Of a DNA stretch of 64,000 nt, positions 1-64,000 are shown piece by piece. The stretch's first letter is position 1; every line of letters begins with the position of its first letter. Source of the DNA: Desulfovibrio aminophilus DSM 12254 (GTDB taxonomy: Bacteria; Desulfobacterota; Desulfovibrionia; Desulfovibrionales; Desulfovibrionaceae); contig NZ_AUMA01000008.1 in the NCBI RefSeq assembly GCF_000422565.1, positions 186,001 to 250,000 of the forward strand, written 5' to 3'. The position numbers and the translations under genes were made by a program. Below the pieces are notes generated by a model. It was not told where the DNA came from, searched no databases, and saw only the letters and a list, made by a program, of their open reading frames with translations.

Positions 1-1
1 G

Positions 2-805
2 GCCTGCCTGGTCTACGTGGCCTATCCCGTGGCCGCCTTCCTGGCCGGGCCGGACTGGTCGGCCGTGGGACGGGGACTGGTCCTGCCCGAGACCTCGGTC
101 AGTCCTGAATCGCTGACCATGATCGTGGGCTTGGTGGGCACCACCATCGCCCCCTGGATGCAGTTCTACCAGCAGGCCTCGGTGGTGGAGAAGGGCATCA
201 CCCGCGAGAATTACGCCTTTTGCCGACTGGACGTGATCGTGGGCTGCGTCATGGCCGTGGCCGTGGCCTTCTTCATCGTGGTGGCATGCGCGGCCACCAT
301 CCACCAGCAGGGGCTGAACATCGAAACCGCCGCCGACGCGGCCCTGGCCCTCAAGCCCCTGGTGGGCGAGTACGCCTCCTTCCTGTTCGCCTTCGGCCTC
401 TGCAACGCCTCGCTCTTCGCCGCCTGCGTCCTGCCGTTGTCCACGTCCTACTACATCTGCGAGGGCATGGGCTGGGAACTCGGCGTGGACAAGGATTTCC
501 GCGAGGCCCCCCAGTTCTTCTGGCTTTTCACCCTGAGCATCGTCCTGGGGGCCGGGGCCATCCTGCTGCCCGGCGCGCCGCTCATCCTCGTCATGTACCT
601 CTCGCAGGTCGTCAACGGCATGGTCCTGCCGTTCATCCTGGTCTTCATGCTTCTGCTGGTCAACGACAGGCGGCTCATGGGCGAGGCGGTCAACGGCCCG
701 GTGTTCAACGCCGTGGCCTGGATCACTGTGGCGGTGATGATCGCGTTGACCCTGCTCCTGACCCTGGATACGATTTCGCCGGGTTTTTTGGCCCGCTGGT
801 TCTAG
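2..805 (+). CDS. Nramp-family divalent metal ion transporter, C-terminal part
   Basis: Partial gene: the reading frame is open to the left edge, so the N-terminus lies outside. About 267 residues remain of a family that is usually 400-450 long. The stretch GTTIAPWMQFYQQASVVEKG near residue 50 is the characteristic conserved segment of Nramp/MntH transporters. Six or more hydrophobic membrane segments follow, ending in the family-typical NGMVLPFILVFML helix. By family it would import Mn2+ or Fe2+ by proton symport at the inner membrane; the ion cannot be chosen because the metal-binding helix 1 is missing. Its TAG stop shares the tetranucleotide CTAG with the stop of the convergent hydrolase gene. 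Confidence 0.9.
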   Translation, partial: ACLVYVAYPVAAFLAGPDWSAVGRGLVLPETSVSPESLTMIVGLVGTTIAPWMQFYQQASVVEKGITRENYAFCRLDVIVGCVMAVAVAFFIVVACAATIHQQGLNIETAADAALALKPLVGEYASFLFAFGLCNASLFAACVLPLSTSYYICEGMGWELGVDKDFREAPQFFWLFTLSIVLGAGAILLPGAPLILVMYLSQVVNGMVLPFILVFMLLLVNDRRLMGEAVNGPVFNAVAWITVAVMIALTLLLTLDTISPGFLARWF

Positions 806-1767
806 AGCACCCGGGCCAGGAACTCCAGCGTCCGGGCCTCGGACCTGTAGAGCCCCGGCCTCGGCGGCACGAAGCCCACGTGCCCGCCCCGGGCGGGCGT
901 CTCCAGGAAGAGCATGGGATTGGCCCTGGCCTCGGCCTCGGGAAAGCACTCCGGGGGCAGGAAGGGGTCGTTGCGCGCGTTGAGCAGCAGGGTGGGCACG
1001 CGGATCGCGCCGAGCACGGGTCGCGAGGAGGCCTCGGCGTAGTAGTGGGCCGCGTCGCGGAAGCCGTGGCGGGGCGCGGTGAAGAGGTCGTCGAAGCTGC
1101 GCAGGTCGCGCACGGCCTCCAGCCGCTCCGGGTCCACCAGCCCGGGGAAGCGGCGGTTCTTTTCGCGCAGCTTCTCCCGCAGCGTCTTGAGAAAGTTCAG
1201 CACGTAGATGCGGTTGCTCCGCCGGGCGAGCTCGCGCTCCGAGGAGGGCAGGTCGCAGGGCACGGAGATGCAGACCGAGGCGGCCACGGCCCCGGGCACG
1301 CGGTCCGGGTCCTCGCCCAGGTAGCGCAGGGTCTGGTTGCCGCCGATGCTGAAGCCCACCAGCACCACGCTCTCGTAGCCGCCCGCCGCCAGGGCGTGGC
1401 CCAGGACCTGGTCCAGATCCCCGGTTTCGCCGCTGTGGTAGGCCGTGGCCAGGCGGTTCAACTCCCCGGAGCAGCCGCGCAGGTTGCGGGCCAGCACATC
1501 GAATCCGGCGTCGCGCAGAGTCCGGGCCATGCCCAGGATGTAGGGCCGCCGGGAGTGTCCCTCCAGGCCGTGGGTCAGCAGGGCCAGCCGTCGCGATCCG
1601 TTCCGGCTCCAGTCCAGGTCCAGGAAGTCGCCGTCGGGCAGTTCCAGCCGCTCGCGCTCCAGCTCCAGTTGCGGCGACCGCCGCAGCAGCCCGGCGAAAA
1701 GCGTCTCGGCGTGGCCGTTGCTCAGGAACGGCGGCGGGGACGGCAGGCGGGATTCGACCAGCGGCAC
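802..1767 (-). CDS. YheT-type alpha/beta hydrolase
   Basis: Protein of 321 residues, COG0429/YheT-like. The nucleophile elbow is GFSIGGN near residue 140, an Asp lies in NARNDPFLP and a His in RGGHVGFV, giving a plausible Ser-Asp-His triad. HGLEGHSRRPYI near residue 65 is the family's oxyanion-side motif. The start is GTG, with a GGGGGG-rich Shine-Dalgarno overlapping the end of the upstream aldolase gene, so it is the last gene of an AOR-aldolase-hydrolase operon. Its substrate is unknown; YheT relatives are described as carboxylesterase-like. It is placed downstream of aldehyde metabolism, but a link to it is only inference. Confidence 0.88.
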   Translation of the reverse strand: MPLVESRLPSPPPFLSNGHAETLFAGLLRRSPQLELERERLELPDGDFLDLDWSRNGSRRLALLTHGLEGHSRRPYILGMARTLRDAGFDVLARNLRGCSGELNRLATAYHSGETGDLDQVLGHALAAGGYESVVLVGFSIGGNQTLRYLGEDPDRVPGAVAASVCISVPCDLPSSERELARRSNRIYVLNFLKTLREKLREKNRRFPGLVDPERLEAVRDLRSFDDLFTAPRHGFRDAAHYYAEASSRPVLGAIRVPTLLLNARNDPFLPPECFPEAEARANPMLFLETPARGGHVGFVPPRPGLYRSEARTLEFLARVL

Positions 1768-1769
1768 GC

Positions 1770-2942
1770 TCAGCCCCCCAGGTCGCGCACGCGGCGGAAG
1801 TATTCCTCGCGGCAGGCGTTCTCGGTGTCCGCCAGGAGGGCGAAGGCCTCGTTGAAGTCCGTCCGGCCGGTGGCGAACAGGCCGTGGCCCAGGACGATGG
1901 CCGTCCGCTCCGAGGCCAGGGCCGGGGGCAGGGTGTGGCAGAGCCCGCGCGGGCCCGTGCCCACCTCGCCGGGCACCACCGGCGCGCCGCCCGCCCGCCG
2001 GGGGCGCGGACAGTCGAGGTGGCAGCGGCCGCGATCCGGGCAGTCCGGCAGGTCGCAGTCCAGGGAGAGGATCACCGCGAACCTCGGGTGGCCGTGCAGG
2101 ATGCAGGCGGCCGTGGGGTCGGCGGCGTAGATCCCGGCGTGGGCCGCCAGTTCGCTGGAGGCCGTGAGCCCGGCGCAGCTCGACCCGTCCAGGGGGCAGG
2201 CGTCGATGCAGCCCGCCAGATGGTCCAGGGAACTGCCGGTCTGGCTGATGTGCACGATCCCGCCCATCCTATACGAGATGTTGCCGAAATAGGAGTCCAC
2301 CAGACCGTGCTTCACCGTGGCCCGCCCGGCCTCCAGCATGGCTCGCCGGGTCTGGGGCGCGTCCTGGAACGGCCCCCTGGCCAGGGCGGGCCGGTCCGCG
2401 CGCGGCTTGGGCAAGTGGGGTACGGCCTGGGCGAAGGCCGTGTGCTGCTCCTGCGTGGCCCGGCCGTGGCGCAGGTCATCCAGGTATTCCTCGAAGAAGA
2501 GCACGAAGGCCGCGAAGCACATGGAACTGACCGTGACGAAGGCCTGCTCCGGCCCCACCGATCCCGGGGCCGCCAGGCGCGGGCCGGGCAGGACCGCACC
2601 CTTGCGTCGCCGGAGCGCCCTGGTCATGGCTTCAGTCGAGAACTCCCGGGCCACGGGCAGATCGTGGAGAAAAAGCCGCGTCTCGCAGTCGCCCGGGGTG
2701 ATGATCTCCGGGTGGCGGGTCAGGAGGAAGTCCAGGATGGTCCGGTACGGCTCGGCCGGGCGCACGCAGGCCAGGGCGCTGGCCTGAAGCGCGCGCAAAG
2801 CGGCCTCGGCGACGTCCCGGTCCGGGTGGCCGGGCTCGTTGCAGGCCACGGCGTCGTCCTGGCCCAGGAACAGCGCGTCCCCGGGCCCGGCCAGACCGGC
2901 GGCTTCCAGGCGCGCTGCGAAGGATTTCAGGATGCGGTCCAT
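1770..2942 (-). CDS. class II aldolase/adducin-domain protein with N-terminal extension
   Basis: Protein of 390 residues. The C-terminal half (about 195-390) is a class II aldolase/adducin fold: ILHGHPRF supplies the HxH zinc pair and VLGHGLFATG the third His. The first 190 residues are an extension I cannot assign; it contains PGSVGPEQAFVTVSS. A Cys-rich insertion just after the HxH motif (CPDRGRCHLDC, about residue 290) and a second one upstream (CIDACPLDGSSC) are not part of the usual fold and could bind metal. The ATG overlaps the end of the AOR gene by 16 bases, so translation is probably coupled. The family cleaves or epimerises phosphorylated sugars or aldols; substrate here unknown. 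Confidence 0.82.
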   Translation of the reverse strand: MDRILKSFAARLEAAGLAGPGDALFLGQDDAVACNEPGHPDRDVAEAALRALQASALACVRPAEPYRTILDFLLTRHPEIITPGDCETRLFLHDLPVAREFSTEAMTRALRRRKGAVLPGPRLAAPGSVGPEQAFVTVSSMCFAAFVLFFEEYLDDLRHGRATQEQHTAFAQAVPHLPKPRADRPALARGPFQDAPQTRRAMLEAGRATVKHGLVDSYFGNISYRMGGIVHISQTGSSLDHLAGCIDACPLDGSSCAGLTASSELAAHAGIYAADPTAACILHGHPRFAVILSLDCDLPDCPDRGRCHLDCPRPRRAGGAPVVPGEVGTGPRGLCHTLPPALASERTAIVLGHGLFATGRTDFNEAFALLADTENACREEYFRRVRDLGG

Positions 2943-4681
2943 GCGAGCCCCAGGGCCTCGGCCGTGTCCCGCCGGGGCAGGCCGTTGTCGTCCAGTCCGC
3001 GCACGCGGTAGTAGCGCGCCCGGGCCGTCAGAAAGTCCTCACGGGGCAGCGGCGGCACGTCGAAGTCCTCGCCCGGGTCGCCGGGCTCCCGGAAGAAACG
3101 CTCGGGCAGGTCGTCGTCCTCGGCCGTGAAGCCCAGCTCCGCCAGCATGAGCCGTTCCTGGTAGACGCAGCGCTCGCCCGCCAGGGCCAGATCCCCGGCC
3201 GTGAAGGGCAGGCCCGTGACCGCCGTGAAGGCCCGGGCGTACTCCTCCAGCCCGGCGGCCAGAAAGGCCGGGGCGCAGGCGGGCAGGGAGTCGGCGGCGG
3301 CCATCTGGTCCTCGGCGAGCCTGATGATCCGGGCCTTGCCCAGGAAGCTGAAGCGGTCCGTGGCCACGGGCTTGCGCAGCAGTTCGTGGGCCAGGGGCAG
3401 GGCCCGCTGATGACAGGCCCCGCGCGTGCTCACGGCGTAGCCCAGGGCCAGGCCATAGGCCCCGCGCGGATCGCAGGCCGGAATCTCCAGGCCCTTGATC
3501 GTCATGGCCGCGTCGGGCTTGCCCAGTTCCTCGGCCAGCCGCCGCGCGCCCCGGCCCAGCAGGCGGCCGTCGCCCCGGCCCAGGGCCGTGTCCTCCAGGA
3601 GTTCGAGCAGGTGTTCCGGGCCGAGCGCCCGTCCGGTGATCTCGGCGAAGGCGGCCAGGGAAACGGCGGCGGACACCGGGTCCAGGCCCAGGCGGGCGCA
3701 GAGGTTCACGGCCTCCACGGCCAGGAGCGGGTCCGGGTTGCGGATCAGGGCCGTGAAGTGCGACAGGGCGTCGAACCCGGGCAGGAGGCGGCCGTCCCCG
3801 GTCCGCTGCACGCAGCCCACCGGGCAGGACGGGCAGGGCGCGGACGCGGGCAGCAGCCGCGCGGCCAGGGCCGGGGCGTTGCAGCCTCCGGCCTGTTCGA
3901 AGCGGGTATGGCGGAAATTGTCCGTGGGCATCATGCTCCGGGCCGCCGTGAGATCACAGAGCGCGGCCGTGCCGAAGCGGTGGAAGCCCAGGGGGCCGCG
4001 CAGGGCGGGCGAGGCGTTGAAGAGCCGCAGGATGTCGCGATTCGCGGCCGCCAGTCCATTGGGATCGGCCACGGACACCGGCCTTTCGCCGGACACGGCC
4101 AGGAACTTGCAGCCCTTGGCCGCCAGGCAGAGGCCCAGGCCGCAACGCTCGGCCGCCTGGAGGCGGTCCACCACGATGGAGGCGGAGAGCACGCCGTTTT
4201 CGGCCGCCGGACCGACGCAAGCCACGGAATCCCAGCCGGGCAGGGCCGTGAACACGGCTTCCGTGTCCGCGCCCCGAAGCGCCCCGGCTTCGACGAAGCG
4301 CACCCCGCCGGAGGTGATCTCCAGGCCCAGGAGCGCGTCGCTCACGCCGGTGAGCACGAGACCGTCCCATCCCGCAGTCTTCAGCGCCGGGCCGAGGTTG
4401 CCGCCTGTGGAGGCGTCGCCCGGGGCTCCGGTGAGCGGGGAACGCGAGGCCACGTGGCAGCGACCGGAGCAGGGCGCTGCCGTGCCCGTGAGCGGCCCAG
4501 TCATGAAGATCACCGGCATGTTCGGGTGGTTCCAGGGCAGGCCGAAGCGCGGGCGCAGAAGATGACCGGCCAGAGCCCGGCCGCCGGGGAAGAGGCGGAG
4601 AGTCTCCTCGGACGGGTGCAGGACGCCCTGGGTCCGGGTGGTCAGGTCGGCGATGAGGATGGAGCCGGTCCAGCCGTGCAT
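2927..4681 (-). CDS. aor: aldehyde:ferredoxin oxidoreductase (tungsten enzyme family)
   Basis: Protein of 584 residues, close to the family's usual ~600. It oxidises aldehydes to acids with ferredoxin as acceptor, using a tungstopterin centre and one [4Fe-4S] cluster. Visible ligands are CPSCPVGC (three Cys) and a fourth Cys in DSLPAC. DPRGAYGLALGYA and STRGACH are the conserved pterin-side motifs, and the N-terminal GRALAGHLL and GRCHVASRSPLTG blocks fit the family. First gene of a leftward operon with the aldolase and YheT-type genes. It could detoxify or use aldehydes made by the aldolase partner; that is inference. No cofactor-sulfur or MoaD-type gene sits beside it. Confidence 0.92.
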   Translation of the reverse strand: MHGWTGSILIADLTTRTQGVLHPSEETLRLFPGGRALAGHLLRPRFGLPWNHPNMPVIFMTGPLTGTAAPCSGRCHVASRSPLTGAPGDASTGGNLGPALKTAGWDGLVLTGVSDALLGLEITSGGVRFVEAGALRGADTEAVFTALPGWDSVACVGPAAENGVLSASIVVDRLQAAERCGLGLCLAAKGCKFLAVSGERPVSVADPNGLAAANRDILRLFNASPALRGPLGFHRFGTAALCDLTAARSMMPTDNFRHTRFEQAGGCNAPALAARLLPASAPCPSCPVGCVQRTGDGRLLPGFDALSHFTALIRNPDPLLAVEAVNLCARLGLDPVSAAVSLAAFAEITGRALGPEHLLELLEDTALGRGDGRLLGRGARRLAEELGKPDAAMTIKGLEIPACDPRGAYGLALGYAVSTRGACHQRALPLAHELLRKPVATDRFSFLGKARIIRLAEDQMAAADSLPACAPAFLAAGLEEYARAFTAVTGLPFTAGDLALAGERCVYQERLMLAELGFTAEDDDLPERFFREPGDPGEDFDVPPLPREDFLTARARYYRVRGLDDNGLPRRDTAEALGLAWTAS

Positions 4682-4780
4682 GGGCTGGTGATTCCACGTC
4701 CGGGGGCAAATGGCAAGGGCCGGGCTTGATTTGGCGCGGACATCGGGTATCCTGCGCCCACATCGCCGCAGGAGCCGCCC

Positions 4781-5305
4781 ATGTCCGCCAAGAAAGAGAT
4801 CGATGTTTCCCGCCGCAACCTGCTTTTCGGGGCCTTCCGCCGTCTGCGCGGGGAGGAGGCCGAGGGCCGTCCCCAGGCCCGCAGCTCCGAGACCCTGCCG
4901 CTGCTGAACGAGGCCAACGCGGCCTTCGACTCCGGCGACTTCGCCGCGGCCACGCCCAAGTACCGCGAGTTGCTTCAGAAGGAGCCCGAGAACCGCGAGG
5001 CGCGTCGCCGCCTGGGCCGCTGCCTTTATGCCGAGGGCAAGTTCGTGCAGGCCAAGGTGGAGTTCGAACGGGTGCTGCGCGCGGACCGCGAGGACAACGA
5101 GGCCTGGCTCTTCCTGGGCCTGACCCTGGCCCGTGGCGGCAGCCCGGCCAAGGCCGTGTCGGTCTGGAAGAACTTCAAGGACATGCGCAACGTTCCCCTG
5201 GTGCGCGAGATCAACCTCCAGGCCGCCCTGCTGGAGGAGAGCGAAGAGCCGGACGGGATTCGGATCGCGGACGCCGTGGAGTCGGTGCTGCGGAATCCGG
5301 CCTAG
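4781..5305 (+). CDS. TPR-repeat protein
   Basis: Protein of 174 residues, starting after AGGAG at good spacing. Residues 45-140 hold about three tetratricopeptide repeats (LLNEANAAFDSGDFAAATPKY, then YAEGKFVQAKVEFERVL, then FLGLTLARGGSPAKAVSVW). The N-terminus SRRNLLFGAFRRLRGEE begins like a twin-arginine signal but lacks a clear hydrophobic core, so I treat it as cytoplasmic. Function is unknown; TPR proteins are assembly scaffolds. It is alone: divergent from AOR upstream and sharing a CTAG stop tetranucleotide with the convergent exporter downstream. Confidence 0.85.
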   Translation: MSAKKEIDVSRRNLLFGAFRRLRGEEAEGRPQARSSETLPLLNEANAAFDSGDFAAATPKYRELLQKEPENREARRRLGRCLYAEGKFVQAKVEFERVLRADREDNEAWLFLGLTLARGGSPAKAVSVWKNFKDMRNVPLVREINLQAALLEESEEPDGIRIADAVESVLRNPA

Positions 5306-6258
5306 CCGCCCGCCTTGCGTCCGGCCGTCTGCCGGGCCACGTAGAGAACCAGCCCCAGCGTCACCAGCGCGATGCCCGAAAAGCCCAGGAGGCCGGGCGG
5401 CGCGGCGTGGAGGAACAGGATCTCCCCGACGAGGGAGAAGACCACCTCCATGGATTGCGTGGCGTCCACGGCGGCCAGCTCATAGGAGGAGCGGGCGCGG
5501 TTGCGGGCGTGCAGGAACAGGCTCGTGGCCACCACCCCGGCCAGGAAGGCCACCAGGGCGGTCTGGACCCACTGTCCGTCGACCGGGGCCTCCGGCCGCA
5601 CGACCAGGAGCAGCGCGAGCCAGAAGGGCAGGGAGCCGAGGCAGAGCAGGAGCACGAGCCCCGGGCCGCTCTCCAGGGCCGGATTGGCCGCCTCCGGCCC
5701 ACCGCGCGCGGCGTCGCTCCGGGCCTCCCAGGCCAGCTGGTTGCCCAGGGGATAGGCCAGGGCCGCCAGCAGCACCGGCAGCACCCCCAGGATCAGCCCG
5801 GCCGCGTCCCCGAATCCTCCGGCCTGCTCCAGGTTCACCAGCACGATGCCCAGGAAGATGAGGCCGGTGAAAGCCAGGCCCCGCGTGGGCACCTTGCGGC
5901 CGAAGAGGAGCAGGACCAGGGGCGTGGCCAGGATGGTGGCCTGCCAGGTGGCGGCCACGACCCATCCGGGCATGCGCGTGGCGCTGTAGCAGAGCGGGGC
6001 GTAGAACACGCCGAAGCCCACGCCTCCGGCCAGGGTCCAGAACAGCGGGCGGGTGCGCAACGCGTTCCAGACCCCGCGCAGGACCGCTCCCTGGCGGGTG
6101 ATCCCCAGCCAGGCCAGGAGCATGAGCAGCATGTAGGCGTAGCGCAGGGCGGCGGTCCAGGCCCAGTGCCCGCCTTCCAGGCTCATGGCCCGGTTGAGCA
6201 CGAAGGTGCTGCTGAAAAAGAAGGCGGAGAGGACGCCGAGGAGCAGGGCGCGGAGCAT
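5302..6258 (-). CDS. EamA/EmrE-type multidrug resistance efflux transporter family protein
   Basis: Protein of 318 residues with about ten predicted membrane helices in two halves, as in DMT-superfamily exporters. The N-terminal LLGVLSAFFFSSTFVLNRAM and the second-half DATQSMEVVFSLVGE match the 'multidrug resistance efflux transporter' group of this superfamily. The substrate is unknown. ATG at 6258 follows a GGGAAG ribosome site at slightly long spacing. It is transcribed after the small unknown gene at 6281-6769, with 22 bases between, so the two may form an operon. Confidence 0.87.
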   Translation of the reverse strand: MLRALLLGVLSAFFFSSTFVLNRAMSLEGGHWAWTAALRYAYMLLMLLAWLGITRQGAVLRGVWNALRTRPLFWTLAGGVGFGVFYAPLCYSATRMPGWVVAATWQATILATPLVLLLFGRKVPTRGLAFTGLIFLGIVLVNLEQAGGFGDAAGLILGVLPVLLAALAYPLGNQLAWEARSDAARGGPEAANPALESGPGLVLLLCLGSLPFWLALLLVVRPEAPVDGQWVQTALVAFLAGVVATSLFLHARNRARSSYELAAVDATQSMEVVFSLVGEILFLHAAPPGLLGFSGIALVTLGLVLYVARQTAGRKAGG

Positions 6259-6280
6259 GTGGCGGCGGAACTTCCCGGGC

Positions 6281-6769
6281 TTAGTGGGTCGTGCCTGGGC
6301 CGCCCTTGTCCTTCTCGTTCAGCTCCCGGGCCAGGGCCAGGACGCGCGAACGCAGGAACCCGGCCACCGCGCCGCCCTGGTCGGTGTCCCCGGAATGTGC
6401 CAGTCCGTAGGCCTCCAGATCCTGCTGGACCTGCTTCTCCATGCGCGCGGACTCCAGAAACATGAGATAGGCCAGGACCACGGCGGCCTCGTTGTCCGGC
6501 GTGTCCTCGGCCAGGATTTCGATCTGCTCCGGGGGGACGGTCTCCATGAGTCGGTCCAGGAACATGCCGATCCATTTCTCGTACAGCCCGGTGAGCAGGG
6601 GCGGGACCATGCCCGCCAGTTCGGCGGCCAGCTTGGGATCCGTGGCCGTGCCGGTGAGGGTCAGGTATTCCACCAGCGCCTCGCGGCGATGACCCTCGTC
6701 CTGGGCCAGCACGCGGCGGCGGATCATGGTCAGGAGGCTGCCGCGCAGGGCGGCGGGATCAATGGTCAT
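6281..6769 (-). CDS. conserved hypothetical cytoplasmic protein
   Basis: Protein of 162 residues beginning MTIDPAALRG. A longer reading frame reaches 6829, but the 20 extra residues are low-complexity, and CGAGG lies just before the ATG at 6769, so the shorter form is chosen. There is no signal peptide, membrane helix or recognisable motif. It is mostly helical in character, rich in Glu, Leu and Ala. It lies 22 bases upstream of the exporter gene on the same strand. I do not recognise the family. Confidence 0.7.
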   Translation of the reverse strand: MTIDPAALRGSLLTMIRRRVLAQDEGHRREALVEYLTLTGTATDPKLAAELAGMVPPLLTGLYEKWIGMFLDRLMETVPPEQIEILAEDTPDNEAAVVLAYLMFLESARMEKQVQQDLEAYGLAHSGDTDQGGAVAGFLRSRVLALARELNEKDKGGPGTTH

Positions 6770-6853
6770 GTGGCTGCCTCGTCGGGGTTGGAGTGGCCGG
6801 AGCCTAGCCCAAGCCGCGTCGTGGGGCAAGGGAGGAGCCCCGCGACGGGGGGC

Positions 6854-8140
6854 TTACAGCCGGGTCAGGAGCAGGAAATAGAGGCCGCCGAAGCCCAGGA
6901 GCAGGGCGCAGGGCAGGATGAGACGGCGCCAGACTCCGCCGACGTCCGTCTTGAAGTACTGGCAGGTGAGCACGAGGCAGATGTGGATGGGCGAGGCCAT
7001 GACGCCGGTGAAGCCCGCGAAGGTGGCCAGGACCACGTAGGGGATGAGCTGGTGCTGCAGCCCGAGCACGGGCAGAAGTCCCAGGAGCAGCGGGAAGGTG
7101 GAGCCCACGAAGGCCACGTTGATGCCCGCGATGAAACCCACCAGGAAGGGCAGGAACACGGCGGCCACGAACAGAGCCGCCGGACCGCCCGCCAGTTCGG
7201 CCATGCCGCGCACCGCGCCGGAGGCCGCCAGCTGGCCTTTGAAGACGAAGATGCCCGCGATGACGAGCATCATGCCGAGGAAGCTCTTTTTGGCCAGGGC
7301 CGAGACCATGAGTCGGGCGTCGGCGCGGTTCTGGACGGCGACGCAAGCCACCGCAGCGGCCAGGGCCGTGACCACGCCCAACTCGAAGGGGAGCCGGGGG
7401 GCCAGGGCGGAGATGGCCGCCTCCAATCCCAGCGCCCCGACGATGGCCACCAGCAGCGGCAGACCCAGGACGAGCAGCCTTCCGGCTCCCGGGCGTTCCG
7501 CCAGGGCCTCCGGGCGCGTTTCGGGCAAGGGCAGGACGCCCGGGCGGAGGTAGAAGATCCAGCCGAGGACGAGGCAACAGACCGCGCCCGGCGCGGTGAA
7601 GAAGATGAGCGTGGTGATCGGCAGCGCGGCGAGATTGGATGTCAGGATCAGGCCCGGGAAGAGCGGCCAGGCCATTTCCCAGAGGTGCCGGAACCAGTAG
7701 TTCACGAGCGCCTTGTGCTCGGCGTCGAGATTGAGCTTTTCGGCCACCCCGGCCACCATGGGCGCGGAGAAGATGGCCCCGCCGGGCATGGGCAGGAAGC
7801 CCACCAGGGCCGGGAACAGGCCCAGACGCAGCCGGTGGGAGCGGATTCTTCCGGCAAGGGCGTCCATCAGGCGGCGGGACTGCCCCGTGCGTTCCAGCAG
7901 GTCGGAGAGCACCAGGATGAGGGCCACGATGCCCGCCAGGAAGAGCGTCTCGGGGTCCACCAGGGCCCTGGCCGTGGCCGTGAACCATGCCCCGGGGGCC
8001 ATGCCGAAGAGCGGGCCCAGGATCGCCGCGCCGCAGAGGATGGACAGACCCAGTGCGATCTTGAACCGGATGCAGACGAGCATGACGGCGAAGGCGGCCA
8101 GGACCTTGAGCAGGGGAAGGACGCCTGGGGAGAAATCCAT
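6854..8140 (-). CDS. DUF401-family membrane permease
   Basis: Protein of 428 residues, almost entirely hydrophobic, with about eleven membrane segments. LPMPGGAIFSAPMVA near residue 115 and NYWFRHLWEMAWPLFPG near residue 145 are hallmarks of the DUF401/COG1906 family, distantly related to ion-transporter-superfamily permeases. Substrate unknown. Its start lies one base after the stop of the Fe-S gene at 8142, so the two are co-transcribed and probably translationally coupled. The pairing of a permease with a membrane-associated Fe-S protein suggests redox-linked transport, but nothing in the sequence shows it. Confidence 0.88.
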   Translation of the reverse strand: MDFSPGVLPLLKVLAAFAVMLVCIRFKIALGLSILCGAAILGPLFGMAPGAWFTATARALVDPETLFLAGIVALILVLSDLLERTGQSRRLMDALAGRIRSHRLRLGLFPALVGFLPMPGGAIFSAPMVAGVAEKLNLDAEHKALVNYWFRHLWEMAWPLFPGLILTSNLAALPITTLIFFTAPGAVCCLVLGWIFYLRPGVLPLPETRPEALAERPGAGRLLVLGLPLLVAIVGALGLEAAISALAPRLPFELGVVTALAAAVACVAVQNRADARLMVSALAKKSFLGMMLVIAGIFVFKGQLAASGAVRGMAELAGGPAALFVAAVFLPFLVGFIAGINVAFVGSTFPLLLGLLPVLGLQHQLIPYVVLATFAGFTGVMASPIHICLVLTCQYFKTDVGGVWRRLILPCALLLGFGGLYFLLLTRL

Positions 8141-8141
8141 C

Positions 8142-9086
8142 TCAGGCGTTCTCCAGGATTTTCTGCACTTCCAAGGGCGCGCCCTTTTCCGGGGCCGGCT
8201 CCAGGGAGAGGGCGGACTTGGCGCAGTGGCCCACGCAGACGCCGCAGCCCATGCAGCGCTTGACGTTCACCTTGCAGACCCCGTCGCGCACGCGCATGGC
8301 CTTGAACTGGCAGGATTTCAGGCACTGGCCGCAGCCCACGCAGGCGTCCGCGTCCACCCGGCAGAGGTAGCCCGAGGAGCAGAGCATGGGGATGCCGTGG
8401 GCCTGAGCCCGCATGGCCCCGCAACAACAGGCGCAGCAGTTGCAGATGGCGTAGAAGCGGCCGAGCATGGCGTCCTTGAAGAAGGCGTGGTGCACATGGC
8501 CCCGGGCGTCCTCCTCCTTGAGGATGCGCACGGCCTCTTCCGGGGTGATGGCCCGGGAGCGCTCGGGATTGTGCTCCAGGATGAAGGAGGCGAAGGGTTC
8601 CCCGACGATGAGGCAGACGTCCATAGGTAGGCAGGGGGTCTCGCTCATGGCGCGGCAGGGGCAGTCCAGGAGCGCGATGCGCTCGGGGTTCTTGAGCACG
8701 ATGTCGCGGGCCAGGGCGTAGGGGATGACCTGTTCCTGGCCGCGCAACTCCACGCTTCGATTCACCGTCACGAGCCGCGTGGCCTCTTCCAACGGCAGGG
8801 CCTTGCCGTGGTAGGAGTCGGCGAATCCCGGGCGGCCGGTCTTCCCGGGCTTGAGCGGGCGGTGGCGCAGAAGGAGCAGGAGCAGGGGCGAGAGCAGGAT
8901 CGCGGCCCACTTGCGCCGCCCGGTGGCCACGCCGATGTAGAGGTAGGGCCAGCGGGCGTAGACGTAGCCGTGCAGCAGTTCGCCCCAGGCCACGCCGTCG
9001 GCCCGTCCCTCCCGGAAGAAGGCCAGGGTCGAGGGCCGCAGCAGACGCGCAAGAAGACGTTGGGGAAGCGCCGTGGAGTCGCTCAT
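8142..9086 (-). CDS. 4Fe-4S ferredoxin-domain protein, Cys-rich, membrane-associated
   Basis: Protein of about 314 residues. Two C-terminal [4Fe-4S] sites are clear: CVGCGQCLKSC and CMGCGVCVGHC (about 235-285). Upstream lie CPCRAMSETPC and a dense CNCCACCCGAM, which could hold a further metal centre. One hydrophobic stretch near residue 65 (ILLSPLLLLLL) suggests a membrane anchor. ATG at 9086 is chosen over a GTG nine bases earlier because of the AGGGTG stretch at about the right distance; the GTG cannot be excluded. It heads an operon with the DUF401 permease. An electron-transfer role follows from the clusters; the partner is unknown. Confidence 0.83.
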   Translation of the reverse strand: MSDSTALPQRLLARLLRPSTLAFFREGRADGVAWGELLHGYVYARWPYLYIGVATGRRKWAAILLSPLLLLLLRHRPLKPGKTGRPGFADSYHGKALPLEEATRLVTVNRSVELRGQEQVIPYALARDIVLKNPERIALLDCPCRAMSETPCLPMDVCLIVGEPFASFILEHNPERSRAITPEEAVRILKEEDARGHVHHAFFKDAMLGRFYAICNCCACCCGAMRAQAHGIPMLCSSGYLCRVDADACVGCGQCLKSCQFKAMRVRDGVCKVNVKRCMGCGVCVGHCAKSALSLEPAPEKGAPLEVQKILENA

Positions 9087-9190
9087 GGGAGGCACCCTAG
9101 CACCCTCGAAGAACGTTGCAAACCGGCACTCCCGGCGAGGGGCTGGAGAAACCGGGACGTTGGTGTATGATCCGGGCCCGGAGGATCCGC

Positions 9191-9607
9191 ATGAAGAGCG
9201 AGAAGGAAACCGCGTCGGACCAGGGCTGCCGGGACGAGCGCGACCGTCTGGCGCGCACCACCACCCATCTGGCCAACACCCGGACCTATCTGGCCTGGGT
9301 GCGAACGGCCATCGCCCTCATGGCCTTCGGCTTCGTGCTGGAGCGCGTGGACCTGCTGCTCTTCCTGGCCCCCGGCGGGGGGGCCCACCCGGCGAGCACG
9401 GAAAAGCTGGGCCTGGTGAGCCAGTTCTGCTTCGGAGCAGGAGCTCTGATCCTGCTGCTCTCGGCGGCCCGGACCCGTTCCATCGCCCTGCGCATCGGCT
9501 CGGACGGCACGAAGCTGCGCGGCTTGGCCGAGACGGTGATCCTGCTGGTGGTTCTGGCCCTGGCCCTCTACTTCGCGGCCAACGGCAAGACGCTGCTCGC
9601 GCTCTAG
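9191..9607 (+). CDS. DUF202-family inner-membrane protein
   Basis: Protein of 138 residues with three membrane segments. LANTRTYLAWVRTAIALMAF near residue 30 is the DUF202 (YidH-like) signature. The start is the ATG at 9191 behind a strong GGAGGATCC ribosome site; an in-frame ATG at 9116 would add a poorly composed leader. Function of the family is unknown. It converges on typA, whose stop lies one base beyond its own. Confidence 0.87.
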   Translation: MKSEKETASDQGCRDERDRLARTTTHLANTRTYLAWVRTAIALMAFGFVLERVDLLLFLAPGGGAHPASTEKLGLVSQFCFGAGALILLLSAARTRSIALRIGSDGTKLRGLAETVILLVVLALALYFAANGKTLLAL

Positions 9608-9608
9608 T

Positions 9609-11450
<1,842 letters not shown>

Positions 11451-11513
11451 GGGATTGCCGGGGATAAAGGTTGCGCGGGAATTTTGACGCCGGGGATCGC
11501 TCCGGCGGAGGCG

Positions 11514-11542
11514 CTTATAAGACACGCCCTCTCCGGTTGCAA
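11514..11542 (-). promoter_or_regulatory. sigma70-type promoter of typA
   Basis: Read on the minus strand, TTGCAA (11537-11542) is followed after 17 bases by TATAAG (11514-11519). The expected start of transcription is near 11507, giving a leader of about 57 bases before the typA ATG. Confidence 0.6.
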
Positions 11543-11666
11543 GTGAAAATCCGCATGATTCCTCGCTCCAAGGCCTGGGAACGATGAAATGGCGAGAAGC
11601 TTCAAAGGGTTTGGCATGGCTGCTGCATGGACGAGATCAAGACCGATTTCCAGGGAGGGAGCGGCC

Positions 11667-12473
11667 ATGCAACACATTCGTTTCATCTTTCTGGCTCTGG
11701 CGCTGACGGCACTGGGTGGTTGCGCCCTGCTGCCCTCGTCCATTCCTTCGAATTCCTACCGGCAGCCCGCCCGGCCCGTGACCGACAGTCACAACGTGGA
11801 GCGCTGGCAGGAGCAGTACGACCCCAAGACCCAACCCTACACCGTGCTCGGGCGTACCTACTATCCGTTGCCGGATGCCCAGGGCTACGACGAGGTGGGC
11901 GTGGCCTCCTGGTACGGCGACGACTTCCACGGCAAGAAGACCGCCAGCGGCGACATCTACGACATGTACGCGGTGTCCGCCGCGCACAAGACCCTGCCCC
12001 TGGGCACCGTGGTGCGTGTGACCAACCTGCACAACGGCCGCCAGGTGGACCTCCTGGTCAACGACCGCGGCCCCTTCGTGGACGGCCGGGTCATCGACCT
12101 CTCCTACGGCGCGGCCAAGCAGCTCGGCTCGGCCCGTCAGGGCATCGCCAAGGTGCGGGTCACGGCCATCGGCAGCTACTCCGCCCCGTCCTCCTACCTG
12201 GCCGGCAACAGCCGTCGGGCTCCGGCGCGGAGCGCCGAGTCGGCCCAGGGCTACTACATCCAGGTGGGCACCTTCGCGGTGGAGGAGAACGCCTACCGCC
12301 TGCGTGAACGCCTGGTCGGCTCCGGCTTCTCGGGCACCCGGGTGCGGACCATCATGCGTGGCGGCCGCGAGGTCTACCTCGTCCAGGCCGGAGCCTTCCG
12401 CGACATGGAGCAAGCCCGCGTGGCGCTCAACCGGCTGCGTTCCGAGTTCCCCGGCAGCTACATCGATTCCTGA
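11667..12473 (+). CDS. rlpA: RlpA-like septal-ring lipoprotein with SPOR domain
   Basis: Protein of 268 residues. A signal peptide ends in the lipobox LTALGGC (Cys about 19), so it should be an outer-membrane or periplasm-facing lipoprotein. Residues 70-165 form the double-psi beta-barrel of RlpA: GVASWYGDDFHGKKTASG and VNDRGPFVDGRVIDLS, the latter with the catalytic-type Asp. Residues 190-265 form a SPOR domain (YYIQVGTFAVEENAYRLRE) that binds denuded glycan at division sites. RlpA enzymes are lytic transglycosylases that separate daughter cells. The start at 11667 is set by GGGAGGGA upstream and the signal peptide. Confidence 0.92.
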   Translation: MQHIRFIFLALALTALGGCALLPSSIPSNSYRQPARPVTDSHNVERWQEQYDPKTQPYTVLGRTYYPLPDAQGYDEVGVASWYGDDFHGKKTASGDIYDMYAVSAAHKTLPLGTVVRVTNLHNGRQVDLLVNDRGPFVDGRVIDLSYGAAKQLGSARQGIAKVRVTAIGSYSAPSSYLAGNSRRAPARSAESAQGYYIQVGTFAVEENAYRLRERLVGSGFSGTRVRTIMRGGREVYLVQAGAFRDMEQARVALNRLRSEFPGSYIDS

Positions 12474-12480
12474 GCGCGGC

Positions 12481-13785
12481 TCAGGCCGAGGCGGAAGCGG
12501 AAGTCAGGGTCTGGAACGTCCAGGCCTGGGCCTCCGCCTGACGTCGCGCCGTATCCGCACCCTCCAGTCCCAGGCGGCTGAGCAGATCCTCGGCCGTGCC
12601 CCAGTCCCCCGCCTCCAGGCTCGCGGCCATGTCCAGCCAGGACCGCGGCGGGTTGGGCTTGCCGAGCAGGGCGTCCGCGATCTCATCGTCCAGCGGCATG
12701 CCCGCGATGATCCGGGCCATTTCCATGCCCAGCAGGGCGTCCAGCCGGGAGAGCAGGCCCAGGAGGAACATGGAGTCGGGCGGCCGGGGAGAGCGTCTGG
12801 ACTGTTCCGCGAGCGTCTCCAGAAGCCGGGCGCGCTGCACGGAGTTGGCGCAGATTTCCTTGGCCTTGGGGGTGGGCGAGAGATCCGAGAGGATCACGGC
12901 CATGAGCCAATGCCGTAGGGGGCGCTGGCCCAGGGCGGCGATGGCCTGGCCGATGGAGGATATCTTGAAGGGACGCGAGAAGTAGGCCGAATTGATGAAC
13001 TGGAGCAGGCGGTAGCTCAGGGCCGCGTCGCTGGAGATGATCTTGGACAGGGCCGCGGTCTCGTAGTCCTCCTTGCTCAGTTCGGAGAGCAGTTTGACCC
13101 GGGAGGCCGCGGCTCCGGATACCTTGCGCCCGGAAAGGGTCTCCGGCCTGCTGAAATAGAATCCCTGGAACAGGGCGTAGCCCAGGCCCTTGACCAGGGC
13201 GTGGGTCTCGGCGTCCTCGACCTTTTCGGCCAGAAGCTTGCGGCCTTCGCGCGAGAGTCGCCGGGTGAGGGTTTCGATTTCGGCCCGGCCCTTGCCCCTG
13301 AGGTCCACCTTGATGATGTCGGCCAGGGCCAGGAACGGCTCCATGGCCGTCTCGCCGAAGTAGTCGTCCAGGGCCAGGACGTAGCCCGCCTCCTTGAGCT
13401 TGCCGCAGGCCGTCAGGATCGCCGAAGTGGGGGGCACGTCCTCCAGGATTTCCACCACGCATTGTTCCCTGGGCAGGGCGTAGGCCGCGCCTTCAAGCAG
13501 GAGGGCTTCCGGAAAGTTGATGAACAGCATGCAGGCCGGCGGCAGCCCGGCCTGGGCCAGGATGAAGCCGTCGGCCACCATCTTGGAGGTGGCCACGCTG
13601 GACTCGGAAAAAGCCGCGCTGGTGGCCTCGGCGCTGTGCCGGAAAAGCAACTCGTAGCCCCAGAGCCGCTCGGCCCGGTCGAAGATGGGCTGTCGGGCCA
13701 CGAATACCGGCTCGATCTGGGGTTGCTCCTGCTGGGGCTGGATCGCGGGCTGCGTCACGAGAACTCCCGTCGGGTTTGAGGCCAT
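12481..13785 (-). CDS. EAL-HDOD domain signalling protein
   Basis: Protein of 434 residues. Residues 25-220 are an EAL-type domain in which the signature is ELL (GYELLFRH) and most metal-binding acidic residues are not evident, so phosphodiesterase activity is unlikely. Residues 225-410 are an HDOD domain (LSKIISSDAALSYRLLQFIN, ISSIGQAIAALGQRPLRHWL). Such proteins (YuxH/CdgJ type) act as protein-protein regulators of motility or c-di-GMP responses. The ATG at 13785 has a weak ribosome site; a GTG at 13758 follows GGGAG at good spacing and may be the true start. It converges on rlpA. Confidence 0.87.
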   Translation of the reverse strand: MASNPTGVLVTQPAIQPQQEQPQIEPVFVARQPIFDRAERLWGYELLFRHSAEATSAAFSESSVATSKMVADGFILAQAGLPPACMLFINFPEALLLEGAAYALPREQCVVEILEDVPPTSAILTACGKLKEAGYVLALDDYFGETAMEPFLALADIIKVDLRGKGRAEIETLTRRLSREGRKLLAEKVEDAETHALVKGLGYALFQGFYFSRPETLSGRKVSGAAASRVKLLSELSKEDYETAALSKIISSDAALSYRLLQFINSAYFSRPFKISSIGQAIAALGQRPLRHWLMAVILSDLSPTPKAKEICANSVQRARLLETLAEQSRRSPRPPDSMFLLGLLSRLDALLGMEMARIIAGMPLDDEIADALLGKPNPPRSWLDMAASLEAGDWGTAEDLLSRLGLEGADTARRQAEAQAWTFQTLTSASASA

Positions 13786-13888
13786 TGTACCGTGAACGGG
13801 AGGGATTTCAACGGGAAATAGCCGAATCCGGCGGAAGCTGGGAAGCGAGGAAAGCCGGGACTTTCGGGGAGGGCTGAAGCGGGGAGGC

Positions 13889-14287
13889 CTAATTCCGTCG
13901 TTCCAGCCAGTAGTTCATGCGGGCCTTCGGCTTTTCCACCAATCCCCGGCAGATTTCCTTGTAGCGGTCCTTGATGGGCGCGAGGGCATTGCAGTCTTGA
14001 CGGATTTCCCGGGCCATGCCGGCCTCGGCGTCCTCAACGGCCCGGTCGTTTTCCTCTCCCAGTTCCCGGGCCTGCCCCGCCAGTTTGCGGCTGATGCTCC
14101 GGTATCGTTCGGCCAGATCCTTGTCCAGGGGGCGCGTGGCCTCCAGGCAGTTGGCGATGACGTCGTAATAGGCCGCGCACTCCACGCATTCTCCGGCCAT
14201 GTGGCGGCGGGCGGTGGGTTCGTCGAAGGCGCGGGCGGCCGTGGCGAGGGTCAGGACAAGGCTCAGCGTGAGGATGATCCGGGACAT
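13889..14287 (-). CDS. hypothetical exported protein
   Basis: Protein of 132 residues with a clean Sec signal peptide (hydrophobic core IILTLSLVLTLATA, likely cleavage after ARA at about residue 20). The mature part is a charged helical 110-residue protein with a CVEC pair near residue 35 and further Cys at about 47, 99 and 112. Spaced Cys in a periplasmic protein suggest disulfides or metal binding. It does not carry a CxxCH heme motif. A longer frame upstream on this strand is a shadow. Family not recognised. Confidence 0.7.
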   Translation of the reverse strand: MSRIILTLSLVLTLATAARAFDEPTARRHMAGECVECAAYYDVIANCLEATRPLDKDLAERYRSISRKLAGQARELGEENDRAVEDAEAGMAREIRQDCNALAPIKDRYKEICRGLVEKPKARMNYWLERRN

Positions 14288-14376
14288 GCGCTCCCCCGAT
14301 GGTGCGTTGCGGACGTTCGTTGCGCGGCAACGCTTGTAGCCTGCCTTGCGTCCGGATGCAATCGCCGGGGGCGGGA

Positions 14377-15468
14377 TCAATCCTTCCAGCGTTCGCGGAT
14401 CGCGCTGATATCCAGGATATTCGCGAAAAAAGCCTCCACCACGGCGGGATCGAACTGGCTGCCGGAGCCGGAGCGGATGATCTCCCGGCATTTTTCTTCC
14501 GGAAAGGCCTCCTTGTAGGGCCGGTCGCTGCCCAGGGCGTCGTAGACGTCCACCACGGCCACGATGCGGGCCATGAGCGGAATGTCCTCGCCTTGAAGTC
14601 CGAAGGGATAGCCCCGGCCGTCCCATCGTTCGTGGTGGCAGAGGGCCAGCATGCGGGCCAGCCGCAGGAGTTCGTTGCCGCCGCTGTCGAGCACGTGGTC
14701 CAGGTCGGCGCAGACCTTGCGGGCCTCGTCCTTGCTGGTCAGGGGGCCGAGGATTTCGCAACCGTAGGTGCAGTGGCGGCGCATGACCTCCCATTCGGCC
14801 TCTTCGAGCTTGCCCGGCTTGAGGAGGATGCCGTCCGGGATGCCGATCTTGCCCACGTCGTGCAGCGGCGCGCATTCCCGCAGCATCTCGCACTGGCTTT
14901 CCGACAGACCCATGGCCCGTCCCAGCAGTGCGCTGATTTCTCCGACGCGGATGACGTGGTGGCCGGTCTCGTTGTCCTTGTATTCGGCGGCGCGGCTCAG
15001 GCGCTGCATGATCTGGCGTCTGGCGGACTCCAGCTCCCGGGTGCGTTCGCGCACGAGATATTCGAGATTCTCCTGATATTCACGGTTTTCCCGGATCAAC
15101 CTCGCCCGTTCGAAGACCTTGTCCAGGGTGTAATCCAGGATGTTCAGGTTGTGCAGCGGTTTGGTGATGAAATCCCAGGCTCCCTGGCGCATGGCGCGCA
15201 GTGCGTCCTCCACCACGCCCACGCCGGAGAGCACCACGATCGGGATTTCCGGGGCCGTCTGCACGGCGTGGCCGATGAAGGAGTAGCCGTCCATGACAGG
15301 CATGTTCAGGTCCACGACCACGGCCTCCACCGTGCTCAGGTTGGCCGTGAGCGTTTCCAGGCCCGCTTGGCCGTTTTCCGCCTCCAACGTCTCGTAGTCC
15401 AGGTCTTCCAGATGGGCGGCCAGGGAGCGGCGCAGTCCGGCCTCGTCGTCGATGATGAGGATGGCCAT
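14377..15468 (-). CDS. response regulator with HD-GYP phosphodiesterase domain
   Basis: Protein of 363 residues. Residues 1-120 are a receiver domain with acidic pocket DD (7-8), phospho-acceptor D53 and K103. A coiled linker (125-160) leads to an HD-GYP domain (165-360): HD at 203-204 in PLHDVGKIGIPD, and HHERWDGRGYP with an intact GYP at about 286. By family it hydrolyses c-di-GMP when phosphorylated. Its start is one base past the stop of the preceding receiver gene, making it the last gene of a leftward operon with two histidine kinases and a solute-binding protein. Confidence 0.95.
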   Translation of the reverse strand: MAILIIDDEAGLRRSLAAHLEDLDYETLEAENGQAGLETLTANLSTVEAVVVDLNMPVMDGYSFIGHAVQTAPEIPIVVLSGVGVVEDALRAMRQGAWDFITKPLHNLNILDYTLDKVFERARLIRENREYQENLEYLVRERTRELESARRQIMQRLSRAAEYKDNETGHHVIRVGEISALLGRAMGLSESQCEMLRECAPLHDVGKIGIPDGILLKPGKLEEAEWEVMRRHCTYGCEILGPLTSKDEARKVCADLDHVLDSGGNELLRLARMLALCHHERWDGRGYPFGLQGEDIPLMARIVAVVDVYDALGSDRPYKEAFPEEKCREIIRSGSGSQFDPAVVEAFFANILDISAIRERWKD

Positions 15469-15469
15469 G

Positions 15470-15856
15470 TCATTCGCCCCCTTCCATGATTTCGCGGACC
15501 CGCCCCAGGATGCGTTCCACGTCGCTCGGCTTGAAAAAGACGTCTTTTTCCGTGATGCCCAGGCGGCGCAATCCTTCGGACAGGCTCAGGTCCACGGAAC
15601 CGGTATGCACCAGAAAGTGGCGGCAGAGACGCCGTTCCCCGGCGGCGAGGATGAACGCCTCGCCGTTCATGCCCGGCAGGCGCATGTCCACCACGCAAAG
15701 GTCAGCGGGCTCCTCGGCCAACGCCTGCAAGGCCGCCTCTCCCGACTCGGTCGCGACCAAGCGGAATTCTCCGTAATCCTCGAAGTATTCCAGCAGCAGG
15801 CGACGGATGCGTTCCTCGTCATCCACGATGAGCACTCTGGGAAGCTGGTCGTTCAT
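15470..15856 (-). CDS. single-domain response regulator
   Basis: Protein of 128 residues, a receiver domain only. The acidic pocket is DDE (12-14), the phospho-acceptor is D57 (VVDMRLPGMNG), Thr is in HTGS and Lys in FFKP (109). It starts two bases after the kinase stop and ends two bases before the HD-GYP gene, so it is cotranscribed. A receiver with no output domain probably relays phosphate or competes for the kinase. The longer frame on this strand up to 16213 is a shadow of the kinase gene. Confidence 0.93.
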   Translation of the reverse strand: MNDQLPRVLIVDDEERIRRLLLEYFEDYGEFRLVATESGEAALQALAEEPADLCVVDMRLPGMNGEAFILAAGERRLCRHFLVHTGSVDLSLSEGLRRLGITEKDVFFKPSDVERILGRVREIMEGGE

Positions 15857-15858
15857 CT

Positions 15859-18069
15859 TCACGCCTCCTCGGCGGGCAGGTCGATGACGAAACGGGAGCC
15901 GGAGCCCGGCTTGGACTCGATGCGCATGGCGCCGCCGTGGCCCTTGGTCACGATGAAGTAGGACACCGAGAGGCCGAGACCCGTGCCCACGCCGGGCGCC
16001 TTGGTGGTGAAGAAGGGCTCGAATGCGCGGCGTTGCACCTCGGGGGGCATGCCGGGCCCGTTGTCCTCCACCTCGATGCGCAGGCTTCCGGGACGCCTGC
16101 TCAGGCGGATGGCGATGCGCGGCTCCTCGACGGGAGGGCGGGCCTCGGCCATGGCCTGGGCCGCGTTGCGCAGGAGGTTCAGGAGCACCTGCTCGATCTC
16201 GGTTTCGGTGCAATGGACGGCCGGAATGTCCGCCGCGTATTCCCGATCGATCCGGATGCGCTTGAAGTCGTAGCTTTTCTTCAGATCGTAGTCGCTTTGG
16301 GCCAGGGCCAGGGCCTTGTCCGCGATGGCGGCCAAGTCGCAGATCCTGCGCTTGGACTCGCTGCGGCGGCTGAAGTCGAGCATGTGCCGGATGATGGCCG
16401 AGGCTCTCAGGGCCGCCGACTGGATGTCTTCGAGGAAGACGTCCAGCTTGCGCATGCGCATGTAGCTGGCCACAAGTTCCAGATCCAGACCGATGGCCTG
16501 AGCCGCCTCCTGGTTCTTGACGAAGTCGGGCCGCGTCCTCTGAACGAGGTTCTGGGCGGCCTGGAGCACGATGCCGAGCGGATTGTTGATCTCGTGGGCG
16601 ATGCCCGCCGCGATGCCGCCCACGGAGAGCATCTTCTCGGTCTGAATCATCATCTCCTGCATCTTCTTGGTCTCGGTGATGTCGCGGAATACGGTCAGGA
16701 TGTGCGGCCGGCCGTCGAGGAGCAGAACCTGGCAGGACAGGGAGCAGCCGAGCGGCGCTCCGTCCTTGCGCCTGGCTTCGATTTCCAGATTCTCCACCTG
16801 GCCGCCGTCCCGCAGCGTTCCGAAGATCGCATCCCGGACCGCGGCGTTCTGGTAGAGGCCGAGTTCGCCGGTGGTTCGCCCCACCGCTTCGGTGTGCGTG
16901 AAGCCGAACATGCGGCTGAAGGCGTCATTGACGTCCAGCACCTGTTCGGTGGCCAAGTGGACCACGATGATGGCGTCCGGTGAGAGCCGGAAAAGCCGGG
17001 CGAACTTTTCTTCGGATTGGCGCAGGAGTTCCTCGGCCTGTTTGCGTTCGGAGATGTCGGCGTGGGTGCCGACCATCCGACTGGCGCGGCCTTCGGCGTC
17101 GCGCTCCACCACCCGGCCCCTGGAGAGAATCCAACGCCAATTTCCGTTTTTCTCGCGCTGGCGGAATTCGATTTCGTAGGGGGCGCCGTCCTCGAGGCAG
17201 GCGGCCAGGGCGGTCTCGGCCCGTTCACGGTCGTCGGGGTGAAGCATCCCGCGCCAGGAGTCCAGGGTGGCCGTAAACTCTCTCGGTTCATAACCGAGCA
17301 TGGTGTAATAGCGGGGACTGTAGAAGGCCGTCCCGCTGGGGATGTCCAAGTCCCACAGCCCGTCGTTGGCCGCGTCCAGGGCCAGGGAGAAACGCTCCTC
17401 GCTTTTCCGCAGGCTTTCCATCTGTTCCCGTATGGTCCGTCCCATATCCAGGAGCAGGCTCACCAACGGGGCGAATTCGGCATGGCGGATGGGCGGTGGG
17501 GAGGGGGAAAAATCACCGGCCGCGTAAGCTCCGACAAGTCCATCCAAGGCGGCGAAGGGCTTGCGCAGGAGCGGCCTGAAGAGCACGACCTGGAGCAGGA
17601 ACTGGAGCGTGATGGTCAGGGCCACCAGGCCGGCCCCGGCTCCGGCCATGGCCCAGAGCGCCTCACGGCGGGGAGTGTCGTTCAGGCCCAGGCGTACCGT
17701 GCCGATGACCTGGCCGTCGTGGATCACTTGCCCGAAACGTTCCAGAAGCAATTTCTCGCCCTTGGCGTGGCGGTAGATGGGTTCCCCGCGCGCGCCCAGA
17801 ATCTCCACCAGCCCGACCACCTTGTCCTGGGCCAGGGCCTGACCCACGGCCCGCGCGGCGTCGAAGTCCAGCGACCAGAGCGGCACGGCAAGTGATTCGG
17901 ACAGGAACGCGGCGGAACGCCGGGCCTGCTCCTCCATCTGCGCGTCGATCCGCTGCATGATGACCAGCAGGCCGGTTCCGAGGACCAGCAGGATCAGGAC
18001 CACCGAGGTCATGGCCACCGAAAGGGAAAGACGTCCCGCCAGGGATCGCGGCGTGAGGGATGGCTTCAT
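15859..18069 (-). CDS. membrane sensor histidine kinase with two PAS domains
   Basis: Protein of 736 residues. Two membrane helices (about 15-38 and 140-165) flank a periplasmic sensor region of about 100 residues; a HAMP-like linker follows. PAS1 spans about 220-345 with a PAC tail, and PAS2 about 350-475. The dimerisation/H-box [15 protein letters not shown] has its His near residue 492. The HATPase part shows the N-box [10 protein letters not shown]1 VEDNGPGMP, the F-box FEPFFTTK and G2 [11 protein letters not shown]. Its kinase core is very similar to that of the 1225-residue kinase upstream in the same operon. It is the likely phosphodonor of the two receivers downstream. Confidence 0.95.
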
Positions 18070-18232
18070 CCTGCCGGCTCTCCCCGCTGTCGTTTCCGTT
18101 GAGCGCCGGACGCTTCATCATCGAAGCATTTTGGGGAGACATTGAATCTGTCCGTACGGGCGGAACGAACAGCGGACGCATCTCCCATGCGTTGAGAGGA
18201 AGGTCTGTCGGCTCGTGCGCTCCGGCGAGAGG

Positions 18233-19051
18233 TCATGGCTTCGTCCTCCGCATGTACTCCTGGAAAATAGTCTGGGCGCGGCCGTCGCTCTGCAGACTTC
18301 GCACGGCCTCGCCCACGCGGCGCAACACTTCCGGGGGCGTGCCGGGATGGGCCGCGAGGTAATAGTCCCCCGCCCTTTGGGAGGGACTGTTTTGAACCAC
18401 GGTATCCTCTTTCCCGGCATCCTTCAGCAGGGTGCCGAACACCAGGACATCGCCCAGGAAGAAGTCCGAGCGTCCCAATTCCAGGTGCTCGATGACCGCC
18501 TGCTTGTTCTGGTCCGGGAACAAGGTGACGTTGGCCTCGGGCACACCCCACTGGCGCAGGATTTCGGCGGTGAAATATCCCCGTATGGCGGCCACCCGGT
18601 AGCCGGCCAGATTCCCCCTCCCAACTTCGGCGAGTTCGCCGCGCGACCGCAGCCGGAAGAGGACCAGTTCGGCGGGGGCCAACGGCGCCACCCAGGCGAA
18701 ACGGTGTTCTCGTTCCGGTGTCCGGGCCAGGCAGAAGATGAACACTCCGGGTTCCGTTTGGCTCCGCTCCACGGCCCTGTTCCAGGGCAGGAGTTCCAGC
18801 GTATGCGCGATTCCGGCGGAGTTGAGGGCCTCGGTCACGATGTCCGCGGCGATGCCGCGTATTTTCCCGTCTTCTTTGTAGCTGAACGGCTTCATCTGCT
18901 CGGTGACGAAGACGAGGTTTTGCTTGGCTGTGGAAGAGTTGCCGAAGGGGAGCGCCTCCGCGGTCGAGAGCAGCATCGCGGCGAGGAGAGCCCATAGGAA
19001 GATGGCAGGTCGGCCTGTCATGAGGGCATGATACTGAAAACGTCCACGCAT
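18233..19051 (-). CDS. periplasmic solute-binding protein, family 3 type
   Basis: Protein of 272 residues. The start MRGRFQY at 19051 follows GCAGGAGC at good spacing; a frame open to 19120 would overlap the kinase gene by four bases. A signal peptide (core IFLWALLAAMLLS) precedes a family 3 solute-binding fold: FVTEQMKPFSYKEDGKIRG, then GIAADIVTEALNSAG, then LAGYRVAAIRGYF and GRSDFFLGD. No ABC permease or ATPase gene is adjacent. It lies between two sensor kinases in one operon, so it probably acts as a sensory ligand receptor rather than in uptake. Ligand unknown. Confidence 0.85.
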   Translation of the reverse strand: MRGRFQYHALMTGRPAIFLWALLAAMLLSTAEALPFGNSSTAKQNLVFVTEQMKPFSYKEDGKIRGIAADIVTEALNSAGIAHTLELLPWNRAVERSQTEPGVFIFCLARTPEREHRFAWVAPLAPAELVLFRLRSRGELAEVGRGNLAGYRVAAIRGYFTAEILRQWGVPEANVTLFPDQNKQAVIEHLELGRSDFFLGDVLVFGTLLKDAGKEDTVVQNSPSQRAGDYYLAAHPGTPPEVLRRVGEAVRSLQSDGRAQTIFQEYMRRTKP

Positions 19052-19116
19052 GGAACGCGCTCCTGCGAAAAAAATAACATTGGTCGGGGATTTCCTTGCC
19101 CGGTTCATCTTGCGCC

Positions 19117-22100
19117 TCATTGCGTCGTGTCGCCGCCGCGCCGCGCCGCGTCGGTGGGCAGTTCGATGATGAACGAGGTGCCGACGCCCGGCGTCGAAAC
19201 GACCTTCATGCGTCCGCCGTGGCTCTTGGTCACGATGAAGTAGGACACCGAGAGGCCGAGGCCCGTGCCCACTCCCGGAGCCTTGGTGGTGAAGAATGGT
19301 TCGAAGATGCGTCGCTGTATCTCGGGCGGTATGCCCGGGCCGTTGTCCTCGACCTCGATGCGAACGCCGGATGGAGAGCCCTTGACGCGCACGGCGATGC
19401 GCGGGGCCTCCCGGGGATGTTCCGCTTCCGCCATGGCTTGGGCCGAGTTGCGCAACAGGTTCAGAAGCACCTGTTCGATCTCCGTTTCGGTGCAGTTGAT
19501 GGTCGGGAGGTCGTCATCCATGTCGACTTCCACGTTTATGTTTTTGAAATCGTAACTTTTTTTGAGATCGTAATCGCTTTGGGCCAAGCTCAGAGCCTTT
19601 TCGACGATTTCGTCCAGGTGACAGACCTTGCGTTTGGATTCGCTGCGGCGGCTGAAGTCGAGCATGTGTCGGATGATGGCCGAGGCCCGTTGCGCGGCGA
19701 ACCGGATATCCTCGAGAAAGACATCAAGCTTGCGGGCCCGCATGTATTCGGCCAGTCGTTCCATATCGATGCCGACGTCCCGGGCCGCCTCCAGGTTCTT
19801 GGGAAAGTCGGGGCGCATCCGCTGGCTGAGGTTTTGGGTCGCCTGGAGCACGATGCCCAGGGGGTTGTTGATCTCGTGGGCGATGCCCGCCGCGATGCCT
19901 CCCACCGAGATCATCTTTTCTGTCTGGATCATCATCTCCTGCATCCGCTTGATTTCGGTGACGTCGCGCATCACGGCCATGATGTACGGCTGGTCGTTGA
20001 TGGCCAACACCTGACAGGAAATGGAGCAGAGCACCGGGGAATCGTCCTTGCGCTTGAGTTCGAACTCGTAATCCTTCACGTGGTCGCTGGTGTGCAGACG
20101 CTCATAGAGTCGTTCGCGCGCGGCGGGATCACGGTAGAGCCGAAGTTCCAGGGCATCCAGTCCCAGGGCTTCCTCCCGGGAGTACCCGGTGAGATGGACG
20201 AAGGCGTCGTTGACGTCCGCCAGGCGTCCGCTGTCCAGATGCACGAGCATGATGCTGTCGGGCGAGAGCCGAAAGAGCCGGGAAAATTTTTCTTCGCTGG
20301 CCCGGAGGGCCTCCTCGGCCCGCTTGCGTTCGGTGATGTCCTCGATGGTGCCGTCCAGGAAGGCCGGGTGGGCCTCCGCGTCGAATTGCAGCGAGGCGTT
20401 GATGATGGCGTAGAATGGTGAGCCGTCCTTGCGCTTGAACTCGATCTCCAAGCTCGCGCCGCTGGGGGTGGCGAGGACCGCATCCAACAGGCGCTTGCGC
20501 ATGGCCGCGCTGGGGTAGAGGTCGCGGGCCAGATCGTGGACCGAATCGAGGAGTTCGTCGCGGTCGGCGTAGCCGAGCATGTGCGCCAGTGTCGGGTTGA
20601 CCTCCACGAAGCGGCCCTGGAAGGTGGTGCGGAAAATGCCGATGGGCGCATTGTTGAAGATGGCCTTGTATCTCTCCTCGCTGGCCCGGAGGGCCTGCTC
20701 GGCTCGCTTTTTGTCGGTCACGTCCACGGTCATGGACAGGGCGCAGCGTTCGCCGTCCACGGTGATGGGCACCGCGGAGTAGATGATGTGCCCGACGCCG
20801 CCGTCCTGCAGACGAACAGCGGCTTCGATGTTGTGGACCCCTTTGGATTCGTTGAGTCGGCGTCGGATTTCGGATTCGTCCTCCGAGGACGACACCAGAA
20901 GATCATATGGCTTGAGGGTCAGGGCTTCCGCCTTGGTCAGGCGGTTTTTTTCCAGGAAGGCGTTGTTCACGTCCAGGTATGCGCCGTCGTTCAGGCGGTT
21001 GATGGCGATGGAGTATGGCGCGTTCTCGAAAATGCTCCGGAAGCGGCGTTCGCTCTCGGTCACGGCGTCCTGGGCCCGCCGCATCTCGGTGATGTCGCGG
21101 CTCTCGCAGATGAACTGGCGGACGGCGCCGGTTTCGTCCGTGAATGGCGAGATCGAGAAGTCGATGATGTGCTCCTCGCCGTCGTGCCCCCGGTGTCGGA
21201 CCTCGCGCCGGAAGACTTCTCCCCGCAAGCTTTTGCGCATGCCCTCCCGGCAGATGGCCTCGGCCTCGCTTGGATCGGGCCACCATGCCCCTGCCCAGAA
21301 GGGGACGCCCAGGAGGGCGCTGGGGGGAATGTTGATGAAATCCGAGGCGGTCCTGTTCAGGTTGAGGATGCGGCCTTGCGAATCCAGCAGGGCGATGAGC
21401 GCGAACGTCTGGTCCAGGATGGCCTGGGAAAGGGCTTCGGACTTGCGGCGGGCCTCCTGGGCCTCCTTGAGTTTGTGGATGTCCAGGTTCAGGCCGATGA
21501 GCCGCGTGGGACGCCCCTCGGCATCCCACTCCACGGCCCGGCCCTTGCCGAGCACCCAGCGCCAGCCGCCGTCCTGGGTGCTCATGCGGAATTCGGCCTC
21601 GTATTCCCCGTGGCCGCCCTGGGCGATATATTCCTGGAGGACATGGTTCACTCCGGCCACGTCGTCGGGATGGGCGAATGCGGCCCAGCCTTCGAACGTC
21701 TGGGGGGCGCAGCCCTCGCCATAGCCGAGCATGGTGCACCATTGGGGGCTGTAATACGCCTTGCCCGTGGCCGGGAAAAAATCCCAGATGCCCGCGTTGG
21801 TGGCGGTGAGCGCCAGCTCCAGGCGTTTGCTCTTGTCCAGGAGTTCCTCTTCGATCCTGTTCAGGTTGGCCACCTTCTCCCGCAGGCGGCGCTTGAGCAG
21901 CCAGCTCACGAGTCCCAGGGACAGGAGCAGCGCCAGGAGGAAGCCCGCGCCGACCTTGACTTGGCGGACCTGGTCGGGGTTGAGGACGCCGGGCTGCTCC
22001 AGACGGATCCATTTCTGGACGACTGCGTCGATGTCTTCCCGCGGCACGGCGGAAAGGGCCTTCTGCATGGCGCTGAACAGCAGGGGATATTTCTTGCTCA

Positions 22101-22794
22101 CGGCGAAACTGATCGGATAGGTCAGTTCCGTGGTTCCGGCCACGCGCAGGTTGGGCAGTTTTTCCTGGTCGATGTAGTAGGCCGCCACGGCCAGGTTCTC
22201 AACCAGGGCGTCGACCACGCCGAAGGACACGTCCCGCAACGCCTCTTGGACGTTATTCTTCAGGACGATCTCGAAACTTCCTGTGTAGTGGTCGCGCAGG
22301 AAGCCCTCGGAGACGTACCCCTTGACCACAGCCACCCGCATGCCCTTGAAGTCGTCGAGTGTCCGGGCTCCGCTCTTCTCCCTGGTGGTGATGATGACCA
22401 CCGGGATGTCGATGTAGGGGGCGCTGAACAGGGCGTAGCGTTCGCGTTCCGGGTTCCGCACGATGACCGGGGCGATGGCCGACTCGCCGCTCTCCAGGGA
22501 CTTGAGCTGGGCGTTCCAGTCTCGTGAGGGAATCATGCGGAAGGTCACTCCGAGTTCATCGGCGATCAGGCGCATCACGTCCGCGCCCAGGCCTTCGAAT
22601 TCCCCGGACAGTCCCTGGAATTCGATGGGCGGGAAGTTGCCGTCATACCAGAGGGCCAGATTGCCGCGATTGGCGTCCAGCCATTCGGTTTCGGCCTGGG
22701 TGAGTTCCACGCCGGAACGGGCGTGGCCTGGGAAGGAGAGGAGCAGAAGCAGGGGCAGCAGCAGGATCGGAAGGAAACGTCTCCCTGTCGGCAT
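19117..22794 (-). CDS. hybrid sensor: solute-binding domain, five PAS domains, histidine kinase
   Basis: Protein of 1225 residues. A signal/anchor is followed by a family 3 solute-binding domain (about 25-285; [19 protein letters not shown]). A membrane helix near 300-325 ([20 protein letters not shown]) and five successive PAS domains (about 345-960) lead to the kinase. The phospho-His is near residue 973 in [15 protein letters not shown]. The HATPase shows [26 protein letters not shown] and [11 protein letters not shown]. The start at 22794 is set by GGGAGGG and the signal peptide; a longer frame to 22914 lacks both. It heads the leftward sensory operon. It should bind a periplasmic ligand directly and add cytoplasmic redox or ligand inputs through PAS. 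Confidence 0.93.
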
Positions 22795-23031
22795 ACCTTG
22801 CGTCCCTCCCCCCGTACCCGAGTTGCGCGGTGCCGCCGTTGCGCATGTTGGAACGCGCTCCATCAGTCTCCCGACAGCGAAGCCTCGTTCTGTGTTCATG
22901 GAAAACATCTTCATACATTTTAACGATGAATGAGAATGAGGAGGCTGTCAAGGAGGCCTGAGGCGATAGGCGGGGAAGTACGCGGGAAAGGAACGGAGAT
23001 GCAGCGGCCGACCAATGCCGATGCTTGAAGA

Positions 23032-23071
23032 AACGAAAAGGGCCCCGGCTTTCGCCGGGGCCCTTTTCGTT
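23032..23071 (-). terminator. bidirectional intrinsic terminator after tRNA-Leu
   Basis: A perfect 18-base stem (23032-23049 with 23054-23071) with a four-base loop. The core is GGGCCCCGGC, flanked by A/T runs on both sides, so it can terminate in either direction. On the minus strand it lies four bases past the tRNA-Leu CCA end. Confidence 0.88.
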
Positions 23072-23074
23072 CGA

Positions 23075-23161
23075 TGGTGCCGAAGGGGAGACTCGAACTC
23101 CCACGGGGGAACCCCCACTAGACCCTGAACCTAGCGTGTCTACCAATTCCACCACTTCGGC
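23075..23161 (-). tRNA. tRNA-Leu (anticodon CAG)
   Basis: An 87-base class II tRNA. The acceptor GCCGAAG pairs with CTTCGGC, discriminator A, and CCA is encoded. The anticodon loop is TTCAGGG, giving CAG with the normal U33. A long variable arm with GTGGGGGTTCCCCC supports Leu. The T-arm is GGGAGTTCGAGTCTCCC. It decodes CUG, the main Leu codon in this GC-rich genome. Confidence 0.97.
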
Positions 23162-23176
23162 ACTCGGGAGGAGAGA

Positions 23177-23205
23177 CGTATAGCCAGACCAGCCCCGCTT
23201 GGCAA
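23177..23205 (-). promoter_or_regulatory. sigma70-type promoter of tRNA-Leu
   Basis: On the minus strand TTGCCA (23200-23205) and TATACG (23177-23182) are separated by 17 bases. The start of transcription would fall about eight bases before the mature tRNA 5' end. Confidence 0.7.
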
Positions 23206-23225
23206 GCTTTTTTTTCGACTTTTCT

Positions 23226-24521
23226 TCAACCGTCGATGATTCCCCTCTCTTCCATGGGGATGTAATCCCGCTTGGGCTCGCCGATATAGATCTGGCGCGG
23301 CCGATGGATGCGCAGGGTCGGGTTCTGATGGTCCTCGTACCAGTGGGCGATCCAGCCGGGCATGCGGCCGATGGCGAACATCACCGGGAACATGTTCACC
23401 GGGATGTTCAGGGCGCGCAGGATGAGGCCGGAGTAAAAGTCCACGTTGGGATACAGCTTGCGCTCGGCGAAATAGTCGTCGGCCATGGCCGCGGCGGCAA
23501 GGTTCAGGGCGATGTCCAGCAGCTCGTCATGCCGGCCCATCTTCTCCAGCAGCTCGTGGGCGGCCTGCTTGAGGATCTTGGCCCGGGGGTCGTAGTTCTT
23601 GTAGATGCGGTGGCCGAAGCCCATGAGCCGCATCTCGCGGTTCTTGACCTTCTCGATGACCGTGGGGATGGACATCTGGCCGTCGCGGATGCGGTGGAGC
23701 ATGCGGATCACGCCCGCGTTGGCCCCACCGTGCAGACGGCCCCAAAGGGCGCAGATTCCGGCCGAAACCGAGGCGAAGAGGCTTGCCTGGGTGGAACCCA
23801 CCATGCGCACCGTGGAGCAGGAACAGTTCTGCTCGTGGTCCGCGTGCAGGATGAAGAACAGGGTCAGGGCCCGCACGGCTTCCTGCGAGGGCTCGTGGAA
23901 CCTGTTCGGGATCGAGAACATCATGTGCAGGAAGTTGCGGCAGTAGCTCAGGGCCGGGTTCGGATACATGAACGGCAGTCCCTTGGACTTGCGGTAGGCC
24001 CAGGCCGCGATGGTGCGCACCTTGCTGATGATCTTGGCCGCCGCCATGGTGAACTCTTCCTCGTTCTCGATGTCCACCAGTTCGGGGTGGTAGCAGCCCA
24101 GGGAGTTGATTACGGCCGAGAGGATGGCCATGGGATCGCCCTTGGAGGGGAAGCCCTCGAAGTGGTGGCGCAGACCCTCGTGCAGGAGCTCTTGTCCCCC
24201 CAGCAGCTCCCGAAAACAGGAGCGTTCTTCCTTGCTCGGCAGGTGGCCGAAGATGAGCAGCATGGCCGTCTCGATGAACGAGCCTTGGGCCGCGATCTGC
24301 TCAATGGGGTAGCCTCGGTAGCGCAGGATGCCTTTTTCGCCGTCCACGAAGGTGATGGCGCTGCGGCACGATCCGGTGTTGGCGAAACCCGGGTCGTAGG
24401 TGATGCAGCCGGAAAGACTCCGCAGTTGGGTGATGTCGATGGCCCGCTCCCCCTCGCTGCCCTCGAACATGGGCAGTTCGTATACGGTGCCGTCGATGGT
24501 CAGATAAGCGATCTTCGTCAT
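23226..24521 (-). CDS. gltA: citrate synthase, type I (si)
   Basis: Protein of 431 residues, usual for the hexameric bacterial type. It condenses acetyl-CoA with oxaloacetate to citrate. FVDGEKGILRYRGYPIEQIA near residue 60, the catalytic His in HADHEQNCSCSTVRMVGS near 235, GGANAGVIRM near 265, MGFGHRIYKNYDPRA near 305 and the late Asp in NVDFYSGLILRALNIP are all present. The start at 24521 follows AAGGA at nine bases; an ATG nine bases earlier would sit too close to that site. Transcribed leftward, apparently alone, toward tRNA-Leu. Confidence 0.97.
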   Translation of the reverse strand: MTKIAYLTIDGTVYELPMFEGSEGERAIDITQLRSLSGCITYDPGFANTGSCRSAITFVDGEKGILRYRGYPIEQIAAQGSFIETAMLLIFGHLPSKEERSCFRELLGGQELLHEGLRHHFEGFPSKGDPMAILSAVINSLGCYHPELVDIENEEEFTMAAAKIISKVRTIAAWAYRKSKGLPFMYPNPALSYCRNFLHMMFSIPNRFHEPSQEAVRALTLFFILHADHEQNCSCSTVRMVGSTQASLFASVSAGICALWGRLHGGANAGVIRMLHRIRDGQMSIPTVIEKVKNREMRLMGFGHRIYKNYDPRAKILKQAAHELLEKMGRHDELLDIALNLAAAAMADDYFAERKLYPNVDFYSGLILRALNIPVNMFPVMFAIGRMPGWIAHWYEDHQNPTLRIHRPRQIYIGEPKRDYIPMEERGIIDG

Positions 24522-24738
24522 ACGGCGCATCCTTGATCCGTCAGGATTTCTTGCACGTCACGTTCCGCGCCGCCAAACGAAATTCGGCGGGGTGTCGGAA
24601 GGCATCCTTTTTCATCGTTTTCGGGGACGCGGCGACGCCAGGGGCGGGCAGTCCGCGAGACGGGGTACACCCTATGCAAAATGAAATACCCTGTCCAGAA
24701 GCATGTTCGGGGGCTGTTTTGCAAAAATGGCAAGCCGC

Positions 24739-26130
24739 CTATTCCGTGACCACCTTGCGCATGTCCAGGCCGAATTTGCGCATACGGTTCTGCACGGTGA
24801 GCCGGTTCACGCCCAGGATGCGCGCGGCGGCTGACTTGTTGCCGCCGGTCCGGCGCAGTGCCTCGACGAGTTCGACCTTCTCGCGTGGCGCTCCCGCCTC
24901 CTGGAAGATTGCCGCCGGGTCCGGCGCACAGGTTCCGGCCGCGCCGTGGGCGATCTGCTGGGGCAGATGCTCGGGGCCGATGAGCCCTTTGTCGCAGACC
25001 ACGGAGGCGTACTCCAGGGCGCTTTTCAGCTCACGGACGTTGCCGGGCCAGGAATGCCGCGCCAGACGATCCAGGGCGTCCGGGGTCAGGCCCTCGACGG
25101 TTCGGCCGGAGGTGCGGTTCAGGCGCCGGATGAAGTGCTCCACCAGGAGCGGGATGTCCTCGCGACGTTCGCGCAGCGGCGGCAGATGGATGGGCAGGAC
25201 GTTGATGCGGTAGAAGAAGTCCTGGCGGAAGCGTTTGGCGGCCACCAGCTCGGGCAGATTCTGGTTGGTGGCGGTGATGATCCGGGCGTCCATGGTCAAC
25301 GGGCGGTTGTCGCCCACGCGTTCGAAGAGCTTGGTCTCCAGTACGCGCAGGAGCTTGACCTGGATGGGCAGGGGCACATCGCCCACCTCGTCCAGGAACA
25401 CGTCGCCCCCGGCGGCCTCCTCGAAGCGGCCGGTGCGGTGGCGGTAAGCCCCGGTGAACGCACCCTTGACGTGGCCGAATATCTCGGACTCCAGCAGGGC
25501 GTCGTTGAAGGCCGCGCAATTGATCTGCACGAAGGGCCCGTCCCGGCGCGGCCCCAGGGCATGGATGGCCCTGGCCGCGAGTTCCTTGCCCGTGCCGGAC
25601 TCTCCGAGGATGATCACCGGGGCGTCGCTTTGGGCCGCGCGCTCCAGGATTTCGTAGACCCGGCGCATGGCCGGAGAGCGGCCGATGAGTCCCTGAAAGC
25701 CCTCCTCGGCGTCCAGGATGCGCGACAGCTCCCGGATCTTCAGGTCGCGTTTGTCCAGTTCGCTGATGTCCGTGACCGTCTCCACCGCGCCGATGGCCCG
25801 GCCCTGGCTGTCCTGGAGGATTGCCGCGTTTTTGAGCACGTGGGCCAGGGTGCCGTCCTTGCGCTTCAGGTGGCAGCTTTTGAGGGTTTCACGCATGGTG
25901 TCGAAGAGGCGGCACCAGTGGGCCCGGCCCTCGGCCCGGGACTTGCGGCAGACGTCGCAGCCGAGCACGGAGCAGGGCTGGTCCATGAGTTCTTCCCGGG
26001 AGTAGCCCGTGATCCGCGAGAGGGCGTCGTTGACCATCATGATGCTGCCGTCCGGGCGGACGAGCATCATGCCGTCGTTCATGGTGTCGATGATCTCGCG
26101 CAGGTGGAGGTTGATTTCCTCTTCGGTCAC
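24739..26130 (-). CDS. PAS-containing sigma54-dependent transcriptional activator
   Basis: Protein of 463 residues. Residues 5-120 are a PAS domain with a Cys cluster (C53, C58, C61, C73, C86), suggesting an Fe-S, heme or thiol redox sensor. The AAA+ domain spans 145-385: Walker A GESGTGKE near 177 and the sigma54-contacting GAFTGA at 223-228 intact, Walker B FLDEVGD. A Fis-type helix-turn-helix is at 415-457 ([21 protein letters not shown]). There is no receiver domain, so it is not a classical two-component regulator. It is divergent from the Fe-S/membrane pair at 26.3 kb, whose sigma54 promoter it probably activates. Confidence 0.93.
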
Positions 26131-26142
26131 GGCGTTCTCCCC

Positions 26143-26173
26143 ATGTGTTTAGACATGTGTTAACATAGACATG
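26143..26173. promoter_or_regulatory. probable upstream activator sites (repeat cluster)
   Basis: Between the divergent activator gene and the Fe-S operon lie TAGACATG twice (26150-26157 and 26166-26173), ATGTGTT twice (26143-26149 and 26155-26161) and the palindrome TGTTAACA (26158-26165). They sit about 80-110 bases before the sigma54 promoter, the usual place for enhancer-binding-protein sites, and just ahead of the regulator's own start, so autoregulation is possible. Confidence 0.5.
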
Positions 26174-26251
26174 CGAATCGCGCTTGGCAACGTCCGTTAT
26201 TGAGGAGTGAAAAGGCGAGCGATGCGAGAGGGTTGCACCGGCGCCCCCGCT

Positions 26252-26267
26252 GGGCATGATTCATGCT
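26252..26267 (+). promoter_or_regulatory. sigma54 (-24/-12) promoter
   Basis: GG at 26253-26254 and GC at 26265-26266 are ten bases apart, and the whole site GGGCATGATTCATGCT matches 13 of 16 positions of TGGCACG-N4-TTGCW. Transcription would start near 26278, about 40-50 bases before the Fe-S gene. A sigma54-activator gene lies immediately divergent. Confidence 0.72.
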
Positions 26268-26328
26268 TGTTTCCACTGTCCGGTCAAGGCCGGATATGGA
26301 CCAATTTTCATATAAGGATATGAGGACG

Positions 26329-27321
26329 ATGACGACGAAGAGTCGAGTTCCCTTGAACCGCCGGGGCTTTCTCAAGGCCCTGGGCCTGGGCGGGCTGACC
26401 CTCCTGGCTCCCGGCGCGGCCGGGGCCGGGACGAAGGGCTCGGACCGCGAACTGGTCACGGTCCTGGACCTCTCCAAATGCGTGGGCTGCGGGGCCTGCG
26501 TGGCGGCCTGCCGGGAGGGCAACGCGGCCAAGTTCCCGGAGCCGGTGAAGCCGTTCCCGGAGATGTTCCCCGCGCGCTCCAAGCCCGAGGACTGGTCGGA
26601 CAGGCGCGATGTGGACGATCGGCTGACTCCCTACAACTGGCTCTACATTCAGAGCGTCGAGGTGGAGTGGAAGGGGGAGACGGTCGCCGTGAACATCCCC
26701 CGGCGCTGTCTGCATTGCGTCAACCCGCCGTGCGCCAACCTCTGTCCTTGGGGGGCGGCGGGCAAGCAGGCCGACGGCATCGTGCGCATCAACGACACGG
26801 TGTGCCTGGGCGGGGCCAAGTGCCGGGACGTCTGCCCCTGGCGCATTCCCCAGCGCCAGACCGGCGTGGGCCTGTATCTGAAGCTCCTGCCGCGCTTCGG
26901 CGGCAACGGGGTCATGTACAAGTGCGACCGCTGCCACGAACTGGTGGCCCGGGGCGAGAACCCCCGCTGCATCGCGGCCTGCCCCTATGGGGTGCAGAGC
27001 ATCGGCCCGCGCTCCGAGATGATCGCCAGGGCACGCGACCGAGCCCGGGGCATGGACGGGTTCCTCTATGGCCTGACCGAGAATGGCGGTACGAACAGCA
27101 TCTACGTCTCGCCCGTGCCTTTCGATCTGCTGGACGCCGCCCTGACCGAGGCCCGTGCCACCGGGCCGGGCCGTCCGCACTTGGGGACGGTGGCCGACAG
27201 CATGGCCGACGAGAGCAACCTGGCCTGGGCCACGCTCCTGGCCCCCGTGGCCGGAGTGGCCGCCGGAGTGCTCGGCTTGGCCGCGCGGACTGGCAAGGAC
27301 AAGGAGGACGGTCATGACTAG
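26329..27321 (+). CDS. Tat-exported 4Fe-4S electron-transfer protein
   Basis: Protein of 330 residues. The N-terminus has a twin-arginine signal (NRRGFLKALG, then a hydrophobic stretch), so it should act in the periplasm or face it. Cys groups CVGCGACVAAC, CLHCVNPPCANLC, CLGGAKCRDVC and CDRCHELVARGENPRCIAAC are arranged as in four-cluster DmsB/PsrB/HybA-type subunits. A hydrophobic segment near the C-terminus (LLAPVAGVAAGVLGLA) could anchor it. ATG at 26320 or 26329 are both possible; starts further up would overlap the sigma54 promoter. The downstream membrane gene overlaps by eight bases. No catalytic subunit is adjacent; the electron donor and acceptor are unknown. Confidence 0.88.
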   Translation: MTTKSRVPLNRRGFLKALGLGGLTLLAPGAAGAGTKGSDRELVTVLDLSKCVGCGACVAACREGNAAKFPEPVKPFPEMFPARSKPEDWSDRRDVDDRLTPYNWLYIQSVEVEWKGETVAVNIPRRCLHCVNPPCANLCPWGAAGKQADGIVRINDTVCLGGAKCRDVCPWRIPQRQTGVGLYLKLLPRFGGNGVMYKCDRCHELVARGENPRCIAACPYGVQSIGPRSEMIARARDRARGMDGFLYGLTENGGTNSIYVSPVPFDLLDAALTEARATGPGRPHLGTVADSMADESNLAWATLLAPVAGVAAGVLGLAARTGKDKEDGHD

Positions 27322-27778
27322 GCGTCCGGGAGGCTCCCGGCTGGGGCGGGTTTATGTCTGGATCGCCGCCGGACTGGCCCTCACCGGCATGGCCCAGATG
27401 CCCATCTTCAAGAGGTATTACATCGCCGACCTGCCCGGTTTGGGATGGCTGGCGGATTATTACCTGACGAACAAGCTGCACTACGCCCTGGCCGCCGCGC
27501 TCCTGGCCGTCATGGGCTTCGCCGCCGCCCGTTGGCTTCGCGACTGGCGTTTCCATCGGCGGCTCACGCCCCTGGGGTTGGTTCGTGTGGCGCTCCTGGC
27601 CGGGCTGGCGTTGAGCGGCGGGTTGCGGGTGCTCAAGAACCGGCCGGAGCTGGCCTTCGACCCCCTGACCGTGATGCTGGTGGACTGGACGCACCTGGGC
27701 CTGGCCGTGCTGCTGGGAATTGTGGCCCTGGCCGCGGTGCTGACCGGACGCTCGCACTACGCCGCGCCGGACTCCTGA
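27314..27778 (+). CDS. small integral membrane protein, probable redox anchor
   Basis: Protein of 154 residues with four membrane segments (about 14-30, 53-70, 84-100 and 125-145). His residues in NKLHYALA and VDWTHLGLA lie at the ends of helices 2 and 4, a layout compatible with b-type heme ligation or quinone contact, though this is inference. ATG at 27314 follows AAGGAGG and overlaps the Fe-S gene by eight bases, so the two are coupled. Together they resemble a membrane-quinone to periplasmic Fe-S electron-transfer pair. Family not firmly recognised. Confidence 0.8.
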   Translation: MTRRPGGSRLGRVYVWIAAGLALTGMAQMPIFKRYYIADLPGLGWLADYYLTNKLHYALAAALLAVMGFAAARWLRDWRFHRRLTPLGLVRVALLAGLALSGGLRVLKNRPELAFDPLTVMLVDWTHLGLAVLLGIVALAAVLTGRSHYAAPDS

Positions 27779-27794
27779 ATCGGTCTTCCCTGAA

Positions 27795-27828
27795 AAGAAA
27801 GCTGGGCCCTTCAGGGCCCGGCTTTCTT
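27795..27828 (+). terminator. intrinsic terminator after the Fe-S/membrane operon
   Basis: A 15-base stem (27795-27809 with 27814-27828, one G-T pair) with a TTCA loop; the 3' arm ends in GGCTTTCTT. It ends the rightward operon and, being AT-flanked on both sides, could also serve the leftward moeA gene. Confidence 0.72.
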
Positions 27829-27853
27829 ACCGTTCGGCGCTGGTCCGTTCGCG

Positions 27854-29797
27854 TCAGCCGCCGAGCCCCGCCCCGGGGTGCATCTTCCGTCCCGTGAGCG
27901 TGGTTTCATAGCCGCCCAGGGCCTGGATGTCCTTCTGGAACTTTTTCGAACGCACCAGTTCCAGCAGGGCCAGGATGCGCGGATCCTCGGCATGGGCGCG
28001 TGGGATGACCAGGTCGTAGCGTTCCCGCGCCAGGGGCAGGAAGTCCAGCCCCAGGGCCTTGGCCGCCGCGTAGATGCCCAGGCCGCAGTCGGCCGCTCCG
28101 GTGAGCACGTTCACGGCCACGGCCATGTGCGTGAACTCCTCGCGGTCGTAGCCGCGTACCTCCTCGGGCCGGATGCCCGCGGTTTTCAGATGATGGTCCA
28201 GGAGAATGCGCGTGCCCGCGCCCTTCTGGCGATTGATGAAGAGCACGTCCGGCCGGGCCAGGTCGCTCACGGCGCTGATGTTCTTGGGGTTGCCCGGAGC
28301 CACGATGAGCCCCTGGTGGCGGATGGCCAGATTGACGACCAGGACCTCCACGTCCGGCAGATAGCGGAGCAGGAACGGAAAGTTGAAGTCCTGGGTCTCG
28401 GGATCGAAGAGATGGCTGCCCGCGAACAGGGCGGTGCCGTCGCGCAGGGCCGAAAGTCCGCCCATGCTGCCCACATGGCTGGAGACGAGCTGCATGGGCT
28501 CGGGCAGGCCCATGAGTTCGTTGCCGAGCATGTCGATCACGTTGTCGTGGCTGCCGATATGCACCAGCACGCGGTCCAGGTTCTCGCGCGGGGTCAGCAG
28601 CTCCACCCGTACCCGGGCGTCCTGCTCCAGACCCTCGCTGTCCGCCGGAATGCGCGTGAGGCCCTGGGCCTTGGTCAGGCTGGTGATCAACCCCGCGCCC
28701 CGGGGCAGGGGGGCGGCCACGAACTCCTGGCCCACGCGGCCCACTGCCAGGCGCACGACCTCCTCCATGCCGGGGCGGGAGGGCAGCTTGCGGGCCAGCC
28801 GGGCCGTGACTTCCGGCCGGGCCGGGCGCGCCGAGCGCGAGAGCCACGCCACCAGCGGGGCCAGCACGTCTTCCAGGCAGATCACCGCGCTCACCGGATA
28901 GCCGGGCACCCCCACGAGCAGCTTGCCGTTTTTGGCCACGGCCAGCAGGCTGGGCTTGCCGGGCATGACCGCGATGCCGTGGACCAGGATCTGCCCCAAC
29001 TCCTCGAACACGGCTCGGGTATAGTCCTTGGACCCGGCCGAAGAGCCAGCGCCCACGCAGATGATCTGGCTTTCGCCGTCCAGGGCCTGGGTCACGGCGG
29101 CCTTGAGGGATTCGCGGTCGTCGGGCGCCGGCGGCGCGCAGACCGGATCCGCGCCCCAGGCGCGCGCCAGGGCCGCGAAGACCTGGGAGTTGGACTCGAT
29201 GACCTGACCCGGCGCGGGGGTAGGCTTGGAGCGGAAATCCAGAACCTCGTCGCCGGTGGGGATGAAGGTCAGGCGGACCCGGGCGCGGACCTCGACCTCG
29301 AAGATGCCCGCCGAGAGGAGCGCCCCGATGTCGTAGGCCGAGAGGGTCCGGTTCTGGGGCAGGATCATCTCCGTGGCCACGATGTCCTCGCCGATGCGGC
29401 GCACGTGTTGCCAAGGAAAGGCCGGGGCCTCCAGAAGAACGGCGTCGCCGTCGGCCCTGACCACGTGTTCGACCATGACCACGGCGTCCATTCCCGAAGG
29501 CAGGGAATTGCCGGTGTTGACCTCCACGTAGTCCGTGCCCTTGCGCAAGGTCACGGGGCTGCCGTCGCGGGCGGTGAAGGTGGACTCGGCGCGCACGGCG
29601 ATGCCGTCCATGGCCGCGGCGTGGAAGGTGGGCGAGGAGCAGCGGGCGATCACCGGCCGGGCCGTGACCCGGCCCAGGGCCTCGTGGGCGGCGACGGTTT
29701 CGACGCCCAGCAGGGCGTCCCGGTTCAGGGCCTTCCTGGCGCGTTCCACGGCCTCGGCCACGGGAACGGTGGTCAGGTAGATGTTGCGCTCGTCCAT
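27854..29797 (-). CDS. MoeA-like molybdopterin protein fused to a PBP-like domain
   Basis: Protein of 647 residues, about 240 longer than MoeA. Residues 1-410 are MoeA: HAAAMDGIAVRAES, NTGNSLPSGMDAVVMVEHV, FIPTGDEVLDF, VGAGSSAGSKDYT and GVPGYPVSAVICLED are all recognisable. Residues 425-640 form a periplasmic-binding-protein-like fold (COG1910 type; IGSHDNVIDML, INRQKGAGTRILLDHHL) without a signal peptide. MoeA inserts molybdate or tungstate into molybdopterin; the extra domain may bind the oxyanion or act as a sensor. The arrangement is known in archaea and sulfate reducers. Mo/W enzymes elsewhere in the window (AOR, the oxidoreductase at 47 kb) need such a product. Confidence 0.9.
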   Translation of the reverse strand: MDERNIYLTTVPVAEAVERARKALNRDALLGVETVAAHEALGRVTARPVIARCSSPTFHAAAMDGIAVRAESTFTARDGSPVTLRKGTDYVEVNTGNSLPSGMDAVVMVEHVVRADGDAVLLEAPAFPWQHVRRIGEDIVATEMILPQNRTLSAYDIGALLSAGIFEVEVRARVRLTFIPTGDEVLDFRSKPTPAPGQVIESNSQVFAALARAWGADPVCAPPAPDDRESLKAAVTQALDGESQIICVGAGSSAGSKDYTRAVFEELGQILVHGIAVMPGKPSLLAVAKNGKLLVGVPGYPVSAVICLEDVLAPLVAWLSRSARPARPEVTARLARKLPSRPGMEEVVRLAVGRVGQEFVAAPLPRGAGLITSLTKAQGLTRIPADSEGLEQDARVRVELLTPRENLDRVLVHIGSHDNVIDMLGNELMGLPEPMQLVSSHVGSMGGLSALRDGTALFAGSHLFDPETQDFNFPFLLRYLPDVEVLVVNLAIRHQGLIVAPGNPKNISAVSDLARPDVLFINRQKGAGTRILLDHHLKTAGIRPEEVRGYDREEFTHMAVAVNVLTGAADCGLGIYAAAKALGLDFLPLARERYDLVIPRAHAEDPRILALLELVRSKKFQKDIQALGGYETTLTGRKMHPGAGLGG

Positions 29798-29809
29798 GCG
29801 GGCAGCCTC

Positions 29810-31009
29810 CTAGCGGTGGAATTGGCCGTTTTCGTACAGGACCAGACTCGATCCGCCCGCCAGCCGGGCGGTGACGGTCTTGCTCTCCGTGTTCACGAGA
29901 TCCCAGTGCAGAGCCGAATCGTTGAACCCCAGGGCCGCTTTCTTCTCCTCGTCCAGCGTGGACTGGTCTCCGGCGAAGGTGTCGGCGTAGGAGGCTCCCA
30001 CGGCCACGTGGCAGTTGCCGTGCTCCCCGCCGAAGTTCTCGTCGAAGAGGGTGTTGGCCATGAAGGCGCTGATGCGCGAATGGCGGCGGTCGGTGAGCGA
30101 GAATTCGCCCAGCCGTCCCGCGCCTTCGTCCATGGTGAGCTGCTTCTTCACGAAGTCTTCGCCTTCTTCGGCGGTGGCCGTGGTCACGGAGCCGTTCTCG
30201 AAGGTCAGGCGCACGCCGCGCACGAGGTTGCCGGAGCGGTAGGAGGGCTGGTCCGCGTGATAGGTTCCCCGCGTGCCGCGCCAGTCCGGCGAGAGGAAGA
30301 TCTCGAAGCTCGGGATGTTGTGGCCCGAGACGCCGAGCCAGCGGCGTTGTTCGCCGGGGGTCACGGTCAGGTCCGTGCCCTCGGACTCCACGCGCAGGGA
30401 GGCGATGGGCAGAGAGTTGAGCCAGTCCTTGACCTCCTGAGCCTGGGTGAACAGCTCACGCCAGCGCCCCACGGGGTCGGCCTGGTCCAGGAAACAGGCC
30501 GCCTTGATCTGGGCCGCGTAGTCTTCCAGGGGCAGCCCGGCCGCGTCGGCCATGGCCCGGGTGGGCCAAGCGCATAGGGTCCAGCCGAACTGGCCGCGCT
30601 GTTCGCGCTTGTCCATGACGTCGCGCAGGAATTTGCGGGCCACGGCGGCGGTTCCGATCTTCTTCGGGTCCACTCCGGCCAGGTGGGTCAGCGAGGCGGG
30701 CGCGATGAGCGAGATGAGGCCGTTCAGGTTCTCGAACAATTCCCGTTCGCCCGGGGGCACGTCGGCCACCTGGGCCTCGCTGCCCAGGCTGTAGAAGTTC
30801 TTTTCCATGCCGGGGGTGAGGTTCAGGCGCTGCACGGGGTTGAGCCCCTTCTCCAGAAGCAGGGCGTATACCGCCTCGGCCAGGGGCAGGGCGTCCAGGT
30901 CGTAGCGCAGCAGAACCCGGTCTCCGGAAACGTAGGGCTTGGTCCGGGCCGTGATCAGGCCCCACCAGAGGGTTTCGGCGTAGGCGCGCAATTCATGGGG
31001 CTGAAACAT
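29810..31009 (-). CDS. M29-family aminopeptidase
   Basis: Protein of 399 residues. The C-terminal half carries the M29 metal-binding landmarks: EIFLSPDWRGTRGT, GRLGEFSLTD, SRISAFMANTLFDENFGGEH and GNCHVAVGASY. These dimetal enzymes remove N-terminal residues from peptides in the cytoplasm. ATG at 31009 follows GAGGAG directly. It ends 12 bases before the moeA start on the same strand, so the two may be cotranscribed although functionally unlike. Confidence 0.88.
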   Translation of the reverse strand: MFQPHELRAYAETLWWGLITARTKPYVSGDRVLLRYDLDALPLAEAVYALLLEKGLNPVQRLNLTPGMEKNFYSLGSEAQVADVPPGERELFENLNGLISLIAPASLTHLAGVDPKKIGTAAVARKFLRDVMDKREQRGQFGWTLCAWPTRAMADAAGLPLEDYAAQIKAACFLDQADPVGRWRELFTQAQEVKDWLNSLPIASLRVESEGTDLTVTPGEQRRWLGVSGHNIPSFEIFLSPDWRGTRGTYHADQPSYRSGNLVRGVRLTFENGSVTTATAEEGEDFVKKQLTMDEGAGRLGEFSLTDRRHSRISAFMANTLFDENFGGEHGNCHVAVGASYADTFAGDQSTLDEEKKAALGFNDSALHWDLVNTESKTVTARLAGGSSLVLYENGQFHR

Positions 31010-31110
31010 CGAGTCTCCTCGGTTGGTTGTCTTCGGCTCTGTCCGACATAATAAAGGATGCGCGGGCAAAGCTCAACAAGCACCGGGAGTTGCCGGGCGG
31101 CGGCTTCTCC

Positions 31111-31139
31111 TTGACAGGGAAGGGAGCCGAGGCTATCAG
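31111..31139 (+). promoter_or_regulatory. sigma70-type promoter of the ferredoxin gene
   Basis: TTGACA (31111-31116) is followed after 17 bases by TATCAG (31134-31139). Transcription would begin near 31146, leaving a leader of about 100 bases that includes the GGAGG ribosome site. Confidence 0.62.
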
Positions 31140-31246
31140 CACCAGAACCCGGCGGGCCGGGAAAACCCCGCGCCGCGCCGCCGGAGCCCGGAGACCGGGC
31201 GGATGAGACCAAGGGAGCATGCTCCCAGATAACCCCGGAGGATACA

Positions 31247-31435
31247 ATGGGTTACAAGATCACTGTGGACGTGGACAAGTGCATCGGCGACGGCGAGTGC
31301 GTTGATGTCTGCCCCGTGGAGGTCTATGAGCTTCAGGACGGCAAGGCCGTTCCGGTGAACATGGAAGAGTGCCTGGGTTGCGAATCCTGCGTCGAGGTCT
31401 GCGAGCAGGACGCCATCACCGTCGAGGAAGAATAG
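31247..31435 (+). CDS. ferredoxin III-type 7Fe/8Fe ferredoxin
   Basis: Protein of 62 residues, nearly the same as Desulfovibrio africanus ferredoxin III as I remember it. The first cluster motif is C12-x2-D15-x2-C18-x3-C22-P: Asp replaces the second Cys, which in D. africanus Fd III and Pyrococcus ferredoxin gives a cluster that interconverts between [3Fe-4S] and [4Fe-4S] and can take up other metals. The second motif is regular, C42-x2-C45-x2-C48-x3-C52. Acidic overall, a soluble electron carrier for pyruvate or aldehyde oxidoreductases. It has its own promoter and a downstream terminator. Confidence 0.95.
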   Translation: MGYKITVDVDKCIGDGECVDVCPVEVYELQDGKAVPVNMEECLGCESCVEVCEQDAITVEEE

Positions 31436-31527
31436 TCGTCCGGTCCGGGCGGGGTTTCGGCCCCGCCCGGGCTTGCCCGGAAACGGCCGCGAGGCCGCTC
31501 CGGCCCGCCCGCCCACGGGCGTCCTGA

Positions 31528-31556
31528 ACCGGGTCTTCTCCCGGTTTTTTTGTTTT
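31528..31556 (+). terminator. intrinsic terminator downstream of the ferredoxin gene
   Basis: ACCGGG (31528-31533) pairs with CCCGGT (31540-31545) around a six-base loop and is followed by a T-rich tail. A GC hairpin without a T run lies earlier (31447-31470). The element separates the ferredoxin gene from the next operon. Confidence 0.75.
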
Positions 31557-31652
31557 TCTCCCGCTCATTTTCCGGTTTGACGAGCCGGGAAAATGCATTA
31601 CCTTTCGCGGCAGCCGGGCCCGCCCCGGACAATCCGCCCAGGAGCAGAGCAC

Positions 31653-32468
31653 ATGTCGCTGGACTTCACCGAATTCTTCAAGAAATACGAGGCGATCATA
31701 GGCGAGGCCGACAAGGTCTTCGAGACGGTCAAGGTCCAATCCGGGGACCGGGTGCGCTGCAAGGAAGGCTGCAGCGATTGCTGTCACGCCCTCTTCGACC
31801 TGACCCTCATCGAGGCCCTCTACGTCAACCACCATTTCAACTCCTCCTACTCCGGCCTGGAGCGTTCACGCATCCTGGACCGGGCCGACGAGGCCGACCG
31901 CGCCGTGCACAAATTCAAGCGCGACATGTTCAAGGCCTCCCAGGCGGGAACCTCCACCGAGGACATTTTGCGCGAGGCCGCCCGGGCCAAGGTCCGCTGT
32001 CCGCTGCTGAACGACGACGACCTGTGCGCCCTCTACGCGCGCCGTCCCGTGACCTGCCGCATCTACGGCGTACCCACGGCCATCGGCGGCGCCGCGCACA
32101 CCTGCGGTCGTTCCGGCTTCGAGCCCGGGGGCAAGTATCCCACCGTGTTCCTGGACAAGCTCCAGGACCGGCTCTACCTCCTGAGCCACGAGCTGGCCAC
32201 GGCCATCGGCAGCCGCTACCGTGAGCTGGGCGCGGTGCTCGTGCCCCTGTCCATGGCCCTGCTGACCAGCTACGACGAGGAATATCTGGGCCTGGCCGCG
32301 CCCAAGGCCGAGCCCAAGCCGGACTTCTCCGCCGCCCTGCTCAAGGAGCCGGTCAAGGATGAGGCCTGCGGCTCCTGCGACAAGGATTCCTCGGCCTGCG
32401 CCTCCTGCAAGGAGAAATCCTTCAGCATCACCATCGGCGGCCCGGATGCGGGCGGCAAGGAGGACTGA
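31653..32468 (+). CDS. YkgJ-type Cys-cluster (zinc/iron-chelating) protein
   Basis: Protein of 271 residues. Residues 40-160 hold the YkgJ-family pattern: C-x3-C-x2-CC (CKEGCSDCCH), then CPLL and CALYARRPVTCRIYG. These proteins are thought to bind zinc or iron, and some act as maturation factors. A second Cys group near the C-terminus (CGSCDKDSSACASC) is outside the usual family and might bind another metal. ATG at 31653 follows AGGAG. It is the first of four closely spaced genes ending at 34175. Confidence 0.85.
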   Translation: MSLDFTEFFKKYEAIIGEADKVFETVKVQSGDRVRCKEGCSDCCHALFDLTLIEALYVNHHFNSSYSGLERSRILDRADEADRAVHKFKRDMFKASQAGTSTEDILREAARAKVRCPLLNDDDLCALYARRPVTCRIYGVPTAIGGAAHTCGRSGFEPGGKYPTVFLDKLQDRLYLLSHELATAIGSRYRELGAVLVPLSMALLTSYDEEYLGLAAPKAEPKPDFSAALLKEPVKDEACGSCDKDSSACASCKEKSFSITIGGPDAGGKED

Positions 32469-32469
32469 G

Positions 32470-32817
32470 ATGGGCACCATGACCCCGGAGCAGATCGACG
32501 AGCAGAAGAAGCTCATGTACGAGAAGCTCTCGCCCCGGCGGCGCAAGTTCGTGGACAAGATCGGCTACGAGAACTGGGATCCGTTCCAGAAGCCCTTCGA
32601 TCCCATCGACATCCGCCGGGATGTGACCGGGCACACGCCGCAGGAGCTGTATTCCGCGTTCATCAAGTCGCGGCCCAAGCCGCCCACGCCGGATTACGCC
32701 TCGACCATCGCGGAGTTCACCGTGGTCATGATCCACAACAGCGAGCGCATGCGGCCCATCTACGATTTCTGTCTGTGGTATTCGACGATGCTGGAAAAGT
32801 ACGGCAAGACCCTGTAA
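32470..32817 (+). CDS. conserved hypothetical protein in YkgJ-TPR-HEAT operon
   Basis: Protein of 115 residues. ATG at 32470 follows AGGAGG and lies one base past the YkgJ-type stop, so translation is coupled. It has no signal peptide or membrane helix; the sequence is charged, with a Pro-rich middle (KSRPKPPTPDY). A single Cys lies near residue 101. I do not recognise the family; a guess from context is a partner of the TPR protein. Confidence 0.78.
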   Translation: MGTMTPEQIDEQKKLMYEKLSPRRRKFVDKIGYENWDPFQKPFDPIDIRRDVTGHTPQELYSAFIKSRPKPPTPDYASTIAEFTVVMIHNSERMRPIYDFCLWYSTMLEKYGKTL

Positions 32818-32833
32818 CCGCGAGGACCATCCC

Positions 32834-33460
32834 ATGTCCGAACAGCAGTTCGCCAACGTGGACGAATACATCGCCGACCTGAAGGCCAAGCTCCAGAAGA
32901 ACGGGGAGTGCGGCAACACCTGGTACAATCTGGGCGTGGCCCTGCTCTCCAAGCGCGACTTCCTGGAGGCCGAGCGGGCCTTCCGCGAGGCCGTGGGCAA
33001 CTCGCCCAAGCTGGCCGAGGCCTATGTGCAACTCGGCGGCATCGCCATGCACCGGGGCGATCTGGGATCCTGCCTGAGCTACAACGTTCAGGCCACCCAG
33101 GTGCGGCCCTTCTTCGCCGTGCCCTGGGGCAACATCGGCTTCTGCCATCTTCAGCAGGGCGACTCGGAGAAGGCCGTCAAGGCTCTGGAGAAGGCCATCA
33201 AGTACGACCCGAACTTCGTGCAGGCCATGGCCACCAAGGGCAGCGCGCATTTCCAGCGCGGTGAGCTGGACGACGCCGCCCGGGATCTGGAGAAGGCCGT
33301 GTCGCTTCAGCCCATGTTCGGCCCGGCCTGGAACAACCTGGCCCTGGTGCATGCCGAGAAGGGCGAGTGGGCCAAGGCCGACGAGTGCGTGAAGAAGGCC
33401 CAGGAATCCGGCTACGAGGTTCCGGCCGAGTTCCTGCAAGAGATCGCGTCCAACCTCTAG
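32834..33460 (+). CDS. TPR-repeat protein
   Basis: Protein of 208 residues made of about five TPR units from residue 25 to 195 (for example WYNLGVALLSKRDFLEAERAF, IGFCHLQQGDSEKAVKALEKA and LALVHAEKGEWAKADECVKKA). No signal peptide. TPR proteins scaffold protein complexes; with its HEAT-repeat neighbour and the Cys-cluster protein it could form an assembly complex in the cytoplasm. It starts 16 bases after the preceding stop. Confidence 0.88.
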   Translation: MSEQQFANVDEYIADLKAKLQKNGECGNTWYNLGVALLSKRDFLEAERAFREAVGNSPKLAEAYVQLGGIAMHRGDLGSCLSYNVQATQVRPFFAVPWGNIGFCHLQQGDSEKAVKALEKAIKYDPNFVQAMATKGSAHFQRGELDDAARDLEKAVSLQPMFGPAWNNLALVHAEKGEWAKADECVKKAQESGYEVPAEFLQEIASNL

Positions 33461-33476
33461 CACGGGGTCCGCGTCC

Positions 33477-34175
33477 ATGTCCGGTTTCCGGCAGCTGAAG
33501 CAGACGGTTCGGGCGATCCTGGCCGCGCCGGACTGGAGCGCCCGCCTGGACGAGCTGGCCGCCTGGCCGCCTGCGCAGCTCACCGGGCCGCTTTTCGGAC
33601 TTCTGCTGGACCGGGACGAGGAGATCCGCTGGCGGGCGGTGGAGGCCTTCGGGCTGACCGCCGCGCGGCTCGCCGACTCCGGCATGGAGCAGGCCCGGGT
33701 GCTCATGCGCTCGTGCATGTGGCGGCTCAACGAGGAATCAGGCAACCTGGGCTGGGGCATCCCGGAGTGCATCGGCGCGAGCCTCGCGCGGCACGAGGGC
33801 CTGGCCCGGGAATATCACCGCATCCTCTGTTCCTACATTTTCGACGACCCGGCGCGGGACGGCAACTATCTGGACCACGCCCTGCTGCGGCGCGGGGCCT
33901 ACTGGGGCATCGCCCGCCTGGCCCAGGTCCGGCCCGCCTTGGTGGAGTCGGCCCGACCGTTCCTGCTGACGGCCCTGAACGACGCCGACCCGGGCAACCG
34001 GGGGCTGGCGGCCTGGGCCCTGGGCATCCTGGGGGCCGCCGAAGCCCTGTCCGGGCTGCGCGCCCTGGCGGGGGACGAGGCGTCCTTCCCGTTGTTCCGC
34101 GACGGGGAAGTGCGCCGGGCCACGGTGGGCGGGCTGGCCGAGGAGGCCGCCGGGATCGTGGAGAAATCCGCTTGA
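33477..34175 (+). CDS. HEAT-repeat protein, DVU0298-like family
   Basis: Protein of 232 residues of helical HEAT-like repeats. DRDEEIRWRAVEAFGL, a Trp-rich centre (RSCMWRLNEESGNLGWGIPE) and GNRGLAAWALGILGA resemble the family named after DVU0298 of D. vulgaris. Function unknown; the conserved Trp-rich loop suggests a specific binding role. Last gene of the four-gene operon; its TGA stop overlaps the -35 box of the tRNA-Val promoter. Confidence 0.82.
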   Translation: MSGFRQLKQTVRAILAAPDWSARLDELAAWPPAQLTGPLFGLLLDRDEEIRWRAVEAFGLTAARLADSGMEQARVLMRSCMWRLNEESGNLGWGIPECIGASLARHEGLAREYHRILCSYIFDDPARDGNYLDHALLRRGAYWGIARLAQVRPALVESARPFLLTALNDADPGNRGLAAWALGILGAAEALSGLRALAGDEASFPLFRDGEVRRATVGGLAEEAAGIVEKSA

Positions 34176-34201
34176 CAAAAAACGGGCGGCTCGCATATAG
34201 A
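34172..34201 (+). promoter_or_regulatory. sigma70-type promoter of tRNA-Val
   Basis: TTGACA (34172-34177) overlaps the stop codon of the HEAT gene; TATAGA (34196-34201) follows after 18 bases. Transcription would start about 14 bases ahead of the mature tRNA end and could also feed thrS-infC. Confidence 0.7.
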
Positions 34202-34221
34202 AGCGTTCCCCCGGAGGAAAT

Positions 34222-34298
34222 AGGCGCGTAGCTCAGTTGGTTAGAGCACTAGCTCGACACGCTAGGGGTCAGGAGTTCAAGTCTCCTCGTGCCTACCA
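34222..34298 (+). tRNA. tRNA-Val (anticodon GAC) with C at position 33
   Basis: A 77-base cloverleaf: acceptor AGGCGCG with CGTGCCT, A73, CCA encoded; D-stem GCTC/GAGC; anticodon stem CTAGC/GCTAG; T-arm AGGAG TTCAAGT CTCCT. The seven-base anticodon loop is TCGACAC, giving anticodon GAC (Val) but with C instead of the nearly universal U33. The stem is perfect, so the register seems forced. Confidence 0.9.
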
Positions 34299-34304
34299 TA
34301 TTTG

Positions 34305-34336
34305 AACGGAAGGGAGGCCCATGCCTCCCTTTCGTT
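34305..34336 (+). promoter_or_regulatory. hairpin between tRNA-Val and thrS
   Basis: A 14-base stem (34305-34318 with 34323-34336; AAGGGAGGC core) with a CCAT loop. No strong T run follows, so it may be a tRNA 3' processing or weak termination element, or part of a thrS leader. It ends about 45 bases before the thrS start. Confidence 0.5.
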
Positions 34337-34381
34337 ATCTTGCGCCGCGAACGGGGAAAGCGCGCGGGAAGGAGTGAAGTC

Positions 34382-36337
34382 GTGCAGGTCGAGGTCGCGG
34401 GACAGAATGTCGAGGTGGAGAAGGGTGGCGTCATCGGTGACGTGCTCAAGTCCGTTCTGTCCAACAAGCAATACAAGAATACCGTTGTCGCCCGCTGCGG
34501 CGGAGCGCTCCTGGACCTGACCGCCCCCGTTCCCGAGGACTGCCCGGCCCTTGAACCCGTCTCCGCCGAGAGCCCCGAGGGACTGGACGTGATCCGTCAC
34601 TCCACGGCCCACCTCATGGCCGAGGCCGTGAAGAAGCTCTTCCCCCAGGCCAAGGTGACCATCGGGCCGTCCATCGAGAACGGCTTCTACTACGATTTCG
34701 AGTTCGAGCGTCCATTCACGCCCGAGGATCTGGAGGCCATCGAGGCCGAGATGACCCGGAGCGTGGGCGCGGACAAGCCCTTCTCGCGCCGGAACGTCAC
34801 GGCGGACGAGGCCTCTCGGTTGTTCGACGCCGAGGGCGAAAATTACAAGGTGGAGCTGATCCGCGACCTGGGCGCGCCCGAGGTTTCCCTCTACACCCAC
34901 GGCGGTTTCACCGACCTCTGCCGGGGCCCGCATGTGCCCCGCACGGGTCTGCTCAAGGCCTTCAAGCTGCTCACCGTGGCCGGAGCCTATTGGCGCGGCG
35001 ACGAGAAGAACCCTCAGCTCCAGCGCATCTACGGCACGGCCTGGGCCAACCCCAAGGATCTGGCCAAGCATCTGCACCAACTGGAGGAGGCCAAGAAGCG
35101 CGACCACCGCAAACTGGGAACCCAGCTCGACCTGTTCAGCTTCCACGAGGAGGCCGGGGCGGGCTTCGTCTTCTGGCATCCCAAGGGCGCGCTCCTGCGG
35201 GCCATTCTGGAGGACTTCGAGCGCAAGGAGCACCTCAAGCGCGGCTACGAGTTCGTGCAGGGCCCGCTGCTGCTCAAGCGCGACCTCTGGGAACGCTCGG
35301 GTCACTACGACAACTACCGTGAGAACATGTATTTCACGGAGATCGACGAGCAGGCCTACGGCGTCAAGCCCATGAACTGCTTGGCGCACATGATCATCTA
35401 CAAGTCGCGCATCCGCAGCTACCGCGACCTGCCCAAGCGCTTCTTCGAGCACGGCGTGGTCCACCGCCACGAGAAGTCCGGCGTGCTTCACGGGCTGTTG
35501 CGCGTGCGTTCCTTCACCCAGGACGACGCGCACATCATCTGCCGCCCGGACCAGCTCCAGGACGAGATCATCGGCGTGGTGAACTTCGTGCGCGACGTCA
35601 TGAGCCTCTTCGACTTCGACTTCACCGCCGAGATCAGCACCCGGCCGGAGAAGTCCATCGGCAGCGACGAGGACTGGGAGCGCGCCACCGAAGCCCTGAC
35701 CAACGCCCTGGACACCATGGGCCTGCCCTATGAGATCAATGAGGGCGACGGCGCCTTCTACGGGCCGAAGATCGACATCAAGATCAAGGACGCCCTGGGC
35801 CGCAGTTGGCAGTGCGCCACGGTGCAGTGCGACTTCACCTTGCCCGATCGCTTCGATTTGATGTATGTGGGAGAGGATGGGGACCGCCATCGCCCGGTGA
35901 TGATCCACCGGGTCATCCTGGGGTCGGTGGAGCGCTTCATCGGTGTGCTCACCGAGCACTTCGCCGGAGCCTTCCCGGTCTGGCTCTCGCCGGTGCAGGC
36001 CCGCATCGTCACCGTCACGGACGCCCAGAACCCGTTCGCGGAAAAGGTCTTGCGGTTTTTACGGGAAAAGGGCATTCGTGCCGAAGCGGATTTGCGCAAC
36101 GAAAAGCTGGGCTACAAGATTCGCGAGGCCCAGCTTGAGAAGATTCCATACATGCTTGTCGTCGGCGACAAGGAAGTGGAGGCCGGGGCTGTCAACGTGC
36201 GTCTGCGCGAAGGCGGCGATCCCGGCATGAAGCCGCTGGAAGACGCGGCGGCCATGATCCTTGACGCCGCCCAGGAACCTTTCAAACGCGGAGGGATGCG
36301 CTATAGCTTTTCCACGGCGACAGGGCCCGCCGATTAA
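34382..36337 (+). CDS. thrS: threonine-tRNA ligase
   Basis: Protein of 651 residues. Order: TGS domain (1-60), editing domain (about 65-215, with [15 protein letters not shown] and the late Cys/His of [11 protein letters not shown]), class II catalytic core (245-540) and anticodon-binding domain (545-640). Motif 2 [12 protein letters not shown] and the zinc-site segment [12 protein letters not shown] are present. It charges tRNA-Thr and clears Ser-tRNA-Thr. The start is GTG at 34382 behind GGAAGGAG. The 3' end overlaps the proposed infC start by 35 bases, as in other thrS-infC-rpmI-rplT operons. Confidence 0.97.
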
Positions 36338-36848
36338 GGATGATGGAGTCCGCCGCAACGAGCGGATTCGCATTCCTCAGATCCGGGTCATTGACGATGA
36401 TGGTTCCCAGCTCGGGATCATGGCCACGGCTGACGCTTTGCGTCACGCTCAGGAGAAGGGTCTCGACCTCGTGGAGGTTTCGCCCAACGCCGATCCGCCG
36501 GTCTGCCGCATCATGGACTTCGGCAAGTTCAAGTACCAGCAGCAGAAACGGCAGCAGGAAGCCAAGAAGAAACAGACAGTCATTCAGATCAAGGAAGTGA
36601 AGTTCCGGCCCAAGACCGACGAGCACGACTACCAGACGAAGCTCAAGCATATCAAGCGCTTCCTGGAAGACGGCGACCGCGTCAAGGCCACCGTGTTCTT
36701 CCGGGGGCGGGAGATCGTGCATAAGGACAGGGGACAGAACATGCTGGACCGCGTGGTGGAAGACCTGCGCGAGATAGCGAAGATGGAGCAGGGGGCCCAG
36801 TTCGAGGGCCGGACCATGAACATCATGCTGGCCCCGATCAAGAAATAG
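36303..36848 (+). CDS. infC: translation initiation factor IF-3, probable ATA start
   Basis: Protein of 181 residues if started at ATA 36303 (reading Met-Ala-Phe-Pro...). It prevents 30S-50S joining and checks initiator codons. No ATG, GTG or TTG in frame gives a family-like N-terminus: the ATG at 36261 lies deep inside thrS and adds non-family residues. ATA is preceded by GGAGGG at ideal spacing, and IF-3 genes commonly use rare starts for autoregulation. ATT at 36333 is a second candidate. The N-domain ([18 protein letters not shown]), linker [17 protein letters not shown] and C-domain ([15 protein letters not shown]) are typical. Confidence 0.9.
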
Positions 36849-36890
36849 GCGACGGCCGGTTTTTCCGGTTGTTCATTTAAGGAGGAAAGA

Positions 36891-37088
36891 ATGCCCAAGC
36901 TCAAGACCAACCGCAGCGCCGCCAAGCGCTTCAGCGTCACGGGCAGTGGCAAGTTCAAGCGCCGCCGCAAGAACCTGCGCCACATCCTGACCAAGAAGAA
37001 CGCCAAGCGCAAGCGTCGTCTCGGCCAGTCCACCGTTGCGGACTCCACCAACGAGAAGGGACTGCGCCGCCTGATGCCCTACGCCTAG
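36891..37088 (+). CDS. rpmI: 50S ribosomal protein L35
   Basis: Protein of 65 residues, very basic, with the L35 pattern [20 protein letters not shown] and [14 protein letters not shown]. It follows an AAGGAGG ribosome site, 42 bases after infC. Part of the infC-rpmI-rplT operon. Confidence 0.98.
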
Positions 37089-37179
37089 GCGTAGCTGAAA
37101 CGAACCCAAAGACTCTGGTCCACCCGCCAAAGCCCACGCGGCAGTTGGGGGGTCCAAAGCGAATTCGGAGGAACGAGCA

Positions 37180-37533
37180 ATGAGAGTCAAACGTGGTCTC
37201 GCCGCCCATCGGCGACACAAGAAATTCCTGAAGATGGCCAAGGGCTACCGTGGTTCCGGGCGGCGTTTGTACGTCACCGCCCGGGAGCGTGTCGAAAAGG
37301 CCCTGGTTTTCGCCTACCGCGACCGCAAGAACCGCAAGCGCGAATTCCGCAAGCTCTGGATCGTGCGCATCAACGCCGGCGCCCGCCTGTGCGGCCTGTC
37401 CTACAGCCGTATGATGAACGGCCTGAAGAAGGCCGGAATCGAGCTGAACCGCAAGGTGCTGGCCGACATGGCCGTGCGCGACAAGGACGTGTTCGCCAAG
37501 ATCGCCGAGGCCGCCAAGGCCCAGGTGGCGTAG
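37180..37533 (+). CDS. rplT: 50S ribosomal protein L20
   Basis: Protein of 117 residues: [30 protein letters not shown], and a globular C-terminus [20 protein letters not shown]. It binds 23S rRNA early in 50S assembly. In other bacteria L20 also represses its own operon by binding leader RNA; the 91-base gap before it has room for such an element, but I cannot identify one. Confidence 0.98.
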
Positions 37534-37536
37534 ACG

Positions 37537-38589
37537 GTGGCCAAGGACATCCGGTCCTTTCTGGAATCACTGGACGACCTGGCCCGGGCGTGTGAAGAGC
37601 GCCGGGGCCAGGTTTCTTCCTTGAAGGATCTGGAGGAACTGCGCGTCGAATTCCTCGGCCGCAAGGGGCGCCTGGCCCAGTGCATGCTGGACCTGCCCGG
37701 CATGAGCGCCGAGGACAAGCCCACCGCCGGCCGCAAGGCCAACGAGATCAAGGCCGCCCTCACCGAGATCATCGAGGGCCGCGAGCGCGAGCTGGCGGCC
37801 GCCGAGGCCGGGGCCGCCCTGTCCCGCTTCGACCCCACGCTGCCCGGCCGTCGTCCCCAGCAAGGCTCCCTGCACCCCGTGACCCTGGTGACCCAGGAAA
37901 TCTGCGACGTGTTCGCGGGCCTGGGCTTCGACGTGGTCTCCGGGCCCGAGGTGGAGAGCGACTGGTACAATTTCGAGGCCCTGAACATCCCGCCCGAACA
38001 TCCGGCGCGGGACATGCAGGATACCCTCTACGTCTCGGAGTCCATCGTCCTGCGCACGCACACCTCGCCCCTGCAGGTGCGCACCATGCTCGCCCGCAAG
38101 CCGCCGGTGGCGGTCGTTGCCCCTGGCAAGGTCTACCGCCGCGACTCGGACATCACCCACACGCCCATGTTCCACCAGATCGAGGGCCTGCTGGCCGACC
38201 GCAAGGTGAGCATGGGCGACCTGCGCGGAACGCTCACGGCCTTCGTGCGCGCGGTCTTCGGCGCGGACACCCGGGTGCGCTTCCGGCCGAGCTTCTTCCC
38301 CTTCACCGAACCGAGCGCCGAGGTGGACATCTCCTGCGTGCTCTGCGGCGGCAAGGGGCACGTCGGCTCGGAGCCCTGCCGCGTGTGCAAGCGCACGGGC
38401 TGGGTGGAGATCCTGGGTTGCGGCATGGTCGATCCCAACGTCTTCGCCGCCGTCGGCTACGATCCCGAGGAAATCACGGGCTTCGCCTTCGGCATGGGCG
38501 TCGAGCGCGTGGCCATGCTCAAGTACGGGGTCAACGACCTGCGCATGTTCTTCGAGAACGACGTCCGGTTCCTGGAACAGTTCGCCTGA
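37537..38589 (+). CDS. pheS: phenylalanine-tRNA ligase alpha subunit
   Basis: Protein of 350 residues. An N-terminal coiled coil (1-85) precedes the class II core: [19 protein letters not shown], the motif 2 loop [20 protein letters not shown] and motif 3 [15 protein letters not shown] Cys4 zinc-type knuckle [18 protein letters not shown] lies before the [12 protein letters not shown] block; similar Cys insertions occur in other bacterial PheS. The start is GTG at 37537, three bases after rplT, with a weak ribosome site (AGGTGG within rplT), suggesting coupling. Confidence 0.97.
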
Positions 38590-38686
38590 CCCGGGGGGCG
38601 CCGCGCGCGTCCCCGTTCGGCATATTCCCCGGGCCGTCGCGGCGTGCCGCGCCGGCCCGGCCTGTTGCAAGCGTCGGGAGTGGGCT

Positions 38687-38722
38687 TGGGGAAGGCCCGC
38701 ATCCCGCAAAGGGGCCTTCCCC
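38687..38722 (+). promoter_or_regulatory. leader hairpin before pheT
   Basis: GGGGAAGGCCC (38687-38697) pairs perfectly with GGGCCTTCCCC (38712-38722), and the pheT Shine-Dalgarno GGAG follows at once (38723-38726). No T run follows, so it is not a simple terminator; it could modulate pheT translation or RNA stability between pheS and pheT. Confidence 0.5.
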
Positions 38723-38733
38723 GGAGTCCGTCC

Positions 38734-41133
38734 ATGCTCATCTCTCTTTCCTGGCTGCGTGAGTTCGTGCCCTACGAGGGCGACGTTCAAAACCTCGGTG
38801 ACCGGCTGACCATGCTCGGCCTGGAGCTGGAGGGCATCCACGACCCCTTCGCGGAGATCGCCCAGGTGGTCGTGGGCCACGTGACCGAGTGCGCCAGACA
38901 CCCCGAGTCCGATCATCTTTCCGTCTGTTCCGTCGACATCGGCACGGGCGAACTCCTATCTATAGTCTGCGGCGCGCCCAACGTGGCCGCCGGGCAGAAG
39001 GTGCCCGTGGCCCCCGTGGGCAGCACCCTGCCCGGCGGGCTGCAGATCAAGAAGGCGAAGCTCCGCGGCGTGCCCTCCATGGGCATGATCTGCTCCGAGC
39101 GCGAACTGGGGCTCTCCGAGGCCCACGAGGGCATCCTGGTCCTGCCGGACTCCTGCGGCGTGGGCCGGCCCCTGACCGAGGCCCTGAACCTGGAGCGCAC
39201 GGTCCTGGACATATCCATCACGCCCAACCGCGCGGACTGTCTGAGCGTGCTCGGCATCGCCCGGGAGACCGCCCTGGCCTTCGGCCTGCCCCTGACGATG
39301 CCGTCCTGCGCGGTGGAGGAAGGCGGCGAGGACGCGGCCGGACTGCTGGCCCTGGAGATCGCGGACGGCGAACTCTGCCCCCTGTATCAGGCCCGGCTGC
39401 TCTCCGGCGTGCGCATGGGCAAGGCCCCGGACTGGATGCGCTACCGGCTCACGGCCGTTGGCCTGCGGCCCATCAGCAACATCGTGGACGTGACCAACTA
39501 CGTCATGATGGAGCTGGGGCATCCCCTGCATGCCTTCGACCGCGACCTCCTGGCGGGCGCGAAAATACGCGTGGCCCCGGCCATCGACGGCATGCTTTTC
39601 ACGACCCTGGATGGCCAGGAGCGCAAGCTCTTGGCCTCGGACCTGCTCATCTGGGACGGTGAGAAGCCGGTGGCCCTGGCGGGCGTCATGGGCGGCCTGA
39701 ACAGCGAGATCGGCGACGGGACCACCGAGGTGGCCTTGGAGTGCGCCGTGTTCCGGCCCGGAACCATCCGCCGCACCGCCCGCCGCCTGGCCCTGCCCAG
39801 CGAGGCGTCCTACCGCTTCGAGCGCGGCGTGGACCAGGTGGGCGCGCGTCTGGCCGTGGATCGCGCGGCCCGGCTCATGGCCGAGGTCTCCGGGGCCCGC
39901 GTCCTGCGCGGCGTGGTGACCGCCGAGCCCAAGCCCTGGACGACCCGGGTGCATGGATTCCGCCTGGGGCGCTGCAACGATCTCCTGGGCCTCGAACTGG
40001 CCCCAGAGTTCGCCCGCGAGACGTTCACACGCATGGGCTGCCTCGTGGACGAGTCCGACGCCGCCCGCTGGTCCGTGACCACGCCGCCCTGGCGGTTGGA
40101 CCTGGAGCGCGAGGTGGACCTCTCCGAGGAACTGGCCCGGGTGTACGGAGTGGACCGCATTCCGGCCGTGCTTCCGCGCGTGGCCAAGTCCCTGGACGTC
40201 GTGGGCCGGGAGGAAGGCGAGTTCGCCTTCAACCGCCGGATCAAGGCCTGGGCCTCGGGCGTGGGCCTGCGCGAGGTGGTCAACTACAGCTTCGTGGGCC
40301 AGAAGGATTTGGACCTGCTTTGTCTGGAGGGCGGCTGCCGTATCGCCATCGCCAACCCGCTCACCGAGGAGCAGAACGTCCTGCGCACGGCAGTGGCCCC
40401 GAGCCTGCTCCAGAACCTCAAGCACAACATCGCCCAGGGCAATGCGCGGCTGCGGCTGTTCGAGCTGGCCCGGGTGTACTTCGAGGACCAGGATTCGGAG
40501 ACCCGCGCCCGAGAGCACACCCGGCTGGGGATCCTTTTGCACGGTCCGCGCTTCGCCGAGGATTGGCCCTGGCCCTTGGAGGACGCCGATTATCTCGACG
40601 CCAAGGGACTGGTCGAGGGGCTTTTCGAACACCTCAAGCTGGGCCGCCCGGAGTTTGCCGCCCTGGACGGGCACTGCTTCCTGGAACCCGCCGTGGCCGT
40701 GAGCCTGGAGGGCAAGACTCTGGGTACGCTGGGCCGGGTCAAGGCCGACATGGCCGACGCCCATCACGCCCGCCGCGAGGTCTGGATGGCCGACCTGGAC
40801 GTGGACCTTCTCCGCGCGCTGCACACGGCCCGCAAGGTCGAGTTCCGGCCGCTGCCCACCTTCCCGCCGGTGCGCCGGGACGTGACCGTGACCTGCCCCG
40901 GCGGCCTGGCCGCCGAGTCCGTGCGCCGGACCATCCAGGAACTCCGTCCGCAGTTCCTGGAGAGCGTGGAAATGGTCGACCTGTTCACGCCCGCCCCGGA
41001 CAAGGACGAGCGCAACCTGACCTTCCGCCTGACCTACCGTCACTCGGCCCGGACCCTGAAGGACAAGGAAGTGGACAAGGAACACGGCAAGATGGTCGAC
41101 GGGTTGCTGCAAAAGCTGCCGGTTCGGCTGTAG
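38734..41133 (+). CDS. pheT: phenylalanine-tRNA ligase beta subunit
   Basis: Protein of 799 residues, the usual length. N-terminal PheT region, then a tRNA-binding (EMAP-like) domain at 40-150 (VVVGHVTECARHPESDHLSVC), B3/4 editing core (GLRPISNIVDVTNYVMMELGHPLHAFD), B5, the catalytic-like domain, and the C-terminal ferredoxin-fold anticodon-binding domain (FPPVRRDVTVTCPG, to the end). It starts at ATG 38734 behind GGAG, 144 bases after pheS. A strong terminator follows. Confidence 0.97.
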   Translation: MLISLSWLREFVPYEGDVQNLGDRLTMLGLELEGIHDPFAEIAQVVVGHVTECARHPESDHLSVCSVDIGTGELLSIVCGAPNVAAGQKVPVAPVGSTLPGGLQIKKAKLRGVPSMGMICSERELGLSEAHEGILVLPDSCGVGRPLTEALNLERTVLDISITPNRADCLSVLGIARETALAFGLPLTMPSCAVEEGGEDAAGLLALEIADGELCPLYQARLLSGVRMGKAPDWMRYRLTAVGLRPISNIVDVTNYVMMELGHPLHAFDRDLLAGAKIRVAPAIDGMLFTTLDGQERKLLASDLLIWDGEKPVALAGVMGGLNSEIGDGTTEVALECAVFRPGTIRRTARRLALPSEASYRFERGVDQVGARLAVDRAARLMAEVSGARVLRGVVTAEPKPWTTRVHGFRLGRCNDLLGLELAPEFARETFTRMGCLVDESDAARWSVTTPPWRLDLEREVDLSEELARVYGVDRIPAVLPRVAKSLDVVGREEGEFAFNRRIKAWASGVGLREVVNYSFVGQKDLDLLCLEGGCRIAIANPLTEEQNVLRTAVAPSLLQNLKHNIAQGNARLRLFELARVYFEDQDSETRAREHTRLGILLHGPRFAEDWPWPLEDADYLDAKGLVEGLFEHLKLGRPEFAALDGHCFLEPAVAVSLEGKTLGTLGRVKADMADAHHARREVWMADLDVDLLRALHTARKVEFRPLPTFPPVRRDVTVTCPGGLAAESVRRTIQELRPQFLESVEMVDLFTPAPDKDERNLTFRLTYRHSARTLKDKEVDKEHGKMVDGLLQKLPVRL

Positions 41134-41155
41134 GCGTTTCCGCCGTTCAGAATCC

Positions 41156-41179
41156 AGGGGGCTCCGGCCCCCTTTTTTT
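41156..41179 (+). terminator. intrinsic terminator after pheT
   Basis: GGGGGC (41157-41162) and GCCCCC (41167-41172) form the stem with a TCCG loop, followed by seven T. It closes the long thrS-pheT transcript. Confidence 0.9.
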
Positions 41180-41229
41180 CGCTTGTTTCAGGTGTTCCCC
41201 GCGCCCCCTTCCTCTGCTATTGTTCCCTC

Positions 41230-41568
41230 ATGGACGGGAAATCCGGCTCCAAGACCTACAAGATCGGCCAGGCCGCCGAACTGCTCGGCATCAAGCCCTT
41301 TGTGCTGCGCTTCTGGGAGGGCGAGTTCCCCCAGTTGGAGCCGTTGCGCACGGCTTCGGGCCAGCGCATGTACAGCGAGGAGCAGCTCGGGCTGGTGCGT
41401 GAGATCAAGCACCTGCTCTACGACGAGGGCCTGACCATCGAGGGCGCGCGCAAGCGCCTGGAGGAAAAGGGGCCCAGCGACCTGCTGCGCGAAGTGCGCG
41501 ACGAGCTGCTGGCCATCCGCGACCTGCTCGCGGGCAAGGACGGTTTCAACACGGAGGTGCGCTCATGA
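41230..41568 (+). CDS. MerR-family transcriptional regulator
   Basis: Protein of 112 residues. An N-terminal winged helix (YKIGQAAELLGIKPFVLRFWE, then PLRTASGQRMYSEEQ) is followed by a short coiled coil (65-100). There are no metal-binding Cys, so it is not a metal-sensing MerR; the short form resembles the regulator commonly found next to pheT in many bacteria. Its TGA stop overlaps the AsmA ATG (ATGA), so the two are translationally coupled. Confidence 0.9.
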   Translation: MDGKSGSKTYKIGQAAELLGIKPFVLRFWEGEFPQLEPLRTASGQRMYSEEQLGLVREIKHLLYDEGLTIEGARKRLEEKGPSDLLREVRDELLAIRDLLAGKDGFNTEVRS

Positions 41569-43736
41569 ACAAATGGCTCAAGTATGGATTGCTGACCCTC
41601 GGTGTGGGAGTGCTGCTCCTGGTGATCGGGGCGGTGATTTTCGTGAGCACCTTCGACCCGAACCAGTACAAGACCCAGATCGCCGAGGCCGTGAAGAAGG
41701 CCACGGGCCGCGACCTCGCCTTTCAGGGCGACGTGAAGGTGTCGGTCTTTCCCTGGATCGGGGCCGACGTGGGCGGTGTGACCCTGGGCAACGCCCCCGG
41801 CTTCGGCGACAAGCCCATGGTCAGCTTCACCTCGGCCAAGGTCCGCATCAAGCTTTTGCCGCTCCTCTCCGGCAGTGTGGAGATGGGCAAGGTGAGCCTG
41901 GACAACCTGACCCTCAACCTGGCTCGGGCCAAGGACGGGCGGACCAACTGGGACGACCTCGCGGGCAAGGGCGAGGACAAGGGCGCCGCTCCGGCGTCGG
42001 CGCCATCCAAAAGCGGCGGGGAATTGTCCCTGGCCGTGGGCGGACTGGCGATCACCAACGCCAACATCTTCTGGGAGGACGCCAAGGAAGGCAAGAGCTA
42101 CGCCGTGCGCGAGGTGAACCTGGAAACCGGGGCCATCGATCCCGGCGACCCGTTCGACTTCAAGCTCGCCTTCGCCCTGGACAGCACGGAGCCCGAACTG
42201 CGGACACGCAACGTCCTCTCCGGCGTCGCGACCCTGGACACCGGCGCGAAACGCTATGCGGTGAAGGATTTCAAACTTTCGGTCCAGGCCCAGGGCAAGG
42301 CCGTGCCCGGCGGCAAGGTCGAGGCGGTCCTGGCCGCGGCCCAGGCCCAGACCGACCTCAAGGCTCAGACAGGTGGGCTTTCCGGCCTCGTGTTCACGGC
42401 CTACAACCTGAAGGTCACGGGTCAGGCCGATGCGGCCAAGATACTGGACGGCCCCGAGGCCTCCGGGCAACTGGAGATCGCGCCCTTCGACGTCAAGGAA
42501 CTGCTCCGCTCCCTGGGACAGGCCCCGCTGGAGACCGCCGACCCCGAGGCCCTCAAGCAGGTCTCGGCCAAGCTCTCGTTCAAGACCGCCAAGGACAAAG
42601 CCTCCGTGGACAAGCTCCTGTTGAAGCTGGACCAGACCACCTTGGAGGCGGTGGCCTCGATACAGAACTTCGCCAAGCCGTTTTACGCCCTGACCGCCCA
42701 GGTGGACAGCATCGACGTGGATCGTTATCTGCCGCCCAAGAAACAAGGCGGCGGGAGTCCCTCGGGCCAGTCCTCCGGAGCCTCCGGCGGCTCCGGCGAA
42801 GTCATCCCGGTGAAAGTCATCCGCGACCTGGGCCTGGACGCCCGGCTGGACGTGGGCAAACTCAAGGTCTCCGGCTTGCGCCTGAGCGACGTGAAGGTGC
42901 GGGCCCAGGCCAAGGACGGCCTGCTCACCGTGGACCCGGCGGAGTTGCTGCTCTACGGCGGCAGTCTCGCTTCCGCGCTTTCCATCGACTGTCGCCCGGA
43001 TACGCCGCACAGCGCCGTGCGCGCGACCCTGTCCAAGGTCCAACTCGGGCCGCTGCTCAAGGACATGAGCGGCAAGGACAACATCGACGGCAACCTGAAC
43101 CTCAAGGCCGATCTGCGCACCACCGGGGCCACGGTCCCGGCCCTCAAGCGCGGGCTCGGCGGCAACTTGGCCCTGGACATCCACGACGGCGTGTTCCCGG
43201 GCGTGGACCTGGAGGCCATGACCAAGGCGGTCATGTCGGCGGGCGGCAAGAGTGGCACGGTGCAGGGCAAGTCCTCGGACCGCACACCGTTCGGCTCCAT
43301 CACGGCCACGGCCGTGGCCGCCAACGGCGTCATCGTCAACCGCGACCTGGACGTGCGCTCGCCCAACGTGCGGGCCGACGGCGAGGGGCAGGTGAACCTG
43401 CCGGCCGACAGCATCGACTACCTCGTGCGGGCCCGGCTCGTGGCCGCCACCTCCTCGGACACCGGGCTCCTGGTGCCAGTGCGCATCAAGGGCAGCCTGT
43501 CCGATCCGTCCTTCGGCGTGGACTTGGCCGAGTACTTCAAGGGCGCGGCCGCCGGTCTGGTCAAGGGGGTGGGCGGAGCGGTCCAGGGAGTCGGCGGGGC
43601 CATCGGCGGGGCCGTTGAGGGCGTGTTCGGCGGCAAGAAGAAGGAATCCTCCGGCACGTCGACGCAGCAGACACAGCCGCAGCAGGAGCCGAAGAAGAAG
43701 GGCGGCGCCCTGGAAGGACTCAAGAAGCTCTTCTAG
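41565..43736 (+). CDS. AsmA-family protein
   Basis: Protein of 723 residues. One N-terminal membrane helix (YGLLTLGVGVLLLVIGAVIF) anchors a large periplasmic region. FDPNQYKTQIAEAVKKATGR and LSFQGDV-like DLAFQGDVKVSVFPWIG are the AsmA N-terminal signature, and the C-terminal AsmA domain spans about 470-640. Ser/Gly-rich linkers (about 395-410) and a Gly/Val-rich amphipathic stretch near 665-690 precede a Lys/Gln-rich tail. AsmA-like proteins are thought to move phospholipids between membranes. Coupled to the MerR gene; followed by a terminator. Confidence 0.9.
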   Translation: MNKWLKYGLLTLGVGVLLLVIGAVIFVSTFDPNQYKTQIAEAVKKATGRDLAFQGDVKVSVFPWIGADVGGVTLGNAPGFGDKPMVSFTSAKVRIKLLPLLSGSVEMGKVSLDNLTLNLARAKDGRTNWDDLAGKGEDKGAAPASAPSKSGGELSLAVGGLAITNANIFWEDAKEGKSYAVREVNLETGAIDPGDPFDFKLAFALDSTEPELRTRNVLSGVATLDTGAKRYAVKDFKLSVQAQGKAVPGGKVEAVLAAAQAQTDLKAQTGGLSGLVFTAYNLKVTGQADAAKILDGPEASGQLEIAPFDVKELLRSLGQAPLETADPEALKQVSAKLSFKTAKDKASVDKLLLKLDQTTLEAVASIQNFAKPFYALTAQVDSIDVDRYLPPKKQGGGSPSGQSSGASGGSGEVIPVKVIRDLGLDARLDVGKLKVSGLRLSDVKVRAQAKDGLLTVDPAELLLYGGSLASALSIDCRPDTPHSAVRATLSKVQLGPLLKDMSGKDNIDGNLNLKADLRTTGATVPALKRGLGGNLALDIHDGVFPGVDLEAMTKAVMSAGGKSGTVQGKSSDRTPFGSITATAVAANGVIVNRDLDVRSPNVRADGEGQVNLPADSIDYLVRARLVAATSSDTGLLVPVRIKGSLSDPSFGVDLAEYFKGAAAGLVKGVGGAVQGVGGAIGGAVEGVFGGKKKESSGTSTQQTQPQQEPKKKGGALEGLKKLF

Positions 43737-43761
43737 CAGCCACGCCTTCCGGAAAAAATGA

Positions 43762-43794
43762 AAAGGGCCTCCACCGTCGGTGGGGGCCCTTTGT
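43762..43794 (+). terminator. intrinsic terminator after the AsmA gene
   Basis: A 14-base stem (43762-43775 with 43779-43792, AAAGGGCC...GGCCCTTT type, one G-T pair) with a GTC loop and T run. It ends the AsmA transcript. The rest of 43795-44057 holds no gene; it carries the two Fur-box-like sites. Confidence 0.85.
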
Positions 43795-43940
43795 GCTTCC
43801 GACGCGGAGCGGAAGCGGCCGGGGCCCGCCGGAGGGAGTGGCCGGCGGGCCCGTTGCGAGGAGTCCGGCTTCGGGGCCTCGCGCTCTGGTCGAAGCGCGT
43901 TGCCCCAGAGAGTCGAGGAGTGTCTTGTCGCTAAGATTTT

Positions 43941-43959
43941 GATAATCATTTTCATGATG
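43941..43959. promoter_or_regulatory. Fur-box-like site 1
   Basis: GATAATCATTTTCATGATG matches 14 of 19 positions of the Fur consensus GATAATGATAATCATTATC. It lies about 100 bases upstream of the DUF2325 gene in an AT-rich patch unlike the surrounding GC-rich DNA. Confidence 0.55.
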
Positions 43960-44013
43960 GTCTGTCAAGTGCTGCGGGGTGGGATTTTTCAGTTGCCCTT
44001 CTGCCGCTATATT

Positions 44014-44032
44014 GATATTGAAAATCAAAATC
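44014..44032. promoter_or_regulatory. Fur-box-like site 2
   Basis: GATATTGAAAATCAAAATC matches 15 of 19 Fur consensus positions and ends 25 bases before the DUF2325 start. It overlaps or abuts a TATATT (44008-44013) that could be the -10 box, so binding would block transcription. Confidence 0.6.
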
Positions 44033-44057
44033 AATTAGGATCGGTTGGAGGGACGAT

Positions 44058-45254
44058 ATGAACCGCAAAAATATTTGGGAACACGTTGATTTTCAGTGCC
44101 CCATCGTGGGCACCTGCCTGACCACGGCCGAGCTGCGCCGTATCGCCGTCCGCGTCGGCCTGGAGATCGCGGAAGGGACCACGGATTTCGAGATGCATTC
44201 CTTGTTCGTGGTTCTCTGCAAGCGGCCCGAGCGTCCGGCCCGGGCCGTGCAGAAGCACCTGGACCGCAAATACCGTCGTGTCCTGCGGCGGTTTCTCCAT
44301 ACTCCGGGGGAGGGGATATGCGAGCTTTGGCGGGAGTATGCCGACCGGGGTGACATCGCCGGCCCCTTCTGGGCCGTCATGTCTCATCCCGACGTTTCGA
44401 GTGATTGCCTGCGTCGGGTTTACGGCGAGGTGCACATGCTCTCGCACGTTCAGGGCGCGGCCAACCGCGCCGACCTGAAGCGGCTGAACGAACTGGAGGC
44501 GCGCAACGTCGAACTGACCGAGACCCTGGCCGAGCGCAAGGGCGTGTTGCGCAAGTCCGTGGCTGTTTGGAAGGAGCGCAACGCGGCCCTGGAGCGCGAC
44601 CTGGCCCGGGAGCGGGCCCGACGCGAGAGCGTGGAGCGGGATCGGCTTTCCCTACGTGAATTGCTGGAAGGCAGGGCCCTGGAGCTTCTCACCCGGGAGC
44701 GGGAGGATTTGCGGCGGCAGGCCGAGAATCTGGCCCTGCGGCTGGAGGCTGCCGAGGAGCGTATCGTCGCCCAGGCCGCCTTGCTGGAACGCGGAAGCCG
44801 CGAATTGTCCAAGGCGCGTGAGAACCTGTCCGGCCGTGAACGCGAAGTCGCGGCCCTGGAGGCCTCGCTGACGATGGCCTTGGAGGGGAGCCCGGCCTGC
44901 GGCGGGGCTTGCGGCCACCCGGAGAGCTGCTCCTGCCCCCGTTTGCGTGGCAAGCGCGTGCTCTACGTGGGCGGGCGCAGCGGGCTGCGCTGTCATTATC
45001 GCTTGCTGGCCGAACGCCTCGGCTGTGAACTCCTGCATCACGACGGCGGCCTGGAGCAGTCTCCGCACCGGCTTCAGCAGCAGCTGGCCGGGGCTGACGC
45101 GGTGATCTGTCCGGTGGACTGCGTGAGCCACGAGGCCTGCGCCGCGGTCAAGAAAATGTGCAAGCACTGCCTCAAGCCCGTGCTCTTCGCCCGTTCCTCG
45201 GGCTTGTCGAGCCTTGCCGCCTCGCTCTCCGAGCTGGATAGGGTCAGTCAGTAG
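44058..45254 (+). CDS. DUF2325 domain protein with long coiled coil
   Basis: Protein of 398 residues. The N-terminal 130 residues are unassigned; 135-275 is a continuous Arg/Glu-rich coiled coil; residues 285-395 are a DUF2325 domain (KRVLYVGGRSGLRCHYRLLAE, then AVICPVDCVSHEACAAVKKMC and FARSSGLSSLA). A Cys-rich linker (CGGACGHPESCSC, about 278-291) could bind metal. ATG at 44058 follows GGAGGGACGAT. Two Fur-box-like sites upstream suggest iron-responsive control. Function of the domain is unknown. A strong terminator separates it from the convergent FmdE gene. Confidence 0.88.
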   Translation: MNRKNIWEHVDFQCPIVGTCLTTAELRRIAVRVGLEIAEGTTDFEMHSLFVVLCKRPERPARAVQKHLDRKYRRVLRRFLHTPGEGICELWREYADRGDIAGPFWAVMSHPDVSSDCLRRVYGEVHMLSHVQGAANRADLKRLNELEARNVELTETLAERKGVLRKSVAVWKERNAALERDLARERARRESVERDRLSLRELLEGRALELLTREREDLRRQAENLALRLEAAEERIVAQAALLERGSRELSKARENLSGREREVAALEASLTMALEGSPACGGACGHPESCSCPRLRGKRVLYVGGRSGLRCHYRLLAERLGCELLHHDGGLEQSPHRLQQQLAGADAVICPVDCVSHEACAAVKKMCKHCLKPVLFARSSGLSSLAASLSELDRVSQ

Positions 45255-45271
45255 CCCCCGCCGGAGAAGGA

Positions 45272-45304
45272 AAAAGAGCCCCCGCCGGGGCGGGGGCTCT
45301 TTTG
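45272..45304. terminator. bidirectional intrinsic terminator
   Basis: AAAAGAGCCCCCG pairs with CGGGGGCTCTTTT around a short C/G loop, with A/T runs on both sides. It serves both the DUF2325 gene (plus) and the FmdE fusion gene (minus), which converge here. Confidence 0.88.
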
Positions 45305-45314
45305 TTGCGGTCTT

Positions 45315-46946
45315 CTATTTGCCGAACGGGCACTTGGGGAAGGTGCAAGACTTGCAACCCAAACAGAAGCCACCCTCGGCCATAAGCGCCAGATCGCGGC
45401 GGGTCAGGGTCTGCCCGGCCAGCAGGCGGGGCAGGAGCAGGTCCAGGCTGGTGGTCTTGTAGAACAGGGCGCAGGCCGGGACGCCCAGGACCTGGGCCTC
45501 GCCGATGCGGCCCACCAGGGTCATGGCCCCGGGCAGGATGGGCGCGCCGTAGAGGAAGTCCGTGAGCCCGGCGTCCAGAAGGCCGTGGCGGGTCACGTCG
45601 CCGGGGTCCACGGAGAGCCCGGCCGTGGTGATCACGAGATCGGCCCCGGCGGCGAGCATCTGGCGGACGCTGTCCGCGATGCGGGCCCGGTCGTCGGGCA
45701 CGATGTCCACGCAGGCCACTTCCGAACCCAGGGCCTCCACCTTGCTCTTGATGATCGGCGCGAACTTGTCCTCGATGAGCCCCTGGAAGACCTCGGTGCC
45801 GGTGACCAGGATGCCCACACGGGCCCGCCGCAGGGTCAGCACGGAGAAGAGCGGCTCCTCCGCCAGGGCCGCGAGAGCCTGCTCGAAGCGGGCGCGGGCC
45901 AGGTACAGCGGAATGGCCCGGCAGGCGGCCAGGCGCTTGCCTTCCTCGACCAGGATGTCGCCCTGGCGCGTGGCGCACATGACGTCCTGAACCATGTTGA
46001 AGGCCAGCAGGCGCTCGCGGTCCAGGACCAGCAGGCCCGAACGCCCGGCCGTGAAGTTGATCTTGCCCTCGCGCGGTTCGGGGTCGTGCAGCACTCCGGG
46101 ACCGGCCATGACCCGGGCGAAGGCCAGGGCGGCTTCGTTTTCATGCACCCATTTTTCATCCTGAACCGCTTCGGATTCCAGGTAGACCTCGAAGCGGCCC
46201 ATGCGCTGGAGTTCGCAGAGATCCCCCGCCTCCAGGGTCTGTCCGGCATGAACCAGGGGATCCTTGACCCGGCCCGGCACGATGCGGGTCATGTCGTGCA
46301 GGGCCTTGCGTCCCAGAGCCTGGTCCACGGGCACGGCGCGCAGCCGCGGGCCTTCCGATGGCGCGCTTTCAGTCTCGTCCCGGCGCAGGTAGGGCGCTTC
46401 GCCCTGACAGCCCCGGCAGGCTCCGCCGTCGCGGGAGGGATACGCCTCCCCGCAGATGGGGCAGACGGCGATGCCGCCCATGTGGGCCTTGCGCCGGGCG
46501 CGTTCCGGCACGAGCACCTCCTGCACGGAGCAGAGACTCGGCCCGGCGCGACGGATTTCGTCGAAGAGCCGTTCCGTGTCCTGCTCTTTCTTGGGTTTGA
46601 GCTTGAGATACCAGCCCTTGATTTCGGGCCACATCTCGACCTTGGCCGGGTCCAGGGCCACGCGCACGCCCACGCCGGTGAACTTGTCATAGAGGGTCAC
46701 GGCGTAGCGGCCGAGGTTGACGATCTTCATCCAGCCGTTGCCCGTGCTGCACAGGGTCAGCATCTGCACGGCGTCGGGCAGGCATTTCTGGGATTCCACC
46801 AGGGCTTCGAAAAGGGTGCCCTCGGGGATGCGCGACTTGGCCAGCGCCACCATGTAGCCGCCGATGAGCAGGCCTGGGGCCGGGTAGCCGTGGAACTCCG
46901 CGGCTTTCTGCTTGAACTCCTCGAAGCTGTACGGTCCGATGTTCAT
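45315..46946 (-). CDS. FmdE-like / molybdopterin-binding fusion protein
   Basis: Protein of 543 residues. Residues 1-165 are an FmdE-type domain (FHGYPAPGLLIGGYMVALA; CSTGNGWMKIVNLGRYAVTLYD), named after formylmethanofuran dehydrogenase subunit E. A zinc-ribbon CPICGEAYPSRDGGACRGC lies at about 168-187. The C-terminal part (350-510) is a MoaB/MoeA-type molybdopterin-binding domain (VGILVTGTEVFQG, VITTAGLSVDPGDVTR). The last 20 residues hold four Cys (CLGCKSCTFPKC). It lies on the same strand 84 bases after the molybdopterin oxidoreductase, so a role in cofactor supply or maturation of that enzyme is likely but unproven. Confidence 0.88.
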   Translation of the reverse strand: MNIGPYSFEEFKQKAAEFHGYPAPGLLIGGYMVALAKSRIPEGTLFEALVESQKCLPDAVQMLTLCSTGNGWMKIVNLGRYAVTLYDKFTGVGVRVALDPAKVEMWPEIKGWYLKLKPKKEQDTERLFDEIRRAGPSLCSVQEVLVPERARRKAHMGGIAVCPICGEAYPSRDGGACRGCQGEAPYLRRDETESAPSEGPRLRAVPVDQALGRKALHDMTRIVPGRVKDPLVHAGQTLEAGDLCELQRMGRFEVYLESEAVQDEKWVHENEAALAFARVMAGPGVLHDPEPREGKINFTAGRSGLLVLDRERLLAFNMVQDVMCATRQGDILVEEGKRLAACRAIPLYLARARFEQALAALAEEPLFSVLTLRRARVGILVTGTEVFQGLIEDKFAPIIKSKVEALGSEVACVDIVPDDRARIADSVRQMLAAGADLVITTAGLSVDPGDVTRHGLLDAGLTDFLYGAPILPGAMTLVGRIGEAQVLGVPACALFYKTTSLDLLLPRLLAGQTLTRRDLALMAEGGFCLGCKSCTFPKCPFGK

Positions 46947-47030
46947 GAACTCCTCCCGGGCAAGATATGACGCGACCGCCCGCCCCTCGGGGACGGACGG
47001 CCGCGCCGGAGGTGGGAGAGAAACGCCAAA

Positions 47031-49109
47031 TTATTTGGTCACTGCCACGAAATGCTCCTGCATGGCAATGCCGCCCCCGCCCTTATCCCATTTTTCGATG
47101 CCCTTCGGCATGAGTTCGTTGTCCGCGACGCCCTTGCCCCTGGCCCGGCTCTCCACCGGCAGGGTGTGGCCGAAACCGTGGATCATGAAGACCGCCTCGG
47201 GATGGATGAAGTCCGTGACGAAGGCCTTGATCCGGCCGGAATGGCCGTTGGAGGACACCGTCACGTATTCGCCGTCGGCGATGTCCAGTTCCTTCGCAGC
47301 GTCGCTATGAATCCAGAGCAGGTTTTCGGGCATCTGCTCGAAGAGCAGGGGGTTGTTCACCGTGTGGCCCTGGGTATGCACGCCGCAACGGCCGAAGGTG
47401 ATCCTGAAGCGGCCCTTGGGCGGACGTTCCGGGGAGGTGTAAGGCGCGAGCCAAGGCAGGCCGGACTTGGCCAGGCGGGAAGAGGCGATCTCCACCTTGC
47501 CGGATTCGGTCTTGAACTTGAGCTCCTCCATCTTGCGGTAGAGGGGATCGGCGGCCAGGGACACGGAACCGCTCTTCTCGAAGTCGGCGATGGTCAGACC
47601 GGTGTCCTGCAACTGGAAGGCCCAGATGTCCTCGATGCGTTCGTAGGCCAGCTTGTCGATGCCCATGCGCTTGGCCAGCCCGCAGTAGATCTCCCACACG
47701 GACTTGGTGTCGTAGAGCGGTTCGCAGGCGCGTTTGCGCACGAAGAAGGAGGGCTTGAGGCCGTTTTTCGTGGCGATGGTGTCCTCGCGTTCCAGGTAGG
47801 TGGACATCGGCAGGACCACGTCCGAGTACCAGGCCGTGTCGGACCAGGAGAAGGTCACGGACACGAGCAGCTCCAGGTTGTCCAGGATCTTCTTCACGTC
47901 GGCGGAGTCCGGGAAGGCCATGAGCGGATCGTGGCGTTGGACGATGTAGGCCTTGATAGGGTAAGGCTCGCCTGTGACGATGGCCTCGTAGGCCAGATGC
48001 ACCAGTCCAGGCCCGGCGTCGTAGTGCGTGCGGCCGGACATCCAGCCCACGCCGTCCGCGCGTTTTTCGGCGGGCTTGGGGAATTGCTCCATGAGGCTTT
48101 TGAGGCCCTTTTTCCCGACGTCGCCGGGCTTGGCCGTGAGCGGCAGTCCGCCCTTGGCTCCGACCGCGCCGAGCAGGGCGTTGATGATGTATGCCGTGCG
48201 GCAGACATAGAAGGAGTCGGAGTAGCGGGAAACCATCCAGCCCGGGTGCCAGATGACTGAGGGCGCGGCGGCGGCCAACTGACGGGCCAGGTCGCGGATG
48301 CGCTCGGCCGGGATGCCGGTCTCGGCCTCGGCCCATTCCGGGGTGTGCTTGGCGGTGAAGACCTTCAGTTCGTCCAGCCCGCTGATCCACATCTCCGCGA
48401 ATTTCTTGTCGTGGAGATCCTCGGCCAGGAGCACGTGGATCACGGCCAGATTCAGGGCGTAGTCCGTTCCCGGCCGGATGAGGTAGAAGTTGTCGGCCTT
48501 GCCCGCCGAGATGTTGGCCCGCACGTCGATGACCGAGAGCTTGCAGCCCGCGCCCATGCCGTCCAGGGCGTTGTTCACTTCGGCCACGTTGATGGCCTCG
48601 AAGATGTTCCGGGTCTGGAGCACGAGGTGTTTGCAGTTCTTGTAATCGTAGACCACGTCCTTGCGGCCGAAGCCGAACACGGACATGGCCGCGTTCATGA
48701 CGTTGCGCGCGCAGGCCGAGTCGTGGTTGCAGTAGTTGGGCGTGCCGATGGCCCGCAGAAAGGCGCGGTACACGTCGCGGAACGGGCCTCCCCGGTCGGA
48801 GAGAAGCACGGAACGGTCGCCGTGCTTGGCCCGGATTTCGTTCAGGCGCTTGGCCACGTAGTCCAGGGCCTCGTCCCAACTCACGCGCCGCCAGCGGCCT
48901 TCGCCTCGCGCGCCCTCGCGGATCATGGGATGCTGGGGGCGTTCCGAATCTTCGTAAAGGGCGATGCCCGCCGCGCCGCGCGCGCAGAGGGATCCCTTGA
49001 GGGCTTGGCCGCCCTGCAGGCGGACGGGGCGTCCGTCCTCCACCTCGGCCTGGATCGGGCAGCGCACCGAGCACATGCCGCAGACGCTGTTCACCGTGGT
49101 CTTGGTCAT
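47031..49109 (-). CDS. molybdopterin oxidoreductase, PhsA/PsrA-like, cytoplasmic
   Basis: Protein of 692 residues of the DMSO-reductase superfamily. The N-terminal [4Fe-4S] motif is CGMCSVRC-x(n)-C (residues 10-17 and GSLCARG). Mo-pterin segments follow (WDEALDYVAKRL; HDSACARNVMNAAMSVFG, whose Cys could be the Mo ligand; LPMSTYLEREDT), then the C-terminal dinucleotide-binding barrel (GRCGVHTQGHTVNNPL). MTKTTV at 49109 behind GGAGG leaves no Tat signal, so it should be cytoplasmic, unlike typical thiosulfate or polysulfide reductases. The Fe-S partner is encoded divergently. Substrate unknown; sulfur oxyanions are one option, given the TauE gene nearby. Confidence 0.88.
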   Translation of the reverse strand: MTKTTVNSVCGMCSVRCPIQAEVEDGRPVRLQGGQALKGSLCARGAAGIALYEDSERPQHPMIREGARGEGRWRRVSWDEALDYVAKRLNEIRAKHGDRSVLLSDRGGPFRDVYRAFLRAIGTPNYCNHDSACARNVMNAAMSVFGFGRKDVVYDYKNCKHLVLQTRNIFEAINVAEVNNALDGMGAGCKLSVIDVRANISAGKADNFYLIRPGTDYALNLAVIHVLLAEDLHDKKFAEMWISGLDELKVFTAKHTPEWAEAETGIPAERIRDLARQLAAAAPSVIWHPGWMVSRYSDSFYVCRTAYIINALLGAVGAKGGLPLTAKPGDVGKKGLKSLMEQFPKPAEKRADGVGWMSGRTHYDAGPGLVHLAYEAIVTGEPYPIKAYIVQRHDPLMAFPDSADVKKILDNLELLVSVTFSWSDTAWYSDVVLPMSTYLEREDTIATKNGLKPSFFVRKRACEPLYDTKSVWEIYCGLAKRMGIDKLAYERIEDIWAFQLQDTGLTIADFEKSGSVSLAADPLYRKMEELKFKTESGKVEIASSRLAKSGLPWLAPYTSPERPPKGRFRITFGRCGVHTQGHTVNNPLLFEQMPENLLWIHSDAAKELDIADGEYVTVSSNGHSGRIKAFVTDFIHPEAVFMIHGFGHTLPVESRARGKGVADNELMPKGIEKWDKGGGGIAMQEHFVAVTK

Positions 49110-49437
49110 GGGAAAAACCTCCTCGGAAAAGTCGTCTTTCGAGCCGGAAGGCCCGTTGGTTACTATCACGGGATTATCATTTTTAGGGCACCTGAAGCGG
49201 CTTGGGCAAGCAAAATCGAGAATGTGAAAAAAGAAACAATTTCCCGGACAAAGTCGGGGAGCGGGCATCTGGTTTCAAGCAACATATTGGGAATTTGTGA
49301 ACAAAAGGGAAATTCATTGACACAAAGTCGCCGGATGTGGTTCCAATGGTCTATGTGTCCCAGAGGTTGGGACGCGGTGTCGCCATTTTCACGGGATGGG
49401 GCGGGCGGGGTGTCACCTGGCCCGGCAAGGAGCGTTC
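49110..49437. promoter_or_regulatory. divergent control region of the Mo-enzyme cluster
   Basis: 328 bases without a gene, AT-richer than its surroundings. It contains the dyad TTTGTGAACAAA (49294-49305) nested in GAATTT...AAATTC (49291-49314), and a TTGACA (49318-49323) upstream of the Fe-S gene without a convincing -10 box. Near 49160-49185 is TACTATCACGGGATTATCA, a loose dyad on the oxidoreductase side. The elements could be operators, but I cannot name the regulator. Confidence 0.4.
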
Positions 49438-49887
49438 ATGAGCATCTACAAGATCAAGCTGGACAAGAAGCGCTGCATCGCCTGCAAGGCCTGCGAGGTG
49501 CATTGCAAGGTGAAGAACCACGTGCCCGTAGGCATCCAGCTCAACCACATCTTCGTGGAAGGGCCCAGGGCGCGCAAGGACGGCCGGCCGGAATTCGTGA
49601 CCAAGTATCAGCCCTGCCTCATGTGCAAGGAGCCCAAGTGCGTGCCTGCCTGTCCCACCGGGGCCATGACCATGCGCGAGTCCGATGGGCTGGTCTACGT
49701 GCGCACCGAGCTGTGCGACGGCTGCAAGGCCTGCATCGAGGCCTGCCCCTGGAGCGTGCCGGTGTTCAATGAACTGACCGGCAAGATCATGAAGTGCGAC
49801 TATTGCATGGATCGCATCGAGCAGGGGCTGGACCCGGCCTGCGTCACGGGCTGCACGGCCAAGGCCCTGAGTTTCACGCGCCCCTGA
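49438..49887 (+). CDS. 4Fe-4S dicluster electron-transfer subunit (PhsB/DmsB-like)
   Basis: Protein of 149 residues. Four Cys groups, CIACKACEVHC, CLMCKEPKCVPAC, CDGCKACIEAC and CDYCMDRIEQGLDPACVTGC, are in the order of DmsB/PhsB-type subunits binding up to four [4Fe-4S] clusters. ATG at 49438 follows AAGGAG. There is no signal peptide, matching the cytoplasmic oxidoreductase encoded divergently, with which it probably forms a two-subunit enzyme. No membrane anchor gene is present, so ferredoxin or NAD-linked partners are more likely than quinones. Confidence 0.9.
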   Translation: MSIYKIKLDKKRCIACKACEVHCKVKNHVPVGIQLNHIFVEGPRARKDGRPEFVTKYQPCLMCKEPKCVPACPTGAMTMRESDGLVYVRTELCDGCKACIEACPWSVPVFNELTGKIMKCDYCMDRIEQGLDPACVTGCTAKALSFTRP

Positions 49888-49969
49888 TTCCGGTATGAAC
49901 GGCGCGCGCTCCGGCGGGGAGGCGCGGCGGGAAAATTTGCAACGGCATGAAAGAGTGAGGAGGATCAAC

Positions 49970-51124
49970 GTGCTGCACTCGAAAAGAATGCTCTTCATCG
50001 TGGCCCTGATCGTCATGGTCGGGGTCTGCCTGTGGTTCGAGCCCGCCTGGGCCGACAAACTGTCCGACGCCATCGCCAGCGCGCCGCAGGGCGCCGAGGC
50101 CGGTCAGATCGATCCCAGCAAACCGGCGGGCTTTCTCGGCATTCCCGGCGCTCCGAGCGTGAACCTCATCCTGGCCTTCGTCTGGGCCGTGTGGGTGGGC
50201 TGGATTTTCTCCACCGTGGGTGCGTTCGGCGGCGTCATGGCCGGTGTGGGCCACATGACCGTGTTCGGTCTGGGCGCCTACGCCAAGAGCTTCAAGACCA
50301 CCGCCCCCGCGCTGAACAAGCTGGCCACCGACTCCATCCGCGCCTCCAACCAGTTCCTGGTCGGCACCTCGGCGCTCATCTCCTCCTTCAACTACTGGAA
50401 GATGGGCCGTCTGGTGCTGCCCCTGGCCGTTGCGCTGGGCGCGGGCTCGCTCCTGGGCGCCTGGGGGTCGGCCACGCTGACCGCTGGCAAGATCTCCTTC
50501 TCCCAGTACCAGGGCTGGTTCGGCCTCTTCGTCCTGGTCCTCGGCTGCTACCTCTTCTGGGAAACCTCCGGCGCGGGCCAGGCCAGCAAAAAGAAGGCCA
50601 AGGCCGCGGCCAAGGCCTTCGAGGAATCGGTCAAGAAGCAGAAGGCCGGCGAGCAGGTGGACACCAAGGCCATGGGCGTGAAGACCACCAAGTTCACCCT
50701 GACCCGTTGCGAATTCACCTTCTACGGAGTCGAGTTCGCCTTCAATCCGCTGATCCCCCTGCTGGGCGGCATCGTCATCGCGGCCGTGGCGGCCTTCCTG
50801 GGCGTGGGCGGCGGCTTCCTGCTGGTGCCCTTCCTGACCAGCGTGGCCCAGCTGCCCATGTATCTGGCGGCGGGCACCTCGGCCCTGGCCGTGCTCATCT
50901 CCATGATCACGAGCATCGCCACCCTGATGACCAAGGGCACCCCGGTGGACTGGAGCCTCATCGGGCTTGAGTTGGTGGGCATCATCGTGGGTTCGGTCAT
51001 CGGCCCGCGCACCTCCAAGTACTTCTCCGATCTTTGGCTCAAGCGTCTGTTCATCGTGCTTTCGCTTTACGTCGGCATCGACTATGTGTTGAGGGGTTTC
51101 TTCAACTACCGCATCTTCGGCTAG
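49970..51124 (+). CDS. TauE/SafE-family anion exporter
   Basis: Protein of 384 residues starting at GTG 49970 behind GTGAGGAGG. About nine membrane segments; a charged cytoplasmic loop near 203-240 (KKKAKAAAKAFEESVKKQKA) splits the two halves. The second half carries the family motif GVGGGFLLVPFL, and the first a related GAFGGVMAG. The family exports sulfite, sulfoacetate and other organosulfur anions. It lies 82 bases downstream of the Fe-S subunit gene on the same strand, linking the Mo enzyme to sulfur oxyanion metabolism by context only. A terminator follows. Confidence 0.9.
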   Translation: MLHSKRMLFIVALIVMVGVCLWFEPAWADKLSDAIASAPQGAEAGQIDPSKPAGFLGIPGAPSVNLILAFVWAVWVGWIFSTVGAFGGVMAGVGHMTVFGLGAYAKSFKTTAPALNKLATDSIRASNQFLVGTSALISSFNYWKMGRLVLPLAVALGAGSLLGAWGSATLTAGKISFSQYQGWFGLFVLVLGCYLFWETSGAGQASKKKAKAAAKAFEESVKKQKAGEQVDTKAMGVKTTKFTLTRCEFTFYGVEFAFNPLIPLLGGIVIAAVAAFLGVGGGFLLVPFLTSVAQLPMYLAAGTSALAVLISMITSIATLMTKGTPVDWSLIGLELVGIIVGSVIGPRTSKYFSDLWLKRLFIVLSLYVGIDYVLRGFFNYRIFG

Positions 51125-51145
51125 CCGACGGCGTCACCGACAACC

Positions 51146-51180
51146 AAGGGGCTCCGGGCAAGCGGCCCGGGGCCCCTTTT
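51146..51180 (+). terminator. intrinsic terminator after the TauE gene
   Basis: AAGGGGCTCCGGGC (51146-51159) pairs with GCCCGGGGCCCCTT and is followed by TTTT (51177-51180), ten bases before the next start codon. The following operon therefore probably needs its own promoter or depends on read-through. Confidence 0.8.
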
Positions 51181-51189
51181 GCGTGGGAT

Positions 51190-51777
51190 ATGGACGGACT
51201 CCGCGATTTCCTGCTGATCCTGGATCCCTGGCTCATCCAGCCTTTTCGTTGGCTGGACGCGCCGATGCCCGCGTTTCTCCTTGGCATCTTCGCGCTTTCC
51301 CTGGTCTGCGTGTTCCTGGGCGATCTCGCGGCTCTGGCCGTACTGCGTCTGAACCGCAAGGTCTTCGGCGGCTACCTCAAGGACATGGTCCGCCACCACG
51401 AACTTTCCATCACGGCGGCCAAGACCGGCAGCAAGGAGAACTTCAAGGCCGTCAACCGCCAGGCCCACGAGGCCTTCGGCAAGTACTTCTTCAGCCAGGC
51501 CGCCGTGTTCACGTCCAGCATCTGGCCCGTGCCCTTCGCCCTGGCCTGGCTGGACATCCGTTTTCAGGGCGTGCTCATCAAGCTCCCCCTGATGGATTTC
51601 GAGGCCAACTACGTCTTTTTCTTTCTCCCCCTGTACATCCTGGCGCGGATTCTCTATTCTCGGACGATCGGGCGCATCCCCTGGTATGCCCGGATGCGGG
51701 CGGCCGCCACCCTGGACATCGGCGAGGATGCCGCACATTCCGCCCCGGGAACGGGAGGCGGGCGGCAAGGAGTCTGA
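51190..51777 (+). CDS. conserved membrane protein of unknown function
   Basis: Protein of 195 residues. Membrane segments at about 25-50 (FLLGIFALSLVCVFLGDLAAL), around 95-115 (VFTSSIWPVPFALAW) and 138-160 (VFFFLPLYILARILY). The loop between the first two is charged and helical (DMVRHHELSITAAKTGSKEN). The layout of a helix, a coiled cytoplasmic loop and further helices faintly recalls the Oxa1/DUF106 superfamily, but this is a guess. ATG at 51190 has only a GTGGG-like ribosome site. It ends 12 bases before the PhnD-like gene and so seems to open the 51.2-58.7 kb operon. Confidence 0.7.
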   Translation: MDGLRDFLLILDPWLIQPFRWLDAPMPAFLLGIFALSLVCVFLGDLAALAVLRLNRKVFGGYLKDMVRHHELSITAAKTGSKENFKAVNRQAHEAFGKYFFSQAAVFTSSIWPVPFALAWLDIRFQGVLIKLPLMDFEANYVFFFLPLYILARILYSRTIGRIPWYARMRAAATLDIGEDAAHSAPGTGGGRQGV

Positions 51778-51789
51778 AGGAGCCGTCGC

Positions 51790-52713
51790 ATGCGCAAGGA
51801 GTACTGGGCCGTCGGCTTGGCCGCGCTGGCGCTGCTGATCCTGGCCGTGGGCTGGGAGCGGGATGAACCGGCGACCCGTGTGGATCTCTCCCGGCGCGTG
51901 GACATCACCCTCAAGACCCAGGCCGAAGCCATCACCTACGCCTATCTCCCGCAGTACTCCCACAGCATCTCCTTCGAGCGCCACCGGCGCCTGGTGGAAT
52001 ACCTCTCCCGGGTCACGGGATACCCCTTCCGCCAAGTCTTCCCGGACACCTTCGACGAACACGTGAAGATGGTTGAGCGCGGCGAGATCGACATTTCCTT
52101 CTCCAATCCCTTCATCTACATCCGTCTGGCCCGCGCGGGCGCCAGGGCCTTCGCCCGCATCGTGGAGGAGTCCGGCAGGCCGGATTTCCACAGCCAGATC
52201 ATCTGCCGCAAGGACAACCGGGCCATCCGCAGCCTGGAGGATTGCCGAGGCAAGCGTTGGATCGCCGTGGACCCGGGGTCCGCCGGAGGTTTCGTCTTCG
52301 CCCTGGACTATTTCCTGAGCCATGGCATTCAGCGCGAGGACTTCGCCGAGATCGCCTTCGCCCCCGGGCCGGGCGGCAAGCAGGAAAAGGTCGTGCTGGC
52401 GGTCTACGCGGGCAAGTACGACATCGGCTCGGTGCGCAACGGCACGTTGGAGCTGGTCAAGGACAAGGTGGACCTGGACGCCATCCGCGTCCTGGCGGAG
52501 AGCCGCTCCTATCCCGGCTGGGTCTACTCCGCCCGACGGGGCTTCGATCCGGCCCGGCTGAAGGTCATCACCGAGGCCCTGCTCCGCCTGGACCAGGGGG
52601 GAGAAGAGGCGGAGCAGATACTGGCGGCGGCTCATTTCAAGGGCATCATTCCGGCCATGGACGCGGACTACGATTCCATTCGAAGCTTGGCGAACCGCAT
52701 TTCACAGGAGTAG
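51790..52713 (+). CDS. PhnD-like periplasmic phosphate/phosphonate-binding protein
   Basis: Protein of 307 residues, start behind AAGGAG. An N-terminal hydrophobic segment (VGLAALALLILAVGW) is a signal or anchor. The rest is PhnD-type: YAYLPQYSHSISFERHRRLVEYLS, GEIDISFSNPFIYIRLA, and DPGSAGGFVFALDYFL, with YDIGSVRNGTLE as the second-lobe motif. No ABC permease genes adjoin it; instead a sensor kinase starts four bases later, so it likely presents a ligand to the kinase. The ligand might be an oxyanion, but that is unknown. Confidence 0.88.
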   Translation: MRKEYWAVGLAALALLILAVGWERDEPATRVDLSRRVDITLKTQAEAITYAYLPQYSHSISFERHRRLVEYLSRVTGYPFRQVFPDTFDEHVKMVERGEIDISFSNPFIYIRLARAGARAFARIVEESGRPDFHSQIICRKDNRAIRSLEDCRGKRWIAVDPGSAGGFVFALDYFLSHGIQREDFAEIAFAPGPGGKQEKVVLAVYAGKYDIGSVRNGTLELVKDKVDLDAIRVLAESRSYPGWVYSARRGFDPARLKVITEALLRLDQGGEEAEQILAAAHFKGIIPAMDADYDSIRSLANRISQE

Positions 52714-52717
52714 CCGG

Positions 52718-54799
52718 ATGCATGCCCTGGACCGGCTCAAGTTCAGTTCCAAGATCAACCTCGGCACCACGGGCATCGTGCTCTTCCTGAGCCTGGTCAT
52801 GGGCGCGCCCGTCGCCCGGGTGGCCTCCCAGGCCCTGGTGGACGAGGTCAAGATGCGCGGCCGCGTGCTGGCCGAGAGCCTGTCCGTGCGTTCGGCCGAT
52901 CCGGTCCTGGCCCAGGATTTCCTGCGGCTCAAGAACCTGGTGGACGACCTGCGCGGGGTGAGCGGGGACATCGAGTACGCCTTCATCCTGGACAAGGCGG
53001 GCGGCGTCCTGGCCCACAGCTATCCCAAGGGCTTCCCCGTGGATCTCATCACCGCCAACGCCCCCGGCCCCGGCGGAACGTTGTCCGTGCGCCTTCTGGA
53101 CAGCGGGGACGAGCGCATCTACGACTTCGCCGTGCCCGTGCGCGTGGCCGGAGAGTCCTTCGGCACGGCCCGGGTGGGTCTGTCCTGGACCCGGGCCCGG
53201 GCCCCGGTGGAGCGCCTGGGCGGGATCATCCTGGGGCTGGCCGGAGGAGGGCTGTTCGTCTCGGTGGTGCTCTCGACCATCTTCGCCCGCCAGGTGACCC
53301 GGCGGCTCAACATCCTGCGCGCGCACGCCGCCGAGATGGTCACCGGCAACCTGGACATGCAGGCTGGCGGGGAACTGGCCCGCAACTGCTGGGACATCAT
53401 GGACTGCGACCGCAAGGAGTGTCCGGCCTACGGGGACAAGCGGCGGCGCTGCTGGTACGTGGCCGGAACCCTTTGTCTGGAGTGTGACGACGGGCCCTTT
53501 CCTCAGAAGCTGGAGTCCTGCCGGGAATGTCCGGTGTTCCTGGCCAACGCGGGAGACGAGATCCAGGATCTGACCGAGACCTTCGACGCCATGGCCATGA
53601 CGCTCAAGACCCACATCGCGGAGCTGCGCGAGGCCGAGAAGGTTCTCACCCGCCAGCAGCAGATCATGCGCACCATCCTGGACGTGACCCCGGACCTGGT
53701 CAGCCTGCTGGACGAGCACCTCGTCTACCAGGCCTGCAACCGGGCCTTCGCGGCCTCGGTTTCGCGCGAGGTGGACGAGGTGGCGGGCAAGACCGATGCG
53801 GATCTTTTCCCGGCCGAGCTGGCGGCCGCGCGCACCGAGGCCAACCGTCGCGTGCTGCTCACCGGCGAACGCTTTCAGACCGAGACCCGCCGCGAGGCCG
53901 GGCACGGCGAACGCTGGTTCCATACCGTGCAGGTGCCGGTCTTCGACCGCGACGACCGCATCGTGGGCGTTCTGCGCACGGCCCGCGACGTGACCCAGAT
54001 CAAGGATTACCAGGACCAGCTCATCCAGGCCCAGAAGATGGAGTCCATGGGCAAACTGGCCGGAGGCGTGGCCCACGAGATCAACACTCCCCTGGGGATC
54101 ATTCTGGGCTACGCCCAGCTTCTTCAGGAGGACGTTCCCGAGGGGCAGGTGCGCGAGGATCTGGGGACCATCGAACGCCAGGCCAAGGTCTGCCGCAAGA
54201 TCGTGGCCGACCTGCTGGGGTTCTCGCGCCAAGCCCGCAGCGCCAGGCGCGACATGTGTCTGAACAACTCGGTCATGGAAACCGTGACCCTGGTGCGCCA
54301 TTCCTTCGAACTGGACAATGTGCGCATCGTCACCGACCTGGACGAGCGCATGCCGGTGCTTTACGGCGACCCGGACAAGCTCCGCCAGGTCTGGATGAAT
54401 CTTTTGACCAACGCCCGCGACGCCATGCCGGGTGGGGGTATGGTTTTCGTCCGCACGAGACTGGACACCGGGGCCCAAAAGGTGACAGTCTGGGTGGCGG
54501 ACACCGGCTCGGGCATCGAACCGGCCATCCTGGGGCGCATTTTCGATCCGTTCTTCAGCACCAAGCCCGTGGGCAAGGGCACGGGCCTGGGGCTGGCGGT
54601 ATCCTTCGGAATCGTCAAGGAACACGGAGGGGACATCTCGGCCCAGAGCCCGGTGCCGACGGACTTCGGACTGCCTCGGGGAGAGGCGGCCGGGGAGCAT
54701 GGCGCGGGATCGGTGTTCGCGGTGCATCTGCCGTTGGACCACGGGGAACGGGACGATGAAGACACGCCGGCCCCCGGAGATGGCGCAAAAGAGGAGTGA
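52718..54799 (+). CDS. sensor histidine kinase with two-CW Cys domain
   Basis: Protein of 693 residues. TM1 (about 15-37) and TM2 (about 165-190) flank a periplasmic domain (LVDDLRGVSGDIEYAFILD, GERIYDFAVPV-like). HAMP begins near 195 and is interrupted by a Cys-rich 'two-CW' segment (about 224-271: CWDIMDC, CPAYGDKRRRCW, CLEC, CRECPVF) that may bind an Fe-S or other metal centre. PAS at about 320-430; H-box GGVAHEINTPLGIILG with His near 453; HATPase to about 680 (LLTNARDAM, VADTGSGIE, FDPFFSTK, GTGLGLAVSFGI). The receiver gene begins four bases after its stop. Likely senses ligand via the PhnD protein plus intracellular redox. Confidence 0.93.
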   Translation: MHALDRLKFSSKINLGTTGIVLFLSLVMGAPVARVASQALVDEVKMRGRVLAESLSVRSADPVLAQDFLRLKNLVDDLRGVSGDIEYAFILDKAGGVLAHSYPKGFPVDLITANAPGPGGTLSVRLLDSGDERIYDFAVPVRVAGESFGTARVGLSWTRARAPVERLGGIILGLAGGGLFVSVVLSTIFARQVTRRLNILRAHAAEMVTGNLDMQAGGELARNCWDIMDCDRKECPAYGDKRRRCWYVAGTLCLECDDGPFPQKLESCRECPVFLANAGDEIQDLTETFDAMAMTLKTHIAELREAEKVLTRQQQIMRTILDVTPDLVSLLDEHLVYQACNRAFAASVSREVDEVAGKTDADLFPAELAAARTEANRRVLLTGERFQTETRREAGHGERWFHTVQVPVFDRDDRIVGVLRTARDVTQIKDYQDQLIQAQKMESMGKLAGGVAHEINTPLGIILGYAQLLQEDVPEGQVREDLGTIERQAKVCRKIVADLLGFSRQARSARRDMCLNNSVMETVTLVRHSFELDNVRIVTDLDERMPVLYGDPDKLRQVWMNLLTNARDAMPGGGMVFVRTRLDTGAQKVTVWVADTGSGIEPAILGRIFDPFFSTKPVGKGTGLGLAVSFGIVKEHGGDISAQSPVPTDFGLPRGEAAGEHGAGSVFAVHLPLDHGERDDEDTPAPGDGAKEE

Positions 54800-54802
54800 G
54801 TC

Positions 54803-55162
54803 ATGGCCGACATCATCGTGGTGGACGATATTTCGGACGCGGGCGTCCTGGTCAAGCGCATCTTGGAGCGTGGAGGCCACAAGGTCACGGCCTTCACCGA
54901 GGAGGAGGACGCCCTGGCCTTCGTGCGCAAGAACAAGCCGGACCTGGCCATTCTGGACATGAAGCTGAAGAAGATGACTGGGGTGGAGGTTCTGGAGGAG
55001 ATCAGGAAGCTGTCCCCCGACACCAAGGCCATCATGCTCACCGGCTATCCCACGCTGGAGACGGCCCGTGAGGCCCTGCGCCTGGGGGCCGGCGAGTACT
55101 GCGTCAAGCCCATCGACAAGGGCGAGTTGGAGGCCAAGGTGGCCGAAGTGCTGGCCGGGTAG
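54803..55162 (+). CDS. single-domain response regulator
   Basis: Protein of 119 residues, receiver only: DD at 8-9, phospho-acceptor D52 (AILDMKLKKMTG), Thr in MLTGYP, Lys in CVKPID. No output domain, so the phosphoryl signal must pass to another protein; the PEP-synthase-like and phosphatase products encoded directly after it are candidate targets. Good GAGGAG site upstream; 11 bases separate it from the next gene. Confidence 0.94.
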   Translation: MADIIVVDDISDAGVLVKRILERGGHKVTAFTEEEDALAFVRKNKPDLAILDMKLKKMTGVEVLEEIRKLSPDTKAIMLTGYPTLETAREALRLGAGEYCVKPIDKGELEAKVAEVLAG

Positions 55163-55173
55163 CGGCGGCCGTC

Positions 55174-57627
55174 ATGTCGCTCATCACCCAGCTCTTCCGG
55201 CACTGGACCTATCAGGTCTTCGCCCCGGGGTCTCTGCTGCGGGCCAAGTACAACGCCTTCAAGGATCTCCTGCGCTCCGACGACATCTGCCTCTCGCTCA
55301 TCGCGGACCTGGAGGAGCTGGCCTACGGCCAGGACAAGGCCGATCAGGCCCGGGTGGTCTGGCTTTGCGAACGGCTCTCGGCGGCGGTGGAGCGTTTGGT
55401 CGGCAACCTCATGGCCATGAGCCCCACGCGTTACATGGGCCTGCCCGAGCACTTCAAGAAGATCGACTTCTATCTGCGCATGGCCCTGGACCGGCCCGGC
55501 GGGGACATCGCTCCGCCGTATCTGCTTTCGCTCGCCGAGGCCGCCGGACGCCAGGAGCTTGCGGGCGGCAAGGCCGCCAACCTGGGCCGAGTCGCCGTGG
55601 AGACGGATCTCGCGGTGCCCCCGGGCTACTTGGTCAACGCCAACGCCTTTCACTACTTCATCGAGGCCGCCGGACTGCGCCGCCCTCTGGACCGCAGACT
55701 GCGCCAGATCGTGCTTTCCCGCCCGGAGGACGTGCCGCGTCTGGCGGGCGAACTCATGGAGGTCATCCTTGGGGCGGAGGTGCCCCAGGGGCTCGCCGCC
55801 CAAATTCAGGCCGCGGCCGACGAACTGTCCCGGGGCGGCCGCCTGCTGGCGGTGCGCAGCAGCGCCCTGGCCGAGGACTCGGAACTGTCTTTCGCCGGGC
55901 AGTACGCCAGCGAACTGCACGTGCGGCCCGACGACGCGGTCGAGTCCTACAAACGGGTTCTGGCCGGAAAATACTGCTCCCGGGCCCTGGTCTACCGCAT
56001 CTCCCACGGGCTTTCGGACACGGAGACGGCCATGTCGGTCCTGATCTTGCCCATGATCGAGCCCAAGGCCGCGGGCGTGCTCTACACCCTGGACCCCGAG
56101 GGATGCCCGCTCTCGGGCGAACCCGAGGCCATGTCCCTGTTCGCCGTCTCGGGCCTGGGCGAGAGCCTTGTGGACGGCAGCCGCACGCCGCGCCGCCTCC
56201 TGCTCTCGCGCCGCGGCCGCCCGAAAATACTCGCGGCATGCAGCGGCCCCGGGCCGGTGCCGCTTTCCGAGGCCTCGCTGGCGGACCTGCGCGAGGCGGG
56301 GCTCAAGCTGGAGACCCTTTTCGGACGGCCCCAGGACGTGGAGTGGGCCGTGGACGCCGAGGACCGCCTGTTCATCCTCCAGTCCCGCCAGTTCCACATG
56401 GATGCCCCGCGCCATGAAGCGCGATCCGTCCCCCGGGCGGAAGTCCTCGCCTCCGGCCTGATCCGCGCCTCCGGCGGCGTGGCCGCCGGAACGGTCCGGC
56501 ATTTGCGGACCGTGGGCGAGCTGACCTCCTTCCCGCCCGGAGCCGTGGCCGTGACCTCCACCCTGCCGCCGATCCTGGCCCAGTTCGCCGGGCGTTTGGC
56601 CGCCGTGGTCGCCGAAACCGGGTCGCGGGCCAGCCATCTGGCCTCCGTGGCCCGGGAGAACGGCATCCCCGTGCTCGTCGGTCCCGGGGGCTTCCAGTCC
56701 CTGCCCGAGGGCGCGGAGGTCACGGTGGACGCCGACGCCGGGGCGGTCTACGCCGGGCGCGTGGATGAACTGCTGCCGCCGCCCAGCGTGGAGGGCGAAC
56801 GTGTGGCGGACCCCCGCTTCGCCCGCATCCTGCCCTTGACGGCCAAGCTGAGCCTCACCGATCCCGAGGCCCCGGAGTTCAGCCCCGAAGGCTGCAAGTC
56901 CCTGCACGACATGGTGCGCTTCTGTCACGAGAAGGGCGTGGCGGAGATGTTCAGCCTGGTGGGCAAGGGCGGCCGGGGGCTGGCCAGCTCACGCAAGTTG
57001 CGGACCGAATTGCCTCTGGTGCTCTACCTCCTGGATCTGGAGGACGGCCTGTTCGACTCCGGCCGATCCCGTTCCGAGGTTTTGCCGGAGGACATCAAGA
57101 GCCAGCCCATGTGGGCCTTCTGGTGGGGGCTGGCCGACCGGAGCGTGGGCTGGGGCGATCTGGTGCATGTGGACTGGGAGGAGCTGGACCGCGTGAGCGC
57201 GGGCATCTTCTCCAAGAACTCCCGTCTGCTGGCCAGCTACGCCATCATCTCGGCGGACTATCTGCACTGCATGATCCGCTTTGGCTACCATTTCTCGGTT
57301 CTGGATTCGGTCTGCGGCCATGAGGTCAACGGCAACTACATCCAGTTCCGCTTCAAGGGCGGGGGAGGGAGCCTGGAGCAGCGTCTGCTGCGCCTGGAGT
57401 TCCTCACCGGAGTGCTGACCCGGCTGGGCTTCGAGTGCTCCACCCGGGGCGACATGCTGGACGCCAAGTACGCCCGCAAGCCCGAGAACGACACGCAGAA
57501 GCGGCTGGCGGCCCTGGGCTACCTCACGGCCGTGACCCGGCTCATGGACATGGGGCTCAAGGACCGGGAACAGGTGGAGGGTTTGGTGGACCAGCATCTG
57601 CGGCGCATCGAGCGGGGCCGCGCGTGA
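55174..57627 (+). CDS. PEP-synthase-like phosphotransferase lacking the PEP barrel, with unknown C-terminal domain
   Basis: Protein of 817 residues. Residues 1-120 are unassigned helices. Residues 125-415 are the ATP-grasp domain of pyruvate phosphate dikinase/PEP synthase (GGKAANLGRV near 130, LAVRSSALAEDSELSFAGQY near 227, DVEWAVDAEDRLFILQSRQ). Residues 430-530 are the swivelling phospho-His domain: His near 488 in GSRASHLASVAREN; the usual T-C/S-H reads A-S-H. The TIM-barrel PEP/pyruvate domain is missing; instead about 270 residues (550-817) form a domain I cannot assign. It should transfer phosphate from ATP via His to an unknown acceptor. It overlaps the phosphatase gene by four bases. 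Confidence 0.87.
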   Translation: MSLITQLFRHWTYQVFAPGSLLRAKYNAFKDLLRSDDICLSLIADLEELAYGQDKADQARVVWLCERLSAAVERLVGNLMAMSPTRYMGLPEHFKKIDFYLRMALDRPGGDIAPPYLLSLAEAAGRQELAGGKAANLGRVAVETDLAVPPGYLVNANAFHYFIEAAGLRRPLDRRLRQIVLSRPEDVPRLAGELMEVILGAEVPQGLAAQIQAAADELSRGGRLLAVRSSALAEDSELSFAGQYASELHVRPDDAVESYKRVLAGKYCSRALVYRISHGLSDTETAMSVLILPMIEPKAAGVLYTLDPEGCPLSGEPEAMSLFAVSGLGESLVDGSRTPRRLLLSRRGRPKILAACSGPGPVPLSEASLADLREAGLKLETLFGRPQDVEWAVDAEDRLFILQSRQFHMDAPRHEARSVPRAEVLASGLIRASGGVAAGTVRHLRTVGELTSFPPGAVAVTSTLPPILAQFAGRLAAVVAETGSRASHLASVARENGIPVLVGPGGFQSLPEGAEVTVDADAGAVYAGRVDELLPPPSVEGERVADPRFARILPLTAKLSLTDPEAPEFSPEGCKSLHDMVRFCHEKGVAEMFSLVGKGGRGLASSRKLRTELPLVLYLLDLEDGLFDSGRSRSEVLPEDIKSQPMWAFWWGLADRSVGWGDLVHVDWEELDRVSAGIFSKNSRLLASYAIISADYLHCMIRFGYHFSVLDSVCGHEVNGNYIQFRFKGGGGSLEQRLLRLEFLTGVLTRLGFECSTRGDMLDAKYARKPENDTQKRLAALGYLTAVTRLMDMGLKDREQVEGLVDQHLRRIERGRA

Positions 57628-58694
57628 GCCCGCCCAAGGCGGCGGACGGGATCACCTGGATCACGGACCGTCTGGCCGTGGGCGGCGCGCCCATGTCCTA
57701 CGGCCAGTTGGACACGCTGCGCGCACAGGGCATCACCGCCATCCTCAACCTCTGCGGCGAATTCTGCGATCTGCACGAGATCGAGGCCGACTCCGGCTTC
57801 GAGGTCTACTATCTGCCCATCAGCGACGAGGAGGCCCCGGACCTTCAGACTCTGGAAAAGGCCCTGGAGTGGCTGGACGAGGCCCTTTATCTGGGCAAGA
57901 AGGTCTACATCCATTGCCGCCACGGCATCGGCCGCACGGGCACGGTGCTCAACGCTTATCTCCTGCGCCGGGGTCTGGGCCACAAGCTGGCCTGGCTCAA
58001 GCTGCGCAAGCTGCGCTCCAAGCCGAGCAACTTCGAGCAATGGTGGGCGGTGCGCAAATACGGCCGCAAGGCCGGGCAGCTCACGGTGCGCGAACCGTGC
58101 CTGGAGTACAAGAATTTCGTGGATCTTGGGCCGTTTCTGGCCGACTACGAGGCCCTGGTGTCCCGGGCCGAGGATCTCTTCTCCTACGAGAGCGGGGAGG
58201 GGTCGCGCTGCGGCCGGGACCACGACCGCTGCTGCTCCATTCCAGTGCATCTTTCCCTGGTGGAGGCCGTGCATGTGCGGCGCAAGGTGGACGCCGCCAC
58301 CACCAGCCAGGCCCGCCAACAGCTCATCGAGCGCGCCGTGGCCGCCGCCCGCAGCGAGCACGAGGCTCGGGCCGCCGTGCCCACCACCGCGCCGACGGAA
58401 TTCTGTCTCTCGGCCTCGGGCGCGCGTTGTCCGCTGTCGGAAGACGGCAAGTGCCTGATCTTCGACTTCCGGCCCCTGCAGTGCCGGACCCATGAACTGG
58501 ACGAGGAGACCAAGCAGGATCTCTGGCAGAACGTGCTCGAGCCGGTCCTGAAGCAGTCCTCGGCCCAACTCTTCTTCGCCCTGACCTCGCGTTTCCCCAA
58601 GGAAGGGCCGCCGTCCTTCTCCCTGGCCGACGTGGTCTCGGGCAAATATGTGCAGGACTTCTTCCACGCCCTGATGAAGGCGGGGAAGGGCTGA
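57624..58694 (+). CDS. dual-specificity phosphatase fused to a YkgJ-like Cys-cluster domain
   Basis: Protein of 356 residues starting at GTG 57624, overlapping the previous stop (GTGA). Residues 8-150 are a dual-specificity/tyrosine phosphatase: the P-loop HCRHGIGRTG near residue 97 has the CX5R nucleophile, and the general-acid Asp may lie in PISDEEAPD. Residues 195-300 show a YkgJ-type pattern: CGRDHDRCCSIPVHLSLVEA, CLSASGARCPL, CLIFDFRPLQCRTHE. The fusion of a phosphatase with a metal-chelating Cys domain is unusual and suggests redox- or metal-controlled dephosphorylation. Coupling to the His-phosphotransferase gene suggests opposing activities on a shared target. Confidence 0.88.
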   Translation: MSPPKAADGITWITDRLAVGGAPMSYGQLDTLRAQGITAILNLCGEFCDLHEIEADSGFEVYYLPISDEEAPDLQTLEKALEWLDEALYLGKKVYIHCRHGIGRTGTVLNAYLLRRGLGHKLAWLKLRKLRSKPSNFEQWWAVRKYGRKAGQLTVREPCLEYKNFVDLGPFLADYEALVSRAEDLFSYESGEGSRCGRDHDRCCSIPVHLSLVEAVHVRRKVDAATTSQARQQLIERAVAAARSEHEARAAVPTTAPTEFCLSASGARCPLSEDGKCLIFDFRPLQCRTHELDEETKQDLWQNVLEPVLKQSSAQLFFALTSRFPKEGPPSFSLADVVSGKYVQDFFHALMKAGKG

Positions 58695-58725
58695 TCCGTA
58701 TCAGACCGTCTGGGCTCCGGACCGG

Positions 58726-60123
58726 TCAGCGTTTGGCGGGTTTGGGCGCGGGCTTCGCCGCGGCGGGCTTGGCCTGCGGTTTGGCGGCCGCGTCGCCCCC
58801 GGCCTGGGCGGCCAGGGCCATGAGCTGGGCGTAGCTCTCCTCCAGGGGCTGGCGGTCGGCCACGCGCTGCTGCAGAAAGGCGTTGATGGGCTGGATGAGC
58901 CGCAGGGCGGTGTCGATCTCCGGGCTGGAGCCGCGCTGGTAGGCCCCGATGTTGACCATGTCCTCCACGCGCTTGAACGTGGCGAGGTACTTGAGGGCCA
59001 CGCGCCCGGCGTCCTGGACCTCGGCCGGGGTGATGTCCGAGCGCAGACGGGAAATGCTCTTGAGCACGTCGATGGCCGGGAAATGGCCCTGGTCGGCCAG
59101 ATCGCGGGTGAGAACCACGTGTCCGTCGAGGATCGAGCGAGTGGAGTCCGCGATGGGCTCGGTGAAGTCGTCTCCGTCCACGAGCACGGTGTAGATGCCG
59201 GTGATGGAGCCCTCGACGCTCTTGCCCGCGCGTTCCAGGAGCTTGGGCAGGTGGGCGAAGACGCTCGGGGTGTAGCCGCCGCGCGTGGGAGGTTCTCCGG
59301 CCGCCAGCCCCACCTCGCGCCCGGCCATGGCGAAGCGCGTCACCGAGTCCATCATGAGCAGCACGTCCGCGCCCTTGTCGCGGAAGAACTCCGCGATGGC
59401 CGTGGCGGTGTAGGCCGCGCGCATGCGGATGAGCGGGCTCTTGTCCGAGGTGGCGATGACGAGCACGGAGCGGGCCAGACCCTCCGGGCCCAGGTCGCGC
59501 TCGATGAACTCCAGCACCTCGCGGCCGCGTTCGCCCACCAGGCCGATGACGTTCACGTCGGCCTTGGTGTAGCGGGCCATCATGCCGAGCAGGGTGCTCT
59601 TGCCCACGCCGGAACCGGCCATGATGCCCACGCGCTGGCCCTTGCCCAGCGTCAAAAGTCCGTTGATGGCCCGTACGCCCACGTCCAGGGGCTCAAGGAT
59701 GCGCGGCCGCGACATGGGGTTCGGCGGTTCCCCGAAAAGCGGGCGGAAGGATTCGGGCACGAAGGGCCCCAAGGAGTCCAGGGGTTCGCCGAAGGCGTCC
59801 ACGGCGCGGCCCAGCAGGGCCTCGCCCACGGGCACGTGCGGCGGGATCGAGGAGTTGCGGATCAGGCAGCCCGGGGCCACGCCGCGCAGGTCGCCGTAGG
59901 GCATGAACAGGCAGGAACCGCCCCGGAAGCCGACCACCTCGGCCGCGATGGCCGACGCCTCGTCGCCGGATTCCGGCAGCAGGTGGCAGACCGAGCCGAT
60001 GGGGGCCTTGATGCCCTGGCCTTCGGCGATGAGGCCGACCACCTTGGTGACCTTGCCGTAGCTCCGGCAGGCGTCCAGTTCCTCGAACAGCGCGCAGCAG
60101 CCGCGCGGATCAAGCGCCGCCAT
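58726..60123 (-). CDS. fliI: flagellar export ATPase FliI
   Basis: Protein of 465 residues. Walker A GIMAGSGVGKST near 175, Walker B LLMMDSVTRFA, and GEPPTRGGYTPSVF are intact, as in F1-beta-like type III export ATPases. The C-terminus ends in an Ala/Lys/Pro-rich tail (about 440-465) not found in most FliI. It hydrolyses ATP to unfold and deliver flagellar substrates to the export gate. It overlaps fliH by 14 bases and is the last gene seen of the leftward flagellar operon. Confidence 0.97.
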   Translation of the reverse strand: MAALDPRGCCALFEELDACRSYGKVTKVVGLIAEGQGIKAPIGSVCHLLPESGDEASAIAAEVVGFRGGSCLFMPYGDLRGVAPGCLIRNSSIPPHVPVGEALLGRAVDAFGEPLDSLGPFVPESFRPLFGEPPNPMSRPRILEPLDVGVRAINGLLTLGKGQRVGIMAGSGVGKSTLLGMMARYTKADVNVIGLVGERGREVLEFIERDLGPEGLARSVLVIATSDKSPLIRMRAAYTATAIAEFFRDKGADVLLMMDSVTRFAMAGREVGLAAGEPPTRGGYTPSVFAHLPKLLERAGKSVEGSITGIYTVLVDGDDFTEPIADSTRSILDGHVVLTRDLADQGHFPAIDVLKSISRLRSDITPAEVQDAGRVALKYLATFKRVEDMVNIGAYQRGSSPEIDTALRLIQPINAFLQQRVADRQPLEESYAQLMALAAQAGGDAAAKPQAKPAAAKPAPKPAKR

Positions 60124-60874
60124 GGGCCGCTCCGCCGTCCGCGTCCCCGGAGGCGGCTCCGGCCAGGCGGTCCAGGATGGCCTGCACCTCGGCCCAGCGG
60201 GTGTCCAGGGTATTGTCGATCATGCCCACGCGCGTCTCCAGGACCACGCCGCCCGAGGCGATGCCCGCGTCGCCCTTGACCTGCCATTGGTCCAGGCGCG
60301 GGAACGCGGCCTTGGCCTCGTTCAGGAGCAGTTCCATGCCTTCCACGTCTTCCGGGGCCACCCGGGCCGTGATCTGGCGCAGGCTTTCAAGCTTTTCCAG
60401 GGCCTCGCGCAGCAGGGAGTCCAGGACTTCCTTGCGGCGTTCGGCCATTTCCACGCCCAGGGCCTTGCGCACGGCCAGGAGGATGAGCCGGGCGAAGTCC
60501 TTGCGCTGCGATTCGAATATCTCGACTTCCTGGGTCTGCACGGCCTGGAGAATGTTGCCCAGGGTCATGCCGAATTCGCGCATCTGGCGGGAGACCTCGT
60601 CCTGGGCCTGGGCGTAGCCCTCGGCTTGGCCCTCGTTGCGGGCCTGCTCTCGGATCTGCTCGGCCTCGCTGCGGGCCTGGGCCAGGATCTCCGCCGCCGC
60701 GTCCCGGGCCTTGACCCGTACGCGTTCCAGAAGGGCGGAGCAGGTGTCCTCGTCCCAGGTGGGGGGCTTCTTGCCCTCCATTTCCTGGATGGTCATGACG
60801 TCCGGGCCGGGCGTGTCCATGCCCAGAATGACCCGTCCGGTGTAGAACTTTTCCTGGGCGTCAGACGAAGACAT
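60110..60874 (-). CDS. fliH: flagellar assembly protein FliH
   Basis: Protein of 254 residues. A Glu/Gln/Ala-rich helix (about 60-100) containing AQARSEAEQIREQARNEGQ is typical of FliH, and the C-terminal half resembles the V/F-ATPase stator-like domain that binds FliI (ARLILLAVRKALG, VAPEDVEGMELLL). It is a negative regulator and peripheral stalk of the export ATPase. Position between fliG and fliI, overlapping both by 14 bases, confirms the call. Confidence 0.92.
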   Translation of the reverse strand: MSSSDAQEKFYTGRVILGMDTPGPDVMTIQEMEGKKPPTWDEDTCSALLERVRVKARDAAAEILAQARSEAEQIREQARNEGQAEGYAQAQDEVSRQMREFGMTLGNILQAVQTQEVEIFESQRKDFARLILLAVRKALGVEMAERRKEVLDSLLREALEKLESLRQITARVAPEDVEGMELLLNEAKAAFPRLDQWQVKGDAGIASGGVVLETRVGMIDNTLDTRWAEVQAILDRLAGAASGDADGGAAHGGA

Positions 60875-61859
60875 CTCCCGACCCTCTGCTGACCACGATG
60901 CGACCCTCGTCTTCCAGGCGGCGCACGGTCTTGACGATGTTCTGCTGCGCGCCCTCCACCTCGGAGAGCTTCACCGGGCCCATGATCTCCAGGTCTTCGC
61001 GGATCATCGCCCCGGCGCGTTCGGAGAGGTTCTTGAGGAACTTCTCCTTGAGATCGTCGGAGGCGCCCTTGAGGGCCGTGGTCAGATCCTCGTTGGAGAT
61101 CTCCTTGAGCAGTTCGCGGATGCCGCGATCGTCCAGGGCCTTGATGTCCTCGAACACGAACATGAGGTTGCGGATGTCCTCGGCCATCTGCGAGGACTCC
61201 TCCTCGATTTCGGAGAGCACTTCCTCTTCGGTGGCGCGGTCCACGGCGTTCAATATCTCGGCCACGGCCTGCACGCCGCCGACCTTCTTGCCTTCCTTGC
61301 CGCCCATGGCGATGAGCTGGCTCTGGAGAACCTTGTCCACCTCCATGAGCATTTCGGCGGCCACGGACTCCAGCTTGGCCAGGCGCATGAGCACCTCGGC
61401 GCGCACGCCGGCGGGCAGGTTGGAGAGCAGTTCCGCAGCCTGGTCCGGGTGCAGGTGGCCCAGGATCAGGGCCAGGGTCTGGGGATGCTCGTTGCGCAGT
61501 ATCTGCGCCAGGATGCGCGGGCTCACGTTGCCCAGCTCCTGGAACGGCGTGGGGCCGGTGTCGATCTCCAGGGAGTCCATGATGTATTTGGCGGTTTCGG
61601 GGTCCAGGGCCTTGGCCAGCAGGCGCTTCACCTGGTCCGGGCCGCCCACCAGGAGTTCCGCTCCGTAGGCCAGGCTCTCGTTGTACTCCTTGAGCACTTC
61701 CAGCACCTGCTCCTTGGGCACGGAATCGATGTCCAGCATGGCCTTGGAGATGGCCGCGATCTCGGCCCGCTCCAGGCGCTTGAAGACGTCGGCGGTGAAC
61801 TTCTCGCCCAGGGCCAGGAGTACGATGGCCGTTTTCTGGGGACCGGTGAAGCCGCTCAC
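60861..61859 (-). CDS. fliG: flagellar motor switch protein FliG
   Basis: Protein of 332 residues. N-terminal FliF-binding domain (TGPQKTAIVLLALGEK), the middle-domain EHPQTLALILGHLHPDQAA motif near 125, and the C-terminal charged torque helix region (IRNLMFVFEDIKALDDRGIRELL). It forms the rotor ring that interacts with MotA and carries CheY-dependent switching with FliM. It starts one base after the fliF stop and overlaps fliH. Confidence 0.98.
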   Translation of the reverse strand: MSGFTGPQKTAIVLLALGEKFTADVFKRLERAEIAAISKAMLDIDSVPKEQVLEVLKEYNESLAYGAELLVGGPDQVKRLLAKALDPETAKYIMDSLEIDTGPTPFQELGNVSPRILAQILRNEHPQTLALILGHLHPDQAAELLSNLPAGVRAEVLMRLAKLESVAAEMLMEVDKVLQSQLIAMGGKEGKKVGGVQAVAEILNAVDRATEEEVLSEIEEESSQMAEDIRNLMFVFEDIKALDDRGIRELLKEISNEDLTTALKGASDDLKEKFLKNLSERAGAMIREDLEIMGPVKLSEVEGAQQNIVKTVRRLEDEGRIVVSRGSGDVFV

Positions 61860-61860
61860 G

Positions 61861-63450
61861 CTATGCCTCCTGCTTGATCCAGACCTTGAGGAGTCTCACG
61901 GCCTGCTCCATGTTCTGTTCGGAGAGTTGGAGGGCCTGGGCCTTGATGTTCTCCAGCTTTCGCGCCGCGTCGAGGGCCTCCTCGTCCATCTCGCCCTCTT
62001 CGATGGCCAGCCGTTCCATGCCGGGCAGGCCCGCCACCTCGGAGATTTCCTGTTCGGCCACCCGCGGCCGGATGAGGGCCATGATCACGGGCCGGACCAC
62101 CAGGATGAGGAAGAGGAAGATCAGCAGGCCGTTGAGGAAGGGCTTGCCCAGCCGCTGGGCGTATTCCAGCATGGTCCGCATGAGCGTCTGGCCGTCTTCC
62201 AGTTCCGGCGCGCCGAAGGAGATGTTGGAGACCTCCACCGCGTCGCCGCGGTTCCTGTCGAAGCCCACGGCCGAGCGGACGAGGTTCTGGATGCGCTGCA
62301 TCTCCTCGGCCGAGCGGGGCGTGTAGGCCATCTGGCCCTGGGCGTCCTTGGCGTACGTGCCGTCGACGATAACAGCCACGCTCAGGCGCTGCAACTCTCC
62401 CACGGGGGAGACGATGCTCTGCTCTTCCTTGTTGATTTCGTAGTTGGTCGTCCGGGCCTCGCGGGTGGAGTCCTGGGTGGACTGGGTTCCGGCGAAGCCG
62501 TCGCCCCGGAAGTTGGCCTCGGGCGCGCCGCCGTCGATGGCCGCGCGCCCCTGGGTGGTCTCCTCGCTGCGGTTTTCGGAGCGGACCACTGTGGCGTTGG
62601 GATCGTACATCTCCTTGCGGATGGTCTTCTGGCTGAAATCCAGGTCCGCGTTGACGCGGGCGATGACCTTCTGGGGGCCGACCACGGGCATGAGGAGTTC
62701 CTCGATGCGCCGCTCCAGCTTGCGCTCCATCTGGGCCTTGTAGTCCAGTTGCGTGGTGGACAGCCCGGGCGTGCTCTCGTCCTCGGGGATGTACAGGGGC
62801 TGTCCGTTCATGTCCGTGATGGTGATGCGCTTCTTGTCCAGACCTTCGACGGACATGCTGACGAGGTTGACGATGCCCTGGATCTGCTTGGCTTCCAGGG
62901 TTCCCTTGTCCTTGAGTTTGAGGACGACCGAGGCCGAGGGCGGCAGCTGGTCCTCGATGAACAGGCTCTTGTGCGGCATGACCAGGTGCACGCGGGCCTT
63001 CTCCACCTGGGGAAACTCGCTGATGGTGCGCGACAGCTCACCCTGCAGGGCGCGCTGGTAGTTGATCTGCTGGACGAAGTCGGTCTGGCCGATCTTCAGG
63101 TCGTCGAAAATTTCGAAGCCGATGCCCTGGCCGTGCAGGTTGCCCTCGCCGGCGATCTTCAGGCGCAGGTCGTAGACCCGATCGGCCGGGACCAGGATGG
63201 TCTGGCCGTTGTCCTGGAGCTGATACTTGTCCTTGCCGGCCTTGAGCATCTCCACGATCTTGGCCGCGTCCTCCGGATAGAGCTTGGAGTAGAGCACGCG
63301 GTAATCCGGCTTGTTCAGCCAGTAGATCATGAGCACGAAGGCGACGGTGACGGAGAGCGCCAGACCCAGTAGCAGGATGCGCTGCGACATGGTGCGGTCG
63401 GCCCAGTAGGAGGTCACTTTTTGGAAGTACTGCTTGATGGCGGGGGGCAT
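61861..63450 (-). CDS. fliF: flagellar MS-ring protein FliF
   Basis: Protein of 529 residues. Membrane helices at about 25-45 (ILLLGLALSVTVAFVLMIYW) and 445-465 (FLNGLLIFLFLILVVRPVIM) flank the periplasmic ring-building motifs (RVLYSKLYPEDAAKIVEMLKA; YQRALQGELSRTI; ARVHLVMPHKSLF). The C-terminal tail binds FliG. It assembles the MS ring in the inner membrane that houses the export gate. Confidence 0.98.
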   Translation of the reverse strand: MPPAIKQYFQKVTSYWADRTMSQRILLLGLALSVTVAFVLMIYWLNKPDYRVLYSKLYPEDAAKIVEMLKAGKDKYQLQDNGQTILVPADRVYDLRLKIAGEGNLHGQGIGFEIFDDLKIGQTDFVQQINYQRALQGELSRTISEFPQVEKARVHLVMPHKSLFIEDQLPPSASVVLKLKDKGTLEAKQIQGIVNLVSMSVEGLDKKRITITDMNGQPLYIPEDESTPGLSTTQLDYKAQMERKLERRIEELLMPVVGPQKVIARVNADLDFSQKTIRKEMYDPNATVVRSENRSEETTQGRAAIDGGAPEANFRGDGFAGTQSTQDSTREARTTNYEINKEEQSIVSPVGELQRLSVAVIVDGTYAKDAQGQMAYTPRSAEEMQRIQNLVRSAVGFDRNRGDAVEVSNISFGAPELEDGQTLMRTMLEYAQRLGKPFLNGLLIFLFLILVVRPVIMALIRPRVAEQEISEVAGLPGMERLAIEEGEMDEEALDAARKLENIKAQALQLSEQNMEQAVRLLKVWIKQEA

Positions 63451-63505
63451 GTCTCGGACTCCTCGTTTCCGTCTGTTCCGCTCGTTGCGCGCCGGTTCTC
63501 AGTTC

Positions 63506-63832
63506 CTAGAAGGAAATCCGCATGAGGTCCTGATAGGCCGAGAGCACCTTGCTGCGCACGGCGCCGGTCAAGCTCATGGCCACTCCCGCCTTCTGGAGGC
63601 TGATCATGAGTTCATGGACGTTCTCGCTCTTGCCGGAGGCGAAGGCCGTGATCTGGGCGCTCTTCTCGGCCTCCATCTCATTGACTTCCTTGAGCGAATT
63701 CTGGAGAGCGTCCAGGAATCCGCCGTTCTTGGGCTGGTTCTTGGCCAACCCCTGGGAGACCTTGCCCTCAATGGCGGTCTGGCGGCCGATGGCCTTCTGG
63801 TACGCCTGGATGCCGTATGCGCTGCCGATCAT
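63506..63832 (-). CDS. fliE: flagellar hook-basal body protein FliE
   Basis: Protein of 108 residues. The C-terminus VHELMISLQKAGVAMSLTGAVRSKVLSAYQDLMRISF is condensed here to its key parts: the MISLQKA motif, then the conserved VRSKVL and YQDLMR. FliE links the MS ring to the rod. It lies between flgC and fliF, 55 bases before fliF, in the expected order. Confidence 0.95.
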   Translation of the reverse strand: MIGSAYGIQAYQKAIGRQTAIEGKVSQGLAKNQPKNGGFLDALQNSLKEVNEMEAEKSAQITAFASGKSENVHELMISLQKAGVAMSLTGAVRSKVLSAYQDLMRISF

Positions 63833-63853
63833 GATGGTTCGTCTCCCTCGGGT

Positions 63854-64000
63854 TAGCCGCGGCCGATGGCCAGGGCCTTGTTGAACATGCTCTTCACGTC
63901 CTGGATGGACTGGGCGTTGGCCTCGTAGGAACGCATGGCCGTGATCATGTTGGTCATTTCCTCGACCACGTTGATGTCCGGGTAGGCCACGTAGCCCTGT
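63854..64000 (-). CDS. flgC: flagellar basal-body rod protein FlgC, C-terminal part
   Basis: Only the last ~48 residues lie in the window; the gene runs off the right edge. The visible end YVAYPDINVVEEM, then ITAMRSYEANAQ and MFNKALAIGRG, is the conserved FlgC C-terminus that packs into the rod D0 domain. It is upstream of fliE on the same strand, 21 bases apart, as usual for flgB-flgC-fliE operons. Confidence 0.9.

Follow-up and report, generated by a model that had tools for sequence, protein, structure and literature searches.

The six-gene set at 51190..58694 of the window (the whole stretch of 64,000 nucleotides from Desulfovibrio aminophilus DSM 12254 that was analysed) corresponds, judged by gene order and domains, to the widespread and already described nitrate cluster of sulfate reducers. 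In the reading that we favour, to which we would give a little over four chances in ten, this cluster provides the sensing and control side of a conserved uptake system for a sulfur oxyanion, most likely thiosulfate, and its dikinase/phosphatase pair controls the importer. New here are pseudo-dikinases that lack the ATP and His sites and lie beside the TauE gene, a full-length response regulator in each of two sister loci, a dikinase C-terminal domain with neither a Pfam match nor a confident fold match, and a small membrane protein that looks EMC3/TMCO1-like.

Organization of the locus

Six open reading frames were confirmed on one strand; counted from the sequence, the intervals between them are 12, 4, 3 and 11 bases, and the last pair overlaps by 4. 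The sequence-only reading had described such a compact run behind a terminator. Both parts held: the hairpin in front of gene 1 is real, with a folding energy of −31.6 kcal/mol and a z score of −3.39. It was absent from the output of the stock terminator scan, which demands five T in eight. The set extends upstream of the six genes to the TauE permease; in the window it also takes in the gene of a PhsB-like ferredoxin and that of a PhsA-like enzyme, which points the other way. The features are as follows.

47031..49109, minus strand: PsrA/PhsA-like molybdopterin oxidoreductase, divergent neighbour, likely start M54 of the ORF (Pfam Molybdopterin, 8e-39)
49438..49887, plus strand: PhsB/DmsB-like 4Fe-4S ferredoxin subunit, from the likely start (Fer4_11, 1.2e-22; ORF opens at 49396)
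49988..51124, plus strand: TauE/SafE permease, from the likely start (PF01925, 1.3e-26; ORF opens at 49895)
51146..51180, plus strand: terminator-like hairpin in the TauE/gene 1 interval
51190..51777, plus strand: gene 1, 195-aa membrane protein with EMC3/TMCO1-like layout in an AlphaFold model, counterpart of DVU0250
51790..52713, plus strand: gene 2, PhnD/PtxB/AioX-family periplasmic receptor, counterpart of DVU0249 (Phosphonate-bd, PF12974, 3e-59)
52718..54799, plus strand: gene 3, histidine kinase with sCache, HAMP, a cysteine-rich two-CW segment and PAS (Pfam), counterpart of DVU0248
54803..55162, plus strand: gene 4, lone receiver, counterpart of DVU0247 (PF00072, 1.2e-25)
55174..57627, plus strand: gene 5 (PPS), dikinase-like, counterpart of DVU0246 (PPDK_N, 5.3e-61; PEP-utilizers mobile domain, 1.6e-13)
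57624..58694, plus strand: gene 6, DSP (CX5R) phosphatase with a YkgJ-like cysteine cluster (Pfam), counterpart of DVU0245

Correspondence to the nitrate cluster

The ORF list and Pfam domains of the window match Table 3 of Korte et al. 2014 (PMC4001038), in which the nitrate cluster is DVU0251-DVU0245 of Desulfovibrio vulgaris and Dde_0597-0605 of D. alaskensis. Both sets run in the same order: TauE, a 588-bp hypothetical gene, a PtxB-like protein, a histidine kinase, a 360-bp receiver, a PPDK-like protein and a DSP phosphatase. The 588-bp and 360-bp genes are identical in length to genes 1 and 4. The D. alaskensis cluster differs in a DUF169 gene at its front, and none was seen beside the set of the window. 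Counterparts were assigned by order, family and gene lengths, and the permease is the counterpart of DVU0251/Dde_0598 by order and family. The earlier statement that no described pathway with this set was known is thus not supported.

As described in PMC4001038, nitrate-cluster mutants of both species resist nitrate, and the proposal there was that the cluster forms a leaky transporter of thiosulfate. Single transposon mutants of D. vulgaris in DVU0246, DVU0247, DVU0250 and DVU0251 grew the same with and without 100 mM nitrate; loss of the dikinase, the receiver, the partner or TauE thus gave the same resistance. Unlike these four, the phosphatase mutant DVU0245 remained nitrate-sensitive. Phosphatase mutants of D. 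alaskensis were resistant too, with a fitness of +2.08 for Dde_0605, the lowest in the cluster. In D. vulgaris the annotation marks the kinase gene DVU0248 as a pseudogene, and preliminary data showed little or no benefit from its mutation; for DVU0250 and DVU0248 the results from pooled and from single mutants conflict. G20 mutants were mildly sick on thiosulfate according to unpublished data cited there. The accessible text of PMC4001038 does not mention a link to a molybdoenzyme, an EMC3/TMCO1-like layout, pseudo-dikinases, the YkgJ cysteines or the signalling mechanism. A literature search for the DVU and Dde locus tags returned, in accessible text, only this paper and a single occurrence of DVU0251 in PMC3431258. 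As far as the literature searched here goes, the signalling mechanism of the set is undescribed.

Conservation of the gene set

The association of the genes is far beyond chance, because 46 of 59 orthologous loci of the order have genes 2-6 side by side in the same arrangement as here. These loci were hand-picked for genus spread among the 109 genomes in which a PPS match reached E≤1e-60; contig ends truncate some of them, and L097, a paralogue from the genome of the window itself, was left out. Kinase and receiver adjoined in 47/59 loci, receiver and PPS in 52/59, and PPS and phosphatase in 56/59. Separation of the last two genes from the kinase/receiver pair, which would have spoken against a shared system, was a minority arrangement in this neighbourhood check, PPS lacking an adjoining receiver in 7/59 loci. 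Over 199 genomes, PPS and phosphatase occurred together in 108, were jointly absent from 86 and were discordant in 5; for PPS and receiver the corresponding counts were 106, 80 and 13. The genomes are related, these counts are not independent events, and Fisher values calculated from them come out too strong. The presence thresholds (PPS 1e-60, receiver 1e-36, phosphatase 1e-50, TauE 1e-60) were set after seeing the score gaps, and for the receiver the best 22 candidates per genome were scored in full. The lower-scoring PPS of G009, G012 and G073 are probably diverged PPS.

Among named loci, of which the best 80 of 471 were taken, 41 likewise have the five genes in order; these 80 come partly from the same genomes as the 59 loci and were counted apart. 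The genes are dispersed in genus g13, and receiver, PPS, phosphatase and TauE are all kept in 14/14 of its genomes. These data bear out the earlier proposal that the six genes belong to a shared system.

Receptor, kinase, receiver and phosphatase

The solved relatives of the gene 2 product include HtxB, PtxB, AioX-type proteins and ArrX. Its gene adjoins the kinase gene and not ABC transporter genes; no ABC transporter gene was found among the ten window proteins scanned, a FliI-like one giving a sub-threshold ABC_tran match. The kinase has sCache, HAMP, PAS, HisKA and HATPase domains, and six cysteines at residues 224-271 were invariant in 44/44 aligned sequences. Gene 4 encodes 119 residues comprising only a receiver, with no DNA-binding output domain in Pfam, and its active site (D8, D9, D52, T80 and K102) was intact in 54/54. 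A chain from receptor through kinase to receiver had been proposed earlier. The phosphonate-binding-family receptor without ABC neighbours and the intact receiver site are consistent with it; the pseudogene DVU0248, whose mutant gained little or no advantage in preliminary data, argues against the chain.

The AioXSR, ArxXSR and ArrXSR systems likewise combine a PhnD-family periplasmic protein, a membrane kinase and a receiver and are linked to a molybdoenzyme, and AioXSR acts on transcription (PMC5908839, accessible text). In contrast, the receiver of the window lacks a DNA-binding part, and a dikinase and a phosphatase come next. In G002 and G047, a receptor-kinase-regulator set lies beside TauE, an EMC3/TMCO1 protein and a molybdoenzyme; a full-length regulator with sigma-54 and HTH domains was found (G002; sister locus L249). 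By analogy, the best reading of the cluster is that of an AioXSR-like oxyanion sensor whose DNA-binding output would be replaced by the lone receiver and the dikinase/phosphatase pair.

Gene 6 was predicted to encode a CX5R phosphatase, and its sequence agrees: the Pfam DSP domain has the HCX5R active site in 58/58, and C98 is kept in 51/51. The match to CxxCxxCC/YkgJ is sub-threshold (17.4 bits, cut-off 23), and cysteines 196, 203, 204, 269, 277 and 287 of the YkgJ-like part are invariant in 51/51 relatives. That phosphatase and dikinase are opposing enzymes fits the DVU0245 mutant of D. vulgaris, which stays sensitive, but not the D. alaskensis value for Dde_0605 given above.

The dikinase-like protein and its degenerate copies

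Gene 5 consists of an N-terminal part of 125 residues, an ATP-grasp domain, a His swivel domain (H488) and about 285 C-terminal residues. K133, R228 and H488 were kept in 42/42 non-pseudo rows; we take the residues of the ATP-grasp and swivel domains to have their usual catalytic roles. With the dikinase core so conserved, the earlier assignment as a putative ATP-dependent His phosphotransferase stands. These two domains are shared with PEP synthase PpsA and PPDK, whereas the 125-residue N-terminal extension and the C-terminal domain differ: the last 285 residues had no Pfam match at E up to 5, the PEP-utilizers_C barrel for PEP/pyruvate was not found, and the best NCBIfam PEP synthase score was 231 against a cut-off of 598. 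The ATP domain has distant sequence kinship to rifampin phosphotransferases. In 17 rows, H578, D579, R582, H585, E586, H698, R702, H706, D711, R740 and D760 of the C-terminal domain were invariant, a charged set that looks like an active site. The model of this domain (pLDDT 81.7) gave a best Foldseek E of 0.021 and a best VIA Z of 5.9, scores from which no fold relative can be named and which do not by themselves indicate a new fold.

Beside TauE-gene1 in some lineages lies a pseudo-PPS, an open frame in which the His domain is deleted and the ATP residues are lost. It was found by search in 14/14 g13 genomes, the gene order being seen in the 6 fetched, and also beside TauE-gene1 in 9 g39 and 3 g36 loci. 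G039, G052 and G070 keep pseudo-PPS and receiver and had no PPS or phosphatase at the thresholds used. In a tree of 60 PPS rows, 18/18 pseudo-PPS fell on one side of the starred branch; one and two origins cannot be told apart in this tree, with its long branches and skewed make-up. Intact PPS also follows gene 1 immediately, with TauE before gene 1, in L113, L122, L126, L129 and L165.

We also examined 22 non-pseudo PPS paralogues (L097, two in L178, L179 and 18 of the 20 loci L181-L200). A lone receiver lay directly next to 4 of them and was not directly beside the other 18. L178 has a paralogous PPS and lone receiver with another TauE in the same run, and in L188 such a pair is followed by a DSP phosphatase without YkgJ.

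TauE, gene 1 and the molybdoenzyme

TauE directly precedes gene 1 in 34/59 loci and was absent from the fetched stretch (up to 20 kb) in 24/59; matches at E≤1e-60 occur in 143/199 genomes. Gene 1 of the window has no Pfam match. Its AlphaFold model (pLDDT 91) has one transmembrane segment, a cytoplasmic helical hairpin and two further transmembrane segments, a layout like that of the EMC3/TMCO1 family of the Oxa1 superfamily. VIA matched the model to 7tut_8 (Z 9.2, rmsd 4.0, 138 aligned) and 6w6l_6 (Z 7.7, rmsd 5.1, 135 aligned), both under the trust level for helical proteins, and Foldseek alone gave a best E of 0.68, to an unrelated chain. PF01956 (EMC3/TMCO1) did not match gene 1 of the window and matched 2 of 30 relatives (best E 0.022); profile-profile comparison gave E 0.002 at a probability of 14%. 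In a genome search with PF01956, 8 of 135 rows lay within 500 bp of an orthologous TauE, in 8 other genomes and all sub-threshold. The position-equivalent proteins of G002 and G047 exceed the cut-off of 27.1 (27.7 and 29.9), and the gene 1 HMM does not match them. Gene 1 also differs from the EMC3/TMCO1 family in being tied to one transporter gene.

Two other neighbours looked real: a small reverse-strand gene between genes 1 and 2 in 11 loci, and near the cluster in 8 loci a gene whose protein we take to be DUF169-like. Other conserved neighbour-gene clusters examined were mostly shadow frames.

The molybdoenzyme of the window scored 512.8 bits against PRK15488 PhsA, below the cut-off of 694, and its best solved relative is 2vpw, named thiosulfate reductase (357.5 bits; next 170.2). 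In none of 15 rows, among them that of the window, does a Tat RR motif precede the Cys motif, and the enzyme is therefore probably cytoplasmic. The ferredoxin scored 120.9 bits against the DmsB family, below the cut-off of 214.1. Catalytic and ferredoxin subunits are thus of the families found in PsrABC/PhsABC polysulfide/thiosulfate reductases; unlike those, the window set lacks a Tat signal, and the ten scanned proteins include no membrane subunit. A PsrA/PhsA-like enzyme was recognised in 14/59 loci. TauE, gene 1, molybdoenzyme and ferredoxin form one run in L209, L211, L212 and L220, and two of the five g3 loci (L210, L213) have TauE-gene1 without the molybdoenzyme. The permease and the molybdoenzyme, both missing from the sequence-only reading, are likely pointers to the substrate class. 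One Rex-like site with three mismatches at 49287-49304, in the molybdoenzyme/ferredoxin interval, was rejected, as many being found in 41/100 shuffles; rex mutants have the nitrate-resistance phenotype too, according to the literature.

Proposed mechanism and alternatives

We propose that TauE and its small EMC3/TMCO1-like partner import the anion, which in part of the genomes would serve the cytoplasmic PsrA/PhsA-like molybdoenzyme. The PhnD-like receptor would detect the anion in the periplasm and, in the manner of the AioXSR arsenic sensors, relay the signal via the kinase to the lone receiver. The phosphorylated receiver may then turn on the dikinase-like protein, which would charge its swivel histidine from ATP and pass the phosphate through the C-terminal domain to a target, which is most likely TauE in complex with its partner; uptake would in this way be turned on post-translationally. 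The DSP-YkgJ phosphatase would take the phosphate off, perhaps under the control of its cysteine cluster. Speaking for this reading are the conserved and co-occurring gene set, its intact catalytic residues, the links to TauE and the molybdoenzyme, the PPS and pseudo-PPS found beside TauE-gene1, the paralogous PPS next to lone receivers, the AioX-type relatives of gene 2 and the mutant phenotypes in PMC4001038. Weighing against it are the nitrate resistance of D. alaskensis phosphatase mutants, the kinase pseudogene of D. vulgaris and the conflicting mutant data for DVU0250 and DVU0248, the three genomes that keep pseudo-PPS and receiver with no PPS or phosphatase at the thresholds, the 24/59 loci with no TauE in the fetched stretch, the 18 paralogues with no lone receiver directly beside them, and a molybdoenzyme that scores below the PhsA cut-off, was recognised in 14/59 loci and is missing from two g3 loci. 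It is rather doubtful that the whole of a more specific version holds, with an output that is neither transcription nor second messenger: a receiver gating a His-swivel dikinase (with dead copies in some lineages), TauE and its EMC3/TMCO1-like partner switched on by phosphorylation, reversal by a redox-sensitive DSP-YkgJ phosphatase, and the receiver-dikinase pair recurring with other partners in some paralogues.

The dikinase could feed a metabolite and not the transporter. It would then phosphorylate a small molecule bound at its C-terminal domain, be it a sulfur compound, a sugar or a lipid head group, for the phosphatase to cleave, the two-component system merely sharing the operon, and would resemble rifampin phosphotransferase or the glucan, water dikinase and SEX4-type phosphatase of plants. 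The intact ATP and His residues, the active-site-like charged residues and the distant kinship to rifampin phosphotransferases agree with this. We consider it unlikely in view of the co-occurrence of PPS with the receiver, the retention of catalysis-less pseudo-dikinases beside TauE and the phenotype that receiver and dikinase mutants share with TauE mutants (PMC4001038). It is quite unlikely that the lone receiver instead alters tauE and phsAB expression, via a dikinase scaffold or a borrowed regulator, and that nitrate resistance reflects lost TauE expression. The regulator sets beside TauE in G002 and G047, the sigma-54 and HTH domains in G002 and the transcriptional action of AioXSR (PMC5908839) argue for such control, but the window receiver has no output domain. 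In scans that are weak, sigma-54 sites with up to 2 mismatches were no commoner in the window than in shuffles (18 matches, 27 expected), and no sigma-70-like site was found in 50500-59500.

Polarity, in which every transposon phenotype would stem from a single gene no longer being expressed and the genes around it would only be passengers, is very improbable. The genes do lie on one strand with short gaps throughout, and the cluster mutants with growth shown in PMC4001038 are insertions. However, with TauE first in order, polar effects of insertions in later genes should leave its expression intact; it is the last gene that departs in phenotype, and the set is conserved across a phylum through rearrangement.

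Under the favoured reading of an oxyanion uptake system, the idea of a leaky thiosulfate transporter can be tested directly, with sensor, importer and enzyme pair defined and, in part of the genomes, a reductase as well. Nitrate is injected into oil fields against sulfate reducers, which are known to become resistant through loss of the cluster. Should the dikinase/phosphatase pair turn out to be the output, two-component systems would gain a new kind of output and a widespread family would gain a first role, with matches to a PPS paralogue at E≤1e-90 in 157 of the 199 genomes of the order.

Organization of the operon and its surroundings

Six genes had been placed on one strand at 51190-58694 by the sequence-only reading, with gaps of 12, 4, 3 and 11 bases and then a four-base overlap. 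This arrangement was confirmed in the sequence, and ahead of gene 1, where a terminator had been claimed, there is a hairpin with a 14-pair stem and a short T run. The locus is organized as follows.

Upstream, divergent from the operon: PsrA/PhsA-like molybdoenzyme
Just upstream of the hairpin, same strand as the operon: TauE/SafE permease and PhsB-like ferredoxin
51190-58694: membrane protein (gene 1), PhnD-like receptor, histidine kinase (HK), lone receiver (RR), dikinase-like PPS, DSP-YkgJ phosphatase (gene 6)
58726-60123, other side of the operon, convergent: FliI-like gene

The domains were as claimed, with two exceptions: no Pfam family matches gene 1, and in gene 6 the YkgJ part scores under the cut-off, although six of its cysteines are invariant across 51 aligned relatives. 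The phosphatase also carries C44, outside the YkgJ part and invariant in 51/51. A cysteine-rich two-CW segment occupies residues 224-271 of the kinase (gene 52718-54799), with six cysteines invariant in 44/44. The two-CW cysteines and C44 are possibly two redox or metal inputs within one operon.

Correspondence with a published nitrate cluster

The sequence-only reading knew of no described pathway with this set, a view that proved wrong. By gene order, families and two gene lengths, the set corresponds to the 'poorly annotated' cluster DVU0251-DVU0245 / Dde_0597-Dde_0605, which according to transposon fitness renders sulfate reducers nitrate-sensitive (Korte et al. 2014, PMC4001038). The cluster runs TauE, a 588-bp hypothetical gene, PtxB, a histidine kinase gene, a receiver of 360 bp, a PPDK-like gene and a DSP phosphatase; the gene order is that of the window, where the counterparts of the hypothetical gene and of the receiver have these same two lengths. 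For single D. vulgaris mutants in TauE, the hypothetical gene, the receiver and the PPDK-like gene, 100 mM nitrate made no difference to growth, and the phosphatase mutant was still nitrate-sensitive. The D. vulgaris kinase is an annotated pseudogene, and preliminary data gave its mutant little advantage, if any. Fitness in G20 was positive for 8/8 genes in Table 3, phosphatase and kinase among them. The authors' guess, in part on unpublished data, was a leaky thiosulfate transporter (PMC4001038).

A Rex-like palindrome at 49287-49304, before the ferredoxin gene, was weak and no better than chance; it is of note only since rex mutants have the same nitrate phenotype.

Conservation and co-occurrence

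When the C-terminal part of PPS was searched against 199 genomes of the order, some match was found in 171, and 109 reached the orthologue cut-off of E<=1e-60. Across 59 loci hand-picked from these 109 genomes for spread over genera, RR directly preceded PPS in 52 and DSP directly followed it in 56; HK adjoined RR in 47 and PhnD adjoined HK in 49. All five genes stood in order in 46/59, and TauE then gene 1 lay within the same stretch in 34/59. A second sample, the best 80 named loci of 471 confirmed stretches, gave PPS-DSP in 72/80, RR-PPS in 49/80 and all five in 41/80; contig ends truncate many of these 80 loci, and some come from the same genomes as above. By record title, these best 80 of 471 included Desulfobulbus, Desulfopila, Desulfobacca, Desulfosarcina, a Thermodesulfobacteriaceae, one Nitrospiraceae MAG (L169) with all five genes in place, and the window's nearest named relative there, 'Desulfovibrio sp. 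UBA4079' (85%).

Co-occurrence with PPS in 199 genomes at thresholds of 1e-60 (PPS, TauE), 1e-36 (RR) and 1e-50 (DSP); kinship among genomes inflates these counts.
Partner: both; PPS only; partner only; neither
DSP: 108; 1; 4; 86
RR: 106; 3; 10; 80
TauE: 106; 3; 37; 53

TauE with none of PPS, RR and DSP was found in 29/199 genomes, chiefly of genus g3. Seven of the 199 genomes had RR without DSP at these thresholds, which counts against association. In genus g13 the receiver lies away from PPS in 13/14 genomes, and receiver, PPS, DSP and TauE are retained in 14/14. Such rearranged lineages help where kinship inflates the counts. The proposal that the last two genes share a system with the kinase and receiver is thus supported by adjacency in the 59 loci and co-occurrence over the 199 genomes; homologues apart from the kinase/receiver pair were a minority, and dispersal, as in g13, leaves the association intact.

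The dikinase, its paralogues and its shortened copies

Judged by domain content, PPS is not a PEP synthase. K133, R228 and H488, whose roles we take from PpsA/PPDK, are retained in 42/42 non-pseudo PPS rows (39 orthologues, 3 paralogues). The last 285 residues gave no Pfam match at E up to 5, and the model of the C-terminal domain had no confident structural relative. A sister family occurs at E<=1e-90 in 157/199 genomes, including genomes without this operon. Paralogues in the organism's own genome adjoin lone receivers (L178, L179), once with another TauE in the run; a lone receiver directly adjoins 4/22 non-pseudo paralogues and is absent there in 18/22. Another dikinase-DSP pair is found at L188:6690-11709, where a paralogue (1442-aa frame) is followed by a short DSP without YkgJ.

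In the L178 run (G000:C23:376500-396000, 917-9993, minus strand), a second own-genome TauE is joined by small genes, one lone receiver and one PPS paralogue; genes for a rhodanese protein and for a chemotaxis receptor come after the run, and a further PPS paralogue, accompanied by a sigma-54 activator, begins next door. In L198 and L200, PPS paralogues sit inside gene runs that also contain several kinases as well as lone receivers.

A shortened PPS adjoins TauE and gene 1 in several lineages (g13, g39, g36). It is found in 14/14 g13 genomes, free of internal stops, after PhnD and HK (order read in L190, L194, L229-L232), and in L229 the receiver is still present ahead of it. In g39 and g36 it directly follows gene 1 (L214, L215, L221, L233-L237, L244-L247). 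The His swivel domain is missing from 15 copies (g13 and g39), and the three g36 copies cover 0.27-0.28 of it and lack the His; of the ATP site, lysine K133 is gone in 18/18. The N-terminal part and the C-terminal domain are retained, the latter much diverged in g36. An intact PPS adjoins DSP elsewhere in 14 g13 genomes and 9/12 g39/g36 genomes; G039, G052 and G070 had neither PPS nor DSP at thresholds. Five Desulfobulbaceae/Desulfocapsaceae-type loci (L113, L122, L126, L129, L165) have an intact PPS directly after TauE-gene 1. PPS or a dead copy therefore accompanies the transporter, even without receiver or phosphatase there.

Transporter, reductase and gene 1

In 32/35 TauE loci a recognisable gene 1 lies no more than about 1.1 kb from TauE; L219, L238 and L240, the last at a contig end, lack it. 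TauE, gene 1, molybdoenzyme and ferredoxin form a single run in L209, L211, L212 (g3) and L220 (g21), four loci without a recognisable PPS, DSP, receptor or kinase; L220 has one weak receiver match. The g3 loci L210 and L213 hold TauE and gene 1 with the molybdoenzyme absent. A Tat motif was absent from 15/15 molybdoenzyme rows, so the enzyme is probably cytoplasmic and would depend on an importer. Among solved structures it is closest to 2vpw, named thiosulfate reductase, at 357.5 bits (170.2 for the next), but it scores under the PhsA cut-off. We infer that the substrate is a sulfur oxyanion, most likely thiosulfate.

The AlphaFold model of gene 1 (pLDDT 91) is helical, and we read its layout as one TM, a cytoplasmic helical hairpin and then two further TMs. 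A Foldseek search found no relative. In a VIA structure comparison, 7tut_8 came first (Z 9.2 over 138 aligned positions) and 6w6l_6 came ninth (Z 7.7 over 135). Both chains belong to translocon entries, of which 6w6l is titled ribosome-TMCO1 translocon; we read both chains as TMCO1. PF01956 (EMC3/TMCO1) scored weakly at gene 1 in 8 genomes, among 135 rows, and the gene 1 and PF01956 profiles matched with E 0.002 and a probability of only 14%. We tentatively call gene 1 EMC3/TMCO1-like. The EMC3/TMCO1 family is best known from archaea and eukaryotes; two bacterial proteins over its Pfam cut-off lie between a diverged TauE and a molybdoenzyme.

L249 (genome G002), 5527-6177: EMC3/TMCO1 protein
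L250 (genome G047), 9111-9779: EMC3/TMCO1 protein

Sister loci and a model for the operon

In G002 and G047, the diverged TauE, EMC3/TMCO1 protein, molybdoenzyme and ferredoxin adjoin a phosphonate-binding protein (with two such domains in G002), a kinase and a 449-452-aa regulator, which in G002 has receiver, sigma-54 and HTH domains. This set follows the AioXSR plan (PMC5908839). The window's operon retains receptor and kinase of that plan, but what follows them is a lone receiver, then PPS and DSP. A version of this second kind, lone receiver, PPS and DSP included, is also present in G002, where both lie on one contig (L096).

We tentatively propose, at a probability of roughly 0.43, a receptor/kinase/lone-receiver sensor whose dikinase/phosphatase pair would control a TauE sulfur-oxyanion importer. 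Gene set, residues, order, co-occurrence and the company of TauE and molybdoenzyme are observed; PMC4001038 adds a common mutant phenotype, with the phosphatase the exception in one species. The proposal would further involve a ligand, a receiver-to-dikinase contact, a phosphorylated target and a role for the phosphatase. Our confidence is a little reduced by the D. vulgaris kinase, which is annotated as a pseudogene, and by the three genomes with pseudo-PPS that have neither PPS nor DSP at the thresholds. The interest of the operon now lies in its unusual output and in its pseudo-enzymes.
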